A DNA stretch of 64,000 nucleotides from an uncultured Roseburia sp. (GTDB taxonomy: Bacteria; Bacillota; Clostridia; Lachnospirales; Lachnospiraceae), in the NCBI GenBank assembly GCA_947642555.1, contig CANRSX010000001.1, positions 124,001 through 188,000 of the forward strand. Reading direction: 5' to 3'. Position numbers and translations under genes: made by a program. This document shows, in pieces, positions 1 to 64,000 of this stretch. The notes under the pieces were generated by a model. It did not search any database, was not told the origin of the DNA, and was given only the letters and a program-made list of their open reading frames with translations. The stretch's first letter is position 1. The number at the start of each line of letters is the position of its first letter.

Positions 1-270
1 CCCGATCAGGCTGTACAGCGCTGAGAGATCCGCAAAGTGCCACATTGCGGCCATAGAGTAAAGCTGCACCGCCGTACATGATAGGAAGATATAAGCCAGG
101 GCCACCTTGGAAGCGTTTGGCGGCTTCTTTTTCGGCCAGTATTCCTCCCGCTTCTGTTTCAGCTCTTCCTCCAATAGCTTCCGCTCTCCCTGGATCTCAA
201 TCCTCCTCAGCTTCCGCTCATGCTCCCTGAGCTCTTCCCTGCTTAGCCTCACCCGGCTCACCTCCCACAT
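1..270 (-). CDS. Phage small membrane protein, C-terminus cut by window edge
   Basis: The reading frame starts at an ATG at 270, preceded by AAGGA with a short spacer, and stays open to base 1, so 90 codons are visible. The first half is charged and strongly helical (many R/E/K, likely coiled coil). The second half is hydrophobic and ends in a segment with YSMAAMWHFADLSALYSL. That motif recurs in a family of small phage membrane proteins encoded near lysis or tail genes; its function is not established. The start overlaps the end of the preceding gene by 53 nt, as expected within this tightly packed leftward late operon. A holin-like or virion membrane role is inference only. Confidence 0.6.
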   Translation of the reverse strand, partial: MWEVSRVRLSREELREHERKLRRIEIQGERKLLEEELKQKREEYWPKKKPPNASKVALAYIFLSCTAVQLYSMAAMWHFADLSALYSLIG

Positions 271-706
271 AAAAATCCTTTTCTTCCTGGCACTTATGGT
301 AAATCTTCAGAATATACTCATATTCTGCTTCATATACACCGTTGGGATCATTCGTCACCTTCAGCAGCTCCTCATATTTCTCATTCTGCTGTATGATATA
401 ATTAAATTCACCCTCAGAGTGCCTCTGCCCTCTTTGGCATTCGTTGTAAAAATTGAAAATCTCTGCTTTGATATTGTCGGCGGCATCTATCGCCCTTTGT
501 ATTGCAAGCTCTTCCTGCCTTTTGGCAATTTCCTCCTGCTCCTTCCTCAGTTCCTTCATTTCTTCCTTCACACTGGCCATCATTTTGTTGCCGATCCACC
601 CAAAAAGGCTGCTCCATGGATTGATCTTGATCTTGGATACCTCTATGAAGGTGCCCAGGAAGAGAGCCCCGCCTGAAATAGCCGCCACTATTTCTCCTAT
701 GCTCAC
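218..706 (-). CDS. Phage membrane-anchored coiled-coil protein
   Basis: A 162-residue protein with one N-terminal hydrophobic segment (residues about 4-22, IGEIVAAISGGALFLGTF). This is followed by a long charged helix rich in K/E/Q (about residues 45-75) that looks like a coiled coil. I do not recognise a named family with certainty; similar proteins (MSIGEIVAA.. start) are found downstream of tail and adhesin genes in gut siphophages. It overlaps the next gene by 53 nt and the previous one by 4 nt, so translation is probably coupled. A holin or spanin-like function is possible but not shown by the sequence. Confidence 0.55.
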   Translation of the reverse strand: MSIGEIVAAISGGALFLGTFIEVSKIKINPWSSLFGWIGNKMMASVKEEMKELRKEQEEIAKRQEELAIQRAIDAADNIKAEIFNFYNECQRGQRHSEGEFNYIIQQNEKYEELLKVTNDPNGVYEAEYEYILKIYHKCQEEKDFYVGGEPGEAKQGRAQGA

Positions 707-918
707 TCCTGCTCCTCTCCTTCCTCTTCATTTTCCGGCCCCTGCACTTTGCAGAAAACGCACCGGGAGCATGGCTCTTGGCTGTATGGTATGTAATAAC
801 TTTTACATTCCCCACAATTTCCATATTCCCTGCACTCCCGGCTGCACTCTTCCAGTGTCCTTTTGCAATATCCCAGGGCCCTATGAGAGCATTTAAAATT
901 ATTTCTCCTCTGCTTCAT
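703..918 (-). CDS. Small cysteine-rich phage protein
   Basis: This 71-residue protein carries about ten cysteines, including CSHRALGYC, CSRECREYGNCGEC and CSRCVFC, which suggests one or two zinc-binding knuckles. The C-terminus is acidic (repeated E). The start ATG at 918 has GAAGGAAATGG just upstream and overlaps the end of the preceding gene by 20 nt. It sits three genes after the DGR reverse transcriptase in the same leftward operon. No family recognised. A structural zinc protein or regulator are both possible. Confidence 0.5.
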   Translation of the reverse strand: MKQRRNNFKCSHRALGYCKRTLEECSRECREYGNCGECKSYYIPYSQEPCSRCVFCKVQGPENEEEGEEQE

Positions 919-1111
919 CCATTTCCTTCAGCATGGCATTGAGCTCATTCTTCCTGGCGGCCATTCTGTCAGATTCGGCGATCTCTTCAGCGTATTCCTC
1001 TATCGTAGCCCGCCCCATTGCGATCTTGGTGCCTATGTAGTCCTTTTCCCTCATAAGCTGATCCAATCCTCTGATTTCTGCCTCGATCTGTTCTCTTGTC
1101 ATTTCTTCCAT
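899..1111 (-). CDS. Small acidic helical phage protein downstream of the DGR reverse transcriptase
   Basis: This 70-residue protein is rich in E, K, M and A and is predicted almost wholly helical, with heptad-like spacing, so a short coiled coil is likely. The ATG at 1111 has AGGAG six bases upstream. It begins 13 nt after the reverse transcriptase stop and is therefore probably on the same message. I recognise no family. Small ORFs next to DGR reverse transcriptases sometimes act as accessory proteins, but an Avd-like protein already exists here, so that role is not claimed. Confidence 0.5.
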   Translation of the reverse strand: MEEMTREQIEAEIRGLDQLMREKDYIGTKIAMGRATIEEYAEEIAESDRMAARKNELNAMLKEMDEAEEK

Positions 1112-1124
1112 GTTTTTCTCCTTT

Positions 1125-2339
1125 CTATGCTGTTTTTGGGATATATGGGATGTATTCCCATTCTTCTATAAATAGCCGGTTGAAAAGGGCATCCATTCTC
1201 CTGATCGTGTGATATGCGTCCTTTTTCTCGGCAAATCCCCGCCATGATTGATATGCCGCCCTGATCTGCTCATAGCTCATGTGGCCCTCAGCATTCAGCT
1301 TGGCAAATTTCTTCAGCTTCCTTCTTTCCCTTGTCACAGATTCCCGGCATATTCTTTTCACTACCTTCCCGGTATCCGTGAGCAGGAAATGTGTTTTTAA
1401 GAATGTGAAGCCATGTGAGAGCTTCACAATTTTGGTTTTCTTATCGTTGATCCTTATGCCCAACGATCCATAGATTTCCCTGATCCGTTCCAGTACCTCC
1501 TTCAGGTATTCCTTATCAATGTGAATGATGTATGAATCATCCATATACCTGGCATATGGCCGGATTCCCTCAACCTCTTTCACATAATGATCCACTTTAT
1601 CAGGATAGGAAACGGCGCACATCTGGCAGACTTCACTCCCTAATCCCAGGCCACTGGCATACTCTTCACCGTACTCCATGGCCGCCTCTTTAAATTGTGC
1701 CATTTCCTTCATTTTCTCCTCAGCAAAGGCATCAATAAATTGCTCTGCAAGGTGAATGATCCTCTGATCCGTGAATTTGCTCCGGATCTGCTCCTTCATT
1801 TTGTCATGTGGGATACTTGCAAAATAATCTTTCAGATCTATTTGCAGGATATAGCCCTCATTTCCATATTTTGCATAATGCTCCTGCAAATGAAGCGTGA
1901 TCCGGTCAATGGCATGGCTGATTCCCATACCCTTCCTGGATGCTCCGTTGTCATATATCAGACTATTGGAGAGCACCGGCATGAGTGCATTTTGTGAGAG
2001 GCTCTTCTGAGGCACACGCTCAGAGAAATGCACACTCTGAATATGCCTCAGCTTTCCCCTCTCCACCAAATCAAAGGCAATGAATCCCTTTCGGACATCC
2101 TCGCCATTGATCAGTGCATTATGAGTTTTACAAAGGTTTCTGCTCAGCTCGGATCTGTACCGCTGCACACTGGCTTTCCACCCCACTCCCTTCCTGGCAT
2201 CCTTGTATGCCTGGTAAAGTGAGTTATAATCTGCCACCCGTTCAAAATTATCATATTCGGATAGCCTCTCCCTCCGGTGTGCCTCCCTGGCCTCTCTCCT
2301 TCGCTGAGCTCTGCCCGCTCTTCTTTCTTCACTTGTCAT
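1125..2339 (-). CDS. Diversity-generating retroelement reverse transcriptase
   Basis: A 404-residue RNA-directed DNA polymerase. An R-rich N-terminal tail (1-30) leads into the RT fingers/palm. The first catalytic aspartate is in QIDLKDYF (D168), a DGR-style replacement for the QG box lies at GLGLGSEVCQ (230-239), and the YMDD active site is at residues 265-268. There is no maturase or endonuclease domain, as is usual for DGR enzymes, which make error-prone cDNA from a template repeat with mutations at adenines. TR lies about 290 nt upstream on the same strand, with the Avd-like gene before it, which gives the classic target-avd-TR-RT order. AGGAGG lies 16 nt before the ATG, which is far, so initiation may be weak or a nearby alternative start may be used. 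Confidence 0.95.
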   Translation of the reverse strand: MTSEERRAGRAQRRREAREAHRRERLSEYDNFERVADYNSLYQAYKDARKGVGWKASVQRYRSELSRNLCKTHNALINGEDVRKGFIAFDLVERGKLRHIQSVHFSERVPQKSLSQNALMPVLSNSLIYDNGASRKGMGISHAIDRITLHLQEHYAKYGNEGYILQIDLKDYFASIPHDKMKEQIRSKFTDQRIIHLAEQFIDAFAEEKMKEMAQFKEAAMEYGEEYASGLGLGSEVCQMCAVSYPDKVDHYVKEVEGIRPYARYMDDSYIIHIDKEYLKEVLERIREIYGSLGIRINDKKTKIVKLSHGFTFLKTHFLLTDTGKVVKRICRESVTRERRKLKKFAKLNAEGHMSYEQIRAAYQSWRGFAEKKDAYHTIRRMDALFNRLFIEEWEYIPYIPKTA

Positions 2340-2486
2340 ATAAAATTGTGCCCATCTCCTCCTTGTACGGTATTTGTGCCCCTAACCGCATAATGGTATG
2401 GGTATGAAATGCACCTCTGCACCTTCTTTTCAGCTCCCTTCCGATTTCTGCACCATGCAAGCAGCGTACACCCACCCAAAACAAGC

Positions 2487-2518
2487 AAAAACCACCTCTC
2501 TGAGCACATGAGAGGCGG
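2487..2518 (-). terminator. Intrinsic terminator in the TR-RT spacer
   Basis: Read leftward, CCGCCTCTC (2518-2510) pairs with GAGAGGTGG (2500-2492; one G-T pair) around a 9-nt loop and is followed at once by five T residues. It lies about 110-140 nt past the end of TR and before the reverse transcriptase start. It could define the 3' end of a discrete template RNA, with read-through feeding the reverse transcriptase gene. Confidence 0.6.
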
Positions 2519-2628
2519 CAAGGTCATTTACACTTTTTTCAAAGTGACGGTCATCCACTCCTTCCTCTACCTGATACAGATTTCTGCCTTTTACAGCGTA
2601 CTTTGTCGGATCGTTTATGGTAGTGAAT

Positions 2629-2748
2629 CAGACGGGCACCCGGAGAGCGTTGGAGCAACTGTTGTTGTTGGCATTGCCATTGTTGTTGACATTGCAGGCA
2701 TTGGTAGAATTGCCCGCACACACAGACAGCAGCCACCAGTTGGCCCGG
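2629..2748 (-). repeat. DGR template repeat (TR)
   Basis: A 120-bp non-coding copy of the 3' ends of two protein genes (VR1 at 3271-3390, VR2 at 26279-26396). Read leftward in the VR frame it contains about twelve AAY (Asn) codons exactly where the VR proteins vary (Y, G, R, N, S, D, T, H). A TGA stop lies just past the VR-homologous end, where both VRs have TGC. Against TR, VR1 has 11 substitutions at template adenines plus one C-to-T, and VR2 has 12 at adenines plus one G-to-A. This adenine bias is the signature of mutagenic retrohoming. Confidence 0.97.
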
Positions 2749-2780
2749 TGCGAAAAATACAGCGGATAACCGATATTTCA

Positions 2781-3188
2781 TTATTTTCTTTTAACTATTT
2801 TCGTGTTGTCCTTCCAATTCTTCAGCTTTCCCTCTTCCTTCAGCATTAAATTCAGGAGCGGATCAAATCGGTTCCAATCCACCGGCAAAGTAGTGGCCAG
2901 GTAATTTATGAGATCATAAATATCCCGCAAGGTGTCAATGGCCTCCTGGGCCTTTGCCTTCCTCTTCTCCACTAATTCCTCCGTTGTGCTCCATATTCTG
3001 TTAGCTGCCCGGATCTGAGTATAGAGCTTGTGGCACAGCGCACACATTGGCTTTGCAAATATATCCCGCCATCCTTTAGGCACTATATTGGTATTCCATA
3101 CCAACCTTGTGGCCTCTGCTCTTATTTCCTCCGCAAGATCCAACACATCCAATTTTGAGGCGCTCCTGAGCCTTGCCAATACACTCAT
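2781..3188 (-). CDS. avd: Avd-like DGR accessory protein (four-helix bundle)
   Basis: This 135-residue protein has no hydrophobic core segment; it is basic and helical throughout, as expected for the pentameric four-helix bundle Avd family, which binds the DGR RT and template RNA (bAvd is about 128 residues). It is encoded between the VR1 gene and TR, the canonical place. Several helices are visible (about 15-35, 50-75, 80-110) and the C-terminal tail is lysine-rich, suited to RNA binding. The ATG at 3188 has AGGA six bases upstream. A TATAAT (3212-3217 region, leftward strand) sits right after the VR1 hairpin and could be a -10 element, but no good -35 is present. Confidence 0.85.
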   Translation of the reverse strand: MSVLARLRSASKLDVLDLAEEIRAEATRLVWNTNIVPKGWRDIFAKPMCALCHKLYTQIRAANRIWSTTEELVEKRKAKAQEAIDTLRDIYDLINYLATTLPVDWNRFDPLLNLMLKEEGKLKNWKDNTKIVKRK

Positions 3189-3216
3189 GCTCTTTCCTCA
3201 CTTTCGCAAATTATAC

Positions 3217-3239
3217 CCCGCCCCTGGGAAGGGGGCGGG
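3217..3239 (-). other. GC-rich hairpin 31 bp after VR1
   Basis: CCCGCCCC (3217-3224) and GGGGCGGG (3232-3239) form an 8-bp perfect stem with a 7-nt loop. The stem begins 31 bp beyond the VR1 end. In the Bordetella phage DGR a hairpin/cruciform just past the VR is known to be needed for efficient target recognition, and this element has the right type and position. There is no T-run after it, so it is not a typical terminator. Confidence 0.8.
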
Positions 3240-3251
3240 ATTGATCCATGA

Positions 3252-4211
3252 TTATTCCGTGATTCGGAAGCAGACGGGCACCCGGAGAGCGTAGGAGCAA
3301 CTGGTGCTGTAGGCATAGCCATCGTCGTTAACACCGCAGGCATAGGTAGAATAGCCCGCACACACAGACAGCAGCCACCAGTTGGCCCGGCTTCCTCCGT
3401 CACCGGCCCCCTTGATCCGATTCTTCCAACTGTTCGCAAAAATCGGATACTGCACCGCCTGGCCTTCTCCCCATGGCTTTGTTGCCCAAATCAGTGAGCC
3501 AAACACTTCATATTCACACGGGATCCACAGTTTCCCTAAATCCTGCCACCCCCATGAGGTTGAATCATTCAGCTTTCCGGATGCAGAATATCTCTGCTCT
3601 AAAAGGAACCGCTTGGAGCTGATAACCGCCCGCACCTCTGCCGGGAGCTTTGCCTCTAATCCGGCCAGGAAGCTCTTCACGGTTGACTTGTTATAGGGAT
3701 AAGGATCCGCTGAGGTTCCGTTGTTATCGTTTGAAGTGAACCATTGCACAGTATCCGGGTAACAATCTTTTGAGATCCAATCAATATGCCACCCTACCTC
3801 CTGATCACAGCACCGTGTATATGTATTTATACCGGCAATCTGCATTTTGATCAGATAATTCCCCATGTAAATGGGTATATAGTCCTCTACATGCAGGCCA
3901 TCAATGTTATGGGCTGCAAGCCTGGTTTTAATCCACCGCCACGGATCAGAAAATCCGGCAATCTCCTCAGCAAATTCCACTGTAAGATCCCGGCCCTCAT
4001 AGGTGCGATCTGCTGCCTCTATGGCATAATTGGTATGCTTATTCTCAAAATTGATCTGCTCTGCACCGTATTCATCCCCTTCCTGGGTGTACGGTGTTAC
4101 GTCATTATAGCTCTTGGTGCCATCCTCGTTCTGCACCTCTCCAAACTTGCGATCTGCCGCAAGCTCTTTGTTGATCACGTCATCCACATAATCTGTTTTT
4201 AATACTGACAT
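3252..4211 (-). CDS. DGR target 1: tail adhesin with variable C-terminal lectin-like domain
   Basis: A 319-residue protein that ends the tail gene block and precedes avd. Residues about 275-313 are encoded by VR1 and vary at the positions of TR Asn codons. The invariant frame around them (RANWWLLSVCAG, CSYALRVPVCF) is typical of the C-type-lectin-like / DUF6273-type fold used by DGR targets. An upstream LWIPCEYEVFGS segment is shared with the second target (LWLPSEFEVFGDS), so both carry the same domain. The N-terminal half has many aromatic and acidic residues and may attach to the baseplate. By family and position this should be the receptor-binding tip of the phage; the receptor cannot be predicted. 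Confidence 0.9.
   Translation of the reverse strand: MSVLKTDYVDDVINKELAADRKFGEVQNEDGTKSYNDVTPYTQEGDEYGAEQINFENKHTNYAIEAADRTYEGRDLTVEFAEEIAGFSDPWRWIKTRLAAHNIDGLHVEDYIPIYMGNYLIKMQIAGINTYTRCCDQEVGWHIDWISKDCYPDTVQWFTSNDNNGTSADPYPYNKSTVKSFLAGLEAKLPAEVRAVISSKRFLLEQRYSASGKLNDSTSWGWQDLGKLWIPCEYEVFGSLIWATKPWGEGQAVQYPIFANSWKNRIKGAGDGGSRANWWLLSVCAGYSTYACGVNDDGYAYSTSCSYALRVPVCFRITE
3271..3390 (-). repeat. DGR variable repeat 1 (VR1)
   Basis: 120 bp matching TR at 2629-2748 except for 11 template-adenine positions and one C-to-T in the GTC codon (silent, GTT). The matching tract extends a few bases further on the 3' side, where both VRs read TGC and TR reads TGA. This marks the expected difference between the initiation site of the target (IMH) and its TR counterpart (IMH*). 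Confidence 0.95.
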
Positions 4212-4220
4212 AATGCCCTC

Positions 4221-4982
4221 CTATTCGTTAAATAAATGATTGCCGCCCAATCTCCTGGGCAGCGTTCTTTTTCTTTTCGGTTCCCGTGGATTCCCAAACG
4301 GGAAATATTCACGGCCCGCAATTAAAGGCAACCTCCTCTCTCTGATTTCTTTTTCTTCCTCCCGTGGTATCTCCGGATCCTTCAGCGGGAAATACTGATC
4401 GCCCAACCTGAAGGGAAGCCTTCTCAATTCTGTTACCACCTGAGGCTCTTCATATGCTGAAGGGGCTTTGAATGGATAATATGCCCCGCCCAACCTTGTG
4501 CCCAATCCAAAGGGGAGCCTGAGCCGCTCCGGCTCTTTTGGCCGTGGTATCCTTGGATTCTTTAAGGGATAATAAAAAGCCCCCAAACGAAAAGGGAGCT
4601 TTACTGGCCGTGTGTAGAGGTTCCACATAACCTCATACAGCTTCAGGCAGGCCGATTCTAACCGGTTTAGATCGTCATAGCCAATAAATGCACCATTCTC
4701 CTCATATACCGTTTTTTGGCCTATCTCGCAATTTACAAAGGCATTGATCGCCTCCAAATTATCTGAAAGAGTGTTTATTTCATCAGCAAAAGGGTATTCC
4801 TCATATTTCCGATCCGGCATTGCCCTCACAAATACCGGCCAAAACTTACGGGCCACGGCCCCCAAAAATTCAATATTATTCTTGATCCGGTTAAAGTCCA
4901 CGGTGTTGAAATAATCCCCGGCATAGTTCCCGGCTTCATCCTGCCTGGCCATCCAGTCTGTTTTTGGTGTTATCCATTCCAT
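4221..4982 (-). CDS. Baseplate-to-adhesin linker-like protein with four proline-rich repeats
   Basis: About 253 residues. The N-terminal half (1-130) is a globular helical domain with ITPKTDW and FNTVDFNRIKNNIEFLG, resembling domains found in phage tail/baseplate proteins of Clostridia. The C-terminal half has four degenerate repeats of about 28-35 residues, each with LPF+LG, then YYP or YFP, then a P/K/E-rich linker. I start it at the ATG at 4982 (AGGAGG about 10 nt upstream) rather than the ATG at 4991, which almost touches the Shine-Dalgarno. It lies between the baseplate protein and the DGR adhesin, so it may connect them. No named family beyond that. Confidence 0.6.
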   Translation of the reverse strand: MEWITPKTDWMARQDEAGNYAGDYFNTVDFNRIKNNIEFLGAVARKFWPVFVRAMPDRKYEEYPFADEINTLSDNLEAINAFVNCEIGQKTVYEENGAFIGYDDLNRLESACLKLYEVMWNLYTRPVKLPFRLGAFYYPLKNPRIPRPKEPERLRLPFGLGTRLGGAYYPFKAPSAYEEPQVVTELRRLPFRLGDQYFPLKDPEIPREEEKEIRERRLPLIAGREYFPFGNPREPKRKRTLPRRLGGNHLFNE

Positions 4983-4983
4983 T

Positions 4984-7224
4984 TCACACATGCCTCCTTG
5001 CCACCAGTGTACCGCTCAGGGCCCCGGAATAGTTCAAGCCTACATCTTCAAGCCTTATCATTAAATTCTCTACATACCGGCTTTCTAGGTATGCAAGATC
5101 ATTGGTATCCAGGATCGGATCTCCCCGGTACTTCAATTCATACTGATTGCCGCCCTTGTAGTAGGCCCCCACCCATTCCACCAGGTTCTTAGCGTCCTCT
5201 GCTGAGCTTATGAGCGGATTATTCCAGGTTTGAATGCTGCCGCTGTTATTCAGCTTTGTGGTTTCCTGAGAAGTGGTGATGTTGTACTCATATCCCCGCA
5301 CCGTGATCACCGTCTTGGTATCCTTGGCCGGGGGCTTTGTGATCCTGACTTTGCACCAGTAAGAGCTACTTTCCACCACCACGGCCCCAAAATCCTGAAT
5401 AGCCTCATTTATCATGCACACCGCTGAGAGGTTATGCACCGCATTACCGAAATTTATTTCAAATTCCCTCACTTCTCCTGCTGCCAATATGGTTTCTTCC
5501 GTTGTGAGATCCTTCAGCTCTGTGCCTCTTGTGTAGATTGTCCGGATCACCCTCAGCTCCTTCACCTTTTCCAGTTTGGTGCCGTTGGGTGTGGCCGTTA
5601 GATCGTCATAGGTGAGCCTATAATCCGTCTGACTTCCAAAAAGAATCTGCTTCAGGTGGATCCGGTTGTGCGGCTTTGCCCTGGTAAATTCAATTTCTAT
5701 TTTGTCGGTGTCTATAAAATCATAGTAAACTATGGTTTTTTCCGTGATACTCTTGCTTTTGAACCGCTTCAGGCGCTTCCCATCGTTGAATGTGGTGATC
5801 GTAAATTCCACCGGCTGAATGCTTCCGAAAAGAAGAGTTAAGTTGTAAAAGGTATAGGCGCTTTCCATGGTGAGGGTGATCACCGGGTTCTCCTCAAAAT
5901 ATCCCTCCTCATTGCTTATGGATTCGCTTACATAGCCCACCTCCATGAAATTCTTCCCCCTGGGCATAAAATACTGCTGCCTGCCTACCTGGGAATAATT
6001 CTGCTCAAATGCCGCATATTCAGAATATGGCCGCTCTTTCAGCAGGCACTCAATACTGCCGTACTCTGCCACCTGGTTTGCCGCCACCTCCTTCTCCGGC
6101 TCAAAAGAGGATTTCAGCATGATAATTCCATCCCGGTTTTGCATTACCACGCTTCTCCCGGCATTGGCAATGAGCTGAAGGCATTCCTTGTGTTTCACCA
6201 TAGGCAGCGGATTGTATACTATAACCTTTTTCAGGTATGGATCGATCCAGTACCCCTCCGGGAGCACTCCCGCATCCTCAAACACATCCACCGCCAAATC
6301 AAAAAGGGAGATACCTTCAGGCCGGTACTCTCCCCTTTTATATTCGTCATTCATATACTCAAAAATATCCACAGCGCCAAACTTTGCCAGTTTATCATCG
6401 GCACTCCACTCCTGCATGAAGAGGGTGCCACCCTTTACCCACTCAATGCTTCCATTGTTCAGGGTGTAGCCATAATATACGGCCATTTCCTGGCCGGTTT
6501 CCATGTAGTTAATGGCACTGTCATCATTATCCACATTATAGTATTTATCCATGTTTTCTATGGTCACACTAAAGTCAACGCTTGGCAGGCTCTCCGATAT
6601 GGGAGAAATGTGGCTCTTCATTTCAGCGCTCACTATCTTCTCATTGTCAAACGTGATTCCGATCCCAAATACAATATTGAGGATCCGGAACCTGCCGATC
6701 CCGTTTTTCATTTTCCTTGGATAGATTTTCATAAATGTGGTGTTGTTGAAGGTGTCCTCTGTCTTGAATGTGGGTGAATCGTTCTCATAGTCAAAAATGC
6801 CTTCATCCGTTTCCACCGTGAGCTCCACCGGGTAAGCCTCCCCCAATTCCAGGGTGAGGCCCTTTATATCCAATGGATCCAGTGTATTGAAATGAATGAT
6901 AACCACCGGCTGCTGCCCCTGGCCGCATAATGCCTCTGTTACCATACCGGCATTATAAAAGCTCTTTCCCGGCCCATTCCTGGGCAGGAAATACATGGAG
7001 CGATCCACCTTTGAAAAATCATTCTCATAGGTTGCATAGGTTTTATTTACCGCCTCTGTGCTCAGCGGCTTAATGAGATCGGCAAAATAGGTATATCCCG
7101 CATTCTGCACCTCTGCCGCCGTTTGGGCCGCCTGGTTTATCAGGCCCAGGCTGATCCTCATATATGACTTATTCCGGGCAGCCTGCTTCATGCCCTCTTT
7201 GTACTCTGTGCTTACATACTGCAT
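4984..7224 (-). CDS. Baseplate / tail-associated hub protein
   Basis: A 746-residue protein encoded after the distal tail-like gene and before the linker and adhesin genes, the normal position of the siphophage baseplate hub. It is rich in beta-strand patterns. A duplicated-looking theme (YFLPRNGPGKSFYNAG and YFMPRGKNFMEVGYVSE, each followed by PVVIIHF/PVITLTM) suggests two carbohydrate-binding-like or galactose-binding-like modules, at about residues 60-200 and 400-520. The central part (SVDFSVTIENMDKYYN, about 225-300) resembles the gp27-like hub region of related phages. No protease motif is obvious. The ATG at 7224 follows AGGTGA. Exact family inferred mainly from position. Confidence 0.65.
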   Translation of the reverse strand: MQYVSTEYKEGMKQAARNKSYMRISLGLINQAAQTAAEVQNAGYTYFADLIKPLSTEAVNKTYATYENDFSKVDRSMYFLPRNGPGKSFYNAGMVTEALCGQGQQPVVIIHFNTLDPLDIKGLTLELGEAYPVELTVETDEGIFDYENDSPTFKTEDTFNNTTFMKIYPRKMKNGIGRFRILNIVFGIGITFDNEKIVSAEMKSHISPISESLPSVDFSVTIENMDKYYNVDNDDSAINYMETGQEMAVYYGYTLNNGSIEWVKGGTLFMQEWSADDKLAKFGAVDIFEYMNDEYKRGEYRPEGISLFDLAVDVFEDAGVLPEGYWIDPYLKKVIVYNPLPMVKHKECLQLIANAGRSVVMQNRDGIIMLKSSFEPEKEVAANQVAEYGSIECLLKERPYSEYAAFEQNYSQVGRQQYFMPRGKNFMEVGYVSESISNEEGYFEENPVITLTMESAYTFYNLTLLFGSIQPVEFTITTFNDGKRLKRFKSKSITEKTIVYYDFIDTDKIEIEFTRAKPHNRIHLKQILFGSQTDYRLTYDDLTATPNGTKLEKVKELRVIRTIYTRGTELKDLTTEETILAAGEVREFEINFGNAVHNLSAVCMINEAIQDFGAVVVESSSYWCKVRITKPPAKDTKTVITVRGYEYNITTSQETTKLNNSGSIQTWNNPLISSAEDAKNLVEWVGAYYKGGNQYELKYRGDPILDTNDLAYLESRYVENLMIRLEDVGLNYSGALSGTLVARRHV

Positions 7225-7234
7225 ACTGTATCAC

Positions 7235-7606
7235 CTACATTTCAATAAAATTCAAAGTAACATCTTTATATACCGGCCTCCCCTCCTCATAGGTGTAAAT
7301 GGGTGTTTTTCTATCACCGGCATACATTTCCAGGCTTCCTCCGGCATTTTGATCCGGTATGAAAAAATTCACGCTCAGCCCAAACTTTTTCTTTATTGCC
7401 TGCCTTATCACCATGTATTCATCCGGCCTGAGTACGAACCACTTACACTCAATTTTATGCACGTCCTCCCGTATGATCTGAGATACCATTTTCCCGTTGG
7501 CATTTCTCTCACTCTCCGATATATCATAGTCGGATATGGTCATCTGAGAGGGATCGGGGAGAGATACCCCGCCCACAATCAGAATATTATGATATTTTGC
7601 CGCCAT
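7235..7606 (-). CDS. Distal tail-region protein (DUF6711-like)
   Basis: This 123-residue protein lies between the tape measure and the hub, where distal tail (Dit) proteins are encoded. The sequence pattern (ISDYDISESERNANGKMVSQIIRED, then CKWFVLRPDEYMVI, then a C-terminal VYKDVTLNFIEM) fits the short DUF6711 family of phage tail proteins. It has no signal peptide or membrane segment. The spacing of 10 nt to the hub and 18 nt to the tape measure supports one operon. A role in joining the tube to the baseplate is inferred from position. Confidence 0.65.
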   Translation of the reverse strand: MAAKYHNILIVGGVSLPDPSQMTISDYDISESERNANGKMVSQIIREDVHKIECKWFVLRPDEYMVIRQAIKKKFGLSVNFFIPDQNAGGSLEMYAGDRKTPIYTYEEGRPVYKDVTLNFIEM

Positions 7607-7624
7607 GCGTTCTCTCTCCCCTCC

Positions 7625-10600
7625 TTATGCGTTGGCCATCTGATAGCCTTTTCTCCGTCTGTATTTGTCTGTTTGTTCCACCAGTGTTTTACTGTCAAGC
7701 AATACCGTTGTGTGGATAGTCTGCCATTCCTCACCGGCATCCATTTCTCCAATGATAGCCCTCAGATTCATGGAGATAATTTCCCCAATTCGGGCCGCCA
7801 CCTTATCCATCCATCCGGTATTGTTTTCCAGTGGCACAACCGCCTCCTGCCCGGCTTCTCCTACCATTGCAATAGTGGCCTGGTCTACAATGCCGCCCTT
7901 TGCAAGTCTTGGTATTGATACATTACCTATTGTGGAGATATTGAAGCCAAATGTTTTCCCGCCTATCTCCGGCACCCAATCCGGCACATCAAAGCTCAGG
8001 TTATTCAGCGCCCGGATCATTCCGTTTATGCCGTTGATCACACCGTTGGCCATCTTCTCAACTCCTCCAATTATGGAATTTATCACCCCTTTTATAGAGC
8101 TCCAAATCCCATTGAAGATATTTACCACGGTTGTTTTCATGCTCTCCCACATATTGCTCCACGTTGTTTTGATACTGCTCAGGGCCGTGCTTATGCCGCT
8201 CTGAATCGTTCCCATTATCGTGGTGATCGTGCTCTTAATGGCATTGAAAATGGTGTTTACGGTTGTTTTTATGCTTTCCAGTATTGTGCTAAACGTGGTC
8301 TTGATACTATTCAGCACGGTGCTGATCGTGGTGCTCACAGCATTTATAATTGTGGTGATCGTGCTCTTGATCGCATTGAATACGGTTGTAACGGTATTCT
8401 TAATGCTTTCCAGTATCGTGCTGAAAGTGGTCTTGATTATATTCAGCACAGTGCTGATCGTGGTGCTGATCGTGTTTATGGTTGTGGTTATGAAGGTCTT
8501 GATTGCATTGAAGATCGTTGTTACCGTGTTCTTTATGCTCTCAAAAATCGTGCTGAAGGTTGTTTTTATCGCATTCAGTACAGTGCTTATGATCGTGCTT
8601 ATCGCATTGATCGTGGTGCTTATTATGCTTTTTATTGCATTCCACACTGTATTTATGAGAGTTTTGATCGCCTCCCAAATGGTCTGAAAAATCGTCTTGA
8701 TTGTATTCAGCACCGCACTGATAACTGAAGAGATAACTCCCAGGGCCGTTGAAATAATGGCCTTGATCGCACTCCACACAGCGCTCACTATATTCTTTAT
8801 GGCATCCCATATTGCAGAGAAAAAGGTTTTAATCCCTTCCCATGCCCTCTGCCAGTCACCGGTAAACACTCCGGCTATAAAATCGATCAGGCCGCCCAAT
8901 GCGTCAAAAATATTCCCGATCACGTCAGCAACCACTCCGGCCACCTTCAGAAATATGCTGCCCACTGTATTCAGGGCCGCCGCTATGTACGGGGCCACCG
9001 TGGCAATAAACCACTCTATAAATGGCTGAAGCGTCTGCTCCCAAATATCTTTTATTGCATCCGCTATCTTTCCGATCAGTTCCAGGCCCTTATTGATTGC
9101 GGGCTGTATATGTTCATCAATCAGCGGCTTCACCTTCGCCTGAAGGCCTTCCAGTACCGGGAGTATATATGAGTTATAGGCATCCAGTAGTTTCCCGGTT
9201 ATGCTGCTGAGCCCTGCTGCCAGTGAGCTGAACATGGGAGCCAAATGCTGATCATACACCTCATTAGCCTTGCTGAAGGTGTCATCCACCACTTGCTTGA
9301 TATTCCCTAAAAATCCGCTCAGCACTCCCAACGTACCATCCAGGGCTGTTTTAAATTTATCCTGGTTATCTATGAAGGGCCTTGTGATAATATCCGTTAT
9401 ATCCCGGTACAGCTTCGCACCGATCTCTGAGGCACCCATGGCCGCATTGGCAAAAATGCCTATAATGTTGGCCGTTACCTGCTGCCCGTTTTCTCCTCCA
9501 AATACAGAGAAGATATTGGCCGCCGCCTGGGCAAAATCCCCCTGAATCTTCACGATCTCTGAGCTTATGTCAAACATGCTCACTATATGCTGCTTGATCC
9601 GCTCTTTGTTCTGATCCAGGTACTTATTCAGGCCGCCCACTAGGTTTGTGGCTATTGTGATCCCTATGCTTGCCGCTGCTCCTGCCTGCTGCCCTAAAGA
9701 GTAGGCCCATGTATTCAGGAAGTTATTGGCTGCCTGCAATACGGCGGGATCTGTCCAAATCTCTTTCAGGCTCTTCTTAATGCCCTCAATAGCCTGCTTC
9801 AGAGGTTCCAGGGTTACATCCCCCAGGCCTGCCTTAAATCCCTTCTTGAAAAGCTCAGCAAGCTCCTTCATCCGGTTCCAAATCTTTTCCAGTACCGGGT
9901 TAAGCGTTGCATCCGCTTCGTCTGCTGCATCCACTATGCTCTCAGAGAGAGCTCCTCCTGAAGCGCCGCCACCGCCTCCTCCGGATCCGCCGCTCCCACT
10001 ATCCTCTGCCGCCTTCGTCAGGCTATGGATTTCATCAAAGGAAGCCAGGCCATGAAAAGCCTCCTCTGCTTTCTTTGCTGATTTCCCGGCCTTATCCGTG
10101 GCCCCTGAGAGGCTTCCGGCTGAATCCGTTGCAGAATCCAGGGCCCCTCCCATTTCATTTACTGAGGTTGTGGTTTTGGTGTTCTTTCCGGTGATCTTTG
10201 AAATGAAATTGCTGAAGGCATCGGTTACGGTCAAGATCTTTGCAAGTAGCTGATTGAGCATCCGGATCACCGGTGTTAATACGGCAATAAGCCCCTGCCC
10301 AATGGCCGCCTTTAAAGCATTAAATCTCTCAGTAAGCACCCGCACCTGGTTAGCCCACCCATCTGAAGTGCGGGCAAAATCGCCTTGTGCGTCTGCCGTC
10401 ACTGATAACAGATAGTTATACCTGAGGATCGCCTGCTCCTGCTGCGACATTGCACTATAAGCCTTTGTTATTCCCTGGCTGAGTGCGTATGCCTCCATAT
10501 TGGCCACGGACATATTGATCCCCAACTGCTTCAGCGGCTCGGTTTCTCCTGATATACCGGCCCGGATCTTCTCAAATGCCACATCCGTTTCCAGGTTATA

Positions 10601-11071
10601 AAAAGAGGCCATATCTGCTGCAAGCCCCGTCATTTCCATAGACATTTCAGCCGCCTGGTTTGTGGCTATTCCCATGGATTTCAGCATCGCCCCTAATGTA
10701 GAGGTGTATTTCTTGGCGCTTGTTTCTGATAGGCCAAACTGTTCGAGTGCATCCCTGGCAAAATGGTTTATTGTTTCAGACATGGCCCCAAACGTGACAT
10801 CTACCACGTTCTGCACCTCTGCAAGGGCAGAGCCCAACTCAATGCAGCTCTTTCCAAAACTGATCAGCGCCGTTACAGAAAAAGCAACGGCCACCGCCTT
10901 CCCAATCTTGCCAAATGCACTCTTTATTTTTTCTGTTTGTCTTTCAACTGCACTGGTTGCTTTTTTGGTCTGCTGCTGTACTTTTTGCAGCTCCTCATAG
11001 TAGGCCCGTGTTTGGGCCTCAATGATTACTTGCAGCCGTTCCAGCGTCATTCCTTCCACTGTTCTCTTCAC
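7625..11071 (-). CDS. Tail tape measure protein
   Basis: A 1148-residue protein, the largest phage gene, which sets tail length. It shows the typical order: N-terminal coiled region (1-60), conserved domain with LAEVQNVVDVTFG and VAFEKIRAGISGETEPLKQLGI (80-200), glycine/serine-rich hinge near 365, amphipathic helices, and a C-terminal domain containing GEAGQEAVVPLENN. Residues about 790-960 are built from 11-residue units (TTISTVLNAIK-like) arranged in near-identical 44-residue super-repeats. Hydrophobic stretches (AVAVAFSVTALISFG) are usual for tape measures. The start is GTG at 11071 with AAGGAG just upstream. It overlaps the upstream chaperone gene by 53 nt. Confidence 0.93.
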   Translation of the reverse strand: MKRTVEGMTLERLQVIIEAQTRAYYEELQKVQQQTKKATSAVERQTEKIKSAFGKIGKAVAVAFSVTALISFGKSCIELGSALAEVQNVVDVTFGAMSETINHFARDALEQFGLSETSAKKYTSTLGAMLKSMGIATNQAAEMSMEMTGLAADMASFYNLETDVAFEKIRAGISGETEPLKQLGINMSVANMEAYALSQGITKAYSAMSQQEQAILRYNYLLSVTADAQGDFARTSDGWANQVRVLTERFNALKAAIGQGLIAVLTPVIRMLNQLLAKILTVTDAFSNFISKITGKNTKTTTSVNEMGGALDSATDSAGSLSGATDKAGKSAKKAEEAFHGLASFDEIHSLTKAAEDSGSGGSGGGGGGASGGALSESIVDAADEADATLNPVLEKIWNRMKELAELFKKGFKAGLGDVTLEPLKQAIEGIKKSLKEIWTDPAVLQAANNFLNTWAYSLGQQAGAAASIGITIATNLVGGLNKYLDQNKERIKQHIVSMFDISSEIVKIQGDFAQAAANIFSVFGGENGQQVTANIIGIFANAAMGASEIGAKLYRDITDIITRPFIDNQDKFKTALDGTLGVLSGFLGNIKQVVDDTFSKANEVYDQHLAPMFSSLAAGLSSITGKLLDAYNSYILPVLEGLQAKVKPLIDEHIQPAINKGLELIGKIADAIKDIWEQTLQPFIEWFIATVAPYIAAALNTVGSIFLKVAGVVADVIGNIFDALGGLIDFIAGVFTGDWQRAWEGIKTFFSAIWDAIKNIVSAVWSAIKAIISTALGVISSVISAVLNTIKTIFQTIWEAIKTLINTVWNAIKSIISTTINAISTIISTVLNAIKTTFSTIFESIKNTVTTIFNAIKTFITTTINTISTTISTVLNIIKTTFSTILESIKNTVTTVFNAIKSTITTIINAVSTTISTVLNSIKTTFSTILESIKTTVNTIFNAIKSTITTIMGTIQSGISTALSSIKTTWSNMWESMKTTVVNIFNGIWSSIKGVINSIIGGVEKMANGVINGINGMIRALNNLSFDVPDWVPEIGGKTFGFNISTIGNVSIPRLAKGGIVDQATIAMVGEAGQEAVVPLENNTGWMDKVAARIGEIISMNLRAIIGEMDAGEEWQTIHTTVLLDSKTLVEQTDKYRRRKGYQMANA

Positions 11072-11483
11072 CTCGCTCCTTGGCCAATCGTTCCCTCATG
11101 GCCATGTTGTGCCTGAAGATAAAGTCATCCATTCTTGCCTTGTGTAACTCCATTTCCGGGCTCAGTTTGCGCTTATCCCCTGCATCTTCCTGCTCGGTGA
11201 AATTTGTCTTTTCCTCCTCATTCCCAAATAATTCCGGGTAATATTCTTTCGGGAGCCGGATCTCCACTTTATTATCCATAAGCCTGCCAACCACATTCCC
11301 GATCTGAAGGGCCTGGTTGAAGAGGAGCATGATCTGATCCTTCAGCTCTGCCTCCCGCTTTTTCTGTTCGTGCTCTTTCTTCCTGGCATAGCTTTCCAGG
11401 AGATCGCTCACCTCTCCCAGGCTCAGCTCCCAAAAATATTCAGGGCCATACCCGGCATCCAAAAATGCAGGGTACAGCCCCAT
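11019..11483 (-). CDS. Tail assembly chaperone, second (T-like) reading frame
   Basis: A 154-residue charged protein directly before the tape measure, the place of the lambda gpGT T domain. MGLYPAFLDAGYGPEYFWEL is the conserved opening of this domain in Clostridia phages. Its frame continues upstream of the ATG with coding-like residues (HVKEPETVSEAI) past the stop of the previous gene. A G-T fusion by -1 frameshifting near 11,515-11,525 is therefore plausible, although no canonical X-XXY-YYZ heptamer is seen. Independent initiation at 11483 (GAGG six bases upstream) is the alternative. Confidence 0.7.
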   Translation of the reverse strand: MGLYPAFLDAGYGPEYFWELSLGEVSDLLESYARKKEHEQKKREAELKDQIMLLFNQALQIGNVVGRLMDNKVEIRLPKEYYPELFGNEEEKTNFTEQEDAGDKRKLSPEMELHKARMDDFIFRHNMAMRERLAKERGEENSGRNDAGTAASNH

Positions 11484-11512
11484 TATTGCCTCTGATACTG
11501 TTTCAGGCTCTT

Positions 11513-12016
11513 TTACATGGTTTCCTGAGCTTCCTGAAGGGCCTCTCCCATCTGATTGCTCAGATTTACTGAGAAAAAACCGCTCACTGTGAAGATCTCC
11601 ATGTATACTGTCATGTAAAACGATAACTGAGAGCCACCCTCCTCAATGTATCTGTTGAATATATCCATCACCCCGTTTTTGGTGATCCCGTGGTTCCAGT
11701 CCTTCATAGCCGCATGGGCCACATCCAACATTACAGAGAGGGCAGGCATACCGCCCTGGCCGGATCCCATGATATTCATTAAATTGGTTTTATACTTGCT
11801 TTCAAGCTCCACAATGGCAGAGGTTTTCAGCTTCAGCTTGTAGCTCTGCCCGCCTACCTCCCACAGTGCAAATGGCTTTCTTTTGGGCATTTCAACCACT
11901 TTATTCTCCTCTGCCTCTCCTGCTGCCTCATTCCGCTCCATGGTTTCCTCTCCCTGGTTTGCCGCCTCTACTGCTGCCGCCATTGCATTATCATTCTTAT
12001 TCCCAAATAAATTCAT
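11513..12016 (-). CDS. Tail assembly chaperone, first (G-like) protein
   Basis: A 167-residue protein between the tail tube and the T-like chaperone. The N-terminus is Ala/Glu-rich and disordered (1-45). It is followed by a domain with FALWEVGGQSYKLKLKTSAIVELE and IMGSGQGGMPALSVMLDVAHAAM, typical of phage tail assembly chaperones (DUF6096-like) that coat the tape measure during tail assembly. The start at 12016 has a perfect AGGAGG eight bases upstream. It ends in QETM followed by TAA, with the T-like frame open across the stop. Confidence 0.75.
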   Translation of the reverse strand: MNLFGNKNDNAMAAAVEAANQGEETMERNEAAGEAEENKVVEMPKRKPFALWEVGGQSYKLKLKTSAIVELESKYKTNLMNIMGSGQGGMPALSVMLDVAHAAMKDWNHGITKNGVMDIFNRYIEEGGSQLSFYMTVYMEIFTVSGFFSVNLSNQMGEALQEAQETM

Positions 12017-12040
12017 TTTTCAATCCTCCTATGCTCTTTT

Positions 12041-12454
12041 TTATGCCGGATCCGTTGTTACAATCTCACTCTGAAGGGCCATATTGAGATCCCACTCCAT
12101 TACACCATTTACACCGCCGCCCGATCTCTTCACAGATACCTGGGCATCATACTCATACCGGGTGCCATCGGGCAGCTCTTCACAGAATGAAAGTACCTCC
12201 TTTGTGGCTCCCGCCTTCCTCATTACTCTGTATGGGGAATTTTCTGAGGTATTCTCATACTTGAATTTATAAGTAAGATCACCGGCATCCCCTATACCAA
12301 ATTCATACTGCTTCACCTTATCGGCCAGTCCGGTATTTTCCACTTTTTCAGGATCATCACCTAACTCAGGGATCTCCTTCAGGCCGGTAAGGTTTGTATA
12401 ATCCTCAGTGGAGCCCTTCTTTTTATATCCCAGTGTTGCACCATTCGCTAACAT
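12041..12454 (-). CDS. Major tail (tube) protein
   Basis: A 137-residue protein with the short beta-rich pattern of siphophage tail tube proteins: LGYKKKGSTEDYTNLTGLKEIPELG at the start, a middle part with Y-rich strands, and a C-terminal SVKRSGGGVNGVMEWDLNM. It sits between the head-tail completion genes and the tail chaperones, the usual place. The ATG at 12454 follows AAGGAGG. Family by position and length (about 130-150 residues is normal for this short type). Confidence 0.78.
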   Translation of the reverse strand: MLANGATLGYKKKGSTEDYTNLTGLKEIPELGDDPEKVENTGLADKVKQYEFGIGDAGDLTYKFKYENTSENSPYRVMRKAGATKEVLSFCEELPDGTRYEYDAQVSVKRSGGGVNGVMEWDLNMALQSEIVTTDPA

Positions 12455-12475
12455 AGTTCTTTTGCCTCCTTGTTT

Positions 12476-12835
12476 TTAATAATTGTTGTATACTCTTTCG
12501 GTATCTACATCAATAATGCCCTCATACCGCATAACCTTGTGCTTCAGGCCGGACGGATCAGGAACATCACCACATGCAATGCGTTTCAATCCCAGGGCAG
12601 ATATGGCAGCATCCACCTTCAGAGCCGCCTCTGAGGTGCTTGCATTGTTCCAAATATCCACCTTATACAGCAAATGGGCCTTGCTTTCCCTATTATCCAC
12701 CCATTCCACCACAGAATTATCCTCCTCAGTGTACTGGATGGCAGGAAGCTGAGCCCAATCCTTTGGGTATGTATCGCTCACATTCGCTGTAATATCCTTG
12801 ATCGCCTCATATACCTGATCTTTCACATTGATCAT
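12476..12835 (-). CDS. Tail terminator-like protein
   Basis: A 119-residue protein directly before the tail tube gene. The order gp6-like connector, head closure, HK97 gp10-like, terminator, tube is conserved in siphophages, and the size fits. The pattern LPAIQYTEEDNSVVEWVDN then LLYKVDIWNNASTSEAA is seen in tail terminator/completion proteins of Firmicutes phages. It overlaps the upstream gene by 4 nt (ATGA type), which supports coupled translation. The assignment rests mostly on synteny. Confidence 0.65.
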   Translation of the reverse strand: MINVKDQVYEAIKDITANVSDTYPKDWAQLPAIQYTEEDNSVVEWVDNRESKAHLLYKVDIWNNASTSEAALKVDAAISALGLKRIACGDVPDPSGLKHKVMRYEGIIDVDTERVYNNY

Positions 12836-13338
12836 TGATTTCCACCAACCTCTCTCATAGCTGCCTGCAAATCGTTTCCTATTGCCTTTATAACGTGTTT
12901 TTCCATGGATTTCAGCGCCGGGTACATGAACGGCTGAGCCGGTTGCCCTTCCGTGGAATGAAAACCGCCCTCTTCATCCTGCCACACCCACCCATCCTGC
13001 CGGTATGCCACCGGAACATTAGGAGAGATCCCCGTGTGGTTTGCTTCGCCCACCGGCCCGGTGCCAAATTCTACATAGGGAGCATATGCTTTATTGGTGT
13101 AAACACAGCCGATAGTTGCATCCGCATCCTGCTCCACCTTTGTATATATGCTGTTTCTGAGCTCTCCTGAAGATACACCAGGGATCGGATCACCTTTAGG
13201 GTAGTATACCGGGCACAGCTTCACCGCCACACCCCTCACCACTTCAGCCTGCCGCTTCACAGATTTATATACAATGGGCTCCATGCTCCCCAACTGATTA
13301 AATTTTCTCATTAAGCTCTGCACACCGTTTACTGCCAT
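12832..13338 (-). CDS. HK97 gp10-like head-tail joining / tail component
   Basis: A 168-residue protein with the HK97-gp10 pattern: a conserved GELRNSIYTKVE followed by YAPYVEFGTGP, then an acidic/aromatic loop (WVWQDEEGGFH) and QPFMYPAL near the C-terminus. These proteins help finish or attach the tail in siphophages. The ATG at 13338 overlaps the stop of the preceding gene by one base and its own stop overlaps the next gene by 4 nt. Strong family match by motif. Confidence 0.85.
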   Translation of the reverse strand: MAVNGVQSLMRKFNQLGSMEPIVYKSVKRQAEVVRGVAVKLCPVYYPKGDPIPGVSSGELRNSIYTKVEQDADATIGCVYTNKAYAPYVEFGTGPVGEANHTGISPNVPVAYRQDGWVWQDEEGGFHSTEGQPAQPFMYPALKSMEKHVIKAIGNDLQAAMREVGGNQ

Positions 13339-13643
13339 TATATTATCCTCTCCAACTCCATCACCTTCGGGCTGTACTCCGGTTTTATGGAAATGATTTT
13401 ATAATCCGGCACGGCTTCCGGCCCCACGAACACACAGATGCCATCGCCTTCCTGCATGGCCTCACTTCCCCCATATTCCATATTTTTGATATAGGAGAGC
13501 CTCTCTCCATACATTTCAGCCTGCACTTTGCCGCCCGCAGGCCATATGGTTGCCTTGATCTCCACCGCTTCCTCATATTCCACAATGGAGCCGCCCTCAC
13601 GATCCTTCCCCGTTCTCCTCCTTCTCAGGTGGTAACTCTTCAT
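13338..13643 (-). CDS. Head closure (stopper) protein
   Basis: About 101 residues when started at the ATG at 13643, which has GAGAAGGAG four bases upstream; an ATG at 13664 also exists. The pattern EAVEIKATIWPAGGKVQAEMYGERL and YKIISIKPEYSPKVMELE is typical of short beta-barrel head closure proteins that plug the connector. It overlaps the gp6-like connector gene upstream by 47 nt and touches the gp10-like gene downstream. Function inferred from fold-like pattern and synteny. Confidence 0.7.
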   Translation of the reverse strand: MKSYHLRRRRTGKDREGGSIVEYEEAVEIKATIWPAGGKVQAEMYGERLSYIKNMEYGGSEAMQEGDGICVFVGPEAVPDYKIISIKPEYSPKVMELERII

Positions 13644-13953
13644 CAGGCTCCTTCTCATACGCATGGCCGCCGATCCTCCCTAATCTGTACCGTTTGATCA
13701 CGGTTTCAATATCTCTTGGAATCTCCGCAAATGCTGAAGAGATCCCGCCTTCACTCCGGCTTGTTTCTCCCTGCATTCCCAGGCGATTGTAAGCCACCGT
13801 TGCCCACTCTCTCACCGCAGGCTTCAGTGGATAGATCATTTTGCTCCGGTTTGCCAGGGAGAGCACCTTTTCCTCTGCCATTGACAGCAAAAGGGAGAGG
13901 AGCTCTTCATCCCCCTCTCCCGTTATCTTTTTGAGCATTTCCAAATCTGTCAC
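13597..13953 (-). CDS. Head-tail connector, gp6-like adaptor
   Basis: A 118-residue helical protein in the position of the portal-adjacent adaptor (SPP1 gp15 / HK97 gp6 type). Helices are visible at residues 2-35 (LSLLLSMAEEKVL), 47-60 and 80-90. The C-terminal tail is acidic and probably disordered. It starts at GTG 13953 with GGGAGG about 7 nt upstream. It is preceded by 15 nt from a Rho-N/SAP-like head gene and overlaps the head closure gene. Confidence 0.7.
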   Translation of the reverse strand: MTDLEMLKKITGEGDEELLSLLLSMAEEKVLSLANRSKMIYPLKPAVREWATVAYNRLGMQGETSRSEGGISSAFAEIPRDIETVIKRYRLGRIGGHAYEKEPDEELPPEKEENGEGS

Positions 13954-13968
13954 AGTACCGCCTCCCGC

Positions 13969-14454
13969 TTAATGGTTCATAATCATGGCCACAAGAGTAT
14001 CTTTATTCATGTTTGCATACCCCTGGATCCCCATTCCTTTGGCAATCTCCCTCAGCTCAGCCACCTTTTTCCCATTCAGCTCTGCAAGCCGTTCATCCCC
14101 TGCACCATTCAGAGGATCCTCTCCTCCCTGGCCGGTTTTCTCTTCTCCTGCTCCCGCCTGCTTCTCCTCTCCGGTTCCTGCTTTTTCTCCGTCACCGGTT
14201 CCTGCTGCCTGCTTCTCTTCTTTGCCCTCCGTGGCCTTCTCAGCGGCCTCAGGAGCGGCTTTTTCGGGTTCTTTGGTATTTCCCCCCGCCTCACTCTTTT
14301 TGAGGCCTTCCTGAGGCTTATTTGCCGCTTTCCCTTCAAGCTCCTCCCTGGTTGCCGCCACCAAATAGCGATCCGCATCCTTCCGACACGCTTTTACCGC
14401 ATCTGCATTGTGGCACTCCTGAATATTTCCGGTTTTCTTGTTTAAGATGAACAT
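13969..14454 (-). CDS. Head-region protein with C-terminal Rho-N/SAP-like DNA-binding motif
   Basis: A 161-residue protein after the major capsid gene. Residues 1-40 form a small domain (MFILNKKTGNIQECHNADAV) seen in phage head accessory proteins. Residues 45-115 are a low-complexity E/A/G/K linker, mostly GEEKQAG-like. Residues 120-160 (LAELNGKKVAELREIAKGMG, ending DTLVAMIMNH) look like a Rho N-terminal/SAP/HeH helix-extension-helix module. Such proteins may decorate the capsid or bind packaged DNA; the precise role is unknown. Confidence 0.65.
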   Translation of the reverse strand: MFILNKKTGNIQECHNADAVKACRKDADRYLVAATREELEGKAANKPQEGLKKSEAGGNTKEPEKAAPEAAEKATEGKEEKQAAGTGDGEKAGTGEEKQAGAGEEKTGQGGEDPLNGAGDERLAELNGKKVAELREIAKGMGIQGYANMNKDTLVAMIMNH

Positions 14455-14470
14455 TGTTGGCCCTCCTTCC

Positions 14471-15322
14471 TTAGTTTTTATTTGCCGTCAATACAGAGAT
14501 ACACTTGGGCTGCAATACCTTGGCACCGTACACATGCAGGCCCTTCACAGCATCAGAGAATCTCTTCTCAGGCCGGAATGCCTCAGTTTTAATGATCTGC
14601 TCAGCATAGGAGCCTGCTGCATTGGTTCCGGCAATGATCTTGTACTTTGTTCCTTCAGTATTCGGCACATTGTTGGAGAGCCAAATCCTGAAGCCTGCTG
14701 CCACACCGATCTCCCCGCCCTCAATCAGGGCCTTATTGTAATCCGTGCCATTCCCCACGAATCTGCTATCTTTCAGCAAAAGTCCATGATACCATGCCGG
14801 AATAACTGCCCATCTCCCAATCGTGGGCACGTTCTTCTCTGTCAAATCCGTGGAAAGATCCACCAGGTAATCATAGGCATTATCTTTTGCCGGTACAATG
14901 GGCGCTGTATCGCTTCCCAGGTTCTCTCCATTGTTCTCAGCTCCCAAATACAAAAGGTTTGCCAGGAAGAGATCCGTTGTGTCATTCATGGCATATGCTG
15001 AGCGCTGCATGGCCCCATCCATGAGCTTAGGGTTTACCTGGGCAGCGTCCACATCATCAATGGAAAAGTTGAAATATTTTGCCTGATCAATGGTGAGTGT
15101 GTTCTGATCTCCGTTCAGCTCCTCCGGATCGTCAATGTCCTTCCCTTTCGTATAGTCTTTAATGGTGACATCCCCGATCTGATTGATCTTTACGGTATCA
15201 CCATAGTTTTTGATCTCCCCCTCATAATCCCGGTTTACCAGGGCGGCATATACATGTGCCTTGTCAAGGTGTGCCAAAAGCCTGGCGCTCCAAATTGTGG
15301 GGATAAAATTTGCTACTGACAT
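14471..15322 (-). CDS. Major capsid protein (P22-like coat family)
   Basis: A 283-residue protein following the scaffold gene. The opening MSVANFIPTIWSARLLAHLDKA, then GEIKNYGDTVKINQIGDVTIKDY and DQAKYFNFSIDDVDAAQ, is the standard N-terminus of the P22-coat/HK97-fold capsid proteins common in Clostridia siphophages. RWAVIPAWYHGLLLKDSRFVG and a C-terminal YGAKVLQPKCISVLTA also match the family. No cleavage domain is fused; the scaffold is separate. The ATG at 15322 follows AGGAGGAAAG. Confidence 0.92.
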   Translation of the reverse strand: MSVANFIPTIWSARLLAHLDKAHVYAALVNRDYEGEIKNYGDTVKINQIGDVTIKDYTKGKDIDDPEELNGDQNTLTIDQAKYFNFSIDDVDAAQVNPKLMDGAMQRSAYAMNDTTDLFLANLLYLGAENNGENLGSDTAPIVPAKDNAYDYLVDLSTDLTEKNVPTIGRWAVIPAWYHGLLLKDSRFVGNGTDYNKALIEGGEIGVAAGFRIWLSNNVPNTEGTKYKIIAGTNAAGSYAEQIIKTEAFRPEKRFSDAVKGLHVYGAKVLQPKCISVLTANKN

Positions 15323-15346
15323 TTTTTCTTTCCTCCTTTATTTGCT

Positions 15347-16123
15347 TTATTTTTCTGCCTGCATGGCCGCCTGCACCGCTTCCCAATTCTTATTTATCTC
15401 AGCAGGGCTCATTGCCCTAATCTGCTCCATGGTATATGCGGCATGATCTCCGGCCTTTTTCGGCGGCTTCCCGCCGCTCAGACGGTCATTCACCGCCTTT
15501 TCAACTGCCTCCTGAAATGCTTTTCCCACAGCCTCTATTGAGGCGCTGCATTCCTCGGCACTGGAATAATTCAGCACAGCGGCCAGGGAAACGGGGAGCC
15601 CCTTCTCTGCAAGCTGCTCCTTTGCCGTTGCTGTGAGCTCTCTTTTGGTGAGAGCCGCTTCTCTGTCGGCAATCTCCTTCTCTTTCTTCTCCCGCTCATA
15701 CTGTGCTTTCTGCTCAGCGTTCATTTTGGCCATCTTCTCTGCCTCAGTTACAGCTTCCTGCACTTTGGTATTGAGTTCAGCCTGCATTTTGCTCCGGTTT
15801 GTTTCCAGGGCCTTGCCTACTCTCCGATCAAATTCTGCCTGATTTTTCGGATCCTTTAAAAAATCATCAAAACTCATGGGAGAGCCTGCTGCCTGGCCGG
15901 TTCCTCCTTCAGCTCCCTGGCCTGCCGCCCCTTCTCCTCCTGCTGCCCCCGGCTCTGCTCCGGCTCCTCCGGCATTTCCTGAGGTTCCTCCACCTCCGGC
16001 CCCACCGGCACCGCCTCCTGCTCCACCGTCCGGCTCAGCAAAAAACTGTAAATTCATGGGCATAACACAATGCGCCCGGCCAAAAATCCTGCTTACTCCA
16101 TAATGATTGTTCATAAATTTCAT
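15347..16123 (-). CDS. Capsid scaffolding protein (DUF4355-like)
   Basis: A 258-residue protein immediately before the capsid gene. An MNLQFFAE motif (residues about 23-30) and a long Gly/Ala-rich stretch (about 33-75) lead into a K/E/Q-rich coiled coil (95-175), then a short C-terminal domain ending near AAYTMEQIRAMSPAEIN. This is the usual form of phage scaffolding proteins in Clostridia. The ATG at 16123 has AGGAGG 11 nt upstream; the internal ATG at 16063 (MPMNLQFFA) is an alternative. It is separated from the capsid gene by 24 nt. Confidence 0.85.
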   Translation of the reverse strand: MKFMNNHYGVSRIFGRAHCVMPMNLQFFAEPDGGAGGGAGGAGGGGTSGNAGGAGAEPGAAGGEGAAGQGAEGGTGQAAGSPMSFDDFLKDPKNQAEFDRRVGKALETNRSKMQAELNTKVQEAVTEAEKMAKMNAEQKAQYEREKKEKEIADREAALTKRELTATAKEQLAEKGLPVSLAAVLNYSSAEECSASIEAVGKAFQEAVEKAVNDRLSGGKPPKKAGDHAAYTMEQIRAMSPAEINKNWEAVQAAMQAEK

Positions 16124-16275
16124 ATTGTTCTTTTCCTCCTATATGCCCCTGCATTTCCTTTTCAGGCCCCACAGATTCATTATTTTGGTTTTCGCCTGCC
16201 TCTTATTTTCGGCCCTTGGCAGCGCCGGGCCTGCCTCTCACCCTCGGCATGGGAGATAAATGGATCACCGCCTTC

Positions 16276-16548
16276 CTATGCCACCACTTCCCAATCCTCT
16301 GCCAGGCAATCCCCTATTGAGGGCACCCACATGGAATGAGAGCCATCCACATTCTTGATCTGAAGATAGGGATTGCACACAAATAGCTCACCCTCATTCA
16401 TTCCCCATGCTTCCGCTGTCTGCTTATTGCATGGAATCCCCTGAGGATAGCCTTTTTGATAGACTACAAACATCCCTTTTCCATTCCACCCGGCCCTTCT
16501 CAATCTCTTCCCGGCCTTTAAGGCTTCCAGTGCTTCTCCAAAATTCAT
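16276..16548 (-). CDS. DUF2829 / Tad2-like anti-Thoeris protein
   Basis: 90 residues when started at the ATG at 16548, which has GAGAGGAGG eight bases upstream. It carries the DUF2829 pattern: MNFGEALEALKAGKRLRRAG, then WNGKGMFVVY, and a C-terminal SIGDCLAEDWEVV. Members of this family (Tad2) are known to bind and sequester the cyclic ADP-ribose signal of the Thoeris antiphage system. Here it lies between the MuF head gene and the scaffold gene, within the leftward structural operon. An anti-defence role is inferred from family. A free 145-bp stretch follows (16130-16275), where I see no convincing gene. Confidence 0.8.
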   Translation of the reverse strand: MNFGEALEALKAGKRLRRAGWNGKGMFVVYQKGYPQGIPCNKQTAEAWGMNEGELFVCNPYLQIKNVDGSHSMWVPSIGDCLAEDWEVVA

Positions 16549-16637
16549 GCTCAGATCCTCCTCTCTTATTTTTGTATACAAAAAGAGCCATGCACTCTGC
16601 ACAGCTCTCTGTATCTCTGCTTTATTCAATTACTTCC

Positions 16638-16862
16638 TCAATCCCATTGTGCCCCTTCCTCAGGGTACAGCTCCAAAACGTCATAATATTTCGGAATCTC
16701 TGAAGGCTTCCGGCCTTCCTTTAGGGCCGTGAGCACTTCGATCTTTTCGTCTAACATTTTTTCACTGTCCGGATCAAAAAATTTTGCCACCAGGCTATCA
16801 CTCACTTCAAGCAAAAGAGAGAAAATCTTCTCCCGCTTCTCAATATATTCCTGATCGCTCAT
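16638..16862 (-). CDS. Small phage head-region protein, unknown
   Basis: 74 residues, acidic and helical, with residues 3-40 probably one long helix and a C-terminal PSEIPKYYDVLELYPEEGAQWD. I start it at the ATG at 16862 (GGGTGA six bases upstream) rather than the TTG two codons before. It follows the MuF gene by 2 nt and precedes the Tad2-like gene. No family recognised. Small proteins in this position are common and variable among related phages. Confidence 0.55.
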   Translation of the reverse strand: MSDQEYIEKREKIFSLLLEVSDSLVAKFFDPDSEKMLDEKIEVLTALKEGRKPSEIPKYYDVLELYPEEGAQWD

Positions 16863-16864
16863 GC

Positions 16865-18898
16865 TCAATCACCCACTTTCTTCAGCATTTCCTCCACCAG
16901 GGCATCCAACGCTTCCACCAGTTCCGGCTTATCCTCTCTCAGCATATCAATAAGATCCGGCCTGGTCACGCTCATGGCCCCATAGTTTGCTATTATCTCC
17001 GCTTTTCTTGCGTCCATAGATCGGTAATAGGCAGAGCCATGGCCATACAGCACCGCCCCGCTATCCCTGGCAGCTCCACCGGATAGGGCATCATATATAT
17101 CCTGAAGTTGCCCAATGCCGCCGCCCATGGCATCCCTGCTCATGGTGTCTATTTCGTCATTCATAAGAGTATAGAGCTTTTTCCGCTCCTTCTCATATTG
17201 TTTGTATTTCTTTATATCGCCCCACACATTGGGGATCCCGTCTGAATAATATTGGTTTGTCAGCTCCTCCACCTTTTTCATACATGAGGCCTTTGCTGCC
17301 TCCCTGATCCGGTTGCACTCCTCTTTATACTCTTTGAAGAGGGCCCCGGCCTTCTCTCCAATATCCGGCTTTACCTTCGTGAGCGCTTCATCCAGTACCT
17401 TGGCCGCCTGGGAGCCTCTGAAATGCCCATGGCCTGCCAAATCCTCTCTCAGGTACAGATCAATGAGGTGCATATTCTCATGCAGCGTGGTATTCACAGC
17501 GCCGGGCCCGGTTCCTGCTGCCACCTTCGGGATCGTGAGCTTCACCTCCACCAGTTTCCCGGTACTTGGCCGGTATGAAGAAGTTACAGCATGGCTCTTT
17601 GCGTGTGATATTTTGAAGGGAATGCCCTGGGAAACAATGCTCTCCATTTTCTTCATGCTGTTATACAGCTTCACAACCTTGGCATCCGCTCCCTTCAGCT
17701 TGTTCACATAATCAATGAGGGCCTGAGTGCTCTTTGCCTCTGCCTTTTCCGTGAATGCTTCCGGGAAGTTCTCTATTTTCATTTCCTCAGCTTGCACCTT
17801 TATATTACCATCGCCCTGCTTCTTATGCAAGCTCTTTCCCTTGGCCTTTTTCTTCCCTTCAGCCTTCTCTATGGCCGCCTTATTCTGCTGATACCATTTT
17901 TTATAGTTCGTTGAAGCGGGCACCAGTTTATTCTCACCGGTTTCCGGATCCCTGGCCCGCCGCTTCAGCCCTGGCACCACATCCCCTCCCAGGTGAATGA
18001 TCGTTGTTGATCTACAGAATGGGTGCATAGGGTTCATATTTACACCCGGTACAGCGTCTTTTACCGGAAAAACCTTGCCATCCAACTCTTGGCACTGTTT
18101 TGAGGTTCTCAGATCCAGTGTGGCCACATACTCATAATACTCAGCGTCACATTCATCATAAGCCGCAAGCTGCATCTGTCCTGAAATGAAATTGCTCTCA
18201 GTCCTCACAAGCCTCCGGGCCTCAAAGGAGCCTGCTGCATACTTATTGGCGATCTCCCTGGCCATTTCTCCCTCTGTCTTTCCGGTGAGCATTCCCAGGA
18301 TCATCTGCTCCTTCAGCTCACTGGCCAGGCCCTTGGTATTATCCCATATTCTTGCAGAGTAATTCCTCCCGCTCCACTTGGAATTTAGGAGCATATTGAT
18401 CATTTTGGGATCCACCGCCGAAAAGCTGAATTGAAAACCAACCCTCCTCTGCACATTGTAGATCTCCCGGTAATAGGAATTTTTTGCAAGGTCTTTATAG
18501 TGGGAAGTGGTGATCTTCTTTTCCTGCTTATATACCTCCTGCATCATGCGGTCTATTTCCGTCTGAAGCTGCTCCAATCTTTCAATCCGGGCCCCGTATG
18601 CCTGGCTTTCCAGTTTGGCCAAAAGATCCGCATATCCCGGATCCGTCTTTGCTTTTCCGGCCAGTGCTTGCTTCAGCGCCGCTATATCGTTTTTATTCTT
18701 CAGGGTATTCAGCAGGGCCATGGCATCCTTATCTGTCAGCCCATGCCGATCCTTGAATTTATCGTATATTTCATCAATTCTATAATTGAGCTGCCGGGAA
18801 GCCTTTGCATATATGTCTGCCAGTTCCCTGGATACCGTTTCAGCGTCCTCCATGTATTCAAACATGTTTTGAGCCTGCCGGTTTTCCCAATATCCCAC
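16865..18898 (-). CDS. Minor head protein (MuF) fused to an HEXXH metallopeptidase-like domain
   Basis: A 677-residue protein. Residues about 1-300 form the Mu gpF/SPP1 gp7 minor head protein: a helical N-terminus, then DLRTSKQCQELDGKVFPV and PMHPFCRSTTIIHLGG, the classic Cys/His end of the MuF fold. Residues about 300-390 are a basic, low-complexity linker. Residues 390-677 hold a second domain with NTTLHENMHLIDLYL, a clear HEXXH zinc-peptidase motif, and downstream KAEIIANYGAM, whose acidic residue could be a third ligand. MuF-toxin or MuF-enzyme fusions are known in temperate phages of Firmicutes. Start is GTG at 18898 with GGGGTG upstream. Confidence 0.85.
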   Translation of the reverse strand: MGYWENRQAQNMFEYMEDAETVSRELADIYAKASRQLNYRIDEIYDKFKDRHGLTDKDAMALLNTLKNKNDIAALKQALAGKAKTDPGYADLLAKLESQAYGARIERLEQLQTEIDRMMQEVYKQEKKITTSHYKDLAKNSYYREIYNVQRRVGFQFSFSAVDPKMINMLLNSKWSGRNYSARIWDNTKGLASELKEQMILGMLTGKTEGEMAREIANKYAAGSFEARRLVRTESNFISGQMQLAAYDECDAEYYEYVATLDLRTSKQCQELDGKVFPVKDAVPGVNMNPMHPFCRSTTIIHLGGDVVPGLKRRARDPETGENKLVPASTNYKKWYQQNKAAIEKAEGKKKAKGKSLHKKQGDGNIKVQAEEMKIENFPEAFTEKAEAKSTQALIDYVNKLKGADAKVVKLYNSMKKMESIVSQGIPFKISHAKSHAVTSSYRPSTGKLVEVKLTIPKVAAGTGPGAVNTTLHENMHLIDLYLREDLAGHGHFRGSQAAKVLDEALTKVKPDIGEKAGALFKEYKEECNRIREAAKASCMKKVEELTNQYYSDGIPNVWGDIKKYKQYEKERKKLYTLMNDEIDTMSRDAMGGGIGQLQDIYDALSGGAARDSGAVLYGHGSAYYRSMDARKAEIIANYGAMSVTRPDLIDMLREDKPELVEALDALVEEMLKKVGD

Positions 18899-18903
18899 TC
18901 AGA

Positions 18904-20394
18904 TCACCCCTTGCTTCCTGCTGCCTGCTGCTTCTCCTTTTCCTCTTCAGCCTCTTCTTTGGGTTCCTCTTCAGCCTCCCCATCCGGATCAGTTTCTTCC
19001 TCCTCAGGCTCCTCTTCCTCTCCAAATTCAGGCGGCTCATTGGCTCCCATTCCAAAAAGTTCCTGCTGCCGCTTTACCTCTTCAGCCTTTTGCTTTGTCA
19101 CCTCTTCAATCTCATAATCCGGATCTTCCACAAAGGGCAGGAGCTTCAGCAGCGTTTTGGCCGAAACATTATCTTTCAGATTAGCCACAATCTGAGCCAG
19201 TTCCAGGAGATTCTTAGGCAATGCCCGGCTGAAGGTTGCCATGATTGAGCCCGCCTCCATGAGAATGGCCTTCATGCTGAGGAAATTGCAGTATAGCCGG
19301 ATCCTCTTCCTGAGGCCTTTTTTATACTGTCTTTCCTTTACCTTCGTGATCATTTCCAGGCCCAGGAGCTTATACTCCATAGCCACACCGGACACATTAC
19401 CGGCAAAATTTTCATCCATGAAGTTGGGTACATGGCTGAAATTGTAAATATCTTCTTTTATGGCCTTCCTGAGCACCTCTGCCCCATTTTCATCCATTTG
19501 CCTGCTCAGGTATTCCGCTTTTGCGTCCTCAGGCAGTTCCAGGAGCTTATTCTCTCTCAGCTTCTTTTGTGCCTCCGTGGTTTCCTCTTCATCATCCCCT
19601 AAAATAGCCCCATACAAGACAAGCACCGCATCAATGAATTGCTCTTTATCATTGATCCGGTCACTCATTAAAGTGTTGTATGCGTCTATCAAAGGGATCT
19701 GCTGCTCAAAATCCCCTATGGCCTCTTTATTGTTCAGATACTCTATGATCTGAGGCTCACCAAAATAATGCTGCACCGGCTCCTCTGTCACAAGTTGGGA
19801 AATGTCCGATCCGCTGTCAAGAATATTCAGCACATATGTATAGTTGGCTGTGCTCACCGTGGCCACATATGTATATGTGTCCTGCACAGAGTTCTTTTTC
19901 TTGTAGTAGTACACCCCACAGAGCTCATTTTCTTCTATGGTGTCATCCACCACTATGAAGGTGGATAATGGAGAGATATTCTTGGAAACGGGGGCCGCCT
20001 CTCCCTCTTTTGCATACACATATTCATAGGCCAGTCCAAAAATACTCATATCTAACGCATTATCCGCATCCACGTCATCCACATTGGCATTGTCAAAGGC
20101 TGTGAGTAGCGGATCAATGTCCTGCTGCCCGCTGTTTGAGTATGTGACCGGGTTCCCCATGAAGTACCCCGTGGCCGTGTCTGAAATATCTTTGGCATGG
20201 TTGCATGTTACTTTGCTATTGGGTGCCTCCTTCTCCCGCTTCCGCTCCTCAATTTTATGGTGCCCATCATAATACCTTTTATTTTTCAGCAGGCGGGCCA
20301 CCATGCCCTCATGCTTCTTTACCAATGTGAGAATAATGCTTTTATTTAGATTTCTTTCGTCAAATTGTTCTGCCGGATATGTAAAGCGCTCCAC
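18904..20394 (-). CDS. Portal protein (SPP1 gp6-like)
   Basis: A 496-residue portal, the dodecameric DNA gate of the capsid. Recognised by its place between terL and the MuF head gene and by the conserved core (TCNHAKDISDTATGYFMGNPVTY near residue 60; YEYVYAKEGE; IPLIDAYNTLMSDRINDKEQFIDAVLVLYGA; NFSHVPNFMDENFAGNVSGVAMEYKLLGLE near 320). The C-terminus is a long acidic tail (E-rich, about 450-490), as is common. It begins at GTG 20394 with AGGAGG upstream, 12 nt after terL. Confidence 0.93.
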   Translation of the reverse strand: MERFTYPAEQFDERNLNKSIILTLVKKHEGMVARLLKNKRYYDGHHKIEERKREKEAPNSKVTCNHAKDISDTATGYFMGNPVTYSNSGQQDIDPLLTAFDNANVDDVDADNALDMSIFGLAYEYVYAKEGEAAPVSKNISPLSTFIVVDDTIEENELCGVYYYKKKNSVQDTYTYVATVSTANYTYVLNILDSGSDISQLVTEEPVQHYFGEPQIIEYLNNKEAIGDFEQQIPLIDAYNTLMSDRINDKEQFIDAVLVLYGAILGDDEEETTEAQKKLRENKLLELPEDAKAEYLSRQMDENGAEVLRKAIKEDIYNFSHVPNFMDENFAGNVSGVAMEYKLLGLEMITKVKERQYKKGLRKRIRLYCNFLSMKAILMEAGSIMATFSRALPKNLLELAQIVANLKDNVSAKTLLKLLPFVEDPDYEIEEVTKQKAEEVKRQQELFGMGANEPPEFGEEEEPEEEETDPDGEAEEEPKEEAEEEKEKQQAAGSKG

Positions 20395-20405
20395 TCTGCT
20401 CCCTC

Positions 20406-21674
20406 CTATCTCAGGCCCCTCTTGGCCTTATTCCGTATCTTAGCTTTTTTATTCACCATTTCATCCTCTAGGGCATAGCGACATGCATCGATCGAATGGT
20501 TGTCTTTGTCAGGGTACGATCCTTTAAAATTCCCGTTTTTGTCCTTTTCCAGTTCGTATGAGGAAAACTCACGGGCCGCATTCGGGCACCTCACCGGATC
20601 AATGATTATCTCATCCAAATCGTCAGACAAATAAGCCACACCAAAATCCACCGATCCGGGCCCCTTCTTGGCCGGGTACACCCTCAGGCCCAACTCATTG
20701 AAGGAAGATATGGAGCGGGGCTCCTCTGAATCTGCTGTTATGATCTTATTGTCCGGGTTTAGTTTCTTTATCTCTGCCACGGCCTTCCGGGTTTTAAGGT
20801 TCACCTGGTACAGCTCAGCAAAGATATAAAGCCGCCTCTGCTTCTTATTCAGGTGCATTCTTTCAAACGCAAGCGGATCCGCCGCAAAACCAAAATCCAG
20901 GCCTTGCTTAATCTTATCAAAGATCGCTATCTCTTCATCCGTGATCTCCCTCAGGATCACATTATCAAATACTTTTCCACCGGTTCCAGTAGCCTCTCCC
21001 AGGTACTCATGCCGGTATGCCATTCTTTTCCGTTTTTTCAGCTCCTCAGCCTCAATGAAAAATTGCTCTCCCAACCAACTCCTGGGCACCGTCAAATATG
21101 TGGAATGGCTACACAGCGTATCATCCCGCACCTGAAGCACATCCTGATTTACCCATGAATTGAGGCTTTTTGGCGGGTTCCATGTGTAAAATACCACATA
21201 CTTATCACCGCCACGCATTAAAGACTGATTTATTTTTCTTTCATCTTCATCCCCTTCAAATTCAGCCCGCTCCTCATACCATATGTATTTAAAATAGCCC
21301 TTCCTCAGCTTGATTGACTTTGACTTGTTAGGATCATCACAACCCCTGAATACAATCCGCTGCCCCGTTGGCTTATAGGTCAGCCTCAGAGGAGAGAGGG
21401 TTATTTTCCATAAATGGCTTACTTCCAGGGCATCTATGGCCCACAAGAGCTGCTCAAAAACGCTCTCAGCCAGGGTATTGCCCACTTTCCTGAAGCAGGC
21501 GGCATTCGCATTGGGATCCTGCATCATGCCGTATATTATTTCCAGGCTCACAAATGAGGATTTAGTGGAGCCTCTGCCTCCGTATAGCTTATAGTGGGTA
21601 TGTTTACCCTCCAAAATATCCCAATGAATATCATAGAATTGTGGTGCAATGAGATCAGAGAGCCTAATCTCCAT
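20406..21674 (-). CDS. terL: Terminase large subunit (PBSX family)
   Basis: A 422-residue packaging ATPase-nuclease. The ATPase domain begins HYKLYGGRGSTKSSFVSLEI (Walker A GGRGSTKS near residue 33), with YIWYEERAEFEGDEDERKI as Walker B-like region and FYTWNPP as coupling motif. The nuclease domain shows GLDFGFAADPLAF, TADSEEPRSI and a late DNHSIDACRYALED, the RNase H-like acidic residues. This is the PBSX-type terminase that cuts and packages headful or cohesive-end DNA; mode cannot be told here. ATG at 21674 overlaps the terS stop by 11 nt. Confidence 0.95.
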   Translation of the reverse strand: MEIRLSDLIAPQFYDIHWDILEGKHTHYKLYGGRGSTKSSFVSLEIIYGMMQDPNANAACFRKVGNTLAESVFEQLLWAIDALEVSHLWKITLSPLRLTYKPTGQRIVFRGCDDPNKSKSIKLRKGYFKYIWYEERAEFEGDEDERKINQSLMRGGDKYVVFYTWNPPKSLNSWVNQDVLQVRDDTLCSHSTYLTVPRSWLGEQFFIEAEELKKRKRMAYRHEYLGEATGTGGKVFDNVILREITDEEIAIFDKIKQGLDFGFAADPLAFERMHLNKKQRRLYIFAELYQVNLKTRKAVAEIKKLNPDNKIITADSEEPRSISSFNELGLRVYPAKKGPGSVDFGVAYLSDDLDEIIIDPVRCPNAAREFSSYELEKDKNGNFKGSYPDKDNHSIDACRYALEDEMVNKKAKIRNKAKRGLR

Positions 21675-22113
21675 CCGGTGCCCTTGGTATATCGTTTATT
21701 ATGGTGACGGGCTCCAATTTCCCGGTGATCTCCTGCTTATCTACAAATAGCCGGTATCTTTTGCCCAATAGCTCTGCTGCCTTGGTTCTGTCCTGAAGAG
21801 AGGGATCCAAATCAAATTGATCACGCTCCTCCCCTCTCATTACCCTTGTAAGATATTGCAGCACCTCCTCAGCGCTTGCCACCCTTTTCTCTTCCAGTTC
21901 TGCAAGCCTCAAATCTATATATTCTTTTAGGTAAGGTTTTGTCAGGTTTTCACTTCCCATGGCTTTGGCCGTTTTTTCAGAATATCCGGCCAGTTTTGCG
22001 GCCTCCGTGGCATTCAGTGTGGTTATGTAATGATCACAGAATGCCGCTTGCCTTTCGCTCATTATCCGCTTCAGCTCCTCCATTCTCTCCATCTGCTGCT
22101 TTTCCATGTTCAT
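21664..22113 (-). CDS. terS: Terminase small subunit
   Basis: A 149-residue DNA-recognition subunit just before terL. The helix-turn-helix portion is FCDHYITTLNATEAAKLAGYSEKTAKAMGSENL (residues about 25-55), matching the terminase_2 family. It is followed by a helical oligomerisation region (LRLAELEEKRVASAEEVLQYLTRV) and a C-terminal YRLFVDKQEITGKLEPV that contacts terL in relatives. ATG at 22113 with GGAAGG six bases upstream. The gene before it overlaps by 80 nt. Confidence 0.92.
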   Translation of the reverse strand: MNMEKQQMERMEELKRIMSERQAAFCDHYITTLNATEAAKLAGYSEKTAKAMGSENLTKPYLKEYIDLRLAELEEKRVASAEEVLQYLTRVMRGEERDQFDLDPSLQDRTKAAELLGKRYRLFVDKQEITGKLEPVTIINDIPRAPDGD

Positions 22114-22327
22114 TCACTTCCTTCCATTTCTCTGCCAGGTATTTCAGCAGCTTCACCTTACTGAAGAAAACCTCTCCATCCCGGTTCGGGTGATCTTCCC
22201 ATAAAATCAGCTTTGTGCATAGCCTCTCCTGGCTCTCTGAATAAAATTGCTGAGTATTTATCTTGTATACAATGCCCTGCCGCCTCAGGGCCTTCAGTAA
22301 ATTATTGATTTTCCCTTGTACGTTCAC
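22034..22327 (-). CDS. Small phage protein upstream of the terminase
   Basis: 97 residues starting at GTG 22327, which follows GGAGGGGGAAGG; a longer TTG start at 22399 would read through a hairpin and is less likely. The N-terminal half (KINNLLKALRRQGIVYKINTQQFYSE then CTKLILWED) resembles small phage proteins of unknown role found next to terminase genes. The C-terminus is a low-complexity E/G/A/N tail that overlaps terS by 80 nt in another frame. First gene of the late operon after the putative late promoter and terminator. Confidence 0.55.
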   Translation of the reverse strand: MNVQGKINNLLKALRRQGIVYKINTQQFYSESQERLCTKLILWEDHPNRDGEVFFSKVKLLKYLAEKWKEVNEHGKAADGENGGAEADNERKASGIL

Positions 22328-22349
22328 CCTTCCCCCTCCTTTGCACACG

Positions 22350-22385
22350 AAAAAGGCACCCACGCACTGAGGCGGGATGCCCTTT
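22350..22385 (-). terminator. Terminator-like hairpin at the early-late boundary
   Basis: Read leftward, an AAAGGGCATCCC arm pairs imperfectly with GGGTGCCTTT around about 12 nt and is followed by five T residues. It lies between the sigma-like regulator gene and the first late gene. Downstream of a possible late promoter (-10 TATAAT at 22444-22439, no good -35) it would block late transcription unless relieved. Imperfect stem, so moderate confidence. Confidence 0.4.
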
Positions 22386-22446
22386 CCTTCAGGTTTCAAT
22401 TCATAAGGGGATAAGCCAACAAATTTTCACCTGATAGCATTATAGA

Positions 22447-22926
22447 TCATTTAAAATGAGAATTGTGAGAAAGTTTCATTTTTTTCTTTTTTTTCTTTTC
22501 CGGGTGTTCCTTCAGGTACTTAGTGAGTAGCTTCTCCGGGTATGTTCGATCACAATTCATGGCGGCGGCCACCTTATCCCAGGAGAGCCCCTCTTCATAC
22601 CTCAGGCTTATAATTCTCCGGATCCTGCTGTCATTTATGCCCTTTATGTACTGAGATATTTTAAACTCAGCATCCACCGCCTGCTGCCTTCGCTTCAGCA
22701 AAAGGAGCTCACTCTCTGTCAGTTCCCTCCGGCGCTTCCGGCTTTCTTGATTGTCTACCCCGGTTATTGTCTTGGTTATTCGCACATATGGGAAGTCGGG
22801 CATGGAAGCCTGCACTCTATCCGTAACTTTTCCCACCCTCTGCCCCTGCATTTTTTCAACCTTGGCATCCAACTCCTGGATCTCTTTCCTGAGATCCAAT
22901 AATTGCTCTAACTCACTTTTTGTCAC
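22447..22926 (-). CDS. Sigma-like / RinA-type late transcription regulator
   Basis: 159 residues ending the early block. A helical N-terminal half is followed by SRIRRIISLRYEEGLSWDKVAAAMNCDRTYPEKLLTKYLK (about 108-147), which matches the sigma-70 region 4-like HTH of the ArpU/RinA/DUF1492 group. Such proteins switch on late genes of Firmicutes phages, and here the gene lies immediately before the late operon. The C-terminus is a lysine run. It starts at GTG 22926 with AGGAGG upstream, 13 nt after ssb. Its target is probably the promoter region at about 22,435-22,470. Confidence 0.75.
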   Translation of the reverse strand: MTKSELEQLLDLRKEIQELDAKVEKMQGQRVGKVTDRVQASMPDFPYVRITKTITGVDNQESRKRRRELTESELLLLKRRQQAVDAEFKISQYIKGINDSRIRRIISLRYEEGLSWDKVAAAMNCDRTYPEKLLTKYLKEHPEKKKKKKMKLSHNSHFK

Positions 22927-22939
22927 CCTTCAGCACCTC

Positions 22940-23350
22940 CTAATTGAATGGGAGCCCTTCATAATCCTCAGGCGGCTCCATATAACCGCCTGCTGCCGGG
23001 CCGGTGTTCCCCTGCTTCCCATCGCAGAATGTAAAGCCTTCACAGATAAACTCTGTATAATATACTTTGCTTCCATTCTTTTCATAGGATCCACTTTCTG
23101 CCCTGGCACATATTCCGATCCTCATTCCCTTCTTTAAGTGTTTCTCAACAAATTCCCCACGGCCTCCCAATGCTTTGAAGGTGAGAAAATCTGCCTCCCT
23201 CTCATTTCCCTTCTTTGTCGGTCTGTCTACTGCCAGGGTAAACCTTGCCACACATACCGGCTTTTCTCCCTGGCTGTATCTCACTTCGGGATCCCTGGTG
23301 AGCCTCCCTATAAAATTACAGCTATTCACCGCCTGCTGCCTCCTTTCCAT
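22940..23350 (-). CDS. ssb: Single-stranded DNA-binding protein
   Basis: 136 residues with a full OB-fold SSB pattern: NSCNFIGRLTRDPEVRYSQGEKPVCVARFTLAVDRPTKKGNEREADFLTF is the usual start, and GMRIGICARAESGSYEKNG follows. It ends in YEGLPFN, a form of the acidic DDxLPF tail that recruits host repair and replication proteins, with one extra Asn. It binds ssDNA during phage replication, recombination, or DGR cDNA handling (the last is speculation). It is encoded between a zinc-ribbon protein and the late regulator. Confidence 0.93.
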   Translation of the reverse strand: MERRQQAVNSCNFIGRLTRDPEVRYSQGEKPVCVARFTLAVDRPTKKGNEREADFLTFKALGGRGEFVEKHLKKGMRIGICARAESGSYEKNGSKVYYTEFICEGFTFCDGKQGNTGPAAGGYMEPPEDYEGLPFN

Positions 23351-23558
23351 GTTTTAGCCCTTGCCTATATCCAACCACAAACTCAGGCCCCTCTTTGCAT
23401 CCGCAATTCTTACAGATATATTCTCCCGTCCTACTGCCCCGATCAAATTCATGGTATTTGCAAGAATCTCTCTTTTTGCTGTTCTCATTGATCTGTTGGC
23501 ATATTTCTATTTGCCGTGGATCCATGCCTTTAGCTTTCATTTTTTCAATGTCAAACAC
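23322..23558 (-). CDS. Small zinc-ribbon phage protein
   Basis: 78 residues starting at GTG 23558 (AAGGGGGTG upstream). It contains CKYHEFDRGSRTGEYICKNCGC, with Cys/His spacing of a small zinc ribbon at residues about 33-54, then GYRQGLKHGKE. It overlaps ssb by 29 nt. The N-terminal half (KMKAKGMDPRQIEICQQI) is helical. No named family; a nucleic-acid or protein-binding zinc knuckle is likely. Confidence 0.55.
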   Translation of the reverse strand: MFDIEKMKAKGMDPRQIEICQQINENSKKRDSCKYHEFDRGSRTGEYICKNCGCKEGPEFVVGYRQGLKHGKEAAGGE

Positions 23559-23559
23559 A

Positions 23560-24135
23560 TTACACCCCCTTGATCTTGGTTGCTATCATATCCGCTGTAT
23601 GGGTATAAAGCACATTCGGGCACCGTTTCACAGCTTCCGTGTAATATTTCCACTCTTTACTGTCTGCAAAAGCTCCCATGTGATACCGGATACATAGCTT
23701 TTCTTCCACCGTGAGATCAATGTGGCCCATGAGCATGATCAAGCTCTTATCTCCATGCCCTGGCCACAGCGCCTCCTCATTCCATACTGCCTGCCCCGGC
23801 CCATATACCGGCCCGCCGCCCTGGTCTACTGATACAACCTCCTGCTGTATCACATAATCATCCATTTTACACACGTCATGCAACATTCCCACCACGGCGG
23901 GGCTCTCTTTCCTCTGCCACTTCAGGCCCAATTTATCAGTGAGCATGATCAGCTCATGTGTTACCTGAAGGCTGTGATCAAATAGCGTTCCCTCATAGGA
24001 AGCATGGTGCTTCATGGAAGCCGGTGCCGTATAATATCCCACTTCCTCCAACCAATCCAGGAGCCTGCTGCCGCCCACATTCTCAAAAAACTGCTGCATG
24101 ATAATCTTTTTACTTTCCATTTTCAGCTCTTCCAA
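23560..24135 (-). CDS. HD-domain phosphohydrolase
   Basis: A 191-residue protein with HD superfamily metal ligands: HHASYEGTLFDHSLQVTHELIML (residues about 43-65), then GMLHDVCKMDDY (82-93) and a later HTADMIA (about 182). HD enzymes hydrolyse phosphate esters of nucleotides or nucleic acids. The substrate is not evident. Phage versions are often in nucleotide metabolism or counter-defence blocks. I use the TTG at 24135, which has GGAGGG six bases upstream; ATG at 24120 is the alternative. Gene order: small membrane protein, HD, zinc ribbon, ssb. Confidence 0.8.
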   Translation of the reverse strand: MEELKMESKKIIMQQFFENVGGSRLLDWLEEVGYYTAPASMKHHASYEGTLFDHSLQVTHELIMLTDKLGLKWQRKESPAVVGMLHDVCKMDDYVIQQEVVSVDQGGGPVYGPGQAVWNEEALWPGHGDKSLIMLMGHIDLTVEEKLCIRYHMGAFADSKEWKYYTEAVKRCPNVLYTHTADMIATKIKGV

Positions 24136-24146
24136 TTTCTTCCCTC

Positions 24147-24275
24147 CTATTTCTTCTCAGTCAATGCCTTGGCCACCGCTATGAATAGCGCTATCAGAAT
24201 CATAAGCACCAGGGCCGCCAATACGATCAGGCACCCAGCCCCTATCATTTTTAGAATCGTCCACATGATTTCCAT
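24147..24275 (-). CDS. Very small single-span membrane protein (42 aa)
   Basis: ATG at 24275 is preceded by GGAGGGGAGCAAA. The 42-residue product begins MEIMWTILKMIGAG, has an uninterrupted hydrophobic stretch from about residue 11 to 36, and ends ALTEKK. It therefore looks like a single transmembrane helix with a short basic tail. It lies almost wholly inside the 3' part of the preceding gene in a different frame. Role unknown. The good ribosome site and clean membrane pattern support it as a real gene. Confidence 0.6.
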   Translation of the reverse strand: MEIMWTILKMIGAGCLIVLAALVLMILIALFIAVAKALTEKK

Positions 24276-24531
24276 TTTGCTCCCCTCCTCTCATAAGCTC
24301 TGCCGCCTTTATGATCTCTCTTCTCAGTTCTTCCATGCCTGCTGCCGCATTTAAAGCCGCCTCATGGACTTGGCGGGCCATTTCCTTCAGCCCTTCGCCT
24401 GCTGCCCTCTGTGCCTCTCTGAGGCGCTCATGGAGCAGCTCAGGCCAGCGCTCTGCCCACCATGCCTCATACTGCTCCGGGTTCATTCCATATATTTTCT
24501 TGAATTGCTTTCTTTTCTGCCGCCTATTCAA
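24157..24531 (-). CDS. Helical basic phage protein, unknown
   Basis: 124 residues when started at the TTG at 24531, which has GGGAGG seven bases upstream and overlaps the YopX gene stop by 8 nt. Residues 1-15 are basic (NRRQKRKQFKKIYG), residues 16-90 are long amphipathic helices with W and A/E content (NPEQYEAWWAERWPELL). The last 40 residues look unlike a natural protein and coincide with the overlapping small membrane gene. The native end may therefore have been lost by a frameshift. No family recognised. Confidence 0.5.
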   Translation of the reverse strand: MNRRQKRKQFKKIYGMNPEQYEAWWAERWPELLHERLREAQRAAGEGLKEMARQVHEAALNAAAGMEELRREIIKAAELMRGGEQNGNHVDDSKNDRGWVPDRIGGPGAYDSDSAIHSGGQGID

Positions 24532-24994
24532 TAGCCGCCTCCCTTCTTGGATCCATGAAGCGCTCCCTCTGCTCCCTGAGGAGCTTTTGCATTTTCTCCT
24601 CAAACCTATGGTCCAATACCTTGCAATCAGGAGAGGCGCTGAAGGAAATGCTTAGGCCTCCATGCTCAGGATCGCCGGTGTCAAAATTGATTAAATACCC
24701 ACATTCCTCCTCGTTATATTCCACAGTGCCGGTGAGCCACCGCCTGCCATCCTCCCAATCCCGCACCCGTACCACATCGCCCTCATAAATCTCCTGGCCT
24801 TCCATATCCTTCCGGCCAATTTGAAACATGATACAGCCGGGCCCCATTCGGATCATGCCCTCCCATCTCATATCCTTCAGATCAATTCCGAACACTACCC
24901 CATCCCGATTCAGCAGATAACGGAAAGTATTCTCTGTTACGTTCTCCGGCATGAGCATTTTCCCATCCTGCCATATTCTGAATTTATGCCCCAT
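24524..24994 (-). CDS. YopX family phage protein
   Basis: A 156-residue protein with the YopX pattern: HKFRIWQDGKML at the start, FGIDLKDMRWEGM in the middle, then FQIGRKDMEGQEIYEGDVVRV, the highly conserved DxxGxxIYEGDxV motif, near residue 65-75. YopX proteins are common in temperate Firmicutes phages and fold as a small beta barrel; function unknown. ATG at 24994 with AGGAGG four bases upstream. The C-terminus is helical and charged. Confidence 0.9.
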   Translation of the reverse strand: MGHKFRIWQDGKMLMPENVTENTFRYLLNRDGVVFGIDLKDMRWEGMIRMGPGCIMFQIGRKDMEGQEIYEGDVVRVRDWEDGRRWLTGTVEYNEEECGYLINFDTGDPEHGGLSISFSASPDCKVLDHRFEEKMQKLLREQRERFMDPRREAAIE

Positions 24995-25002
24995 TCTGCC
25001 TC

Positions 25003-25593
25003 CTATCTGTAAAAATTGTGATTGCCTACCGTCTTTATGTATTCCAAATTTTCAGAGTGCCAGGTGTTCTCCCCATTGTATACAGCTTCAAAATATAGGG
25101 CCCCTTCACTTTCATCCCACCCGTCAATGAGCACCATATCCAGGGCGGCCCAACACTCTGCATTAGGCTCCACCCGGTTAAACCGGCCATTTTCTACCGG
25201 TGTAAACTGCCCATCCTCAAAAATTACCTCCTCTATGGTATCCGGGAAGGCGCTGCTTTCTTCTCTATTCAGCACCACCCGGATCACCATTGCCTTCCCT
25301 TCTATGCTCTCACCCTCTGCTTCAGCCATTGCAAGGCGGGCCAAAAGGTACTCATTGCGGGAATTGCCGGATCCTGATTGTGTTTCCTGAATAGGCTCCT
25401 GCTGCACTCTTTCGGGCTCCGTGGCCTTATGCGGGAGCTCTCCGGCCTCCGTTTCCTGCTGAATCTCTTCCACCGGCTCCTCTGCCGCCATTATTTTGCA
25501 TATTATGGCCGCCGCAATCAGAATGGCCGCAAATATTACTGCTGCCCTCCTGGCCGCTCTCAACCTCCTCCGGATCCTCCGCTTTTTCTTCAC
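25003..25593 (-). CDS. SleB-like cell wall hydrolase, membrane anchored
   Basis: About 196 residues from the GTG at 25593. An earlier ATG at 25731 (with a GGAGGGG site) would add an unnatural R/S-rich segment read out of frame through a zinc-protein gene. After a basic stretch comes a transmembrane helix (AAVIFAAILIAAAIICKIMAA), an E/Q-rich linker, then the hydrolase_2/SleB fold: LLARLAMAEAEGESIEGKAMVIRVVLNR with the catalytic Glu in AEGE, and GQFTPVENGRFN. SleB enzymes cut peptidoglycan. Its place among early genes, not at the late lysis end, is unusual. Confidence 0.75.
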   Translation of the reverse strand: MKKKRRIRRRLRAARRAAVIFAAILIAAAIICKIMAAEEPVEEIQQETEAGELPHKATEPERVQQEPIQETQSGSGNSRNEYLLARLAMAEAEGESIEGKAMVIRVVLNREESSAFPDTIEEVIFEDGQFTPVENGRFNRVEPNAECWAALDMVLIDGWDESEGALYFEAVYNGENTWHSENLEYIKTVGNHNFYR

Positions 25594-25756
25594 ATATACT
25601 ACACGCAAAGAAGGGCTCCCGGCTCCCCTTAATGAAAAAGCCTTTGCATTTCCCGCTTGCGTCCTTCTCTGCCTTCTTGCATTTCTCTCCCAGGATCGGC
25701 TCTCCCGGACTTGGATCGGGTAACTTTTCATTGCAAATCCCCTCCAATGCTTTCAT
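25427..25756 (-). CDS. Zinc-binding phage protein overlapping the hydrolase gene
   Basis: The ATG at 25756 opens a frame reading KALEGICNEKLPDPSPGEPI, then C-KKAEKDASGKC-KGFFIKGSREPFFACSICEEK. This four-cysteine arrangement (residues about 8, 24, 34, 49, 52) is seen in small zinc proteins of Clostridia phages. The last third (NNGGRGAGGRDSAGNGG) is low complexity and overlaps the SleB-like gene by about 167 nt in a different frame. It may be read past its original end. Confidence is limited by that overlap. Confidence 0.45.
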   Translation of the reverse strand: MKALEGICNEKLPDPSPGEPILGEKCKKAEKDASGKCKGFFIKGSREPFFACSICEEKAEDPEEVESGQEGSSNICGHSDCGGHNMQNNGGRGAGGRDSAGNGGRRAPA

Positions 25757-25958
25757 TACTGCTGCCCCCTTCAAATTTTGTGAGCTCCATCTCCTGCTTC
25801 TCCTCATTAAACTGGATACTCAGGAAAGTTTTGCATTGCAAGCAGCGCCCGGCCCCCTGGTTGATCCCCATTTCCATGAATATACTTTTGCAGATCCACA
25901 GCTCCCTCCCGCACTCCGGGCATATCCCTTTATACCTTGTCCTTTTGTCCTGCTCCAT
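25728..25958 (-). CDS. Small zinc-ribbon protein
   Basis: About 76 residues from the ATG at 25958 (GAGAGGTG upstream). It contains ICPECGRELWIC and later GRCLQCKTFLSIQF, so two CxxC knuckles about 25 residues apart form a zinc ribbon. The C-terminus is acidic and polar. It overlaps the next gene by 29 nt. Such proteins bind nucleic acid or protein partners; no specific family is identifiable. Confidence 0.6.
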   Translation of the reverse strand: MEQDKRTRYKGICPECGRELWICKSIFMEMGINQGAGRCLQCKTFLSIQFNEEKQEMELTKFEGGSSNESIGGDLQ

Positions 25959-25970
25959 TGTTCGCACCTC

Positions 25971-26183
25971 TCAATCTATTTCTTTCTTATCAACTGTTAA
26001 AGTCGGGTTTACCAGTTTGATCCACTCCATTGGTATTTTCCCATTAGTTTCTCTCAGCAGATCATTGATCCCTTGCGCTGCCTCCCCTTTTGTCACATAC
26101 TGCTCAAATGAAAATTCTATTCTTACCGTTTTAGACACATAATCATCCAAAACTACCGGCACCGGATTTTTATATTTTCCCAA
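25971..26183 (-). CDS. Small phage protein, unknown
   Basis: 70 residues from a TTG at 26183 with AGGAGG seven bases upstream. It begins GKYKNPVPVVLDDYVSKTVRIEFSFEQYVTKGEA and ends IKLVNPTLTVDKKEID, mixed alpha/beta, soluble, no cysteine. It is the first gene after the second DGR target and its hairpin, and starts the run of small zinc and membrane protein genes. No family recognised. Confidence 0.5.
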   Translation of the reverse strand: MGKYKNPVPVVLDDYVSKTVRIEFSFEQYVTKGEAAQGINDLLRETNGKIPMEWIKLVNPTLTVDKKEID

Positions 26184-26229
26184 TTTTATTCCTCCTTAAA
26201 ATTTGCTTGCTTATCCCCTTATAACCCCA

Positions 26230-26248
26230 CCGCCGCAAAGGCGGCGGG
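26230..26248 (-). other. GC-rich hairpin 31 bp after VR2
   Basis: CCGCCGC (26230-26236) and GCGGCGG (26241-26247) form a perfect 7-bp stem with a 4-nt loop. The gap from the stem end to VR2 is 31 bp, the same as at VR1, though the stem sequences differ. Both hairpins are followed by the same short word GATTGAT toward the VR. This supports a structural signal for DGR target choice. Confidence 0.78.
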
Positions 26249-26259
26249 ATTGATATTGA

Positions 26260-26883
26260 TTATTTTTTGATACTGAAGCAGACGGGCACCCGGAGAGCGT
26301 TGGAGCAACTGGAGTAGTAGGCATTGCCATAGTAGCTGATACGGCAGGCATAGGTAGAATAGCCCGCACACACAGACAGCAGCCACCAGTGGGCCCTCTC
26401 TCCGTCCTGGTCAAATTTCACCCGGTTCCTGGGATCCTTGAAGAGCTCAAACTGCTGCCCTTCCTCCACTTCAGAGGCCCAACTATCGCCAAATACCTCA
26501 AATTCAGACGGGAGCCACAGCTTCAGCATGAAGCGCTCCTCTTTCCCTTCCACAATCTGAAGGCACTCCCTCTCACTGATCACCGCCTTCAGCTCCTCAG
26601 GCAGGATGGCCCATACCTCCTCATTCAGATACCGGCACAAATCCGATTCTTTAAAGCCTCCGGTGCTTCTCCCGTTCTCATTCCACACCACACGCTCAGC
26701 CAGGAGATCCTTGCTTACAAATTTCACCTCTTCCTCTGTAATATCTGCCACCACATACACCATTTTCTGCCCGGTGAGCAGATTATCAGAGATTTCATCC
26801 CCTACTTTCAAAGAGCCTGCTGCCACCAGTTCCTTCACCTGGCCCCAATTTGTTTCCTCTGTCCTTTTCTTTGTGATTTCCAT
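26260..26883 (-). CDS. DGR target 2: early-region variable protein (DUF6273-like)
   Basis: 207 residues from the ATG at 26883, which has AGGAGG nine bases upstream. Residues about 163-201 are encoded by VR2 and vary at TR Asn codons. The domain before it (KMVYVVADITEEEVKFVSKD, LWLPSEFEVFGDS, GERAHWWLLSVCAG) is the DUF6273/C-type-lectin-like module shared with target 1. It lacks a signal peptide, membrane segment, or tail-attachment region, and its neighbours are DNA methylation and small early genes rather than structural ones. It may therefore act inside the cell or as a separate virion or secreted binder. Its function is unknown. Confidence 0.88.
   Translation of the reverse strand: MEITKKRTEETNWGQVKELVAAGSLKVGDEISDNLLTGQKMVYVVADITEEEVKFVSKDLLAERVVWNENGRSTGGFKESDLCRYLNEEVWAILPEELKAVISERECLQIVEGKEERFMLKLWLPSEFEVFGDSWASEVEEGQQFELFKDPRNRVKFDQDGERAHWWLLSVCAGYSTYACRISYYGNAYYSSCSNALRVPVCFSIKK
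26279..26396 (-). repeat. DGR variable repeat 2 (VR2)
   Basis: 118 bp matching TR apart from 12 template-adenine positions and one G-to-A in the GTC codon (Val to Ile). One adenine change lies near the 5' end (AAC to CAC, Asn to His in the RAxWW motif), where VR1 is unchanged. Variable codons translate to Y, Y, R, S, Y, Y, N, Y, Y, S, N. Located 23 kb from TR. Confidence 0.95.
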
Positions 26884-26914
26884 ATGTTTCTTATCCTCCT
26901 TATATTTTCTCAGG

Positions 26915-27229
26915 CTATTGGCCGCCTGCTGCCTTCTGTAATTCTTCCATGGTTTTCTCTGCTTCCTTATCCTCTGCCCCTGCTGCCACAAGTGCAATAT
27001 GGATCGCCCTCGGCTTTACCTCTCCAATCCCTTTTATTTTCCGTATTTCTTCCAGTGCCGTGGGGAGATTGAAGGAAGGAGCCGCCTGCTGCCGACCGGC
27101 CTCATATCCTGCTGTATATCCCCGCTCATAATATCCGGCAATATGGCTCTCCATGGTGCTGTGATCCATTTTCCGGATCCGGTCAAATTCTTTCCGGTTT
27201 ACCTCAACCGCCTTTTTCTTCTTTGCCAT
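26915..27229 (-). CDS. Small phage protein with helix-hairpin-helix-like segment
   Basis: 104 residues. A lysine-rich N-terminus (MAKKKKAVEVN) leads to RMDHSTMESHIAGYYERGYTAGYEAG (about 18-44). This is followed by LPTALEEIRKIKGIGEVKPRAIHIALVAAG (56-85), where KIKGIGEVKPRA is like a single helix-hairpin-helix DNA-binding motif. ATG at 27229; 31 nt before the second DGR target. Probably a DNA-associated accessory protein, but no named family. Confidence 0.5.
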   Translation of the reverse strand: MAKKKKAVEVNRKEFDRIRKMDHSTMESHIAGYYERGYTAGYEAGRQQAAPSFNLPTALEEIRKIKGIGEVKPRAIHIALVAAGAEDKEAEKTMEELQKAAGGQ

Positions 27230-27241
27230 CCCACTACCCTC

Positions 27242-28611
27242 CTATGCAAATTTGATCTGAGCTTCGCTACAATCGATCCTCATGTGTGGCATCCGCTCTC
27301 CTACTTTCAAGTATCCACAGTTTGCTTCCACCAATTTCTGAGCCATAATTGGCACCACGCTATTACCAATTCTTGCCACCTGCTCCTTTACCGGATACTG
27401 CTTGAAATTTATATCACGGTCAATTATGTAATCAGGTGGAAAACCCTGCATGATCTTCAGCTCCTCCGGCTTCAGCATTCTCAAAAATATATCATTCAGA
27501 ACATACTTCTCACCATTCAGCTCCACAATGGCGCTCACCAGGCCAAAACGATCCTTTGTTGTAATTGTTCCCAATGGGCTGCTCAACGTCTGCCCACACC
27601 CGGCCCCATAATATTTGATCAGAAATGCAGTTATCAGGCCAAAATGCCCCGGTGAGGTTGTGATTGTGTGAAGCGGCTCATTGCACCCCTGCCCGATCCC
27701 TGATTTATAGAATTTTGTTACAAAGGCCGTTACCAGGCCATACCGGTTGCTTGTGTCAATGGTTTTTATGGGCTCTTTGAGTGTCTGCCCCCTTGCATCC
27801 CCTTCTTTCTGCTCCCCGTGATACTGAATCAGAAAAGCATAGGCTTCACTGTTTTTCACTTCATAGGGATGCGGATTATTCACCACATACTTCAGGAAAC
27901 CATTGGCAATCCGCTTCATTGTGGCCTCTGCAAGCGGCTTTTTCCGGTCAAATATGCTTTTTCCCAAATCCGACCAATCAATATATTTCCCGCATTCTTC
28001 CCAGGGCTTCAAGCCGCCTGCTGCCCCTTTTGCATGTGTGGGCTCCGGCCAAATTATTTCCCGGCCATCCTTCCTGAAAATTGCATACCACCGCCGCCTC
28101 GTTGTTGGAGCTCCATAATCTGCCGCCACCAGTTCCCTACTGTCAAACTGATAGCCTAACCCTTTCATGGCATTTATAAACTTTTGATAGTCCTCACCTT
28201 CCCGCTCCTTTATCGGGCGGCCATTGTCATCCAGTGGCCCCCATTTTTGAATCTCTTCCACATTCTCCATGATAACCACATCCGGCCTGATTGCTTTTGC
28301 ATGTTTATATACTGCCCATGGCAGAATCCTCAGCCCTTTTTTCGTGGTTGTGATCCCTTTGCTTTGCTGTGACTTGTGCAGTCAGGGCTTGCCCACATAA
28401 GGGAAACATGCCGGCCATTTACATACTTTTTCAGATTTACCTCAAAAATATCCTCTGTCAGGTGTGTGGTGGTGGGATGGTTTACTGTGTGCATTCTGAT
28501 CGCCTCCGGATCGTGATTGATTGCTATATCCACAGTTCTCCCTAATGCCATCTCAATTCCCACGCTTGCACCGCCACCGCCTGCAAATGCGTCAACTAAC
28601 AGATCTCTCAT
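27242..28611 (-). CDS. C5-cytosine DNA methyltransferase, split by a -1 frameshift at a slippery site
   Basis: Two leftward frames together make one Dcm-type enzyme. Frame A (from ATG 28611) has LLVDAFAGGGGASVGIEMALG (SAM site), INHDPEAIRMHTVNHP, and SPDCTSHSKAKG, the catalytic cysteine motif, then stops at 28330. Frame B, shifted by -1, continues without loss (LRILPWAVYKHAKAIRPDVVIMENVEEIQKWGP, with the ENV motif), then GAPTTRRRWYAIF, target-recognition repeats (TSNRYGLVTAF, TTKDRFGLVSAI) and GNSVVPIMAQ. The switch falls on A AAA AAG. It could be programmed frameshifting, a phase-variable homopolymer, a decayed gene or a base-call error. It overlaps the MT-A70 gene by 20 nt. Confidence 0.8.
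28336..28342 (-). other. Canonical -1 slippery heptamer A AAA AAG in the methyltransferase
   Basis: In the zero frame of the first half the codons read CGA AAA AAG, giving A_AAA_AAG as in E. coli dnaX. An AGGGA Shine-Dalgarno-like word lies about 11 nt upstream, and a small hairpin (CTGCC-ATG-GGCAG) begins about 11 nt downstream. The zero-frame stop TGA is two codons beyond the site. All three dnaX-like elements are present, but the hairpin is weak. Confidence 0.55.
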
Positions 28612-29176
28612 TCTTCTCACCATCCAATTTTCCGACTTCATTCCCCCAACAATCCCAACCGCTGATATTTTGCCGAGCAAAAAGCTCTATGTAATTCAGA
28701 TCATCACCCATAAGCTCCCGGATCTTATCCCGTACCACTTCCGGCTTCTGAGAGTGTGCCTTCACTGATTCCTCTATAATTTGACTTACGCTATTGCTCT
28801 TTCTGCTTGGCTTCCCTCTCACTCCGATAAAGCAAGCCTCTGTATTGCCTCTAGTCCACCGGCCCAGGCCAAAAAATTTCCCTTTTCCGCTCTTGTTTAA
28901 CTTTATCCACTGGAAGCCTATGGTTTTATACTTAAATCCCCATGCCTCCATGAGCTCAATGCCTTCCTTCAGCATTGGATATGTGATCCACATGAAAATA
29001 ACACAATCCTTTGCCGCCAACTCCTTCACCGGTAAATCCTTTATATCCTGAATTTTCATGGTGTCATAATGGAGAGCACATGCTCCATTGCATTTCTTAT
29101 CCTGGTATCTCCACGGCGGATCCGCATAAATCACATCATACTTTTTCACCGGGGAGAAAATATCTATTTCAGCCAT
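28592..29176 (-). CDS. MT-A70 family N6-adenine DNA methyltransferase
   Basis: A 194-residue protein with the DPPW catalytic motif in YDVIYADPPWRYQDKKC (near residue 20), then KDCVIFMWITYPMLKEGIELMEAWGFKY and GRWTRGNTEACFIGVRGKP, the standard MT-A70 phage methyltransferase frame. It methylates adenine N6, probably in DNA, and may protect the phage against restriction. ATG at 29176 in a good site (GGAGGAGAG upstream). Its 3' end overlaps the C5-methyltransferase start, so the two modification genes are coupled. Confidence 0.9.
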   Translation of the reverse strand: MAEIDIFSPVKKYDVIYADPPWRYQDKKCNGACALHYDTMKIQDIKDLPVKELAAKDCVIFMWITYPMLKEGIELMEAWGFKYKTIGFQWIKLNKSGKGKFFGLGRWTRGNTEACFIGVRGKPSRKSNSVSQIIEESVKAHSQKPEVVRDKIRELMGDDLNYIELFARQNISGWDCWGNEVGKLDGEKNERSVS

Positions 29177-29191
29177 TCCTTCACTCTCCTC

Positions 29192-29446
29192 CTATCTGAG
29201 CCAGGTTTCCACAATCACCGGATCCTCACCCTCTGCCGGTTCAAGCCGTATTGTGAAGCCTGCTGCCTTTATATCTTTTCTTATCTCCTGAAGCGTTTCC
29301 CTCTTAATGAGCGTATTTGTGGGCAGATTCCTGGCCCCTTCCCACACCCTGGCCACATAGGCATCCGGGTAATCTTTGGGATTCTTATACACCACTATCA
29401 GTGGGAACCTCAGATCCGAAAAATCCACTTGCCTCATGCTCTCCAT
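29192..29446 (-). CDS. Small phage protein, unknown
   Basis: About 84 residues from the ATG at 29446, with AGGAG six bases upstream. It has an alpha/beta pattern: LRFPLIVVYKNPKDYPDAYVARVWEGARNLPTNTLIKRETLQEIRKDIKAAGFTIRLEPAEGEDPVIVETWL. This resembles short phage proteins of about 80-90 residues with no assigned role, found near methyltransferases. It overlaps the upstream HNH-like gene by 62 nt. Confidence 0.55.
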   Translation of the reverse strand: MESMRQVDFSDLRFPLIVVYKNPKDYPDAYVARVWEGARNLPTNTLIKRETLQEIRKDIKAAGFTIRLEPAEGEDPVIVETWLR

Positions 29447-29807
29447 GAGCTTCTCCTGCTGCATCCTCTTCCTCCTCTAAATAGCTTTTTCCAAATTCCT
29501 GCATCCACTTCTCATGCCCATACTTTGCTTCAAAGGCTCTTTGTGCAATCTGCTTCAGCCTCCGATCCACCTCTGCATTATTGTGTGGAGCCTCCGGCCC
29601 GTTCTCATGGTGCCGCTCAGTGCACATATAGCCCCACAGCCCATAGTGCTCTGCTTTTTTCCTGAAGGCACCGAACCGGCCATATATAAAATGGTGCTTA
29701 TGCAGGCCGGTGTGCTTCAGCTCTCCATAATATCCACGCTTCTCAGCTTCCTCCCTGCACAGATAGCACTCCCTGATCCGGGTGTCCTGAATGATACTTT
29801 TAGCCAT
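29385..29807 (-). CDS. HNH-like zinc-binding nuclease-type protein
   Basis: A 140-residue protein with CYLCREEAEKRGYYGELKHTGLHKHHFIYG (CxxC then KHHF), later GLWGYMCTERHHENG, which together fit a beta-beta-alpha metal/HNH fold seen in phage recombination nucleases related to NinG or DUF968. The C-terminus from about residue 115 is acidic and rich in G/E/H and overlaps the downstream gene. ATG at 29807. Its likely role is cutting recombination or replication intermediates; that is inference from the fold pattern. Confidence 0.65.
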   Translation of the reverse strand: MAKSIIQDTRIRECYLCREEAEKRGYYGELKHTGLHKHHFIYGRFGAFRKKAEHYGLWGYMCTERHHENGPEAPHNNAEVDRRLKQIAQRAFEAKYGHEKWMQEFGKSYLEEEEDAAGEAHGEHEASGFFGSEVPTDSGV

Positions 29808-30315
29808 TGAGCACCTCCCTGAGTTCTTTCACAATCTCCTGCTCCTCATATAGCGCCTGATCTTCTGAATAAATTACCGCCATATTGGCTATGGTTATGG
29901 GGATCCCCCACTCCCTGGCCTTTAGGATCTCTCCCTTCATTCCTTCAGAAATGTTGGTGAAAATCCTCAGCTCCATGCAATCCCTCAGGAGCTCTAACCC
30001 GATCCTCATGCCTGCTGCCCTTTGTGACTTCACATCATCGTTGAGCACCTGGGAATAAAACAAATGAGGGCAGATCGGGATCTTCCCCTCCTCGATCACC
30101 ATCATGCAAAAGAATTTTGCAAGCTCCAAATTTGTGGCCTTCTCTCCCCTGCTGCCATATTGTGAGCACACATAAACTCTTTCCATGCTCTCCTCTTTTT
30201 CCAGTTCCCTGAGCTTCACCTCTGCCTCATGGGCGCTCATATTGTACTTTGGCCCTCTCAGCTTCAGGAGCTCCTCAGCCGCCTGCCCCATCTCTCTCAT
30301 GTTTTCTGTTGTCAA
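29800..30315 (-). CDS. DUF7768/DUF4406-like, nucleoside deoxyribosyltransferase-fold protein
   Basis: 171 residues from TTG 30315 with GGAGG seven bases upstream. After a helical N-terminus, RVYVCSQYGSRGEKATNLELAKFFCMMVIEEGKIPICPHLFYSQVLND (residues about 46-93) and then LLRDCMELRIFTNISEGMKGEILKAREWGIPI match the N-deoxyribosyltransferase-like fold found in many phages (DUF4406/DUF7768). Such proteins may act on nucleotides or nucleosides. Here the exact activity is unknown. It overlaps the HNH-like gene by 8 nt. Confidence 0.7.
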   Translation of the reverse strand: MTTENMREMGQAAEELLKLRGPKYNMSAHEAEVKLRELEKEESMERVYVCSQYGSRGEKATNLELAKFFCMMVIEEGKIPICPHLFYSQVLNDDVKSQRAAGMRIGLELLRDCMELRIFTNISEGMKGEILKAREWGIPITIANMAVIYSEDQALYEEQEIVKELREVLNG

Positions 30316-30330
30316 TTTCTTTCCTCCTTC

Positions 30331-30591
30331 CTACCAACACGGCCTAACCGTGTATGGATCCATAAAATCTAATTCTTCCGGATCGGCATAGGCAATTTGT
30401 ACCCTGATGCCGGCCCGCACACATTCCACTATTGAATGCACCTCTGTAATACTCCGGTAATTTTCAGCAATGGCATCCATCACCGCATCTGTTACTGCCT
30501 CCACCGCCTTCTCAACCTCTTCCCTGGTTCCCTTCACATTCTCCTGCATTGCCTTCCTGATTGTTTCTCTCATGGTTCTGTATTCTTCCAA
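30331..30591 (-). CDS. Small helical phage protein, unknown
   Basis: 86 residues from TTG 30591 (GGAAGGAG upstream; ATG 30573 possible). Helical, with long K/E/V/A-rich N-terminal half (ETIRKAMQENVKGTREEVEKAVEAVTDAVMDAIA), then a mixed C-terminal IRVQIAYADPEELDFMDPYTVRPCW. It overlaps the RNase H-like gene by 22 nt, so translation may be coupled. No family recognised. Confidence 0.45.
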   Translation of the reverse strand: MEEYRTMRETIRKAMQENVKGTREEVEKAVEAVTDAVMDAIAENYRSITEVHSIVECVRAGIRVQIAYADPEELDFMDPYTVRPCW

Positions 30592-31022
30592 CTCTCCAAC
30601 TCCTTCCTGAGGTCTGATTGCATTATGTTCTCATATTCGTGGTGATCGTCCTTCATGGTGTAGGTGTGCCTCTTCCCCTTCTCAATCAGCATTTTCCACA
30701 GCTCAGCATTTTTCACCGGCTTACCTTTTGCACCGATCCACCCATTCTCCTGCCATTCTTTTGGCCACTCCTGCTGCATGGAGATCAAAATGTGGCTGCA
30801 CTTGGTAAATACCAGGGCTTTGCATGGTTTTTTCAGAATATGAAAAGCATTGATCATGGCCATAAGGTTCCCCTGGGTTTCTGTACCTTCTTTCACATGC
30901 ACAAATCCCTGCCGGGTGTCCAGGCGCTCTCCCCGTTTGCACTCCACTAACCACATGGCCACCCCATCTCTCCTGGCCGGGCCTCTCCATGTGCTCTCAA
31001 TGAATATGCTCACCTCATGCAT
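30570..31022 (-). CDS. RNase H-like protein
   Basis: About 150 residues from the ATG at 31022. The pattern VSIFIESTWRGPARRDGVAMWLVE, then TQGNLMAMINAFHILKKPCKALVFTKCSHILISMQQEWPKEWQENGW, then KGKPVKNAELWKMLIE follows the RNase H type I fold: a first strand, helix with E/N, a strand before a second acidic or polar residue, and a basic handle. The usual D-E-D-D set is not fully clear (IES in place of DGS), so activity is uncertain. It may remove RNA primers or RNA from DGR hybrids. Overlaps the Rep gene by 8 nt. Confidence 0.65.
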   Translation of the reverse strand: MHEVSIFIESTWRGPARRDGVAMWLVECKRGERLDTRQGFVHVKEGTETQGNLMAMINAFHILKKPCKALVFTKCSHILISMQQEWPKEWQENGWIGAKGKPVKNAELWKMLIEKGKRHTYTMKDDHHEYENIMQSDLRKELESWKNTEP

Positions 31023-31761
31023 CCTCTGAATCACCTCCTGGATCAATCTTTTTCATGGTGTAATGTTGATACGGGAGCCCCGTCACCGGGTTTTCACCAT
31101 TTACCACAGAATCCTTCACAATGTACCAACCTTTTTCCGGCTTCGGTTCCTTCCTCCACCTCCTGCTATGGATCACCTCTTTTTTTGGTTCAGGTATGAT
31201 CAGATTTCTGCTCCTGGAATAAGAGCAGCCCTCCTCCTCTTCCTTGGTTTCTTTCTTCACTATGTACTCAGCAAGATCCTCAAACTCCCCATCCTCATAC
31301 AGCGGGTGGAAGCTCTTTGATCCATATTGCCAAAACTTCAGCACCATTTTTTTGGTGTTCAAATTCTGATCTGCTATATCCTCAATGATCAGGTGGTGGT
31401 GACATGCTCCTTGTTTCCCTCTCTCCGTGACAGCTATCCACTTGAAGGGGATCCCCGCCTTCTTGTATACCTTTCTCATATCAGACAAGAATTTTCTCAG
31501 TTGCTTCTTGGCCTCTTTGAAGGAGCCCGGCCTCAGCTCTTTCTTATAGCTCAGAATCAAATGCCAGTCACCCTCATGGAAATTGGCCAGGATCAACCTC
31601 TGCACCTTTTTCTCTCTGTTCGTCTTATTCTGCCGGGCTATGTCCTCAGGTGTCCTCTTCCTCTTCGGCCCCCTCTTCACTCCTGGGGCCCCATAATTAC
31701 CGGGATAGTATTTTTCGATCTGCTTCACCCATCCCAGGTCATATAATTTTTTTATGTACAA
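31015..31761 (-). CDS. HUH endonuclease, rolling-circle Rep-like protein
   Basis: A 248-residue protein with the Rep core: VQRLILANFHEGDWHLILSYKKE, then FKWIAVTERGKQGACHHHLIIEDI with an HUH-type triplet (HHH) near residue 120, and FEDLAEYIVKKETKEEE, where Tyr in EYIVKK is the likely nicking residue. This matches the G2P/ORF2-type replication initiators of small phages, plasmids and satellites. In a dsDNA siphophage it may start replication. It uses a TTG at 31761 with GGGGTGAT upstream. A palindrome and an 8-bp hairpin lie just before the gene, and an opposite-strand small RNA covers the leader. Confidence 0.75.
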   Translation of the reverse strand: MYIKKLYDLGWVKQIEKYYPGNYGAPGVKRGPKRKRTPEDIARQNKTNREKKVQRLILANFHEGDWHLILSYKKELRPGSFKEAKKQLRKFLSDMRKVYKKAGIPFKWIAVTERGKQGACHHHLIIEDIADQNLNTKKMVLKFWQYGSKSFHPLYEDGEFEDLAEYIVKKETKEEEEGCSYSRSRNLIIPEPKKEVIHSRRWRKEPKPEKGWYIVKDSVVNGENPVTGLPYQHYTMKKIDPGGDSEDA

Positions 31762-31786
31762 CCGTATATCACCCCATCTTTAATAT

Positions 31787-31823
31787 CTTGATCAAGTGTT
31801 TAACAAGGCAGAAAAGCCTTGTT
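31787..31823. other. Palindrome and hairpin upstream of rep; origin candidate
   Basis: CTTGATCAAG (31787-31796) is a perfect 10-bp palindrome. Immediately beside it AACAAGGC (31802-31809) and GCCTTGTT (31816-31823) form an 8-bp stem with a 6-nt loop, followed by T residues on the + strand. It lies 30-60 bp upstream of the Rep start. This is typical of a nick site or an operator; as a + strand terminator it is also possible. Confidence 0.4.
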
Positions 31824-31839
31824 TTTAGCGCCTTTTCGC

Positions 31840-31868
31840 TTGACCTGGATGCCCTAAAGTGATATACT
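31840..31868 (+). promoter_or_regulatory. Consensus promoter facing right, against all neighbours
   Basis: TTGACC (31840-31845), 17-nt spacer, TATACT (31863-31868). It points rightward in a region where every gene for 20 kb runs leftward. It drives no protein gene; 35 bp downstream is a strong intrinsic terminator, so the product would be a short RNA. Confidence 0.65.
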
Positions 31869-31874
31869 GTTTTT

Positions 31875-31939
31875 AGGTATCAGTATGTCCTTATGGCATA
31901 TGCCTGGAGCAGATTTCTCAGATCCGCTCCAGTTTTTTT
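31875..31939 (+). ncRNA. Putative phage small RNA antisense to the rep leader
   Basis: From the expected start near 31875 the transcript would run about 65 nt to a terminator: CTGGAGC (31904-31910) pairs with GCTCCAG (31926-31932), followed by seven T. It also has the palindrome GGCATATGCC before the terminator. The RNA is complementary to the leftward message between the 52-residue gene and rep. Rolling-circle plasmids control Rep with such countertranscribed RNAs, which suggests a copy-control role here; unproven. Confidence 0.5.
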
Positions 31940-31952
31940 ATGTAAACCATTT

Positions 31953-32111
31953 TCACACCACCGCCACCTTCCTGGCAGGCATGACCGGATCCGGATGGCG
32001 CTCCTTCTCCTGGTTCTCCACTCTTTTCCTTGCTACCTGGATGCAGGCTTTAGTGAAGCGCTCCTCATATCCCTCTGAGAGTGTGAGCTTCACTTTTATA
32101 TCTTGTTTCAT
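31953..32111 (-). CDS. Small basic phage protein (52 aa)
   Basis: ATG at 32111 with a perfect AGGAGG eight bases upstream. The product reads MKQDIKVKLTLSEGYEERF, then TKACIQVARKRVENQEKERHP and PDPVMPARKVAVV. It begins with a beta strand and continues with a basic helix, a pattern seen in small ribbon-helix-helix or accessory proteins, but no family can be named. It lies between a DUF2786-like gene and the antisense RNA/rep leader. Confidence 0.6.
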   Translation of the reverse strand: MKQDIKVKLTLSEGYEERFTKACIQVARKRVENQEKERHPDPVMPARKVAVV

Positions 32112-32123
32112 GCCCGTTACCTC

Positions 32124-32651
32124 CTATCTGCTTTCTAACAATGGTGTGAAGCTCTTCTCCTGAAGGCCTCCCATCATGGCCCACATTCTCTCTAACCGCT
32201 CCATTTCTTCCGGTGTTGGGATCTCCGGCTCTTCTCCTGAAGAATCTCCAAAAATCCGGTGTTTTTGTATGAATGCCTCAAAGAGGAGCTCCTGCTCTTC
32301 CTTCAGCAAATCCCGGTAAAATTCAAATTCGATCCGGATCTGTACCTCCTGGGCCTTTGTACATTCCACAATGAGAATGCTCCGGGAGCCCTGCCCATAC
32401 CTCCGGTGGTACTGCCCTTCTTTGTCATTCTTGGCCCGGTATACAATTTGAGAGAGCAGCCGCTTCTCAAACTCTCCTCGGTATTTGATTTCATACCGGG
32501 CCACCTGATCCTCCTCAAATTCCAACTGATCCACCCCATACTTCACCATGAGCTGCCTCAGCTTCCGCTCTGCTCCTTCCTTTTCCCCTCCCACCCCACG
32601 CTCTGCCAGGGCTTTCAGCTTTTGAAGGAGAGCCTTTTGCTTCTCATTCAT
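32124..32651 (-). CDS. DUF2786-like phage protein
   Basis: 175 residues. The N-terminal LLQKLKALAERGVGGEKEGAERKLRQLMVKYG (about 8-40) is a good DUF2786 match, a domain found in Mu and many other phages with unknown function. It is followed by a basic, Arg-rich middle (FEKRLLSQIVYRAKNDKEGQYHRRYG) and a C-terminal E-rich helix. ATG at 32651. It overlaps the next upstream gene by 8 nt. Confidence 0.7.
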   Translation of the reverse strand: MNEKQKALLQKLKALAERGVGGEKEGAERKLRQLMVKYGVDQLEFEEDQVARYEIKYRGEFEKRLLSQIVYRAKNDKEGQYHRRYGQGSRSILIVECTKAQEVQIRIEFEFYRDLLKEEQELLFEAFIQKHRIFGDSSGEEPEIPTPEEMERLERMWAMMGGLQEKSFTPLLESR

Positions 32652-32994
32652 TGCCGCTCTCCTCTATCTGCTTCAGGGCCTTCATAAAGGCCTTCAGGTA
32701 TTCCTCTTCCTGGTTCCAGTTCATATTGATCACATCTTCAGCCAGTACATTCAGAATAACCTTGGCCTGCTGCCGCCTCCGTTCTGCCCTCTGCCGTGGG
32801 CTCTCTTCCTCTGCCTTAAATTCTTCCTGCAATCTTGCGATCACACTATCATCCAACGAATTGAGAAGGGCCACAGCCTCCCCATGCCTGCCTTCCGTGA
32901 TAAGCTGCACCGCCTTCTCCTCCACCTCTGCCCGGTGATCCATTTCTGCCTGTATACGCTTGATCAGGCTTATTTTTCTATCAATCTTCCCCAT
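32644..32994 (-). CDS. Small helical phage protein, unknown
   Basis: 116 residues, fully helical and charged. Two long helices, about 1-55 and 65-110, with a basic RQRAERRRQQAKV centre. ATG at 32994. It overlaps the zinc-ribbon gene before it by 14 nt and the DUF2786-like gene after it by 8 nt. I recognise no family; a DNA or RNA-binding or chaperone-like role are both possible. Confidence 0.5.
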   Translation of the reverse strand: MGKIDRKISLIKRIQAEMDHRAEVEEKAVQLITEGRHGEAVALLNSLDDSVIARLQEEFKAEEESPRQRAERRRQQAKVILNVLAEDVINMNWNQEEEYLKAFMKALKQIEESGNE

Positions 32995-33544
32995 GGTGAG
33001 CCTCCTCCTGAAATTCTTTATATAACTGCTGCCGCCGCTCCTCTGTAATGAGCCCTATCTGCCGGGCAAAATCCAATGAGCCTAAATGTGAGTAGTACCA
33101 TGCTTTTCTTGCCTCCTCACGCTCTGCACTCTCTATTGCGTGAAGTGTTTCCCTCTTCATTGCTTCCAGGATGTTCTCAGCATTCCCCATGGCCTGCTCA
33201 GCGTTCACTTTCTTTCCCGTGAGTGATTCCCCGCACATTGGGCACCATTCAAGCAATGGTGACACTTCCCCGCATACCGGGCAGGCCTCTCCCTGCTCCA
33301 CCCGGTAAAGAGCCCACTGATCTCCTTTGGGTTCCTCTTCATCCATCCAACCGGAACCGCCACAAGTGGCCTCAGTTGCATTGATAATCATTACCCAATG
33401 CCCCTGAAAGCTGCCGCTCTTTTCATATCTCAGAAAATCTCCCACTTCACTCAGGTTGAGCTTCCCTCTTTTCTTCTCCAATACCAGGATGTTGTTATCG
33501 TGCATATCGCAATCCCACATTGCCTCAATCTTTGCTGCCGCCAT
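32981..33544 (-). CDS. Phage protein with zinc ribbon
   Basis: 187 residues. An N-terminal half with FLRYEKSGSFQGHWVMIINATEATCGGSGWMDEEEPKG, then CPVCGEVSPLLEWCPMCGE (about 86-106), a rubredoxin-like two-CxxC zinc ribbon, then a helical C-terminal region. Related phage proteins place a CxxC ribbon after a short domain and are unknown in function. ATG at 33544 overlaps the previous gene's stop by one base. Confidence 0.55.
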   Translation of the reverse strand: MAAAKIEAMWDCDMHDNNILVLEKKRGKLNLSEVGDFLRYEKSGSFQGHWVMIINATEATCGGSGWMDEEEPKGDQWALYRVEQGEACPVCGEVSPLLEWCPMCGESLTGKKVNAEQAMGNAENILEAMKRETLHAIESAEREEARKAWYYSHLGSLDFARQIGLITEERRQQLYKEFQEEAHHGED

Positions 33545-33855
33545 TACAGCTCACCCCCTCTCCTTATTTCTTCAATTTCCTCCTGGATGCGGCTGAGAGC
33601 CGCCCTTGCTTCTCTGAGTTCGCTTTCCTTCTTTGCCATTACCTCTGCCCTTGGCAGCATATCCATAATGAGAACCATTCCGAAATTCACATACAGCTCA
33701 GCGATCTGCCGTTTTCCTTCCGTTTCACTGATAGCCGGGTGGAAAGTGTATACTCTTTCAACGAGTGCATAATCTGTATCAGATACCACAGCGATCTTCT
33801 TTTCCTTCGGTGTAACCTCTGCCACTTTGTTCATAAATTCTTGCTTTGTCATTGC
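33544..33855 (-). CDS. Small phage early protein, unknown
   Basis: 103 residues from the ATG at 33855 with GGAGG nine bases upstream. Mixed alpha/beta N-terminus (VAEVTPKEKKIAVVSDTDYALVERVYTFHPAISE), then a C-terminal coiled helix (KKESELREARAALSRIQEEIEEI). The product may be an oligomeric small regulator. It follows the next gene by 1-2 nt and is tightly packed. No family recognised. Confidence 0.5.
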   Translation of the reverse strand, partial: AMTKQEFMNKVAEVTPKEKKIAVVSDTDYALVERVYTFHPAISETEGKRQIAELYVNFGMVLIMDMLPRAEVMAKKESELREARAALSRIQEEIEEIRRGGEL

Positions 33856-33856
33856 C

Positions 33857-34237
33857 TTATACCTCCCCAACCTCAACTCTGATCACTCTATCTGTATATC
33901 TGCCCCTTCTCTGCCCTGGCCCGATCCGAAACTCTAACCCCATATCATTCAGAATGGTTATGGCTCTTCTTTCCTCTTCCTCTGAATATGGATTGAAAAA
34001 CTTAGATTCCTTCCCGGACACTTCCGGGTATCCTAAAAGAATATTCAGGGTTTTCCCGTTGTCCTTTGTGCGCTCAATGCCTGCTTTTCTCAGTGCTTCC
34101 CTGATTTCGTCAACTCTGATCTTCCTGGCCGCCGCTCTCACTGTTTTCATAAAATCCTTTTCCACTTCCTGGAGCTTGTTTTCATCCACGTTCCTGATCG
34201 CATTCAAAAGATCCTCAATTTGCTCACTTCTCCTCAT
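33857..34237 (-). CDS. Small phage early protein, unknown
   Basis: 126 residues, basic N-terminal half with helices (RRSEQIEDLLNAIRNVDENKLQEVEKDFMKTV), a mid KIRVDEIREALRKAGIERTKDNGKTLNILLGYPEV, and a basic C-terminal strand region ending RGRYTDRVIRVEVGEV. Soluble; no cysteine. Second gene after the leftward early promoter. No family recognised. Confidence 0.5.
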   Translation of the reverse strand: MRRSEQIEDLLNAIRNVDENKLQEVEKDFMKTVRAAARKIRVDEIREALRKAGIERTKDNGKTLNILLGYPEVSGKESKFFNPYSEEEERRAITILNDMGLEFRIGPGQRRGRYTDRVIRVEVGEV

Positions 34238-34255
34238 GGCTTATCCCTCCATTTT

Positions 34256-34435
34256 TTAAATAACTGCCTGCTGCACTCTCGGATCCTCTTCCCGTTCCTG
34301 CTGCCTCTCCTGCTTTCTTCCCATATTCTGCCGGGCCAGGAGCAGCTTCACACCGCTGTCAATCAGCAGAAGGCTCTCAGGATCCAGTAACATAAGGTTT
34401 TGCACCGTTTTATGAAAATCACTCTGTTTTTTCAT
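34256..34435 (-). CDS. First gene of the leftward early operon, small protein
   Basis: 59 residues from the ATG at 34435, which has AAGGAAGGAG nine bases upstream; earlier ATGs overlap that site. Sequence KKQSDFHKTVQNLMLLDPESLLLIDSGVKLLLARQNMGRK followed by a charged Q/E tail. Its position right after the lysogeny switch would suit an early regulator, comparable to Cro or an anti-repressor, but it has no HTH that I can see. Confidence 0.5.
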   Translation of the reverse strand: MKKQSDFHKTVQNLMLLDPESLLLIDSGVKLLLARQNMGRKQERQQEREEDPRVQQAVI

Positions 34436-34462
34436 GTGCTCCATCTCCTTCCTTTTTGTCAG

Positions 34463-34510
34463 AATACCTCTTTGCTCTTTTATAATACCTCTTTGCTCTT
34501 TTTCTGTCAA
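34463..34510 (-). promoter_or_regulatory. Leftward early promoter with tandem operator repeats
   Basis: Read leftward: TTGACA (34510-34505), 17 nt, TATTAT (34487-34482). Two perfect 19-bp direct repeats (AATACCTCTTTGCTCTTTT on the + strand, 34463-34481 and 34484-34502) with a 21-bp period overlap the spacer and -10. Two helical turns of spacing fit side-by-side binding of a repressor dimer. Likely the phage early promoter and its operator. Confidence 0.7.
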
Positions 34511-34521
34511 TGGTTTATGCA

Positions 34522-34558
34522 GAAAAATATTGCAAAGAAATATTTTTCATGTTATATT
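34522..34558 (+). promoter_or_regulatory. Rightward repressor promoter with overlapping inverted repeat
   Basis: TTGCAA (34530-34535), 17 nt, TATATT (34553-34558) faces the XRE repressor. A 10-bp inverted repeat, GAAAAATATT and AATATTTTTC (34522-34548, 7-bp gap), covers the -35 and most of the spacer. AGGAGG follows before the ATG at 34580. The repeat suggests autoregulation by the repressor. Confidence 0.65.
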
Positions 34559-34579
34559 ACTTTCAGGAGGTGAAAATAC

Positions 34580-35092
34580 ATGGAAATGAAGGATAGGCTA
34601 AAAGCCTTCAGAAAATATCTTGGTCTTACTCAAAATGATGTTGCTGATCGTCTACATATCAGGCAAACTCATGTGAGTGCTATGGAAAACGGTACTAAAA
34701 ATATAACAGATCGGACTATTTCAGATATTTGCCGGGAATTTAGCATAAGTGAGGAGTGGCTCCGCACTGGCTCCGGTGATATGCGTATACCGATTGAGAA
34801 TGAGGCCGCTGCTGCCGTTTCGGATCTCGTAGAAAAGAGCAACCCTTTATATGATGTTATTAAGGGGATCATGGTTGCCTATCAGAAATTGGATGGCCCT
34901 TCCAGGGAAGTTATTGATCAATTCATTTTGGATGCCGTTTCTCAGAGAGGCCGCCCACAAAATGCTCCTGAGCCTACTGCTCCTGATCTTTCTGAGCTTA
35001 CCATTGATGAAAAGGTGGAGCTGTACCGGCAAGAATTAGAACGGGAGAAAAAAGTGGCGGGAGAATCGCAAGCCTTACCAAAAAACGCTTAG
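34580..35092 (+). CDS. Phage XRE-family repressor (CI-like)
   Basis: 170 residues. Residues 5-62 are an XRE helix-turn-helix (DRLKAFRKYLGLTQNDVADRLHIRQTHVSAMENGTKNITD), followed by DICREFSISEEWLRTGSGDMR. There is no LexA-type peptidase domain; the C-terminal half is short, helical and acidic, so induction is unlikely to depend on RecA self-cleavage. It is encoded divergently from the early operon, next to two operator types. It resembles the XRE gene at 61597-61941 of the host half (TDRTIRDICREY... and NPDWL). Confidence 0.9.
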   Translation: MEMKDRLKAFRKYLGLTQNDVADRLHIRQTHVSAMENGTKNITDRTISDICREFSISEEWLRTGSGDMRIPIENEAAAAVSDLVEKSNPLYDVIKGIMVAYQKLDGPSREVIDQFILDAVSQRGRPQNAPEPTAPDLSELTIDEKVELYRQELEREKKVAGESQALPKNA

Positions 35093-35126
35093 AAAAAATG
35101 TTACATAGTAGTGAATGGGGATAAAT

Positions 35127-35705
35127 ATGAATAGCACAACATTTTTTATTATTACCCTTCTTTTCGGATGGTGTGGCGCTCACAAATTTATCCAAAAGAA
35201 GTGCGGTATGGGCCTTCTGTATCTTGTTACTTTCGGATTGTTCGGACTTGGATGGGCCGTTGACTGCTTCCGGGCCCTGCTGCCGGTGCTCCGTCATAAG
35301 AACGGCGCTCCTGCTGCCAGTGCTCAGCATGATAATATTGTGGATCAGCTCTGCCTCTCCCTGGATCCCGAATTTGTTGCCTTCGTTCTGCCCATGATTA
35401 AAGCAGGGCTTTCATGGAATAGGGTTGAGCAGGCTTTCCGCTCTTCGTTTCCTGATTCTGCATGTGAGGATCTTGCCCTCAGAATCCAGTATGTTGAAAG
35501 TTATTACTCAAATTCTACTGAGATCGCAAGCCTGAAAGAATGCGGGGCCTCAAAGTATCGGATCATTTCAATGCCCGATCAAGAATTATGTGATATTTGC
35601 AAGAGATTCAAGGGCCGTACTTTTCCGGTATCCTCTGCAAGGATCGGCTATAACTGCCCGCCCTTCCACCTTGGATGCCGGTGTACTACCGTTATAGAAG
35701 AATAA
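35127..35705 (+). CDS. TM2-domain membrane protein fused to a MuF-like C-terminal domain
   Basis: 192 residues from the ATG at 35127 (GGGG upstream). Residues about 5-40 are a TM2 domain, GWCGAHKFIQKKCGMGLLYLVTFGLFGLGWAVD: two membrane helices joined by a short turn. The C-terminal 45 residues (MPDQELCDICKRFKGRTFPV and GYNCPPFHLGCRCTT) reproduce the Cys/His end of the MuF minor head protein, with its CxxC, P-H and CRC. It is co-oriented with the repressor and integrase, so it is probably expressed during lysogeny. The combination suggests a membrane protein that imitates or binds a head protein, perhaps for superinfection exclusion. That role is inferred. Confidence 0.75.
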   Translation: MNSTTFFIITLLFGWCGAHKFIQKKCGMGLLYLVTFGLFGLGWAVDCFRALLPVLRHKNGAPAASAQHDNIVDQLCLSLDPEFVAFVLPMIKAGLSWNRVEQAFRSSFPDSACEDLALRIQYVESYYSNSTEIASLKECGASKYRIISMPDQELCDICKRFKGRTFPVSSARIGYNCPPFHLGCRCTTVIEE

Positions 35706-35735
35706 TAAAAGCCCCGGTTTTCACCAGGGCCCCAT

Positions 35736-35781
35736 GAGATAATGCTCATGTATTCCGCAAAATATATTGTAGCATTATCTC
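35736..35781. repeat. Inverted repeat upstream of the integrase
   Basis: GAGATAATGCT (35736-35746) and AGCATTATCTC (35771-35781) form a perfect 11-bp inverted repeat with 24 bp between the arms. It lies between the TM2-MuF gene and the integrase. The spacing suits two protein sites or a long hairpin in the transcript. It could control integrase expression. Confidence 0.5.
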
Positions 35782-35803
35782 CGGGAGCTTTCAATTAGAT
35801 TCC

Positions 35804-35825
35804 GGGCATTTTTATGCCCTTTTTT
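35804..35825 (+). terminator. Terminator directly before the integrase
   Basis: GGGCAT (35804-35809), four T, ATGCCC (35814-35819), then a T6 tail that runs straight into the integrase Shine-Dalgarno AGGAG. It would end the repressor/TM2 transcript and can also sit in the integrase leader, so the integrase needs its own start or read-through. Confidence 0.6.
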
Positions 35826-35838
35826 AGGAGATAATAGC

Positions 35839-37419
35839 ATGAATTTTGGAATATATTGCAGAAAATCATATTTTGTTGATACTTCAGAGAGCACACAGAT
35901 GCAGCTCTCCATGTGCAAAAATCATATAGAGCAGCGCTTTCCTGAGGTGAGCTCTCTTGCATTCTATGAAGATGATGGTTATGTGCGCTCAGATATGGAT
36001 CGGCCCGGTATGAATCAACTGAAGGAAGATATTGCAGCAGGCCTCATTGATTGTGTGGTTATTTATAAAATAGATCGGGTGTGCTCCGATATGATGGACT
36101 TTTGCACCTTCTATTCTTACCTGAAAGAGCATGAGATCAAATTTATCACTGTTCAGGATGGCATTGATACCACCACACCCCTGGGAGAGGCCATGATGTA
36201 CTTGGCTGTAATCTTTTCCGGCCTGGAAGTTCGCACAGATTCCCTCAGGATCACCGATAATATGAATCACCTGGCGGCAAGCGGCTTTTGGTGTGGGGGC
36301 CAGGCTCCCGTTGGTTATGATATTACCACCATTGACCTGGGATCCAAATCCCACAAAACGCTCATATTCAATCAGGAAGAGATCGACTATAAAAACAATC
36401 TTATTGACATATTCTTAGAGAATAGCTTCAGCCTTCAGAGCATGGAAACATATTGTAAGAACAACCGGATCACCTCTTTAAAGGGCAACTTCCTCTCCAC
36501 AACTCAGTTATACAATATTTTCACCTCTCCTCATTGTGTTCAAGATACTCCGGCCATGTATGACTATTTTGAAGCTAAAGGCTGCATGATTGATGAAAAT
36601 TCCCCCCGTGAGAAGTGGGATGGCCAACATGGGATCATTGTATATGGCCGCACCATGGAAAAGCGGGTGAACGGCAAAAAGCGCCACTCCCTGGCACCGC
36701 CTGAGAAGTGGCGGGTGAGTATCGGCTTTCATAAGCCATACATGACGGATCAGCGCTTCTTTTCCATTATGGCCCAATTCGGGCATAATACTTTTTCAAA
36801 GGTTGCAAAGTATGATCTGCCGCTCCTGAAGGGTGTGCTCCGGTGCAAGTGTGGCCGCACCATGAGTATGAGCCGCAAGCAAAAAGCGGATGGCTCCGTT
36901 TCCACCTGGTACTATTGCCCCAAACGCATGAGGGCCGGTGCTGAGGCTTGCGACATGCGACAAATTAAAGCCGATCTACTGGATGGGAAGGTGTTGGACG
37001 TATTCAAAGAAATACAGCATAACCCGGCCACCGTCAAAAAGTATCTGAAGGACGGGAAAAGGCCTGCAAGGGATTCCTCTGCCGCTGTCCGGGCCCAAAT
37101 GGAAACATGCCAGGAAAAGATCGGGAAGCTCACCGCCGCCCTGGCCGTGAATAATGAATCTGCTGCCGCAAAATATATTATAGGGGAGATTGAAAAACTT
37201 GATATAGAATACAATACCCTCAAAAGCAAACTGCTGAATTTTGCTGCTGAGGAAAGACGGGCCGCCGCCCAAATGAAGAGCGCTATGGAGAAAAGAGAGG
37301 CCATTATTCGGCTTTTAGATAATTTTGACAGCTTTACAGCAAATGAGAGGAATGAGATCGCCAAAAACGTGCTGAAGGAATGCACCTGGGATGGGGAAAC
37401 GCTTTTTATTATGCTCTAA
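35839..37419 (+). CDS. int: Large serine recombinase (phage integrase)
   Basis: 526 residues. The catalytic domain opens IYCRKSYFVDTSES with the nucleophile Ser at residue 10 and continues with VVIYKIDRVCSDMMDF and MMYLAVIFSGLEVRTDSLR. Residues about 150-330 are the recombinase domain (GFWCGGQAPVGYD). A zinc ribbon follows (LRCKCGRTMSM, then YYCPKRMRAGAEACDM). The C-terminal part is the coiled coil region of large serine integrases. Unlike tyrosine integrases it needs no host factor and short att sites. The gene ends at the phage-host junction, as is usual for such phages. Confidence 0.97.
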   Translation: MNFGIYCRKSYFVDTSESTQMQLSMCKNHIEQRFPEVSSLAFYEDDGYVRSDMDRPGMNQLKEDIAAGLIDCVVIYKIDRVCSDMMDFCTFYSYLKEHEIKFITVQDGIDTTTPLGEAMMYLAVIFSGLEVRTDSLRITDNMNHLAASGFWCGGQAPVGYDITTIDLGSKSHKTLIFNQEEIDYKNNLIDIFLENSFSLQSMETYCKNNRITSLKGNFLSTTQLYNIFTSPHCVQDTPAMYDYFEAKGCMIDENSPREKWDGQHGIIVYGRTMEKRVNGKKRHSLAPPEKWRVSIGFHKPYMTDQRFFSIMAQFGHNTFSKVAKYDLPLLKGVLRCKCGRTMSMSRKQKADGSVSTWYYCPKRMRAGAEACDMRQIKADLLDGKVLDVFKEIQHNPATVKKYLKDGKRPARDSSAAVRAQMETCQEKIGKLTAALAVNNESAAAKYIIGEIEKLDIEYNTLKSKLLNFAAEERRAAAQMKSAMEKREAIIRLLDNFDSFTANERNEIAKNVLKECTWDGETLFIML

Positions 37420-37460
37420 TTTTCCCTGAATTATTTTGATACCCTCCGGGCGCATACGTA
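37420..37460. other. Phage attachment junction (attL or attR) in cpaF
   Basis: The cpaF reading frame is normal up to LRMRPE (position about 37445) and then turns into unrelated residues (GIKIIQG) encoded by phage DNA up to the integrase stop at 37419. The core crossover therefore lies within about 37,430-37,455, in or near CCTCCGGGCGCATACG. The matching partner site is beyond the left edge of the window. Confidence 0.75.
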
Positions 37461-38256
37461 AGGAGGATTTGATCAGATCACGAATCGTCACCGCCCCGCT
37501 TCCCGATGCGTTCGCATTCCGCGTCTCGAGACTGACCAGGTTATCCACTCCTTCGATCTGAAGCTCCGCGGAATCTTCAATTGTAATCACACGTTCATCA
37601 TGCGGGATAAAATTGGATATCGCATTCAGAAAGGTCGTCTTTCCAGATCCGGTCCCGCCGCTGATAAAAATATTGTATTTTGCCTTCACCACGATTTCGA
37701 GAAAATGCGCCACCTCCGGCGTGATCGACTGATACTGCAGCAGCTTTTCCACCGTCATCGGATCCCTGGAAAACTTACGGATCGTCACGATTGGCCCCTT
37801 CAGCGATATCGGCGGCAGCACCACGTTGACACGGGAACCGTCCGGTAGCCTGGTATCCACGATGGGATTCGCCTGATTGACCTCCCGCCCCGCCAGTCCC
37901 ACGATCCGCTGAATCACATCCTCCAGCTTTTTTTCATCCTCAAAGGTCTCTTCCAGCCGGTGGACACGCCCTGCCTGTTCCACAAAGATCTCATCCGGGC
38001 CGTTTACCATGACCTCCGTAATGCTCTCGTCATTCATGATAACGTCCAAAATATCGAATCCCCGGATCGACCCGAACACCTGATCCGCAATATTCAGTCT
38101 TTCATCAATCGAAAGGTATTCCCCCTGTGCCCGGCGTTCCATCAGTCCTTCAATAGCGTCCTGCACCTCTTCATCTGTCATAACGCCCAGGGAATATCCG
38201 TCCATCAGCTGTTGTCTGATCTGAAGCACAAGTGCCTGGCGTTCTTCTTTTCTCAT
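37440..38256 (-). pseudogene. cpaF: cpaF/tadA secretion ATPase, 5' portion cut by phage insertion
   Basis: The N-terminal about 270 residues of the Tad/type II-like secretion ATPase. Recognised by ILDVIMNDESITEVMVNGPDEIFVE, then GSRVNVVLPPISLKGPIVTIRKF, the Walker A FISGGTGSGKTTFLNAI, VITIEDSAELQI and RDLIKSSLRMRPE. The normal continuation (Walker B region with VGEVRG) is missing because the prophage begins here. Start is taken at the ATG at 38256 with GAGGG upstream. It overlaps cpaE by 4 nt. CpaF powers Flp pilus assembly, so this lysogen would lack it unless the phage excises. Confidence 0.9.
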
Positions 38257-39332
38257 CTGTTTTCCCTCTGGCATAAACCGGAGAATACCTCTTTCTCCGC
38301 CATCTGCTCTATGATTGTCCGCTCCGTCATATTCTCATAGCGCGGAAAACCTCCCAGCGTCTCCGGCTGATCCTGATCCAGCCTGCATCCGGTCCGGCTC
38401 CCAAACCTGTTATATAACAGTTTTACCTTTGGCATCAGCACAATGTCCTCGTTTTTCTCATAAAGATACAATGCCTCGCAGAGCTTTTGTATCTTGCCGT
38501 TCGCCGTCTGAGTACCATCCGAAATCAATATCACAGAATCGGCGCAGTTTCGCAGCACATAATCCGTATCTGCAACTCCGCTGTTCCTGTCCATAATGAC
38601 AGAATCATACATGCCGCTTTCCGCCACTGCGCGCACCAGAACCTCCATATCCTTTGCGCTGATACTTTCGGTATCCGCTGCATGCCTGCACGGTTCCACA
38701 TAAGAAATACCCGAGATGTCCTGCCGGACCACACTCTCCAGCTTGATGGCAAAATTTCCCCGCTTTGCCTTTAGTGCATACAGCAGATCTCCAAGATCTG
38801 CTTTCCCATCTCCCCCAAGAAATGACTCTGTGGCTCCAAACCGTTCCAGATTCAGATACAGGACCTTCTGCCCCTGATGCTGCAGATAATATGCGCATGC
38901 GCATGCAAGCGTTGTTGTCCCGACACCCCCGGCCGGCGATTCAAATAATAAGACACTCCCCCGGCCTTCCGTCCGACTGCCTGTATGCAGCTGCGAGATC
39001 TGCTCCGAACAAAGCGACATCATTTCTTTGATCAGTGCGTCTGCATGCTGATATTTCATCAGGACCGGGAGCTTCTGATCCTCCCCCGCCCCCATTCCAT
39101 CCGAAAGACATGCAAACACGGTATTACCTGACAGCGCCTCCTGAACGGAGAGAAAATCTGCTTCCACAAAAACCCCGTTCACCCTGTTCTTCTCCAGAAA
39201 GTCCGCGAGCAGATCCGTCCTTCCGAAAAAATACAGTTCAATCCGGTCGCCATAATGCAGGCTGATATAATCTGCAAGCCGGTTCGCGTACTTCTCATCC
39301 GTACTTCCAAGTGCAATCTTAAGTTTTATCAT
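38253..39332 (-). CDS. cpaE: CpaE/TadZ-like MinD-family ATPase
   Basis: About 359 residues from the ATG at 39332 with AGGAG seven bases upstream. Residues 1-120 form a receiver-like N-terminal domain (no clear phosphorylation set). Residues about 125-330 are a ParA/MinD domain with a deviant Walker A, SPAGGVGTTTLA, which lacks the usual lysine. GISYVEPCRHAADTE and YDSVIMDRNSG follow. CpaE/TadZ proteins place the Tad pilus apparatus at the cell pole. It is the first gene of the leftward Tad operon, transcribed from a consensus promoter. Confidence 0.85.
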   Translation of the reverse strand: MIKLKIALGSTDEKYANRLADYISLHYGDRIELYFFGRTDLLADFLEKNRVNGVFVEADFLSVQEALSGNTVFACLSDGMGAGEDQKLPVLMKYQHADALIKEMMSLCSEQISQLHTGSRTEGRGSVLLFESPAGGVGTTTLACACAYYLQHQGQKVLYLNLERFGATESFLGGDGKADLGDLLYALKAKRGNFAIKLESVVRQDISGISYVEPCRHAADTESISAKDMEVLVRAVAESGMYDSVIMDRNSGVADTDYVLRNCADSVILISDGTQTANGKIQKLCEALYLYEKNEDIVLMPKVKLLYNRFGSRTGCRLDQDQPETLGGFPRYENMTERTIIEQMAEKEVFSGLCQRENR

Positions 39333-39362
39333 GGCAGAACTCCTTCTCATATTTTCATAAAT

Positions 39363-39430
39363 AGAATATACCCATCTCCCTCATTTGTCAACTCTATAGA
39401 GTATATTTACTTACTCTATAGAATATAATT
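39363..39430 (-). promoter_or_regulatory. cpaE promoter with repeated operator-like boxes
   Basis: Leftward TTGACA (39391-39386), 17 nt, TATTCT (39368-39363). The palindrome ACTCTATAGAGT abuts the -35, followed by ACTCTATAGAATATA. A third AATAGAATATA covers the -10. The word (C)TATAGARTATA occurs three times. The divergent XRE gene probably binds here to control the Tad operon. Confidence 0.65.
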
Positions 39431-39504
39431 TCTACAAATGGTCTTTGCTACACTAATGTAAAACAACGAAGCAGAAACAATCCCACAAAACCGCACATAA
39501 AGGA

Positions 39505-39867
39505 ATGGTGAATAATTTGGAACCTGATAAGGATTTTAATCTGACCGTCGGCTTACGGATCCGCGAAGTGCGGGAAGCGCTTCAGATGACACGCGCAGAA
39601 TTCAGCGAGAAATGCGACTTATCCGAGAGCTTTCTTGCCGCCGTCGAGAGCGGCAAAAAGAGCGTTACCTCAAAAACCTTATATAAAATCTGTACCTCCA
39701 TGAATATCTCCGCAGACTATTTCATACGCGGAAAAGGAAACGGGTTTGAGACGGATACCGTGTTAGAGCTGATCAGCTCGATGGATAAGCTGCCGCGGGA
39801 GTCCGCGCTGCGCATCCTGCGCGAATACGCAAATGTGGTGAATGCTCTTGAGATGAAAAAGAAATGA
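39505..39867 (+). CDS. XRE-family transcription regulator divergent to the Tad operon
   Basis: 120 residues with an HTH_3 domain: GLRIREVREALQMTRAEFSEKCDLSESFLAAVESGKKSVTSKTLYKICTSMNI (residues 16-68), then a short C-terminal helix region (LPRESALRILREYANVVNALEM). It is divergent from cpaE, with three operator-like boxes between them, so it most likely controls both. ATG at 39505 in a weak ribosome site context. Orientation and repeats are direct observations; the regulation is inference. Confidence 0.85.
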   Translation: MVNNLEPDKDFNLTVGLRIREVREALQMTRAEFSEKCDLSESFLAAVESGKKSVTSKTLYKICTSMNISADYFIRGKGNGFETDTVLELISSMDKLPRESALRILREYANVVNALEMKKK

Positions 39868-39918
39868 CAGAACAGACATTTTTTCCGTAAAAATGGAGCC
39901 GCTGCTCCGACAGATTAT

Positions 39919-40275
39919 TTATCTGTTTTTGCAGTGGCTCCTTTTATCTATGATTATCTTCCCTGGCAACACTAATCCGATACATTGCCAATTCCCTGGC
40001 CATCTGTTAAAATGGTCAATATTTTTCACAATCGGCATAATCTGCAGATCATCGTCAAAATTATATTCAAAGGTCTCATCCGAAAGTACCCGTCCTTTCT
40101 TCTGAATCTCCTGATCCGGCAGATCTACAAGAATCATAATATCGATATCCGAATCCGGTCCGAAATCCCCGCGCGCATAGGAGCCATACAAAATCACTGT
40201 CTTTAAACCGCTTCCATACAACTGATGTATGTCATTTACATATTTTTTCAATATCGCTTTTAACTGATCCGGCAT
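39919..40275 (-). CDS. Minimal nucleotidyltransferase (MNT-type)
   Basis: A 118-residue protein with the pol-beta nucleotidyltransferase motif KTVILYGSYARGDFGPDSDIDIMILVD (residues 25-52): GS, then D-x-D. The C-terminus has FEYNFDDDLQIMPIV, which could supply the third acidic residue. Such small proteins usually act with a HEPN partner as an antitoxin that AMPylates the toxin. No HEPN gene is adjacent here, so it is either solitary or its partner has been lost. Between the XRE gene and the oadA-like gene. Confidence 0.85.
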   Translation of the reverse strand: MPDQLKAILKKYVNDIHQLYGSGLKTVILYGSYARGDFGPDSDIDIMILVDLPDQEIQKKGRVLSDETFEYNFDDDLQIMPIVKNIDHFNRWPGNWQCIGLVLPGKIIIDKRSHCKNR

Positions 40276-40316
40276 TCATTCATCCCCCTCCCAGGCTGCC
40301 TTTTTGTCCTTATGCA

Positions 40317-40346
40317 AAGACCTCCCCGGGGGACCGGGGAGGTCTT
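40317..40346 (-). terminator. Terminator of the decarboxylase cluster
   Basis: AAGACCTCCCCG (40317-40328) pairs perfectly with CGGGGAGGTCTT (40335-40346): a 12-bp stem with a 6-nt loop, followed leftward by TTTGCAT. It lies 50 bp beyond the stop of the last decarboxylase gene and ends the operon. The tail is short. Confidence 0.8.
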
Positions 40347-40398
40347 ACTCTCATTACAACAAGCTGACCCTCGAAACATGGCAGCATTTGTTTCATTC

Positions 40399-41817
40399 TT
40401 ACACCGGATACGCCCCATTCTTCGTATCCGCGATCGAAGCGTCCACCTTCTTCTGCTGCGCCTCGCGGTACTTGAAGAACTCGGTGGCCACCTGCGGGAA
40501 GAGCGCGTAGGAAAGCACGTCCTCGTCCTGCTGCTTCCACTGCTTCATCTCAGCCTCGATCTTGTCGAGCTCCGGCTCAAGCAGGTCGGCATATCTGCAG
40601 GTGATCGCGTTCTTCTTCTCCTCGCCGAGCACCTTGTCGACCACTTCCGGGTTAAACGGCTTTACGGTCTGGCCGTACTTGCCGAGCAGGACGTCCTTCG
40701 TCTCCTTGGTCGCCACCTTGTAGCGCTCGCCCATTAAGACGTTAAAGACTGCCTGCGTACCCACGATCTGGGAGGACGGCGTCACGAGAGGCGGCTCGCC
40801 GAGATCCTTGCGCACGCGCGGGATCTCCTGAAGCACTTCCTCATACTTATCCTCCGCATGCTGCTCCTTCAACTGGGAAACCATGTTGGAGAGCATACCG
40901 CCCGGTACCTGGTAGAGCAGGGTCTTGATATCCACGCCGAGCACCTTCGGATTTAAAAGGCCGCTTGCAAGCGCCTCCTCGCGGAGCGGACGGAAATACT
41001 CTGCGATCTCGGCCAGCTTGTTCTGATCCAGTCCGGTATCATACTCGCTGCCCTTAAACGCCTCCACCATAACCTCGGTAGCCGGCTGGGATGTTCCGAG
41101 CGCAAACGGCGACATCGCGGTATCGATGATATCGCAGCCCGCCTCCACGGCCTTCATACAGGTCATGGAAGCCACGCCGGACGTATAGTGGGTGTGAAGC
41201 TCAATCGGAAGGTGTGTCGCGGACTTTAACGCGGACACGAGCTCCTTTGCCTGCTGCGGCACCAGAAGACCGGCCATATCCTTGATACAGATGGAATCCG
41301 CACCCATCTCCTCGATGTTCTTCGCCACGCCGGTCCAGTACTCCAGCGTATAAGCGTCGCCGAGCGTGTAGGACAGCGCAACCTGTGCATGTCCCTTCTC
41401 CTTATTACATGCGGTCACTGCGGTCTGCAGGTTGCGCATATCGTTTAAGCAGTCAAAAATACGGATGATATCGATCCCGTTTGCGATCGATTTCTGTACA
41501 AAATACTCCACCACATCATCCGCGTACGGACGGTAGCCCAGGATGTTCTGCCCGCGGAAAAGCATCTGCAGCTTCGTCTTCTTAAATCCGGCCTTTAATT
41601 TGCGCAGACGATCCCACGGATCCTCCTTTAAGAAACGCAGGGACGCGTCAAAGGTAGCTCCTCCCCAGCACTCGACTGCATGATAGCCGATCTGATCCAT
41701 CTTGTCGATGATCGGCAGCATCTGCTCTGTCGTCATTCTGGTCGCGATCAGGGACTGATGCGCGTCACGCAGAATCGTCTCTGTTATTTTTAATGGTCTT
41801 TTCACCACTTCTGACAT
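40399..41817 (-). CDS. OadA/PycB-type carboxyltransferase subunit (no biotin domain)
   Basis: A 472-residue carboxyltransferase of the HMGL-like/PYC-OADA family: ITETILRDAHQSLIATRM (metal site start), VECWGGATFDASLRFLKEDPWDRLR, QMLFRGQNILGYRPYADDV, CIKDMAGLL, and ELHTHYTSGVASMTCMKA, where HTHYT supplies the metal ligands. The C-terminal PYC_OADA domain is present but the biotinyl domain is missing; the small carrier two genes upstream can supply it. It may use oxaloacetate, pyruvate or an analogue. Last gene of a five-gene cluster. Confidence 0.88.
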   Translation of the reverse strand: MSEVVKRPLKITETILRDAHQSLIATRMTTEQMLPIIDKMDQIGYHAVECWGGATFDASLRFLKEDPWDRLRKLKAGFKKTKLQMLFRGQNILGYRPYADDVVEYFVQKSIANGIDIIRIFDCLNDMRNLQTAVTACNKEKGHAQVALSYTLGDAYTLEYWTGVAKNIEEMGADSICIKDMAGLLVPQQAKELVSALKSATHLPIELHTHYTSGVASMTCMKAVEAGCDIIDTAMSPFALGTSQPATEVMVEAFKGSEYDTGLDQNKLAEIAEYFRPLREEALASGLLNPKVLGVDIKTLLYQVPGGMLSNMVSQLKEQHAEDKYEEVLQEIPRVRKDLGEPPLVTPSSQIVGTQAVFNVLMGERYKVATKETKDVLLGKYGQTVKPFNPEVVDKVLGEEKKNAITCRYADLLEPELDKIEAEMKQWKQQDEDVLSYALFPQVATEFFKYREAQQKKVDASIADTKNGAYPV

Positions 41818-41835
41818 GAAATAATCCTCCTCCTA

Positions 41836-42984
41836 TTAAATTCCGAATATCGCCATGAACACACCGGCCGCTACCGCGGTACCGATCACACCGGCAACGT
41901 TCGGTCCCATTGCATGCATTAGTAAGAAGTTCGTCGGATCCTCCTCCGCGCCGACCTTCTGCGACACACGTGCCGCCATCGGAACGGCGGACACGCCCGC
42001 GGAGCCGATCAACGGGTTGATCTTACCCTTTGTGATAAAGCAGAGCAGCTTGCCGAAGAGAACGCCCGCTAACGTACCGAACATAAATGCAACCAGTCCT
42101 AAGATCACGATCTTGATCGTCGTCCAGTTTAAGAATGCCTCCGCGCTCGTGGATGCGCCCACGGAAGTACCCAGCAGGATAACCACGATATACATCAGCG
42201 CGTTTGAAGCCGTATCCGTCAGCTGGCGCACCACGCCGCTCTCGCGGAACAGGTTGCCGAGCATCAGCATACCGACTAACGGCGCCGTCGTCGGAAGGAT
42301 CGTACATACGACAATTGTCACGACAATCGGGAAGAGGATGCGCTCCAGCTTGGATACCGGACGCAGGTTCTGCATCTTGATCGCGCGCTCCTTCTTCGTC
42401 GTAAACAGCTTCATGATCGGCGGCTGGATAATCGGCACCAGCGCCATGTACGAATATGCCGCCACGGCGATGGGCCCCATCAGGCCGGACTGGCCGAGCT
42501 TTCCGGCGAGGAAAATCGAGGTCGGGCCGTCCGCTCCTCCGATGATGGACACGGCTGCCGCAGCCTTGTCGTTAAAGCCCATCAGGATCGCAAGGAAATA
42601 CGCGCCGAAGATACCGAACTGAGCGGCTGCTCCGAGCAGGAAGCTGACCGGGTTCGCGATCAGCGGCCCGAAATCCGTCATCGCGCCGACGCCCAGGAAA
42701 ATCAGCGACGGCAGGATGGACCATTCGTCTAAGATATAAAAATAGTGGAACAAACCTCCCACCCCGTTGCTCATCTGCTCCGGGGTCGCAAAAATATCGG
42801 GATAAATATTTACAAGCAGCATACCAAACGCAATCGGAACCAGCAGCAGCGGCTCAAAGCCCCAGCGGATCGCCAGATAAAGGAAGAAACAGGCGACGGC
42901 AATCATGGCCACATTTCCGATTGTCAGGTTGAAGAAGGCAGTCTGATGCAGGAGGTTTCCCATTGTCTCCGTAAAATAGCTCAT
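41836..42984 (-). CDS. oadB: Sodium-translocating decarboxylase, beta subunit
   Basis: 382 residues, eleven or so membrane helices. Standard beta-subunit elements: [36 protein letters not shown] (the [13 protein letters not shown] signature with the key Asp), [10 protein letters not shown] (a second signature), and the C-terminal [15 protein letters not shown]. This membrane subunit takes the carboxyl group from biotin, releases CO2 and pumps Na+ outward. ATG at 42984. It lies 19 nt before the oadA-like gene, 15 nt after the biotin carrier. Confidence 0.95.
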
Positions 42985-42999
42985 TGTCTTCCTCCTACA

Positions 43000-43374
43000 T
43001 TAGTTTAAAGTTGCAAGTAACGCACCCGCTTCTACCATATCTCCAACGCTCACGTTGATGCTTGCCACGGTACCGTCCTCGGTCGCGACAACCGGCGTCT
43101 CCATCTTCATGATCTCTAAGATTAAGATCGGATCGCCCTTCTTCACGGAAGCGCCCACGGAAGACTCGATCTTAAACACCTTTCCGGCTGCTCCTGCCTC
43201 GATCTTCACGCTCCCGGCTCCTCCGGCCGCCGGCTTTGCTGCCGGTGCAGGCGCTGCCGCCGGTGCGGGCGCTGCCGCACGTCTCGGCGCTGCCGCCGGT
43301 GCGCTGACCGTTCCGTTCTCCTCCACCGTCACGTCATAAGCGGTTCCGTTTACCGTAATCGTATAGCTTTTCAT
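43000..43374 (-). CDS. Biotin carboxyl carrier protein of the decarboxylase
   Basis: 124 residues. An N-terminal strand domain (1-27), a flexible A/P-rich linker (30-60), then a lipoyl/biotinyl domain with EIMKMETPV at 90-98, the biotin Lys in the MKM motif. It carries carboxyl groups between the carboxyltransferases and the membrane beta subunit, as the gamma or C subunit of methylmalonyl-CoA decarboxylase does. ATG at 43374. A gap of about 75 nt separates it from the OadG-like gene. Confidence 0.93.
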   Translation of the reverse strand: MKSYTITVNGTAYDVTVEENGTVSAPAAAPRRAAAPAPAAAPAPAAKPAAGGAGSVKIEAGAAGKVFKIESSVGASVKKGDPILILEIMKMETPVVATEDGTVASINVSVGDMVEAGALLATLN

Positions 43375-43448
43375 TCTGATTTCCTCCTGTTTTTACTATT
43401 GAATTCCTGACGGAAGAACGCGAATCCGCATTCCTCCCCGTGATATTA

Positions 43449-44177
43449 TTATCTTCTGCGGATCGAACGCACGACAAACGAATCCGCAGGAACTCCCGCA
43501 TCCGCGGCAACCGCCGCCGCAATCACCGCAACCAGCTCCAGGTCATCCGCAAGCTGCTGCTGTTCCTCTCTCTGCTCTATCTGTGTGACGACAGGCGCTT
43601 CCTTCTTCTCCTCCGTCTTCTTTTTGGAGGATTTTCCCTGAACAACTGAAATAAACCGGAAGCAGTAAATGATCAGGCTGATTAAGATCAGCACGGCGAA
43701 CACGGTTCCCATGCCCATCAGGGTATTTAACGCCGCCTTCGTCATCTTCTCGCCCATTGTATAGTTGAGATCCGCCGACGCGTCGATCAGCTCTAACTGC
43801 TCCGCCTCATAGCTGTACTCATAGACAAACGAGACAATCACTTCCCTGCCCGAAAACTCAGCCTTCTGCTCTACCGTCACCGTGGTCTGCGCCATTGTGA
43901 TCGTGCACTCTCCGGTGTTCTGGAATTCGCCCAGATCCGCGGTCACCTCGTCCCAGGAATCGATCAGCTTCACCAGCGCTTCTGACTGGTAGCTCTTCTG
44001 CTGCTCCTTCTGCTCCGGCGTCATCACCGCGAGCGCGTTCACATTCTGGTCCGCCAGCGTCTGAAGCTCATCATAGGTCATCCCGAAGTAATCCACGGTC
44101 CGCGGGTCCTCCCCGCACGCAGCGAACGCCAGAACCATAAAGCAAAGACAAAGTATAAGAGATAATTTTTTCTTCAT
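43449..44177 (-). CDS. OadG-like decarboxylase delta/gamma subunit, lipoprotein
   Basis: About 242 residues from the ATG at 44177 (AAAGGTG upstream). A lipoprotein signal peptide ends in VLAFAACGED, with Cys at about residue 22. A long extracytoplasmic region (25-150) follows, then one membrane helix (GMGTVFAVLILISLIIYCFRFI, typical of OadG). The C-terminal tail with VVTQIEQREEQQ ends LVAVIAAAVAADAGV.. and RSIRRR, as in OadG/MmdD tails that clamp the complex. The large extracellular lipoprotein part is an extension common in Lachnospiraceae. Confidence 0.82.
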   Translation of the reverse strand: MKKKLSLILCLCFMVLAFAACGEDPRTVDYFGMTYDELQTLADQNVNALAVMTPEQKEQQKSYQSEALVKLIDSWDEVTADLGEFQNTGECTITMAQTTVTVEQKAEFSGREVIVSFVYEYSYEAEQLELIDASADLNYTMGEKMTKAALNTLMGMGTVFAVLILISLIIYCFRFISVVQGKSSKKKTEEKKEAPVVTQIEQREEQQQLADDLELVAVIAAAVAADAGVPADSFVVRSIRRR

Positions 44178-44190
44178 AGACTTCACCTTT

Positions 44191-45627
44191 CTATTTTGTT
44201 CCATGTTTCTTGTCCGGCACGCCCGCGCACTTCGTATATAACAGCTCAAACGCATTGATCAGGTACTTTCTCGTATCCGCCGGATCGATGATCAGATCCA
44301 CATATCCTCTGCGGGCCGCCGTCTCGGCGCTGCCCTGCAGCTTATCGTACTCTTTTGCCTTCTCGGCGATCTCGTCCGCGGAAGCGTCCGCATACATGAT
44401 CTTCGCGGCGAGCTCTGCCTCCATCATACCGATCTTCGCATCCGTCCACGCGTAGACAAAATCAGCGCCGATGGACTTCGCGTTCATCGCCACATACGCG
44501 CTGCCGAAGGCCTCGCCCGTGATCAGGTTCACCTTCGGGCAGTCCGCTCCGGCAAAGGCGCTCGTCATGCGTGCCAGCGCGCGCGCAAGGTTCTTCTCGG
44601 AGCACATGCATGCCTTAAATCCTCTTACGTTCGTCAGAGTAAGAACCGGAATCTCGAATGCATCGCAGAACTGTACGAAATCCGCCGCCTTATTGCATCC
44701 TCTCGCGGAGAGCACCGGCGCGAATTCCTCCGCCTTCTTCCCCTCTGCGTCATAGACCTCGGAGCAGTTCGCCACCGCGCCGATCGTCATGCCGTTTAAG
44801 CGGATAAAGCCGGTCACCATATCCTTTGCATAATCCCTCTTCGTCTCAAAGAAGGCATGTCCGTCCGCCATCTCAGCCAGCAGATATCTCGGATCCCCCT
44901 TCATCACGTCCATGCTCCCGCAGGCACGGTTTAAGTCGTCCTCACAGTCCCCGGTGTACACGTCGCCCTCGTTATTTAAAGGAAGAAGCCCGACCAGCTC
45001 GCGGATCGCGGAGAGGATCTCATCCTCCGAACCCACCATATCGATGCAGCCGTTCTCCTCACTCTGGAACTTCGCCGCCGAGGTATCACACTTGTCGATG
45101 CGGTTGCCGTCGATCGCGTTGGGAGAATTTACAAACATTTTTCCTTTGCTCTCCTCGATAAACGCGAAATCGCAGAGCGCCGGAACCACGGAAAGACCGC
45201 CGCCGCAGCTGCCGAATACCGCCGCGATCTGCGGGATCACGCCGGACGCCGCGACCTCCTTCGCGTAAATCTGGCCGAATCCGTCGAGCGCATCCACAGA
45301 CTCCTGAAGACGCATCCCGGCGCAGTCGATAAATCCGATCACCGGAGCCCCCATCTTCATCGCCATGTCATAGACCGACGCGATCTTCTTCGCGTGCATC
45401 TCACCGATCGTCCCGTTTAACACGGAGGCGTCCTGGCTGTAAACAAATACCAGGTTTCCGTCAATCAGGCCGTGACCCGTGATCACGCCGTCGGAAGGTG
45501 TGCCGGCGGCTGCAAGATTAAAGTCCGTGCTTCTTGCTGTTACGAGAGAACCAAGCTCAATGAAGCTGTTCTCATCGACTAATCTGGTGATGCGCTGCAA
45601 AGCCAGATTATCACTACTACTACTCAT
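44191..45627 (-). CDS. Acyl-CoA carboxyltransferase subunit (MmdA-like)
   Basis: 478 residues from the ATG at 45627, with GGAGGG seven bases upstream. Crotonase-fold carboxyltransferase in two halves: N-half with LVTARSTDFN, GHGLIDGNLVFVYSQDASVLNGTIGEMHAKKI and GFIDCAGMRLQESV; C-half with ETKRDYAKDMVTGFIRLNG, TNVRGFKACMCSE, and KVNLITGEAFGSAYVAMNAKSIGADFVYAWTDAKIGMM. It transfers carboxyl from an acyl-CoA (perhaps methylmalonyl-CoA or malonyl-CoA) to carrier biotin. First gene of the cluster, 70 nt after a consensus promoter. Confidence 0.9.
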   Translation of the reverse strand: MSSSSDNLALQRITRLVDENSFIELGSLVTARSTDFNLAAAGTPSDGVITGHGLIDGNLVFVYSQDASVLNGTIGEMHAKKIASVYDMAMKMGAPVIGFIDCAGMRLQESVDALDGFGQIYAKEVAASGVIPQIAAVFGSCGGGLSVVPALCDFAFIEESKGKMFVNSPNAIDGNRIDKCDTSAAKFQSEENGCIDMVGSEDEILSAIRELVGLLPLNNEGDVYTGDCEDDLNRACGSMDVMKGDPRYLLAEMADGHAFFETKRDYAKDMVTGFIRLNGMTIGAVANCSEVYDAEGKKAEEFAPVLSARGCNKAADFVQFCDAFEIPVLTLTNVRGFKACMCSEKNLARALARMTSAFAGADCPKVNLITGEAFGSAYVAMNAKSIGADFVYAWTDAKIGMMEAELAAKIMYADASADEIAEKAKEYDKLQGSAETAARRGYVDLIIDPADTRKYLINAFELLYTKCAGVPDKKHGTK

Positions 45628-45692
45628 TCGTTTGCCCTCCATCTATAAGATATTTGTGAATTTTGAAAAATCAACAAATTCCGCTAGGATAA

Positions 45693-45721
45693 ATTATAGT
45701 TGTTTTCCCGCCACATTTCAA
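45693..45721 (-). promoter_or_regulatory. Promoter of the decarboxylase operon
   Basis: Leftward TTGAAA (45721-45716), 17 nt, TATAAT (45698-45693). A 66-bp leader separates it from the MmdA-like start. No clear operator is seen. About 90 bp upstream toward the carboxypeptidase gene holds nothing else that I can identify. Confidence 0.75.
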
Positions 45722-45810
45722 GTAAAAATCCGGTAAATTGTTAAATTTCTGACGATTTCCAAACCCCTGCGGTTCCCGCGTCCATCCGGCAGGCACTGCG
45801 CCGCTTTGGC

Positions 45811-47031
45811 TCACCTCAGCCACAGAAGCTTTAACACCTGGGAAAAGCACCAGCGGAAATCAATTTTTTCCACACCGCAGCCGGCGGTGATCCGCCACGT
45901 CCTGACCGCCTCATCCCCGAGCATGTAAGTGATCGTGCCGATCTCCTCCCCCTCCGCCACCGGCGCCGTCAGATGGCCGTTTATCTCATAGCGGATCACG
46001 ATCTGTTCGTCTGCCGCGAGGAGAAGCTGCGAATACCCTTCCGACTCCGAGAGCTCCGGCGTCACGAACGCTTCTTTACCGATTCCGTCGCCCTGTCCTC
46101 CCAGCACCGGTACCGGGGCAAGCTTCGTTTCATCCGGCAGGGTCTCCTCCAGATTCCGCTTCTGAAAATTCGCAAGCCCGTATTCCATCAGCCGCTTCGT
46201 GTCGGACCATTTGTAAGATTTATTGTTCGGCCAGCCGCAGGCGAGCAGCGCCACGATATACGTCCTCCCGTCCCGCTCTAAGGCCCCCACATAACAGTAG
46301 CCCGCCGTCCCGGTAAAACCGGTCTTTCCGGAAAGCGCGCCGTCCATCATCTGCAAAAACGCATTGTGGTTGTAGCAGCTGTAGTCTGATTTGCCCTCCA
46401 CATCCGAAAACGCATACTGCTGTGTCCGCGTGATCTGAAGGAATTCCTCCGCCTTCGGCGACGTTTTGATGCAGTATCTCATGATCTGCGCCAGATCCGC
46501 CGCCGTCGTGTGGTGAAAGCCCTCCGCGTCCTCCGCATCCAGCCCGTTCGGCGTGATAAAATGGCTGTCCGCGCAGCCGATCTCCTGCGCCTTGCGGTTC
46601 ATCAGCCCGGCAAACCCCTGTGTGTCTCCGGAAATATATTCCGCGATCGCTACCGCGCAGTCGTTGTAGGACTCCAGCATCAGCCCGTAAAGCAGATCCC
46701 GCATATAAAAGGTCTGTCCCTCCCGCATCCCTAAGTGCACCTTCGGCTGCGAGGCCGCGTTGGCCGACACGGTCACCGTACTGTCCAGATCACAGTGCTC
46801 CAGTGCAAGGATGCAGGTTAAGATCTTCGTCGTACTGGCATTTGCCATCGCCTCATGGCCGTTTTTTTCAAACAGGATCCGCCCGGAATCCCCGTCCATC
46901 AGAACGGCCGATTTCGCGTAAAGCTCCGTCTCCGCGGGCTCTTCCGTCGTCTGCGCCCCGGAAACAACGGTTTTTGTAACACTGGTAAACAGGATAAAAC
47001 ATACAAGAAAAAAAGAAAGGAATCGTTTCAT
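45811..47031 (-). CDS. D-alanyl-D-alanine carboxypeptidase (DacF/PBP5-type)
   Basis: About 406 residues from the ATG at 47031 (GGAG upstream). Signal peptide (FLSFFLVCFILFTSVTKTVVSGA), then SVLMDGDSGRILFEKNG, the SxxK motif STTK, SYN in ESYNDCAVA, and KTGFTGTAG: all three active-site motifs of the S11 family. A C-terminal PBP5_C beta domain follows, ending in a short hydrophobic stretch (WCFSQVLKLLWLR). It trims the peptide side chain of peptidoglycan outside the membrane. It is in the same direction as scpB, 158 nt apart. Confidence 0.93.
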   Translation of the reverse strand: MKRFLSFFLVCFILFTSVTKTVVSGAQTTEEPAETELYAKSAVLMDGDSGRILFEKNGHEAMANASTTKILTCILALEHCDLDSTVTVSANAASQPKVHLGMREGQTFYMRDLLYGLMLESYNDCAVAIAEYISGDTQGFAGLMNRKAQEIGCADSHFITPNGLDAEDAEGFHHTTAADLAQIMRYCIKTSPKAEEFLQITRTQQYAFSDVEGKSDYSCYNHNAFLQMMDGALSGKTGFTGTAGYCYVGALERDGRTYIVALLACGWPNNKSYKWSDTKRLMEYGLANFQKRNLEETLPDETKLAPVPVLGGQGDGIGKEAFVTPELSESEGYSQLLLAADEQIVIRYEINGHLTAPVAEGEEIGTITYMLGDEAVRTWRITAGCGVEKIDFRWCFSQVLKLLWLR

Positions 47032-47189
47032 AGCACTCCGAAAAGTCATTTCATAGATTTATATGCGCCTGTTCGCATTCTCATGCCAGATCCGGCGCTC
47101 CCGCTCCCGGGCTGATCCTGCACGTTTCCCTCCGGGCTGATCCGGCGCATCCCTCCGCCCGGGCAGGTTATCCTCCCGCGGACGCCGGC

Positions 47190-47759
47190 TTAAATGTCCA
47201 TCTTCATGTGCATCTCCGCCTCCGCCTCCTGCCGGAACTCCTCGACCTGCACCGGGTTTAAGACCGGCAGCTCCTCGATGGACTGCACGCCGAAGCTCCT
47301 TAAAAATTCCTCCGTCGTCCCGAACAGAAGGGGCCTGCCGGGGGCGTCCAGCCGTCCGAGCTCACAGACCAGGTTGTACTCCACCAGCTTGTTTACCGCA
47401 TGGTCGCAGGAGACGCCCCGGATCTTCTCGATCTCCGCCTTCGTCACCGGCTGCTTGTAGGCGATGATCGAGAGCGTCTCCAAAAGGACGTCGGTCAGCA
47501 CATGCCGCTTCGGCTGCCTGGCGATGCGGATTAAGTACTCGTACATCTCCTTTTTGGTGCACATCTGGTAGGCGCCGTCCAGCTCGATGATCTGCACCCC
47601 GATGGAGTCATCCTCGTAGTGCCGCATCATCCCATCCAGGATCGCCTTTGTCTCCTTTTTATCCAGCTCGATCGCCGCGGCGATCCGCTCCAGCTCCACC
47701 GATTCCCCCATGGTAAAAAGAATCGCCTCGATCACCGCCTCGTAATGTTTTCCTTCCAT
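47190..47759 (-). CDS. scpB: Segregation and condensation protein B
   Basis: A 189-residue ScpB with tandem winged-helix domains: VIEAILFTMGESVELERIAAAIELDKKETKAIL in the first, and TLSIIAYKQPVTKAEIEKIRGVSCDHAVNKLVEYNLVCELGRLDAPGRPLLFGTTEEFLRSFGV in the second, the hallmark of the family. It joins ScpA and SMC in the bacterial condensin that compacts the chromosome. It lies 47 nt after scpA in the normal order. Confidence 0.97.
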   Translation of the reverse strand: MEGKHYEAVIEAILFTMGESVELERIAAAIELDKKETKAILDGMMRHYEDDSIGVQIIELDGAYQMCTKKEMYEYLIRIARQPKRHVLTDVLLETLSIIAYKQPVTKAEIEKIRGVSCDHAVNKLVEYNLVCELGRLDAPGRPLLFGTTEEFLRSFGVQSIEELPVLNPVQVEEFRQEAEAEMHMKMDI

Positions 47760-47806
47760 CTGTTATCCCCCTGCCGTTTCCAGCTGTCTTTCTCTGGCAC
47801 GCCGCG

Positions 47807-48568
47807 CTACGCCACGATTTTCGACTCGATTAAAATATCGTCAAAGGTATGCTCCTGCGAGATAAAAATCCGCCCCATCTTCATCAGCTCTAAGATCGCA
47901 AGGAATGTCACAATGATCTCCATCCGGCCCGCCTGCGCCTCCAGAAGGCTGCGGAACGAAAAATGGCGGTGCGTCATGCAGTAATTCTCCAGGTATGCCA
48001 TCTTCTCCGAGAGCGAGACCTCCTCCTTCTCGATCCTGCCGAACCTGGAACGCACCGGGTCGATCCTGCCCACCTGCTTTTTCATGACTGACTTAAAGAT
48101 GTGGTTTAATTTGGCGAGCGTCACATCGCTCATCAGCTCCATCACATCGACGGGTTCCTCATAATCCGCCACCTCGGGCGGGATCGTGGCCGGCTTAAAC
48201 AGCACCCGCTCCGCGTCGAGCTGCCGGTCGCGCAGCTCATATGCCATGCACTTGTACATCTTGTACTCGAGCAGCTGCTGTACCAGCTCCGCGCGCGGAT
48301 CCTCCTCCTCTTCCTCCTCCGTCTCCGGCGCCGGAAGCAGCATCCGGGACTTGATGTCGATCAGCGTCGCCGCCATCACGAGAAATTCGCTCACCACGTT
48401 TAAATCCTGCCGCTTCATCTCGGCGATGTAGGCCAGGTACTGGTTCGTAATCTCAGCGATCGGAATATCGTAAATATTCACTTTGTTTTTTTCGAGCAGG
48501 TGCAGAAGCAGATCCAGCGGCCCCTCAAACACCTGTAGTTTCACTGTCATTTCCATAATCTTACTCAT
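47807..48568 (-). CDS. scpA: Segregation and condensation protein A
   Basis: About 253 residues, the kleisin of the SMC-ScpAB complex. The N-terminal VKLQVFEGPLDLLLHLLEKNKVNIYDIPIAEITNQYLAYI is the family signature, followed by FLVMAATLIDIKSRMLLP, an acidic linker, and the C-terminal winged helix (VTFLAILELMKMGRIFISQEHTFDDI). The start is uncertain: ATGs at 48568, 48556 and 48550 all lack a strong ribosome site. The divergent carboxypeptidase lies on its upstream side. Confidence 0.95.
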   Translation of the reverse strand: MSKIMEMTVKLQVFEGPLDLLLHLLEKNKVNIYDIPIAEITNQYLAYIAEMKRQDLNVVSEFLVMAATLIDIKSRMLLPAPETEEEEEEDPRAELVQQLLEYKMYKCMAYELRDRQLDAERVLFKPATIPPEVADYEEPVDVMELMSDVTLAKLNHIFKSVMKKQVGRIDPVRSRFGRIEKEEVSLSEKMAYLENYCMTHRHFSFRSLLEAQAGRMEIIVTFLAILELMKMGRIFISQEHTFDDILIESKIVA

Positions 48569-48693
48569 TTTACATTGCTTTTTCCAAAAATACAAGCACA
48601 AATTTCGCATATTGTACAGGCACACACGCTAAAATGTAAAGAAACGAAATGTCCGGCCCGCCGGTTTTCATTTCCGAACCAGGAGGAATCTTT

Positions 48694-49962
48694 GTGAAAC
48701 TTTTACTTTCCTTATTATTATGCTTCTCTCTCACCGCATCCACGGCCGCAGGCGATGCTTCCGGCACTCCTGTTTCCGTGGAAACCATGACGGACGACGT
48801 TTCCGCAGAAACCATGACGGACGACGTTTCCGCAGAAACCATGGCTTCAGACAACGCCTCCACGCAGGCCGCGTCAGAAGCATCCTTAAGCATCCAGGCG
48901 CCAAGCGTCATTCTCATGGAAGCCTCCACGGGCGCTGTGCTCTACGAAAAAAATCCGCACGAGGCAATGCACCCGGCAAGCATCACGAAAATCATGACCC
49001 TGCTCCTGATCTTTGACGCGTTAGAGAGCGGAAAAATCTCGCTCTCCGACACTGTGACCGTCTCGGAATACGCCGCCAGCATGGGCGGATCCCAGGTCTA
49101 TCTCGAGACAGGCGAGACCCAAACCGTCGAGACCATGATCAAATGCATCAGCGTGGCGAGCGCCAATGACGCCTGCGTGGCCATGGCGGAGCACCTCTGC
49201 GGCTCCGAGTCCGAGTTTGTCCGGCAGATGAACGAGCGCGCCAAAGGGCTTGGGATGAACGACACGACGTTTGTAAACTGCTGCGGCCTTGACGCCGACG
49301 GACACATGACAAGCGCTCACGACGTCGCGCTGATGTCGCGCGAGCTGATCGTCCGCCATCCGGACATCCATAATTATTCCATGATCTGGATGGAAAATAT
49401 CACCCACACCACGGCGAAGGGAACCAGCGAATTCGGGCTTGCCAACACCAACAAGCTCATCCGCCAGTACCAGTATGCGACCGGGTTAAAAACCGGATTT
49501 ACCAGCCTTGCAAAATACTGCGTTTCCGCGACCGCAAAAAAAGACGATATGGAGCTGATCGCCGTCATCATGGGCGCGCCGGACCCGAAAGCGCGCACCG
49601 CGGACGCCACGACGCTGCTCAATTACGGCTTCGGACAGTGCCATATCTACTCCGATCCCAACGACGAGCGGCTCGCACCGATCGCCGTGGAAAAGGGCAT
49701 CACCGAATATGTGAATCTGGAGTACGCCTCCCCGTTTTCCTATGTCTCCACCGACGGCTCGGATCTGACCGGCATCGAAAAGACGCTCGAGCTGCCGGAA
49801 TCCGTGGCCGCGCCTGTAAAACGGGGCGGCGTCGCCGGCAGGGCGGTCTACACCATAGGCGGCAGGGAAATCGGCAGCGTAAACCTCCTCTTCACCGACA
49901 GCGTGCCGGTCGCCACCTATAAGGATTATTTCTTAAAGGCTCTGACCTGGTATCTGATCTGA
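48694..49962 (+). CDS. D-alanyl-D-alanine carboxypeptidase, second copy
   Basis: 422 residues from a GTG at 48694 that has AGGAGG seven bases upstream. Signal peptide KLLLSLLLCFSLTASTAAG, then a T/S/D-rich region with a 27-nt (9-residue) tandem repeat VSAETMTDD about 2.5 times. The S11 peptidase domain follows: LMEASTGAVLYEKN, SITK, SAN in VASANDACVAM, and KTGFTSLA. A C-terminal PBP5-like beta domain and a hydrophobic tail (YFLKALTWYL) end it. The Ser-Ala-Asn in place of SYN is a natural variant of DacF. Divergent to scpA. Confidence 0.93.
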   Translation: MKLLLSLLLCFSLTASTAAGDASGTPVSVETMTDDVSAETMTDDVSAETMASDNASTQAASEASLSIQAPSVILMEASTGAVLYEKNPHEAMHPASITKIMTLLLIFDALESGKISLSDTVTVSEYAASMGGSQVYLETGETQTVETMIKCISVASANDACVAMAEHLCGSESEFVRQMNERAKGLGMNDTTFVNCCGLDADGHMTSAHDVALMSRELIVRHPDIHNYSMIWMENITHTTAKGTSEFGLANTNKLIRQYQYATGLKTGFTSLAKYCVSATAKKDDMELIAVIMGAPDPKARTADATTLLNYGFGQCHIYSDPNDERLAPIAVEKGITEYVNLEYASPFSYVSTDGSDLTGIEKTLELPESVAAPVKRGGVAGRAVYTIGGREIGSVNLLFTDSVPVATYKDYFLKALTWYLI

Positions 49963-49969
49963 CGCTGCA

Positions 49970-49995
49970 AACCCCCGCAGTCATCTGCGGGGGTT
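49970..49995. terminator. Convergent terminator
   Basis: AACCCCCGCAG (49970-49980), TCAT, CTGCGGGGGTT (49985-49995): an 11-bp perfect stem. It sits between the rightward carboxypeptidase and the leftward hydrolase and can serve both; T-rich tails are weak on either side. Confidence 0.75.
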
Positions 49996-50015
49996 CTGAT
50001 ATTTCTATATTGGTC

Positions 50016-51881
50016 TTAGTAAGGATAGCTGAACGATGTATTCGCGACCGTGACAGCTGTAACCCAGAGCGCGTTCACCAGCCCTCCGAGCCATACCGTT
50101 CCGGTCAGCTTCTGAAGCTTTATGTCAAAATACGCCGCAATCCCAAGAATCGGCACGAACGGGATCGCCAGAATCGGGATCAGCGCGCCTCCCATCGCCA
50201 GCAGCGGATTGGAGAAATTCGCCCAGGTAATCGCTCCGGTAAAGAGCACCGGGACATAGGTCACCAGGATAAACAGAAGCGGCGCGAGCATATTGAACGC
50301 CACGCTGACCAGGATCTGCCGGCGTTCACTCCATCCCTGGAAACAGTTCTGATTGACGCAGACGCTGTTCACCAGATAAAAGATGAGGAAAAACGGAAGA
50401 TATTTCAGCATCACCAGAATCTTTGACGAATCAAAGACCCGGATGTCAAAGCTCCAGATCCGAAAGTCTGTCTGGAAGAAATAATCCGCGGCAAACACCA
50501 GCGCGAAGACACCTGCGGTCACAGCCAGCGCAAGGACAATCGTTTTTCCCGCCTGTTTCTTTTTTATGGCAGTGCCAAAGGACGTCCCCCGCCCTTTAAA
50601 GGATCCCGAGAGAATCCGCAGCACGATCAGGGATACCGCCGCGCTCGCCACGCTCCAAACCCCGATTCCGCCCGTCGTATCCTGGGGCCAGAACGGATTT
50701 ACCAGCAGACCGAATCCGACAAGGATCGCCGGCATTAAAAGCACGGCGCAGATCACCCCGTTTATCACATTTCCGATGACATATCCCGTCTTCTTTCCCC
50801 CTGTAAGGTCCGGAAGGCAAAGCGTCTCTTTTGCCCGCAGTCCGGAAAAATACGGCAGCGCAAGCAGCATCTCCGCAAACGGCACGACAAAGGCGAAAAA
50901 TCCGATCAGCCCGATCAGGTTAAACGCCTCCTTCAGCCACCAGAGCTGATTCGAGGCCGGAAGGGGCTTTGGCGCGCCCAGCGTCTGCTCGAAAAACGTA
51001 ATCGCGTTTCCCGCGGAGGCAGGAGAAAAGTGATTCATCGCGTGAAATTCCCCGGGAGAATAGATCACCAGCTGATACCTGTTCTCCTGATTGACAAAGT
51101 ACTCTCCCTCTTCCACCGGCCCTTCCACCTTCTGGCCCGTCTGTACCGCGATCAGGGAACGTGTGATGTCGTGGTCCGTCAGCTCGTACCCCCTGTAGCC
51201 GAGCATGGTACAGAATTCGTCATACTTTCCCAGGTTTACCCCGAGATCGCAGAGATAACCGCTCTGCCCTGACGTATCCGCCCCGGCTGCCAGCGTCATC
51301 GGGTAATTTCCCACGATAAAAGAAGCCGCCACCTTATTCTGCGCCTTCGCCTCCTCCGCCGTTTTGCCCGCCATGAGCGCCTCCCGCTCCAGCGACGTGT
51401 AATATGCCGCCGTCGCGTCCGCAAAGCCTCCGCCCATCGAATGGCCGGTCACGCCGATCCGGGAAGCATCCACAAAGTTCAGACCGGAAAGATATTCCAC
51501 CGCATCCGTCATTCCGCCCGTTGTGACCTGGATCTCACTGGCGCCGTCCATATCCACAAGGGAGGAATCGCCGTGCTTATACGCATTCTGCGCAAAAACA
51601 ACATATCCCCTGCGCGCCAGCTCCACATAATTGATATCCTGCATCTCCCGGTTGTTCAGATATCCGTGGCTCGCGACAATCGCCGGAGCAGGCGTTTCGG
51701 CGGTCGCATTCTCCGGAACAAACAGATATCCGGTATACAGCCCCGCATTCGTCTGAAAGCTGATCTCCTTTACCTGCACCCTCCCAAAATCCGACTGGAT
51801 CAGCGACGCGCCGGCCGCTCCCGCCAGACACAGGATCAGCGCAGCGAGCATCCGGATCTTCCATGATAATTTTTTCTTCAT
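50016..51881 (-). CDS. Membrane-bound alpha/beta hydrolase
   Basis: 621 residues. An N-terminal membrane anchor (MLAALILCLAGAAGASLI) leads to an extracellular alpha/beta hydrolase domain of about 300 residues: PAPAIVASHGYLNN (oxyanion region), RRGYVVFAQNAYKHGDS, and the nucleophile elbow VGVTGHSMGGGFADATAA. The C-terminal half has about nine membrane helices (from WLKEAFNLIGLIGFFAFVVPFAEM to LTGTVWLGGLVNALWVTAVTV). This combination is found in Lachnospiraceae and other Clostridia; its substrate is unknown, perhaps a lipid or ester. Downstream of marR. Confidence 0.82.
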   Translation of the reverse strand: MKKKLSWKIRMLAALILCLAGAAGASLIQSDFGRVQVKEISFQTNAGLYTGYLFVPENATAETPAPAIVASHGYLNNREMQDINYVELARRGYVVFAQNAYKHGDSSLVDMDGASEIQVTTGGMTDAVEYLSGLNFVDASRIGVTGHSMGGGFADATAAYYTSLEREALMAGKTAEEAKAQNKVAASFIVGNYPMTLAAGADTSGQSGYLCDLGVNLGKYDEFCTMLGYRGYELTDHDITRSLIAVQTGQKVEGPVEEGEYFVNQENRYQLVIYSPGEFHAMNHFSPASAGNAITFFEQTLGAPKPLPASNQLWWLKEAFNLIGLIGFFAFVVPFAEMLLALPYFSGLRAKETLCLPDLTGGKKTGYVIGNVINGVICAVLLMPAILVGFGLLVNPFWPQDTTGGIGVWSVASAAVSLIVLRILSGSFKGRGTSFGTAIKKKQAGKTIVLALAVTAGVFALVFAADYFFQTDFRIWSFDIRVFDSSKILVMLKYLPFFLIFYLVNSVCVNQNCFQGWSERRQILVSVAFNMLAPLLFILVTYVPVLFTGAITWANFSNPLLAMGGALIPILAIPFVPILGIAAYFDIKLQKLTGTVWLGGLVNALWVTAVTVANTSFSYPY

Positions 51882-52001
51882 ACCTTCTCCTTTTCAGATG
51901 GCAGACCGCCCGCGAAGCAGTCTGCCTCATCCCGCTGTTCCCTGCAGAGACATACCCTCTGAATCATCATCCGCAAAATACTTTCTCACGGAATTATATT
52001 C

Positions 52002-52014
52002 ATTCCACTGGAAT
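52002..52014. promoter_or_regulatory. Candidate MarR-type operator upstream of the hydrolase
   Basis: ATTCCACTGGAAT (52002-52014) is a perfect 13-bp palindrome with one central base. It is flanked by AT-rich runs that extend the symmetry partly. A leftward TATAAT-like -10 lies just after it, before the hydrolase gene. The marR gene is right upstream; binding is inferred. Confidence 0.45.
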
Positions 52015-52088
52015 ATATATCATTATAATAAAAAAGGGGATGTTTGTCCACCCCCTAAATATCCACAAATATCACGGATCCGATTTGT

Positions 52089-52589
52089 CTATTTTTTTGT
52101 CTCCGGAATCAGGGCCGGATCCCTGCACTCCGGCGCAGGACCAGCGGCCATGTCCAGTATATGCGCAAACCGCTCGACATATTCGAACGGAATCGCGTCA
52201 AGCTCCGTGAACATCTTCTGAAAAATCTGCCGGTAGATATATTCCGAATAATGCTCATATGCTTTTCGTCCTTTTTCCGTGGGCTTTACGATCACCGTCT
52301 TCCGGTTGTTTTCAAAATGATATTTTTCCAGCAGCCCTTTTTCCGTCATTTTCTGAACGTTTTTCGAAAATGCGCTCTGTGAAATCCCCAGCCTCGCGGC
52401 GATCTGACCCATCGACTCGTTTTTTTCCTCATTTTCCAGAATATACTCCAGCACCTGCACCTGGGCCGGCGAAAAGGAAAGATCAGAATCAACATGATAT
52501 TCCTTTTTATATGCGCTCGCATACACATTTCCATAACGGATGCATTTCTCGACGATATTTCTGTATTTTCCCATCCATACAAGCTCCAT
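52089..52589 (-). CDS. MarR-family regulator
   Basis: 166 residues with the winged-helix MarR pattern: LSFSPAQVQVLEYILENEEKNESMGQIAARLGISQSAFSKNVQKMTEKGLLEKYHFENNRKTVIVKPTEKG, followed by a dimerisation helix. The ATG at 52589 has AGGAGG six bases upstream and begins 10 nt after cls, so it may share its message. The palindrome before the hydrolase gene (52002) is a likely binding site. Ligand unknown. Confidence 0.88.
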   Translation of the reverse strand: MELVWMGKYRNIVEKCIRYGNVYASAYKKEYHVDSDLSFSPAQVQVLEYILENEEKNESMGQIAARLGISQSAFSKNVQKMTEKGLLEKYHFENNRKTVIVKPTEKGRKAYEHYSEYIYRQIFQKMFTELDAIPFEYVERFAHILDMAAGPAPECRDPALIPETKK

Positions 52590-52599
52590 CCCGCACCTC

Positions 52600-54135
52600 C
52601 TACATCAGCGGCGCGAACAGGCGCAGGACGCTCTGCACCATCCGGATCGGAAGCGCCCTGCCCTGGCAGAACTCCAGGCTGATCTCCCTTGAGCATTCAA
52701 AGGTCTTAAGGCAGTCGTCCTTCACCTGAAGCACCGCCGATGACCGGTACATCCACACGCCGCACTCAAAATGAAGGTACAGGCTGCGGAAATCTAAGTT
52801 CACGCTCCCCACAGTCGCGATCTCATCGTCACAGACAAAGCATTTTGCATGGAGAAAGCCGGGCGTATACTGATAAATTCTGACACCGCTCTTAAGCAGC
52901 GGCGCATAATACGACTGCGTCAGCAGATACACCATCTTTTTATCCGGGATGCCCGGCGTCACGATCCGCACATCCACGCCGCTTTTCGCCGCATTGCAAA
53001 GCGTCACCAGCATCTCGTTGTCAATGATCAGATACGGCGTGAAAATATAGACATACCGCTTTGCCCGCGCGATGATATTCAGGTAAATATTTTCCCCGAC
53101 ATTCTCCTGATCCAGCGGGCTGTCCCCGTAGGGCTGCACATAACCGTCGCTGACAAACGGCCCCTTCTGATACACCGCAGGCATAAACTTCCGGCAGTCC
53201 TCCGTCATGCGCGTGATATAATCCCACATGGAGAGGAACATGTTCGTCAGGCTCCATACGCCCTCGCCCTCAATGCGGACTCCGGTATCCTTCCAGTAGC
53301 CGAAGCGCTCGATCCGGTTGATATACTCGTCCGCCAGATTGATCCCGCCGGTATAGCCGACGGTCCCGTCCGCCACAAGAATTTTCCGGTGATCCCTGTT
53401 GTTCATCACCACGGAGATAATCGGGCGGAACGGATTAAACGCGGCGCATTTTATCCCCTTTGCCTGCAGGACGCGGTAATACTTCGGCGGCAGGGTGGAA
53501 ATACAGCCCACATCGTCATAGATCAGCCGTACCTCCACGCCCTCCTTCACCTTCTGCTCCAAAATGTCCACGACCGCCTGGAACATTTCCCCCTCTTCTA
53601 TAATAAAGTATTCCAGGAAAATAAAATGCTTTGCGCGCTTTAAATCTTCCAGCATATCCACGAACATGACTTCGCCGCATTCGTAGTACTTCGTGCCCGT
53701 GTTCTGATAGAGCGGGAAGCCCGCGTACTCGCTGATATACCGCGACTGATTATAGACGGAGGCGTCCTCTGCCAGTAGCTCCTGTTCCGCCTTTTCGTCG
53801 CGCACCAAACAGGCGCTGATCACCCGGTTGTATTCATCCATCTGGCGCTGCGTGCCTTTTGTCAGTCCGGATCTGCCAAACAGGAAATACAGCGGCAGTC
53901 CCACCATCGGCGAGAGCAGAATCAGAAAGGTCCACGACAGCTTGTTCACCGGATTCACCCATTTGTTTACAATGACGAGCACAAGAAGGATCGCAATCCC
54001 GCGAAACACCAGGTTTGCATAGGTAAACTGGTAAGAAAACTGCCACAGCATGACAATCGCCCATGCCACCTGGAGCAGAATAAACAGCGCGATAATCGCA
54101 GCTCTCCCCAGAATCAGATTGATGATTTTTTTCAT
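52600..54135 (-). CDS. cls: Cardiolipin synthase (phospholipase D family)
   Basis: 511 residues. Two N-terminal membrane helices (AIIALFILLQVAWAIVMLW; VFRGIAILLVLVIVNKWV), a third (LSWTFLILLSPMVGLPLYFLFG), then two PLD domains with HKD motifs: HRKILVADGTVGYTGGIN (near residue 245) and HAKCFVCDDEIATVGSVN (near residue 425). It joins two phosphatidylglycerols, giving cardiolipin in the membrane. Length (about 480-520) is normal. ATG at 54135. Confidence 0.95.
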   Translation of the reverse strand: MKKIINLILGRAAIIALFILLQVAWAIVMLWQFSYQFTYANLVFRGIAILLVLVIVNKWVNPVNKLSWTFLILLSPMVGLPLYFLFGRSGLTKGTQRQMDEYNRVISACLVRDEKAEQELLAEDASVYNQSRYISEYAGFPLYQNTGTKYYECGEVMFVDMLEDLKRAKHFIFLEYFIIEEGEMFQAVVDILEQKVKEGVEVRLIYDDVGCISTLPPKYYRVLQAKGIKCAAFNPFRPIISVVMNNRDHRKILVADGTVGYTGGINLADEYINRIERFGYWKDTGVRIEGEGVWSLTNMFLSMWDYITRMTEDCRKFMPAVYQKGPFVSDGYVQPYGDSPLDQENVGENIYLNIIARAKRYVYIFTPYLIIDNEMLVTLCNAAKSGVDVRIVTPGIPDKKMVYLLTQSYYAPLLKSGVRIYQYTPGFLHAKCFVCDDEIATVGSVNLDFRSLYLHFECGVWMYRSSAVLQVKDDCLKTFECSREISLEFCQGRALPIRMVQSVLRLFAPLM

Positions 54136-54220
54136 ATGTTTCCTCCGGTTTCCGATCCGACGATCAGATACTTCATTGATAAAGCCATGTCATTTATCAT
54201 ATAAGTTTTTCAGAAAAAAG

Positions 54221-55129
54221 TCAACTGCGCACCAGATGATCCGCGTGAATCACCCCCCAGCACTTTTTTCCCAGCTGCTCCCCTCTCGGGTATGCGCGTT
54301 CATACAGTCGTAGTTTCATTTCAGCCGGCGTAAAAAACGGGTATTTCTGAAACGCCAGAGCCAGTGTCCCCGTCACGACCGGAGCCGCCATGGACGTCCC
54401 GCTTTTTACCTGATATCCGCTCCCGTCGCGGCTGCAGCTCGTAATCTTCGTTCCGGGTGCAAGGATCTCCGGCTTTACGATGCAGCACTCGGTCGGGCCG
54501 CTGCCGCTGTAGCCGCTTTTTAAGCCCCGCACCCCGCCGTCCGGCAGCATGTCGTCGCTGCTTCCCACCGTTAAGATTTTCCGCGAAATGCCCGGGATTG
54601 TCACGGAATTTTCCTTCGGGCCGTTGTTGCCCGCGGCGGCCACCACCATAATCCCGCGTTCCCAGAGATCGTCCACCGCGGCGAGCAGGCTGCCCTGCTC
54701 TTTTTTCCCCGCGTTCGGGAGCATGCCGACCGAGATATTTAACAGCCTGATCCCGTATCGCTTCTGATTCCGCATCACCCACTCCACGCCGGCGAGCACC
54801 TTTTCCGTGCTGCCGTTTCCTTTTTCGTCCAGCACTTTTAACACGATCAGATTCGCCTTCGGCGCGATCCCGCTGTAAATCCGGATATGACGCGCATCCT
54901 CGGACATCCGCCCGTCGCCGCCGATGATCCCGCACACGTGGGTGCCGTGCCCGTTATCGTCGTAAAGCCCGGTTCTGCGGTTACAGAAATCCTGAAAATC
55001 CAGAATCCTTTTTCCAAAGTCCGGGTGCGGCGCGACCCCTGTATCCATCACCACAACCGTAATATTTTCCCCGTTTAATCCCGATTTATATGCATAATCC
55101 GTATGGATCAGTTTTTTCACACGATTCAT
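54221..55129 (-). CDS. Subtilisin-like serine protease, apparently cytoplasmic
   Basis: 302 residues of the S8 family with a complete triad: Asp29 in VVVMDTGV, His61 in NGHGTHVCG, Ser near residue 245 in SGTSMAAPVV, and the oxyanion Asn in AAAGNNGP. There is no signal peptide and no I9 propeptide, so it resembles the intracellular subtilisins (ISP) of Firmicutes. It begins NRVKKLIHTDYAYKSGLNGENI. Role possibly in protein turnover. ATG at 55129; leftward, 85 nt before cls. Confidence 0.93.
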   Translation of the reverse strand: MNRVKKLIHTDYAYKSGLNGENITVVVMDTGVAPHPDFGKRILDFQDFCNRRTGLYDDNGHGTHVCGIIGGDGRMSEDARHIRIYSGIAPKANLIVLKVLDEKGNGSTEKVLAGVEWVMRNQKRYGIRLLNISVGMLPNAGKKEQGSLLAAVDDLWERGIMVVAAAGNNGPKENSVTIPGISRKILTVGSSDDMLPDGGVRGLKSGYSGSGPTECCIVKPEILAPGTKITSCSRDGSGYQVKSGTSMAAPVVTGTLALAFQKYPFFTPAEMKLRLYERAYPRGEQLGKKCWGVIHADHLVRS

Positions 55130-55244
55130 GTCATTCCTGAAACACTTTTTTTTATTTTATGCAGACCGTGCGGAAAGGTTTTAAACGATAAAACCGGGAA
55201 AGCGCAGAAACAACCGTCCCCACGCCTTCCCGGCAATGAATCTC

Positions 55245-57356
55245 TTATTTATTCTTTTTCTCCGCTCCCGGCACATCCTTGATCGAGAAGCTGATTCTTC
55301 CCATCTTGTCTTTGCCGAGGCAGACCACCTTCACCTTGTCGCCTAAGGTCAGGACGTCCTCCACACGGTTGATCCGCTCCTTCGCGATCTTGCTGATGTG
55401 GACCATGCCCTCCTTGCCCGGCGCAAACTCTAAGAACGCACCGAACTCCTTGATGCTGACCACGGTTCCGGTAAAGATCTGGCCCTCCTCAAAGTCGGTC
55501 ACAATCGTCTGAACCATCTCGACCGCCTTGTCCATCATCGCCTGATCCGTGCCGCAGACCGACACTGCGCCGTCGTCCGTGATATCGATCTTCACGCCGG
55601 TGCGGTCGATGATCTCATTGATCGTCTTTCCCCGCTGTCCGACCACATCGCCGATCTTTGCCGGATCGATCTGAATCTGAATGATCTTCGGCGCATACGG
55701 GCTTAACTCCTTGCGCGGCTCTGCGATCGCCTTTGACATCACCTCATCCATGATGTAAAGTCTCGCCTCTCTCGTGCGCGCGATCGCTTCCTCCACGATT
55801 GGCCTGGTCAGTCCGTGGATCTTGATATCCATCTGGATCGCCGTAATCCCCTTGTGCGTACCGGTCACCTTAAAGTCCATGTCCCCGAAGAAGTCCTCGA
55901 GTCCCTGGATATCGGTCAGGACAATATAATCGTCGTCCGTCTCGCCGGTCACAAGCCCGCAGGAGATCCCCGCCACCATGGATCTGATCGGCACGCCTGC
56001 GGCCATCAGCGCCATGCAGGACGCACAGGTCGAAGCCATCGACGTCGAACCGTTCGACTCAAAGGTCTCGGACACGGCGCGGATCGCGTACGGGAATTCC
56101 TCTTCCGTGGGAAGCACCGCCGAAAGCGCCTTCTCCGCTAACGCCCCGTGGCCGATCTCACGGCGTCCCGGCCCGCGGGAAACCTTGGTCTCACCCACCG
56201 AGTAGGACGGGAAGTTGTACTGGTGCAGATAGCGCTTTGTGGTGATATTCTCGTCGAGTCCGTCGATCCGCTGTACCTCCGAGAGCGGCGCTAAGGTCAC
56301 GACATCGCAGATCTGCGTCTGCCCGCGGGTAAACATCGCGGAACCGTGCACGCGCGGGATCAGGTCAACCTCCGCGGCAAGCGGACGGATCTGATCGATC
56401 GCACGGCCGTCCGGACGCTTATGATCCTTTAAGATCATCTTGCGCACCGTCTTCTTCTGATACTGGTAAACCGCCTCGCCGAGCACGGCAAGCCACTCCT
56501 CGTTCTCCGCAAACGCCTCTTCTAACTTCGCGGTGATCTCGCGGATATTCTCTTCGCGCTTCTGCTTCTCATCGGTAAATACCGCTTCTTCCATCTGCTC
56601 CGGCGTCACGATCTCCCTGATCGCCGCAAACATCTCCTCCGGGATCGCACAGCTGGTATATTCATGCTTCGGCTTCCCGCACTCTGAAACGATCTGACTG
56701 ATAAATGCGATAATGCCCTGATTGATATCATGACATCTGTAGATCGCATCAATCATCACATCCTCCGGAACCTCGTTCGCCCCGGCCTCTATCATGATCA
56801 CCTTCTCGGAGGTCGACGCAACCGTGAGCTGGAGGTCTCCGGTATCCCACTGCAGCTGGGACGGATTTACAATAAATTCTCCGTCCACCATCCCCATCTG
56901 CGTCGTCGCGCACGGACCCGCAAACGGGATGTCGGAAATCGCGGTGACAAGCGCGGATCCCACCATCGCCACAACCTCCGGGCGGCATGCCGGATCCACC
57001 GACATTACCATATTGCTGAGCGTCACATCATTGCGGTAATCCTTCGGGAACAGCGGCCGCATCGGGCGGTCGATCACGCGCGCGGTTAAGACCGCATTCT
57101 CAGACGCCTTCCCCTCTCTCTTGTTAAAGCCGCCCGGAATCTTTCCGACCGAATACATCTTCTCCTCATACTCCACGCTGAGCGGGAAGAAATCGATCCC
57201 GTCCCTCGGCTTGTCCGATGCGGTGATTGTCGAGAGCACCGTCGTCTCGCCATACTTTAAGAGCGCCGCGCCGTTTGCCTGGGCGCACACCCTTCCGATA
57301 TCCACGGTGAGCGTTCTGCCACCAAGTTCCATGGAATAACTTTTGTACATGTTCAT
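55245..57356 (-). CDS. pnp: Polyribonucleotide nucleotidyltransferase (PNPase)
   Basis: 703 residues with two RNase PH cores, then KH and S1 domains. First core at YSMELGGRTLTVDIGRVCAQANGAALLKYGETTVLSTI; second at MFTRGQTQICDVVTLAPLSE and FPYAIRAVSETFESNGSTSMASTCA; KH motif GDVVGQRGKTINEIIDRTGV (near residue 565); S1 domain from residue about 625 (TGTVVSIKEFGAFLEFAPGKEGMVHISKI). It degrades RNA 3'-to-5' phosphorolytically. It lies downstream of rpsO, as in most bacteria, with a terminator between. Confidence 0.98.
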   Translation of the reverse strand: MNMYKSYSMELGGRTLTVDIGRVCAQANGAALLKYGETTVLSTITASDKPRDGIDFFPLSVEYEEKMYSVGKIPGGFNKREGKASENAVLTARVIDRPMRPLFPKDYRNDVTLSNMVMSVDPACRPEVVAMVGSALVTAISDIPFAGPCATTQMGMVDGEFIVNPSQLQWDTGDLQLTVASTSEKVIMIEAGANEVPEDVMIDAIYRCHDINQGIIAFISQIVSECGKPKHEYTSCAIPEEMFAAIREIVTPEQMEEAVFTDEKQKREENIREITAKLEEAFAENEEWLAVLGEAVYQYQKKTVRKMILKDHKRPDGRAIDQIRPLAAEVDLIPRVHGSAMFTRGQTQICDVVTLAPLSEVQRIDGLDENITTKRYLHQYNFPSYSVGETKVSRGPGRREIGHGALAEKALSAVLPTEEEFPYAIRAVSETFESNGSTSMASTCASCMALMAAGVPIRSMVAGISCGLVTGETDDDYIVLTDIQGLEDFFGDMDFKVTGTHKGITAIQMDIKIHGLTRPIVEEAIARTREARLYIMDEVMSKAIAEPRKELSPYAPKIIQIQIDPAKIGDVVGQRGKTINEIIDRTGVKIDITDDGAVSVCGTDQAMMDKAVEMVQTIVTDFEEGQIFTGTVVSIKEFGAFLEFAPGKEGMVHISKIAKERINRVEDVLTLGDKVKVVCLGKDKMGRISFSIKDVPGAEKKNK

Positions 57357-57512
57357 TCTCCTTTACTCATATTCTCTTTTTATGGCAGAAGACCCGAAAC
57401 TACTGAAATGCGCACACACTGTTCTCTGACGGCCCGCCGGCCGCCCCCGCGTTTTCCGCTTTTTTGTCTGTGCGTATTTCAGTGGTCCCGGATGTCTCCC
57501 GTACCACAAAAA

Positions 57513-57541
57513 ATAGAGCGGAAACTACGTCCCCGCTCTAT
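57513..57541 (-). terminator. rpsO terminator
   Basis: ATAGAGCGG (leftward 57541-57533) pairs with CCGCTCTAT (57521-57513) across 11 nt and is followed by five T. It lies 8 bp after the rpsO stop and would partly end transcription before pnp. Between it and pnp (57357-57512) I see no gene. Confidence 0.7.
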
Positions 57542-57548
57542 CACAGCA

Positions 57549-57815
57549 CTATTTTCTAAGACCCAGACGTTCGATCAAAGAACGATATCTCTCGATATCA
57601 ATTTTCTTTAAGTATGCCAGCAGACCGCGTCTCTGACCAACCATCTTTAACAGACCCCGTCTGGAATGATGGTCGTTCGGGTTCACCTTCAGATGCTCGG
57701 TCAGCTCACCGATCCGCGCTGTTAAGATCGCGATCTGCACCTCCGGTGATCCGGTGTCGTTCGGGGTTCTCCCATACTCTGCGATAATGCCCTGTTTCTT
57801 GTCCTTTGCAATCAT
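57549..57815 (-). CDS. rpsO: Ribosomal protein S15
   Basis: 88 residues from the ATG at 57815 with GGAGG upstream. The family signature is intact: [81 protein letters not shown]15 binds 16S rRNA early in 30S assembly and may bind its own leader. The leader between the promoter and gene is about 110 nt and GC-rich. Confidence 0.98.
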
Positions 57816-57932
57816 GCTCTTTTTCCTCCTTCTATGGCGCCGCACGGGCTGCCTGATCGCCCAGTTACTTCGGGTACTCAGCGGAAGGTCGGAGTGTCCA
57901 TCTGCCGAATACGGGCTGACTCATACCGATAT

Positions 57933-57961
57933 AGTATAGCACACACCTTAGTGCTTGTAAA
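57933..57961 (-). promoter_or_regulatory. rpsO promoter
   Basis: Leftward TTTACA (57961-57956), 17 nt, TATACT (57938-57933). It gives a GC-rich leader of about 110 nt before rpsO that can fold, as expected where S15 controls its own translation. The fold was not modelled. Confidence 0.7.
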
Positions 57962-57972
57962 TACCTGATTTT

Positions 57973-59133
57973 TTAATTATTGATGACCCGCACCACCTTC
58001 ACCGGCGTACGGTAATATGCCCCCGAAATTTTGATGCCCGACTTCGGCGAGCTTGCATGTACGACCTGGCCGTTTCCGATGTAAATCGCAACGTGGTTGA
58101 TCCGGCTGCCGTTCCCATAGAAGAACAGGTCGCCCGGCTGTGCCTCCGACGCGGAAATCTTCGTGCCGCATCCGGCCTGCGCACCCGAGGAGTGCGGCAG
58201 CGAAATACCGTAATTGGCAAATACGCTTAAGACAAATCCCGAACAGTCCGCGCCTCTTGTCAGGCTCGTGCCGCCCCACACATACGGATTTCCGACAAAC
58301 TGCGTCGCATACTGCACCAGCGAAACTCTCACATCGGACACGCCGTTGCCGTAGCGCACTTCCGTCATCGTCATCGCCTTCGGCAGCTGAACGGAGATCT
58401 CCACATAATCCGCGGAAACATATCCCTCATCACTGTCGACATTGATCTTCACCCAGCCGTCAAGCGACTCGACCACCTCGAGCTCCTCGCCCTCCGGCAT
58501 CATCGTGATAATCGAGCACTCCGTGTTCGGCTGCTCCCTGACGTAGAGCGTGGTCGTCGTCACCGTCGCGACGGTCTGCTTCACCTCCTGCGCCTTCACC
58601 CGCGCCGCGTCGCCGCTTAGCAGGTATTCGGACTTCACATAGCCCTCCACCTTGCCGGAACGGATCTGCGTCCATTCTCCCTCGACGCCTAAGATCTCGC
58701 ATCCCGCATTATTCTGCATCTTGCCCACAACATCCGCATCCGTTCCGGGCGCCTTTCTGACATTCAGATTGCCGTCCACACTGGCAATACCGAGATTGAT
58801 ATATCCGAATTCGTCCTCCACCGCAGGCGCCTCCTGCGCCATGGCCGTCACTGCGACATCCGTCCCGGAAATCTCCGCCGAAACGGCTCCCGTCTCGCTC
58901 AGATAGTCGTTCACCGCCCCGTATGCACCGGATACCACTGTTGTATTCTGTACGCTGCCGTCCAGGCCCGCCACCAGCTCGGAAGTAGCTCCTGCCGAAA
59001 GATCCACTCCGGCCTCCAGCTGTGCGTTCACACTGCCCGCATCCTTCCCCTGTGTCTGATTCGCATATGCAGCGGTAACCACCAGGGTCCCCGCTAACAG
59101 AATGCCTGCTGCCTTTATTACTCTCGTTCTCAT
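57973..59133 (-). CDS. Secreted SH3-NlpC/P60 peptidoglycan hydrolase
   Basis: 386 residues. Signal peptide to about residue 24 (AGILLAGTLVVTAAYA), an A/S/D-rich region, two bacterial SH3 domains (GNLNVRKAPGTDADVVGKMQ.. and TLYVREQPNTECSIITMMPEGEELEVVES), then NlpC/P60 with Cys in GADCSGFVLSVFANYG, His in INHVAIYIG, and a third polar residue in HASSPKSG. It cuts cell wall peptides and acts outside the cell. Its promoter carries a WalR-type box. Confidence 0.95.
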   Translation of the reverse strand: MRTRVIKAAGILLAGTLVVTAAYANQTQGKDAGSVNAQLEAGVDLSAGATSELVAGLDGSVQNTTVVSGAYGAVNDYLSETGAVSAEISGTDVAVTAMAQEAPAVEDEFGYINLGIASVDGNLNVRKAPGTDADVVGKMQNNAGCEILGVEGEWTQIRSGKVEGYVKSEYLLSGDAARVKAQEVKQTVATVTTTTLYVREQPNTECSIITMMPEGEELEVVESLDGWVKINVDSDEGYVSADYVEISVQLPKAMTMTEVRYGNGVSDVRVSLVQYATQFVGNPYVWGGTSLTRGADCSGFVLSVFANYGISLPHSSGAQAGCGTKISASEAQPGDLFFYGNGSRINHVAIYIGNGQVVHASSPKSGIKISGAYYRTPVKVVRVINN

Positions 59134-59180
59134 AAAACCTCCTGGCTGCTTATCCCTTCATCGTATGTTTTCCATTACCA

Positions 59181-59234
59181 AGTATAGCAGTCACGTTTTA
59201 CGATGTCAACATAATTCTGTAATATTTGTGTAAC
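59181..59234 (-). promoter_or_regulatory. Promoter with WalR-type box for the NlpC/P60 gene
   Basis: Leftward TTGACA (59209-59204), 17 nt, TATACT (59186-59181). Just upstream on the + strand TGTAAT-ATTTG-TGTAAC (59218-59234) is a perfect match to the known WalR (YycF) consensus TGTWAH-N5-TGTWAH. WalR controls cell-wall hydrolases in Firmicutes, which fits the gene. Confidence 0.65.
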
Positions 59235-59257
59235 ATTTTACAATGAAAGCCCGGTCC

Positions 59258-59614
59258 CGATGGAAGGCAGACCGCGGGCACACACGCGGAACTGTCCTGA
59301 CATCCGGGACGCTAACCCATATGAGCAGGAAGGGCGGACTGCCCGGACTGCGAATGCGGGACAGGATTGCGGGAGGCCGCAGGACGGAGCAATCCTGTGG
59401 GCTTTCATTCTTTCAACTCCCCTCTCCGATGGAAGGCAGACCGCGGGCACACACGCGGAACTGTCCTGACATCCGGGACGCTAACCCATATGAGCAGGAA
59501 GGGCGGACTGCCCGGACTGCGAATGCGGGACAGGATTGCGGGAGGCCGCAGGACGGAGCAATCCTGTGGGCTTTCATTCTTTCAACTCCTCTCTCCGATG
59601 GAAGGCAGACCGCA
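59258..59614. repeat. 169-bp structured tandem repeat (two full copies and a partial third)
   Basis: The unit starting CGATGGAAGGCAGACCGC occurs at 59258, 59427 and 59596, a period of 169 bp, and the first two units are nearly identical. Each full unit holds an inverted repeat ACAGGATTGC and GCAATCCTGT (18 nt apart) plus a GGGC-GGACT-GCCC hairpin. Long frames through it repeat in phase only because the unit repeats. No start site or coding pattern is convincing, so it is read as non-coding. The third copy ends at the stop region of the next gene. Confidence 0.8.
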
Positions 59615-59620
59615 AGGTTT

Positions 59621-60688
59621 TCATTCCCCGACCATCTCCTTATACGTTGAAATCAGCTCCGCAAGCTCCTCGCGTCCCTGGAGGAAACCATACGCAGAGT
59701 TCTGTTCCATTTCGGATAAAACCGCCGGCAGCATTTGTTTCAGGTCAGATGTTCCGGCAATCTGATCAAACAGCGGGGAGCTGCTCCTGTCCCATGGTTT
59801 CATCATCGATGCGAGCATATCCCGTAAGATGCGGATACATTCATCGGCATTCTGTTCGGCCGTGGCAATCGACAGATGTGGTATAAGTGAATGATATTCT
59901 GTAAAGTCGGAAAGCTCCGCTATCCGGCCTGCTTTATCCGCTATGCTTCTGGCCGTCTGTGTCTTTCCGGCCAGAAGCTCCGCATCGATCAGCTTCCAGA
60001 GCAGCAGCTGCGCCTTGTTCAGTGTCTGAAGCAGGCTGTTCTGCAGCATCCGCACCGCTTCCACGGTTTTGCCCTGCTGCAGAAAAAGGTTCACCTGCAT
60101 CATCCGTTTGTCCGCCATGCTGCTGAGCACATCTTCCTTATCCGGCATCCGGTCCAGAATTTCCTGCGCCTTGTCATAGTCGCCGCCGCGGATGCATCTG
60201 CCTGCCAGCATAAAGTCCGCGCTGTTGCTGATTCTGCCATCGCCGCTCTTTGCAAGCTGTTCATACCATCCGACAATTTTATCATCATACGGCTTTCTCT
60301 GCTCATCGGAAAGCTCGGACATGGTCAGCAGACCGTCAAGCTGAAGGACAAGACAGTGAAGCAGCGTTTCATTGTGCGGATATTCGTGGATTTTTTGTTC
60401 AGCCGCTTCAAATCCTGCCGCCATTCCCTTTGCCTGCACAATTGCCGCAGCTTCTCTGCAAAAATATCCGATTTCCTGTTGTGAGATATCTTCCTGAAAA
60501 CAAAACAGGGTATTCAGATCCGTCTTAAGGAAACGTGCTAACGGCGGCAAAAGCGACAGATCGGGGCTTGTCAGACCGGATTCCCATTTGCTGACAGCGG
60601 GAATCGATACGCCAAGATACTCCGCCACCTGCTCCTGTGTGAAGCCCAGCTCTTTTCGTCTTTCCTGAATTACCAGATTCATCGGCAT
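59621..60688 (-). CDS. XRE-family regulator with a TPR-like C-terminal half
   Basis: 355 residues from the ATG at 60688 (AGGGAG eight bases upstream). Residues 5-60 are an XRE HTH (IQERRKELGFTQEQVAEYLGVSIPAVSKWESGLTSPDLSLLPPLARFL). The rest is helical with repeated A/L/Y spacing (about 80-350), as in tetratricopeptide-type regulators (Rgg/PlcR-like or DUF families in Clostridia) that may sense peptides. Target unknown. Its 3' end lies next to the 169-bp repeats. Confidence 0.82.
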   Translation of the reverse strand: MPMNLVIQERRKELGFTQEQVAEYLGVSIPAVSKWESGLTSPDLSLLPPLARFLKTDLNTLFCFQEDISQQEIGYFCREAAAIVQAKGMAAGFEAAEQKIHEYPHNETLLHCLVLQLDGLLTMSELSDEQRKPYDDKIVGWYEQLAKSGDGRISNSADFMLAGRCIRGGDYDKAQEILDRMPDKEDVLSSMADKRMMQVNLFLQQGKTVEAVRMLQNSLLQTLNKAQLLLWKLIDAELLAGKTQTARSIADKAGRIAELSDFTEYHSLIPHLSIATAEQNADECIRILRDMLASMMKPWDRSSSPLFDQIAGTSDLKQMLPAVLSEMEQNSAYGFLQGREELAELISTYKEMVGE

Positions 60689-60803
60689 AATGTCATCTCC
60701 CTTCTTTATGTACAGTTTCATTATACCGTCAGACCGGTTCCGCCGCAATTGAGCAGATGTTAATGTACGGTTCATTTTTTTAACCGCCGGTTAAATTCAG
60801 GCT

Positions 60804-60843
60804 AAAAAAGACAGCTCCGCACTTTTTTACGTGCAGAACTGTC
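60804..60843 (-). terminator. Terminator after the sortase-like gene
   Basis: Leftward GACAG..GCAC arm pairs with GTGC..CTGTC around a GTAAAAAA loop, with a few non-standard pairs, then six T. It follows the sortase-like stop by about 5 bp and suggests that this gene was, or is, transcribed as a unit. Confidence 0.7.
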
Positions 60844-60848
60844 CGCTG

Positions 60849-61283
60849 TTACCATGTTATTTCTTCCACAAGCCTTCCTGTCACCAGGTATCGCAGCTCA
60901 TCATGTCCATCTACGCATGTAGACAATATCAGATACCGCTCACTGTCTCCCGGCATGTTCTCGTCCACCCATGTATCCTTAAGCCGGGAGCCGGTCTGTC
61001 CTGCGGCATTTTGTTGCAGCTCCGAAAGGAATGCATTTCTCCCGTTTTCGTCATCCACACCGTAATAATCCATGAGATACAGGTCTGAAAATTCAGCCGC
61101 CGCCACAATCTCATATTTCAGGCACTGCGTTTCGGTATAAACCAGAATCTCCGAATTTTGCCGGAAAAAATCCGCCTCTTTATAGTCATACAGGCAGCCG
61201 AACATGCTCCCGTTTTTCATATTATGTCCGTAGAGCACCGTGATCCACGCACAGATATCGTCATTTGTCTCGCACAGCTTCAC
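60849..61283 (-). pseudogene. Class B sortase-like remnant with internal deletion
   Basis: Residues from about 18 match a class B sortase C-terminal half: LYGHNMKNGSMFGCLYDYKEADFF (catalytic His in YGHNM), and RYLILSTCVDGHDELRYLVTGRLV (catalytic Cys in STC, Arg after it). Upstream the frame reads DFVKLCETNDDICAWITV, which in intact enzymes is separated from YGHNM by about 50 residues that include the strand with the substrate pocket; here they are directly joined. No signal peptide or membrane anchor is seen in frame. It starts only at a GTG. Probably non-functional, although all three catalytic residues remain. Confidence 0.65.
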
Positions 61284-61465
61284 AAAATCATACCCGGCTT
61301 TGTCAGAAACGGTTTCCTGTGCTTCTGGCTCTTTTTTTCCGCCTCCTTCTGTAACAGACAGTGGATCCAGCCTTTTATATAAAAGTAATCTTCTGGATGG
61401 CGCACTTTGATTTCACCCAGTTTTAGCGCCATGTTTTTTACATCATCCGCTTTTTGTTCACTCAT
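61280..61465 (-). CDS. Small protein in an XRE module
   Basis: 61 residues from the ATG at 61465 with AGGGAG upstream. Reads SEQKADDVKNMALKLGEIKVRHPEDYFYIKGWIHCLLQKEAE followed by a basic tail. Proteins with a DYYYIKGWIxCLL motif accompany XRE regulators in mobile elements of Lachnospiraceae; function unknown. It is divergent from the XRE gene at 61597 and overlaps the sortase-like frame. Confidence 0.5.
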   Translation of the reverse strand: MSEQKADDVKNMALKLGEIKVRHPEDYFYIKGWIHCLLQKEAEKKSQKHRKPFLTKPGMIL

Positions 61466-61547
61466 CCGTTTCTCTCCCTTCTTCCATTTCTTTGAAATCA
61501 ATATATCTTTCTTCGAAACCACCGTCAATAATAATTCAGACACAACG

Positions 61548-61583
61548 TTTACTTTGAAAGCACATTATGCTATAGTGCTTTCA
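61548..61583 (+). promoter_or_regulatory. Promoter and inverted-repeat operator of the small XRE gene
   Basis: TTTACT (61548-61553), 17 nt, TATAGT (61571-61576). A perfect 9-bp inverted repeat TGAAAGCAC / GTGCTTTCA (61555-61563 and 61575-61583) covers the spacer and -10. It is probably the operator for autoregulation. GGAGGTGAGG follows before the ATG at 61597. Confidence 0.7.
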
Positions 61584-61596
61584 TGGAGGTGAGGTC

Positions 61597-61941
61597 ATGA
61601 ATATCCATGAAAGATTAAAATATCTGAGAGAGCAGTTAAACCTGACAACCCGTGCTTTCGGAGCCGCAATCAATATGTCGGGCGGCGCAATCACGAATAT
61701 GGAAAAAGGGACACGGAATGTTACGGATCGCACGATCCGCGATATCTGTCGTGAATACAGGGTAAATCCTGACTGGCTCATCCACGGTAATGAGCCGGTG
61801 TTTGAAGATGTGACCAGCGGACTGGAGCTGGATGATGATGTAAAACAGCTTGCAAAACAATACAGTATGTTAAGTGATACCGACCGTGAACTCGTCCGGA
61901 AATTAATTCAGTCGCTGGCTGAGAAAGCAGAGAGAAACTGA
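61597..61941 (+). CDS. Small XRE-family regulator
   Basis: 114 residues. HTH at residues 5-50 (ERLKYLREQLNLTTRAFGAAINMSGGAITNMEKGTRNVTD), followed by TIRDICREYRVNPDWLIHGNEPVFED and a helical C-terminus. It is similar in layout to the prophage repressor at 34580 (NITDRTISDICREF, then EWLRTG), so it may come from a phage or integrated element. Divergent from the small gene at 61465. Confidence 0.88.
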   Translation: MNIHERLKYLREQLNLTTRAFGAAINMSGGAITNMEKGTRNVTDRTIRDICREYRVNPDWLIHGNEPVFEDVTSGLELDDDVKQLAKQYSMLSDTDRELVRKLIQSLAEKAERN

Positions 61942-61973
61942 TCTGAACGCTTAAAGAATGGAGAAATCAAAAC

Positions 61974-62561
61974 ATGAAACAGCAACGCATTCTTTTCGAT
62001 TTACTGCTGACTTTTCTAAAAATCGGGCTGTTCACCTTCGGAGGCGGGTACGCGATGATCTCCATGATCGGGGACAGCTGTGTGGAAAAAAAGAAGTGGA
62101 TCACGCAGGATGACATGATGAATATCACTGTCATCGCGGAATCCACTCCCGGCCCCATCGCCATCAACTGTGCGACCTTTGTCGGGTATCAGCAGGCCGG
62201 ATTTGCCGGTGCGCTGACCGCCACCCTGGGGATCGTGCTCCCTTCCTTTCTGATCATTTACGCGATCTCCATGTTTTTTGACCATTTCCTGGAAATCACG
62301 GTCATCGCAAACGCATTTCGCGGCATCCGCATCGCGGTCGGTTTCCTGATCCTGGACGCCGGGCTCACCATGAAAAAGAAAATGCCGCGAAAGCTGCTTC
62401 CGCAGGCGATCCTGGGCGGTTCCTTTGCAGCCATGCTTCTGATCGGCATCTTCTCCTGGAATTTTTCGTCCATCAGCCTGATGCTCCTCGCGGCGGCTGT
62501 CCGCCTGGCCGTCTGCGCCATAGAAGAGCGAAACGCGGGGAAAGGCGGTGTGAAGCCATGA
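61974..62561 (+). CDS. chrA: Chromate transporter, first half (CHR family)
   Basis: 195 residues with the CHR signature: LLTFLKIGLFTFGGGYAMISMI, then DMMNITVIAESTPGPIAINCATFVGY (the STPGP motif), and several membrane helices. Short CHR proteins occur as pairs that form one transporter with opposite orientations in the membrane; the second half follows. It may export chromate or a related oxyanion. ATG at 61974; 32 nt after the XRE gene. Confidence 0.93.
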   Translation: MKQQRILFDLLLTFLKIGLFTFGGGYAMISMIGDSCVEKKKWITQDDMMNITVIAESTPGPIAINCATFVGYQQAGFAGALTATLGIVLPSFLIIYAISMFFDHFLEITVIANAFRGIRIAVGFLILDAGLTMKKKMPRKLLPQAILGGSFAAMLLIGIFSWNFSSISLMLLAAAVRLAVCAIEERNAGKGGVKP

Positions 62562-63139
62562 TTTATCTCGAATTGTTTTTTGGATTTCTGCGGGTGGGAT
62601 GCTTTGCCTTTGGCGGCGCCTACGGCGCTATCCCCCTGATCCGCGATGTGGTGCTCTCTTACGGCTGGCTTGACGATGAGGCGCTCTCCTGCATGATCGC
62701 GGTCAGCGAGAGCACCCCCGGCCCCATCATGGTCAACCTCGCGACATATGTCGGAAGCAGTCAGGCCGGACTCCCAGGGGCAGTCATCGCCACGACAGCA
62801 GTCGTCCTGCCCTCGTTTCTCGTCATCCTTCTCGTGACAGCGGTCTTAAAAACGCTGCTTCACCACCGGTATGTACAGGCGGTCCTCGGCGGGCTGAAGC
62901 CCTGTATGGCCGGAATCATTCTGGCAACCGGTGTTACGATGATCCTTGGCAATCTGACCGGACCGGCAGAGCGCGCCGTCGTGGATCTTCCTTCCGTGGA
63001 TCTCCCTTCTGTGATCCTCATGGCGCTTCTCGGCGGGATCCTCCTGGCTGTAAAAAAGATACGGAAGAAAAAATTATCCCCGATTACTACAATTATAGTG
63101 TCAGCTGTGCTCGGAATGGTTGTGTATGGTTTTGGGTGA
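62558..63139 (+). CDS. chrA: Chromate transporter, second half (CHR family)
   Basis: 193 residues. LFFGFLRVGCFAFGGAYGAIPLI and SESTPGPIMVNLATYVGSSQAG are the same CHR motifs as in the first half. It overlaps that gene by 4 nt (ATGA), so they are co-translated. The C-terminal tail (KKIRKKKLSPITTIIVSAVLGMVVYGFG) is repeated as a decayed fragment 640 bp downstream. Confidence 0.93.
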   Translation: MIYLELFFGFLRVGCFAFGGAYGAIPLIRDVVLSYGWLDDEALSCMIAVSESTPGPIMVNLATYVGSSQAGLPGAVIATTAVVLPSFLVILLVTAVLKTLLHHRYVQAVLGGLKPCMAGIILATGVTMILGNLTGPAERAVVDLPSVDLPSVILMALLGGILLAVKKIRKKKLSPITTIIVSAVLGMVVYGFG

Positions 63140-63263
63140 ATCCTGCATCATCCGCTATATCCTTTCTTAGATTTTCTGTCATGCTACAGTTCTGCTTATC
63201 TCTATAGTAATCTATAGCGCCTCAGCTATTTTGTTGTTCGGATCTGCATTTTTACAAAGACTA

Positions 63264-63689
63264 TCACCTCCAAATGTCGCCCAGTTCGACCAGCCTGGCC
63301 TGTATGCGGACATAGGCTTTTGCATCCTCTTCACCTAAAGCCTCCAGCATTTTTGCCACCGAATGAATCATTCCGGTTCGGCGCTCTTCGACTAAGGCTA
63401 TGCCCTTTTCGGTCAGACAGACAATGACCTGTCGGTTGTCTGCGGAGTCAGGAGTTCGTGTGATCAAATCCTGTCCCTCTAAGGATTTTAGCATGGCTGC
63501 GACTCTCGCTGTGGTAAGCATAAGCGCTTTGCTCATATCTTTGGGATATGCCCGGTTTCCGTTTGCCGCCAAATAATTTAGCGCTAAAACTTCGCCTCTT
63601 GCAATTCGGGACATGGTTCGCTCCATCTTAATTTGCGGAGCAGAGGCGCGCATATCAATAAGCTGTATCGCTAATTCCGTGTAGTCCAT
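63264..63689 (-). CDS. MarR-family regulator
   Basis: 141 residues from the ATG at 63689 with AAGGA upstream. Winged-helix pattern: ARGEVLALNYLAANGNRAYPKDMSKALMLTTARVAAMLKSLEGQDLITRTPDSADNRQVIVCLTEKG, with the DxxNR wing signature DNR. It is convergent with chrA and lies between chrA and a fragment of a second chrA end. Ligand and targets unknown; it may control the transporter or a gene to the right. Confidence 0.88.
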   Translation of the reverse strand: MDYTELAIQLIDMRASAPQIKMERTMSRIARGEVLALNYLAANGNRAYPKDMSKALMLTTARVAAMLKSLEGQDLITRTPDSADNRQVIVCLTEKGIALVEERRTGMIHSVAKMLEALGEEDAKAYVRIQARLVELGDIWR

Positions 63690-63781
63690 ACGCCAAAATC
63701 CTTTCTTAATTACTAACTCTGCTAGATATAATAGCACGAACTTTTTTCGTTGTCAATTGGATAAGAAAAAATTTTAACCTT

Positions 63782-63852
63782 AAGAAGAAATTACCTTTAA
63801 TTACTATAAATATAGTTTCCGAAACACTTGGAATGGTTGTGTATGGCATCGG
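63782..63852 (+). pseudogene. Fragment of a chrA 3' end
   Basis: AAGAAGAAATTACC... to GGAATGGTTGTGTATGGC matches the last about 70 bp of the chrA second half (63066-63137) with scattered changes. In frame it would read KKKLPLI and LGMVVYGIG. No start or body of the gene is present. It looks like the leftover of a duplication or a recombination around the marR gene. Confidence 0.6.
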
Positions 63853-63867
63853 GCAGGTTTTTCCTGT

Positions 63868-64000
63868 TCACAATACACAGGCGTTTCCTGTATAGGGATG
63901 ATTCCCGGCATAAGCGGATGCTTTCGCGGCAAACTCCCCCTCCGCCATTTTGTCAAAATATTCCCTCTGCCATACGGTATAATCAAAATCATCCCTCTTA
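63868..64000 (-). CDS. C-terminus of an unidentified gene entering from the right
   Basis: A leftward frame open from the window edge to TGA at 63868-63870 reads KRDDFDYTVWQREYFDKMAEGEFAAKASAYAGNHPYTGNACVL. The tryptophan- and tyrosine-bearing helical start and balanced composition look coding. The start and family are outside the window. Confidence 0.4.
   Translation of the reverse strand, partial: KRDDFDYTVWQREYFDKMAEGEFAAKASAYAGNHPYTGNACVL

Follow-up and report, generated by a model that had tools for sequence, protein, structure and literature searches.

The window, a 64,000-nucleotide stretch of a contig from an uncultured Roseburia sp., contains a complete diversity-generating retroelement (DGR) of a known kind in a siphophage-type prophage (Table 1), relatives of which are found in Lachnospiraceae. 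The cassette is ordered target 1, Avd-like protein, template repeat (TR) and reverse transcriptase (RT), with every part on the minus strand; coordinates and strands bear out the part list and leftward order of the preliminary description, which had also recognised a siphophage with a serine integrase. A large serine recombinase is indeed encoded at the right end of the prophage, and siphophage-type genes for tape measure, major tail protein, tail chaperone, neck, head, portal and terminase are present; no tail sheath was found among the phage proteins scanned, which are a part of the phage protein set. The extent first assigned to the element (1125 to 4211) takes in the RT, the TR, the Avd-like gene, and target 1 with the TR copy inside it (VR1), but leaves out a second TR copy (VR2) that lies within another gene, target 2.

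Table 1. Features of the retroelement, its two targets and their surroundings in the window.
Feature	Position	Strand	Remarks
DGR reverse transcriptase, 404 aa	1125..2339	-	YMDD; PF00078 E 2.4e-14; phrog_1423 reverse transcriptase E 1.6e-80
TR	about 2629..2748	-	template repeat
Avd-like protein, 135 aa	2781..3188	-	
GC-rich inverted repeat	3217..3239	-	8-bp stem, after VR1
Target 1, 319 aa	3252..4211	-	DUF6273 at C-terminus, PF19789 E 1.5e-6; directly after tail genes
VR1	3267-3390	-	TR copy inside target 1; 3271..3390 in the adenine counts
Terminase	20406-21674		packaging side of target 2
GC-rich inverted repeat	26230..26247	-	7-bp stem, after VR2
Target 2, 207 aa	26260..26883	-	DUF6273, PF19789 E 7.5e-23; early region, about 23.6 kb from TR
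VR2	26264-26396	-	TR copy inside target 2; 26279..26396 in the adenine counts
C5 DNA methyltransferase gene, C-terminal part	27242..28279	-	PF00145 E 1.7e-11; gene read in two frames here
MT-A70 type adenine methyltransferase	28592..29176	-	PF05063 E 1e-32; PADLOC MTase_II E 4.3e-68
Large serine recombinase (integrase)	35839..37419	+	right end of prophage

The RT is a full open frame in which the YMDD noted earlier is seen in alignment, and its best sequence match in PDB, ahead of group II RTs, is the reverse transcriptase 8ub7_A (E 7.6e-11), which is that of phage BPP-1. Motif 4 of DGR RTs is [ILV]GxxxSQ; the window has LGSEVCQ, and this Cys in place of Ser is shared by its three near relatives in the alignment, whereas the more distant relatives (Shimadzu, L086, L066, L093 and L067) have SQ (xGxxxSQ). 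In the prophage of Lachnospiraceae 10-1 and in a matching viral contig the RT has an in-frame stop, and the DGR may thus be lost in part of the relatives. The small protein first described as avd-type has no match in Pfam, PHROGs or NCBIfam and no relevant match in PDB; one weak homology (31% identity) to the Avd annotated in Roseburia phage Shimadzu and the same place in the cassette suggest that it is Avd-like.

Divergence between the repeats is concentrated at the adenines of the TR. Up to the IMH border, VR1 is changed at 11 of 26 TR adenines and at one of the remaining 94 positions (Fisher p 7e-8), and VR2 at 12 of 26 adenines and at one of 92 other sites (Fisher p 1.3e-8); a recount gave the same 23 of 25 substitutions at adenines as the preliminary description, and exactly 12 AAY codons in the TR where about 12 had been reported. 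No further TR copies were found in the window or in the rest of the genome (96% complete). The check that had been proposed, alignment of TR and VRs across related genomes, extends the pattern: each compared with its own TR, the VR1 sequences of eight distinct elements are changed in 90 of 214 adenine cells and 4 of 746 others, and the VR2 sequences of six distinct elements in 81 of 159 adenine cells and 4 of 549 others. These statistics cover 14 VRs, the window's own included; G001, with repeats identical to those of G009, was left out, and G003, whose record has VR2 and no RT, enters only the border counts given below. Over 161 bp, four of the eight elements have the same TR, and among these four VR1 differs at 10-16 positions and VR2 at 12-18. 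The two outcomes named beforehand as counting against the element were VRs identical across relatives and variation not concentrated at TR adenines; instead, the VRs vary under an identical TR, with nearly all changes on its adenines.

The TR itself is not constant, with up to nine differences over those 161 bp among the eight elements. A new AAT codon in the TR of G006, G007 and G008 reappears in mutated form as TAT in both VRs of G007 and as CGT in VR1 of G008, which is what retrohoming predicts when the TR of one lineage acquires its own change. All five TR changes of G002 are present in its VR1 too. The new AAT of G006 is missing from both of its VRs, so transfer from TR to VR is not immediate. 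A chance repeat is ruled out by the adenine statistics together with this behaviour of TR and VRs in relatives. That the element is a dead relic carrying old VR differences, as the interrupted RT of one close relative might suggest, is highly improbable given the open RT frame of the window and VRs that differ under an identical TR nearly always at its adenines. The phage DGR looks functional, and the reading that it has two targets, with a single TR serving VR1 and VR2, is held at a probability of roughly 95%.

The base at the TR/VR border (column 133) is A in the TR and C in all eight distinct VR1 and all seven distinct VR2 sequences, the A belonging to a TGA (at about 2628) in an IMH*-type border directly 3' of the TR. 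The contrast between TGA in the TR and TGC in the VRs to which the preliminary description drew attention is real, but since all 15 VRs carry C there it is a constant distinction between IMH and IMH* that marks the border, and not a mutagenised adenine. A GC-rich inverted repeat follows each VR, and the window has no comparable hairpin after the TR. Across the window and the survey set described below, perfect stems of at least 7 bp, scanned with end points set by hand and approximate TR ends, occur after 12 of 13 VR1, 13 of 15 VR2 and 0 of 14 TR sequences, compared with 77 of 2000 random stretches drawn from the window only. The DGR of BPP-1 has one target, mtd. The element resembles that of Bordetella phage BPP-1 as described in PMC3240598 in its RT, putative Avd, TR, adenine-specific change and DNA hairpin after the IMH; it differs in having two targets, about 23 kb apart, and in its hairpin loops (CTTCCCA and CTTT), neither of which fits the GRNA consensus of BPP-1.

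Both VRs are C-terminal, at the end of a C-type lectin-type domain, and PADLOC matched neither target. Target 1, which has no PHROG match, is presumed to be an adhesin on account of its domain and of its location next to the tail genes. Target 2 matches phrog_21980 (unknown function) and is located between the terminase and integrase genes, with methyltransferase genes upstream; one small ORF separates it from the C5 methyltransferase gene, a 456-aa relative of which is in a single frame in G003. The earlier account of a retrohoming mutator that rewrites the phage adhesin is supported but incomplete, in that a second gene, not placed like that of an adhesin, is also rewritten. Among 15 pairs of six relatives, pN/pS of target 2 is 8.2 inside VR2 and 0.26 outside it, where purifying selection acts on the gene. 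The predicted structure of target 2 (pLDDT 81, pTM 0.83; alignment of 12 sequences) had no Foldseek match in PDB at E <= 0.001; a single-sequence model was discarded (pLDDT 32). At the same threshold 25 viral structures matched it, three of which are named tail or receptor-binding proteins.

Remote second targets were surveyed in 35 viral records of at least 30 kb, from 80 RT loci kept of at least 559 relatives. Fourteen of the 35 have a similar gene with a copy of the record's own TR about 7.5-54 kb from that TR, these 14 having been chosen by eye from the match table, in which the other 21 have none. Substitutions in the remote copies fall at TR adenines in 230 of 249 cases, a count untrimmed at the IMH border that includes the fixed border adenine among the 230 where the record has it. 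Outside these records, Shimadzu, Dulem virus 34 and genome G157 each have a remote DUF6273-type target. Second targets that are remote and in the early region thus occur repeatedly among phages with this group of RTs. In BPP-1, an IMH with a hairpin is all that a foreign gene needs to be targeted by the DGR (Guo 2011, PMC3240598), and VR2 might on that ground be a selfish or idle landing site of no use to the phage; the recurrence of such targets and the purifying selection on the rest of target 2 make this very unlikely.

At 18 target-2-like loci, the families found most frequently among 112 neighbour proteins comprise DNA methyltransferases, HTH regulators, SSB, primase and replication proteins; head and tail families are absent from the 25 of 169 PHROG and 25 of 52 Pfam families listed. 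Genes were called by a simple script, and the scan took proteins of 65 aa or more encoded on the same strand up to four genes away, giving raw counts at target-2-like loci only; it used 112 of 118 listed proteins, omitting L086 and L235 (wrong ORF picked), and two of its 18 loci (L089 and L092) entered without a TR check. An endolysin family is among the listed neighbour families. Some relatives have extra N-terminal domains, namely gp49_66 and a HAD-like one whose weak match falls short of the Pfam cut-off. A role for target 2 as another protein of the virion, an adhesin or decoration merely sited apart from the tail genes, would agree with the DUF6273 domain common to both targets and with the three viral structures named as tail or receptor-binding proteins; it is nevertheless unlikely, because the commonest neighbour families listed are of DNA-handling and regulator types, with no head or tail family, and the extra N-terminal domains are no tail modules. 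That every such target adjoins a methyltransferase was rejected: a rough scan for motifs, reaching up to five genes away, was positive at 9 of 20 loci, with the wrong ORF at two of these loci (L086 is among the nine), and it overlooked an N6_N4 methyltransferase next to the target of L230. A position in the early region therefore fits better than one beside a methyltransferase.

Comparable pairs of targets have been published. The DGR of Shimadzu (LR596903; Cornuault 2020, via PMC11792537) uses one TR to diversify a tail protein together with an unknown one; identities to it are 53% for the RT and 43% for target 2, beside the 31% for the Avd-like protein. The Shimadzu RT adjoins its annotated Avd, and all 15 substitutions in its VR2 are at TR adenines, as in the pattern of the window, but Shimadzu has a tail sheath whereas the tail genes here are of siphophage type. 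The two targets of the Quimbyvirus DGR (Benler 2021, PMC8008677) are likewise C-type lectins, of which one adjoins the tail genes and the other is remote from them, with four methyltransferase genes nearby. The Quimbyvirus RT is in three overlapping frames and its second target on the strand opposite the structural genes, whereas here the RT is in one frame and the second target and structural genes are both leftward; the hosts inferred for the Quimbyvirus family are for the most part Bacteroidetes, and Lachnospiraceae are named too. In Faecalibacterium phages Lelie and CP11 a single DGR has two DUF6273 targets, one large and one small, a pair whose function PMC11792537 leaves open. Tentaclin phages nd4 and nd12 (PMC10743442) also have two DUF6273/C-type lectin targets per DGR, but in one cassette and with one VR near the 5' end, in contrast to the remote second target and C-terminal VRs here. 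According to Roux 2021, remote targets would escape the large metagenome survey made there. With two-target phage DGRs already published, including the Quimbyvirus target among methyltransferases, the kind is not new.

By analogy with known DGRs, RT and Avd would reverse transcribe the TR transcript, and misreading of adenines by the RT would place random bases at those positions of the cDNA, which would then replace the VR wherever the GC-rich IMH and the hairpin after it mark the site. One TR would serve the C-terminal domains of a tail-adjacent protein, presumably receptor-binding, and of a small early-region protein. The best guess for target 2 is an intracellular variable binder of host factors in phage-host conflict; a conflict role was proposed from one phage group by Benler 2021 (PMC8008677). 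The gene is carried by a prophage, between the packaging genes and the repressor/integrase end, and could act in the lysogen, for example in exclusion of other phages or sensing of host or phage molecules; this is rather doubtful, as target 2 is in a leftward early-type gene run away from the repressor and has no secretion signal on inspection by eye.

The DGR itself is one more well-supported example, to which the survey adds that an early-region remote second target recurs in this RT group. For the intracellular binder it can tentatively be suggested that many temperate gut phages vary two proteins with one DGR: a tail adhesin, with which they enter the cell, and a lectin-fold protein of the cytoplasm, encoded in the early region, that would then encounter a variable factor of the host, for example one of its defence proteins. 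The conflict role becomes testable in cultured phages such as Shimadzu, given that remote targets recur in many phages, that selection on target 2 is purifying outside VR2 and that a hairpin follows each VR. If the suggestion is true, diversification by DGRs would serve intracellular counter-defence, widely and repeatedly, beyond receptor choice.

The diversity-generating retroelement (DGR) of the window is confirmed, and its arrangement as target gene, avd-like gene, template repeat (TR) and reverse transcriptase (RT), all leftward, agrees between the preliminary description and the gene and repeat coordinates. TR has two variable copies: VR1, in a 319-aa DUF6273 protein beside the tail genes (target 1), and VR2, in a 207-aa DUF6273 protein of the early region (target 2). 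No further TR copies were found in a search of the genome. Up to the 3' border, VR1 is changed at 11 of the 26 TR adenines and at 1 of 94 other bases, and VR2 at 12 of the 26 and at 1 of 92, reproducing the earlier count of 23 adenine positions among 25 substitutions. In the RT alignment, the window RT has the motif LGSEVCQ, with Cys versus Ser in more distant relatives, and before it an insertion of ~20 aa that is absent from four of the five more distant RTs aligned.

Features of the DGR cassette and the remote target (window positions)
Feature	Position	Strand or location	Remark
Target 1	3252-4211	leftward	first in cassette order
Avd-like gene	2781-3188	leftward	second in cassette order
TR	about 2629-2748	leftward	third in cassette order
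RT	1125-2339	leftward	last in cassette order
VR1	3267-3390	in target 1	copy of TR
VR2	26264-26396	in target 2 gene (26260-26883)	copy of TR

The prophage reaches from the left edge of the window to ~37.4 kb, judged by profile matches to window proteins, with leftward genes for tape measure, major tail protein, tail chaperone, neck, major head protein, portal and large terminase; its right end carries genes for a large serine recombinase and a repressor-like protein. A TadA/CpaF-type ATPase gene is interrupted at the right end (37315-38274), and its apparent other part lies ~2.7 kb beyond the left edge of the window (L005, a locus of the same genome, 16834-17253). Because these two apparent parts flank the prophage, its length is estimated at ~40 kb; the gene is seemingly split by the prophage, and the lysogen may thus lack that ATPase. 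Contig 3 of the same genome (4.99 Mb, the window being on contig 1) carries a separate second DGR-like element (locus L006): a 120-nt VR/TR pair (5646-5765 and 6267-6386, spacing 621 bp), in which TR adenines account for 11 of 12 differences, beside an RT from about 6532 with 27% identity to the window RT.

Close relatives of the window RT (94-96% identity) are present in two viral and six genome contigs, with TR and VR1 and mostly with VR2; the named near relatives are in Lachnospiraceae. Repeats are identical between Lachnospiraceae 10-1 and one of the viral contigs (G001), and the two were entered as one element. TR differs at 0 to 9 positions among all eight distinct elements and is identical across 161 bp in the window's genome, Lachnospiraceae 10-1 and two further records (G004 and G005), which differ pairwise at 10-16 positions in VR1 and 12-18 in VR2. 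When eight VR1 and six VR2 were pooled, each scored against its own TR, 90 of 214 adenine cells were changed versus 4 of 746 others in VR1, and 81 of 159 versus 4 of 549 in VR2, with adenine replaced by G (77), T (69) or C (25). This comparison, which had been suggested as a check, found that the VRs vary and that changes are concentrated at TR adenines. The RT of Lachnospiraceae 10-1 has an in-frame stop at codon 54 (L003 and L014, both 10001-11215), yet its VRs are diversified.

A new AAT codon in TR is common to three related records, G006, G007 and G008. At its site, both G007 VRs have TAT and VR1 of G008 has CGT, so these are copies of the new TR mutated at its adenines; both VRs of G006 retain the older CTC. 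Five changes special to the TR of another relative (G002) recur in its VR1, and either direction of copying fits them. The TGA at the 3' end of TR, reported to stand against TGC in both VRs, is a real sequence difference but not a site of mutation: the column is A in all eight distinct TRs and C in 8/8 VR1 and 7/7 VR2. Because it is constant, whereas a mutable adenine would vary, this adenine sits 3' of the conversion border between IMH and IMH*, the 3' border sequences at VR and TR.

Related stretches (AATAATCA..ATCAATCCCGCC in the window) that contain a GC-rich inverted repeat lie 3' of VR1 and VR2 and are absent after TR; VR2 of the more distant G003 is without one. Such a hairpin after VR is described as required for efficient homing in BPP-1 (Guo 2011, PMC3240598). 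Over the window and 14 surveyed records, perfect stems of 7 bp or more were counted after VR1 in 12 of 13 cases, after VR2 in 13 of 15 and after TR in 0 of 14, compared with 77 of 2000 random stretches, all from the window (3.85%). Independently of the base substitutions, the hairpins speak for VR2 as a true target.

Of 80 RT relatives on viral contigs (kept among at least 559), those in the 35 records of at least 30 kb were taken further, and these records were searched with a target-2 profile. All 35 had matches, which lay far from TR in 14, a lower bound because the records are possibly fragments. Each of the 14 remote sites holds a copy of the TR found in that record, and TR adenines account for 230 of the 249 substitutions (230/461 adenine cells, 19/1180 others). 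Beyond these 14, the same pattern is seen in Roseburia phage Shimadzu (15/15), genome G157 (10/10) and Dulem virus 34 (15/16).

Among 112 same-strand proteins at 18 target-2-type loci, including the window and two loci (L089 and L092) taken without a TR check, the commonest neighbour families were DNA methyltransferases, followed by HTH regulators and repressors, DNA primase, replication initiation, SSB and helicase. The families listed (25 of 169 PHROG, 25 of 52 Pfam) include an endolysin and no head or tail family. In a rough scan that missed some methyltransferases, 9 of 20 loci had a methyltransferase motif no more than five genes away. Extra domain matches occurred in two of ten target-2 proteins scanned: gp49_66 (E 1.1e-23) and, below the Pfam cut-off, a HAD-like domain. 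Upstream of target 2 in the window, a C5 methyltransferase gene (27242-28533) is in two frames; G003 has a single 456-aa frame. Downstream of target 2 is an early-region SleB-like cell wall hydrolase (25003-25731), and the early genes of Shimadzu likewise include a cell wall hydrolase.

Phage DGRs with two targets are already known in print, and the window shares this feature with the published accounts of Quimbyvirus, Faecalibacterium phages that have a large and a small DUF6273 target (PMC11792537) and tentaclin phages (PMC10743442). For Roseburia phage Shimadzu, PMC11792537 mentions one TR that diversifies both a tail protein and a protein of unknown function. One Quimbyvirus target is described near tail genes and the other near four methyltransferases, and its authors proposed a part in phage-host conflict (PMC8008677). 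Roux 2021 states that its own method would miss remote targets (PMC8144416), and no survey of remote early-region DGR targets was found in the open-licence literature searched. The TR and VR data of the relatives support the original reading of the DGR as a system that rewrites a phage gene, and extend it by one gene, target 2.
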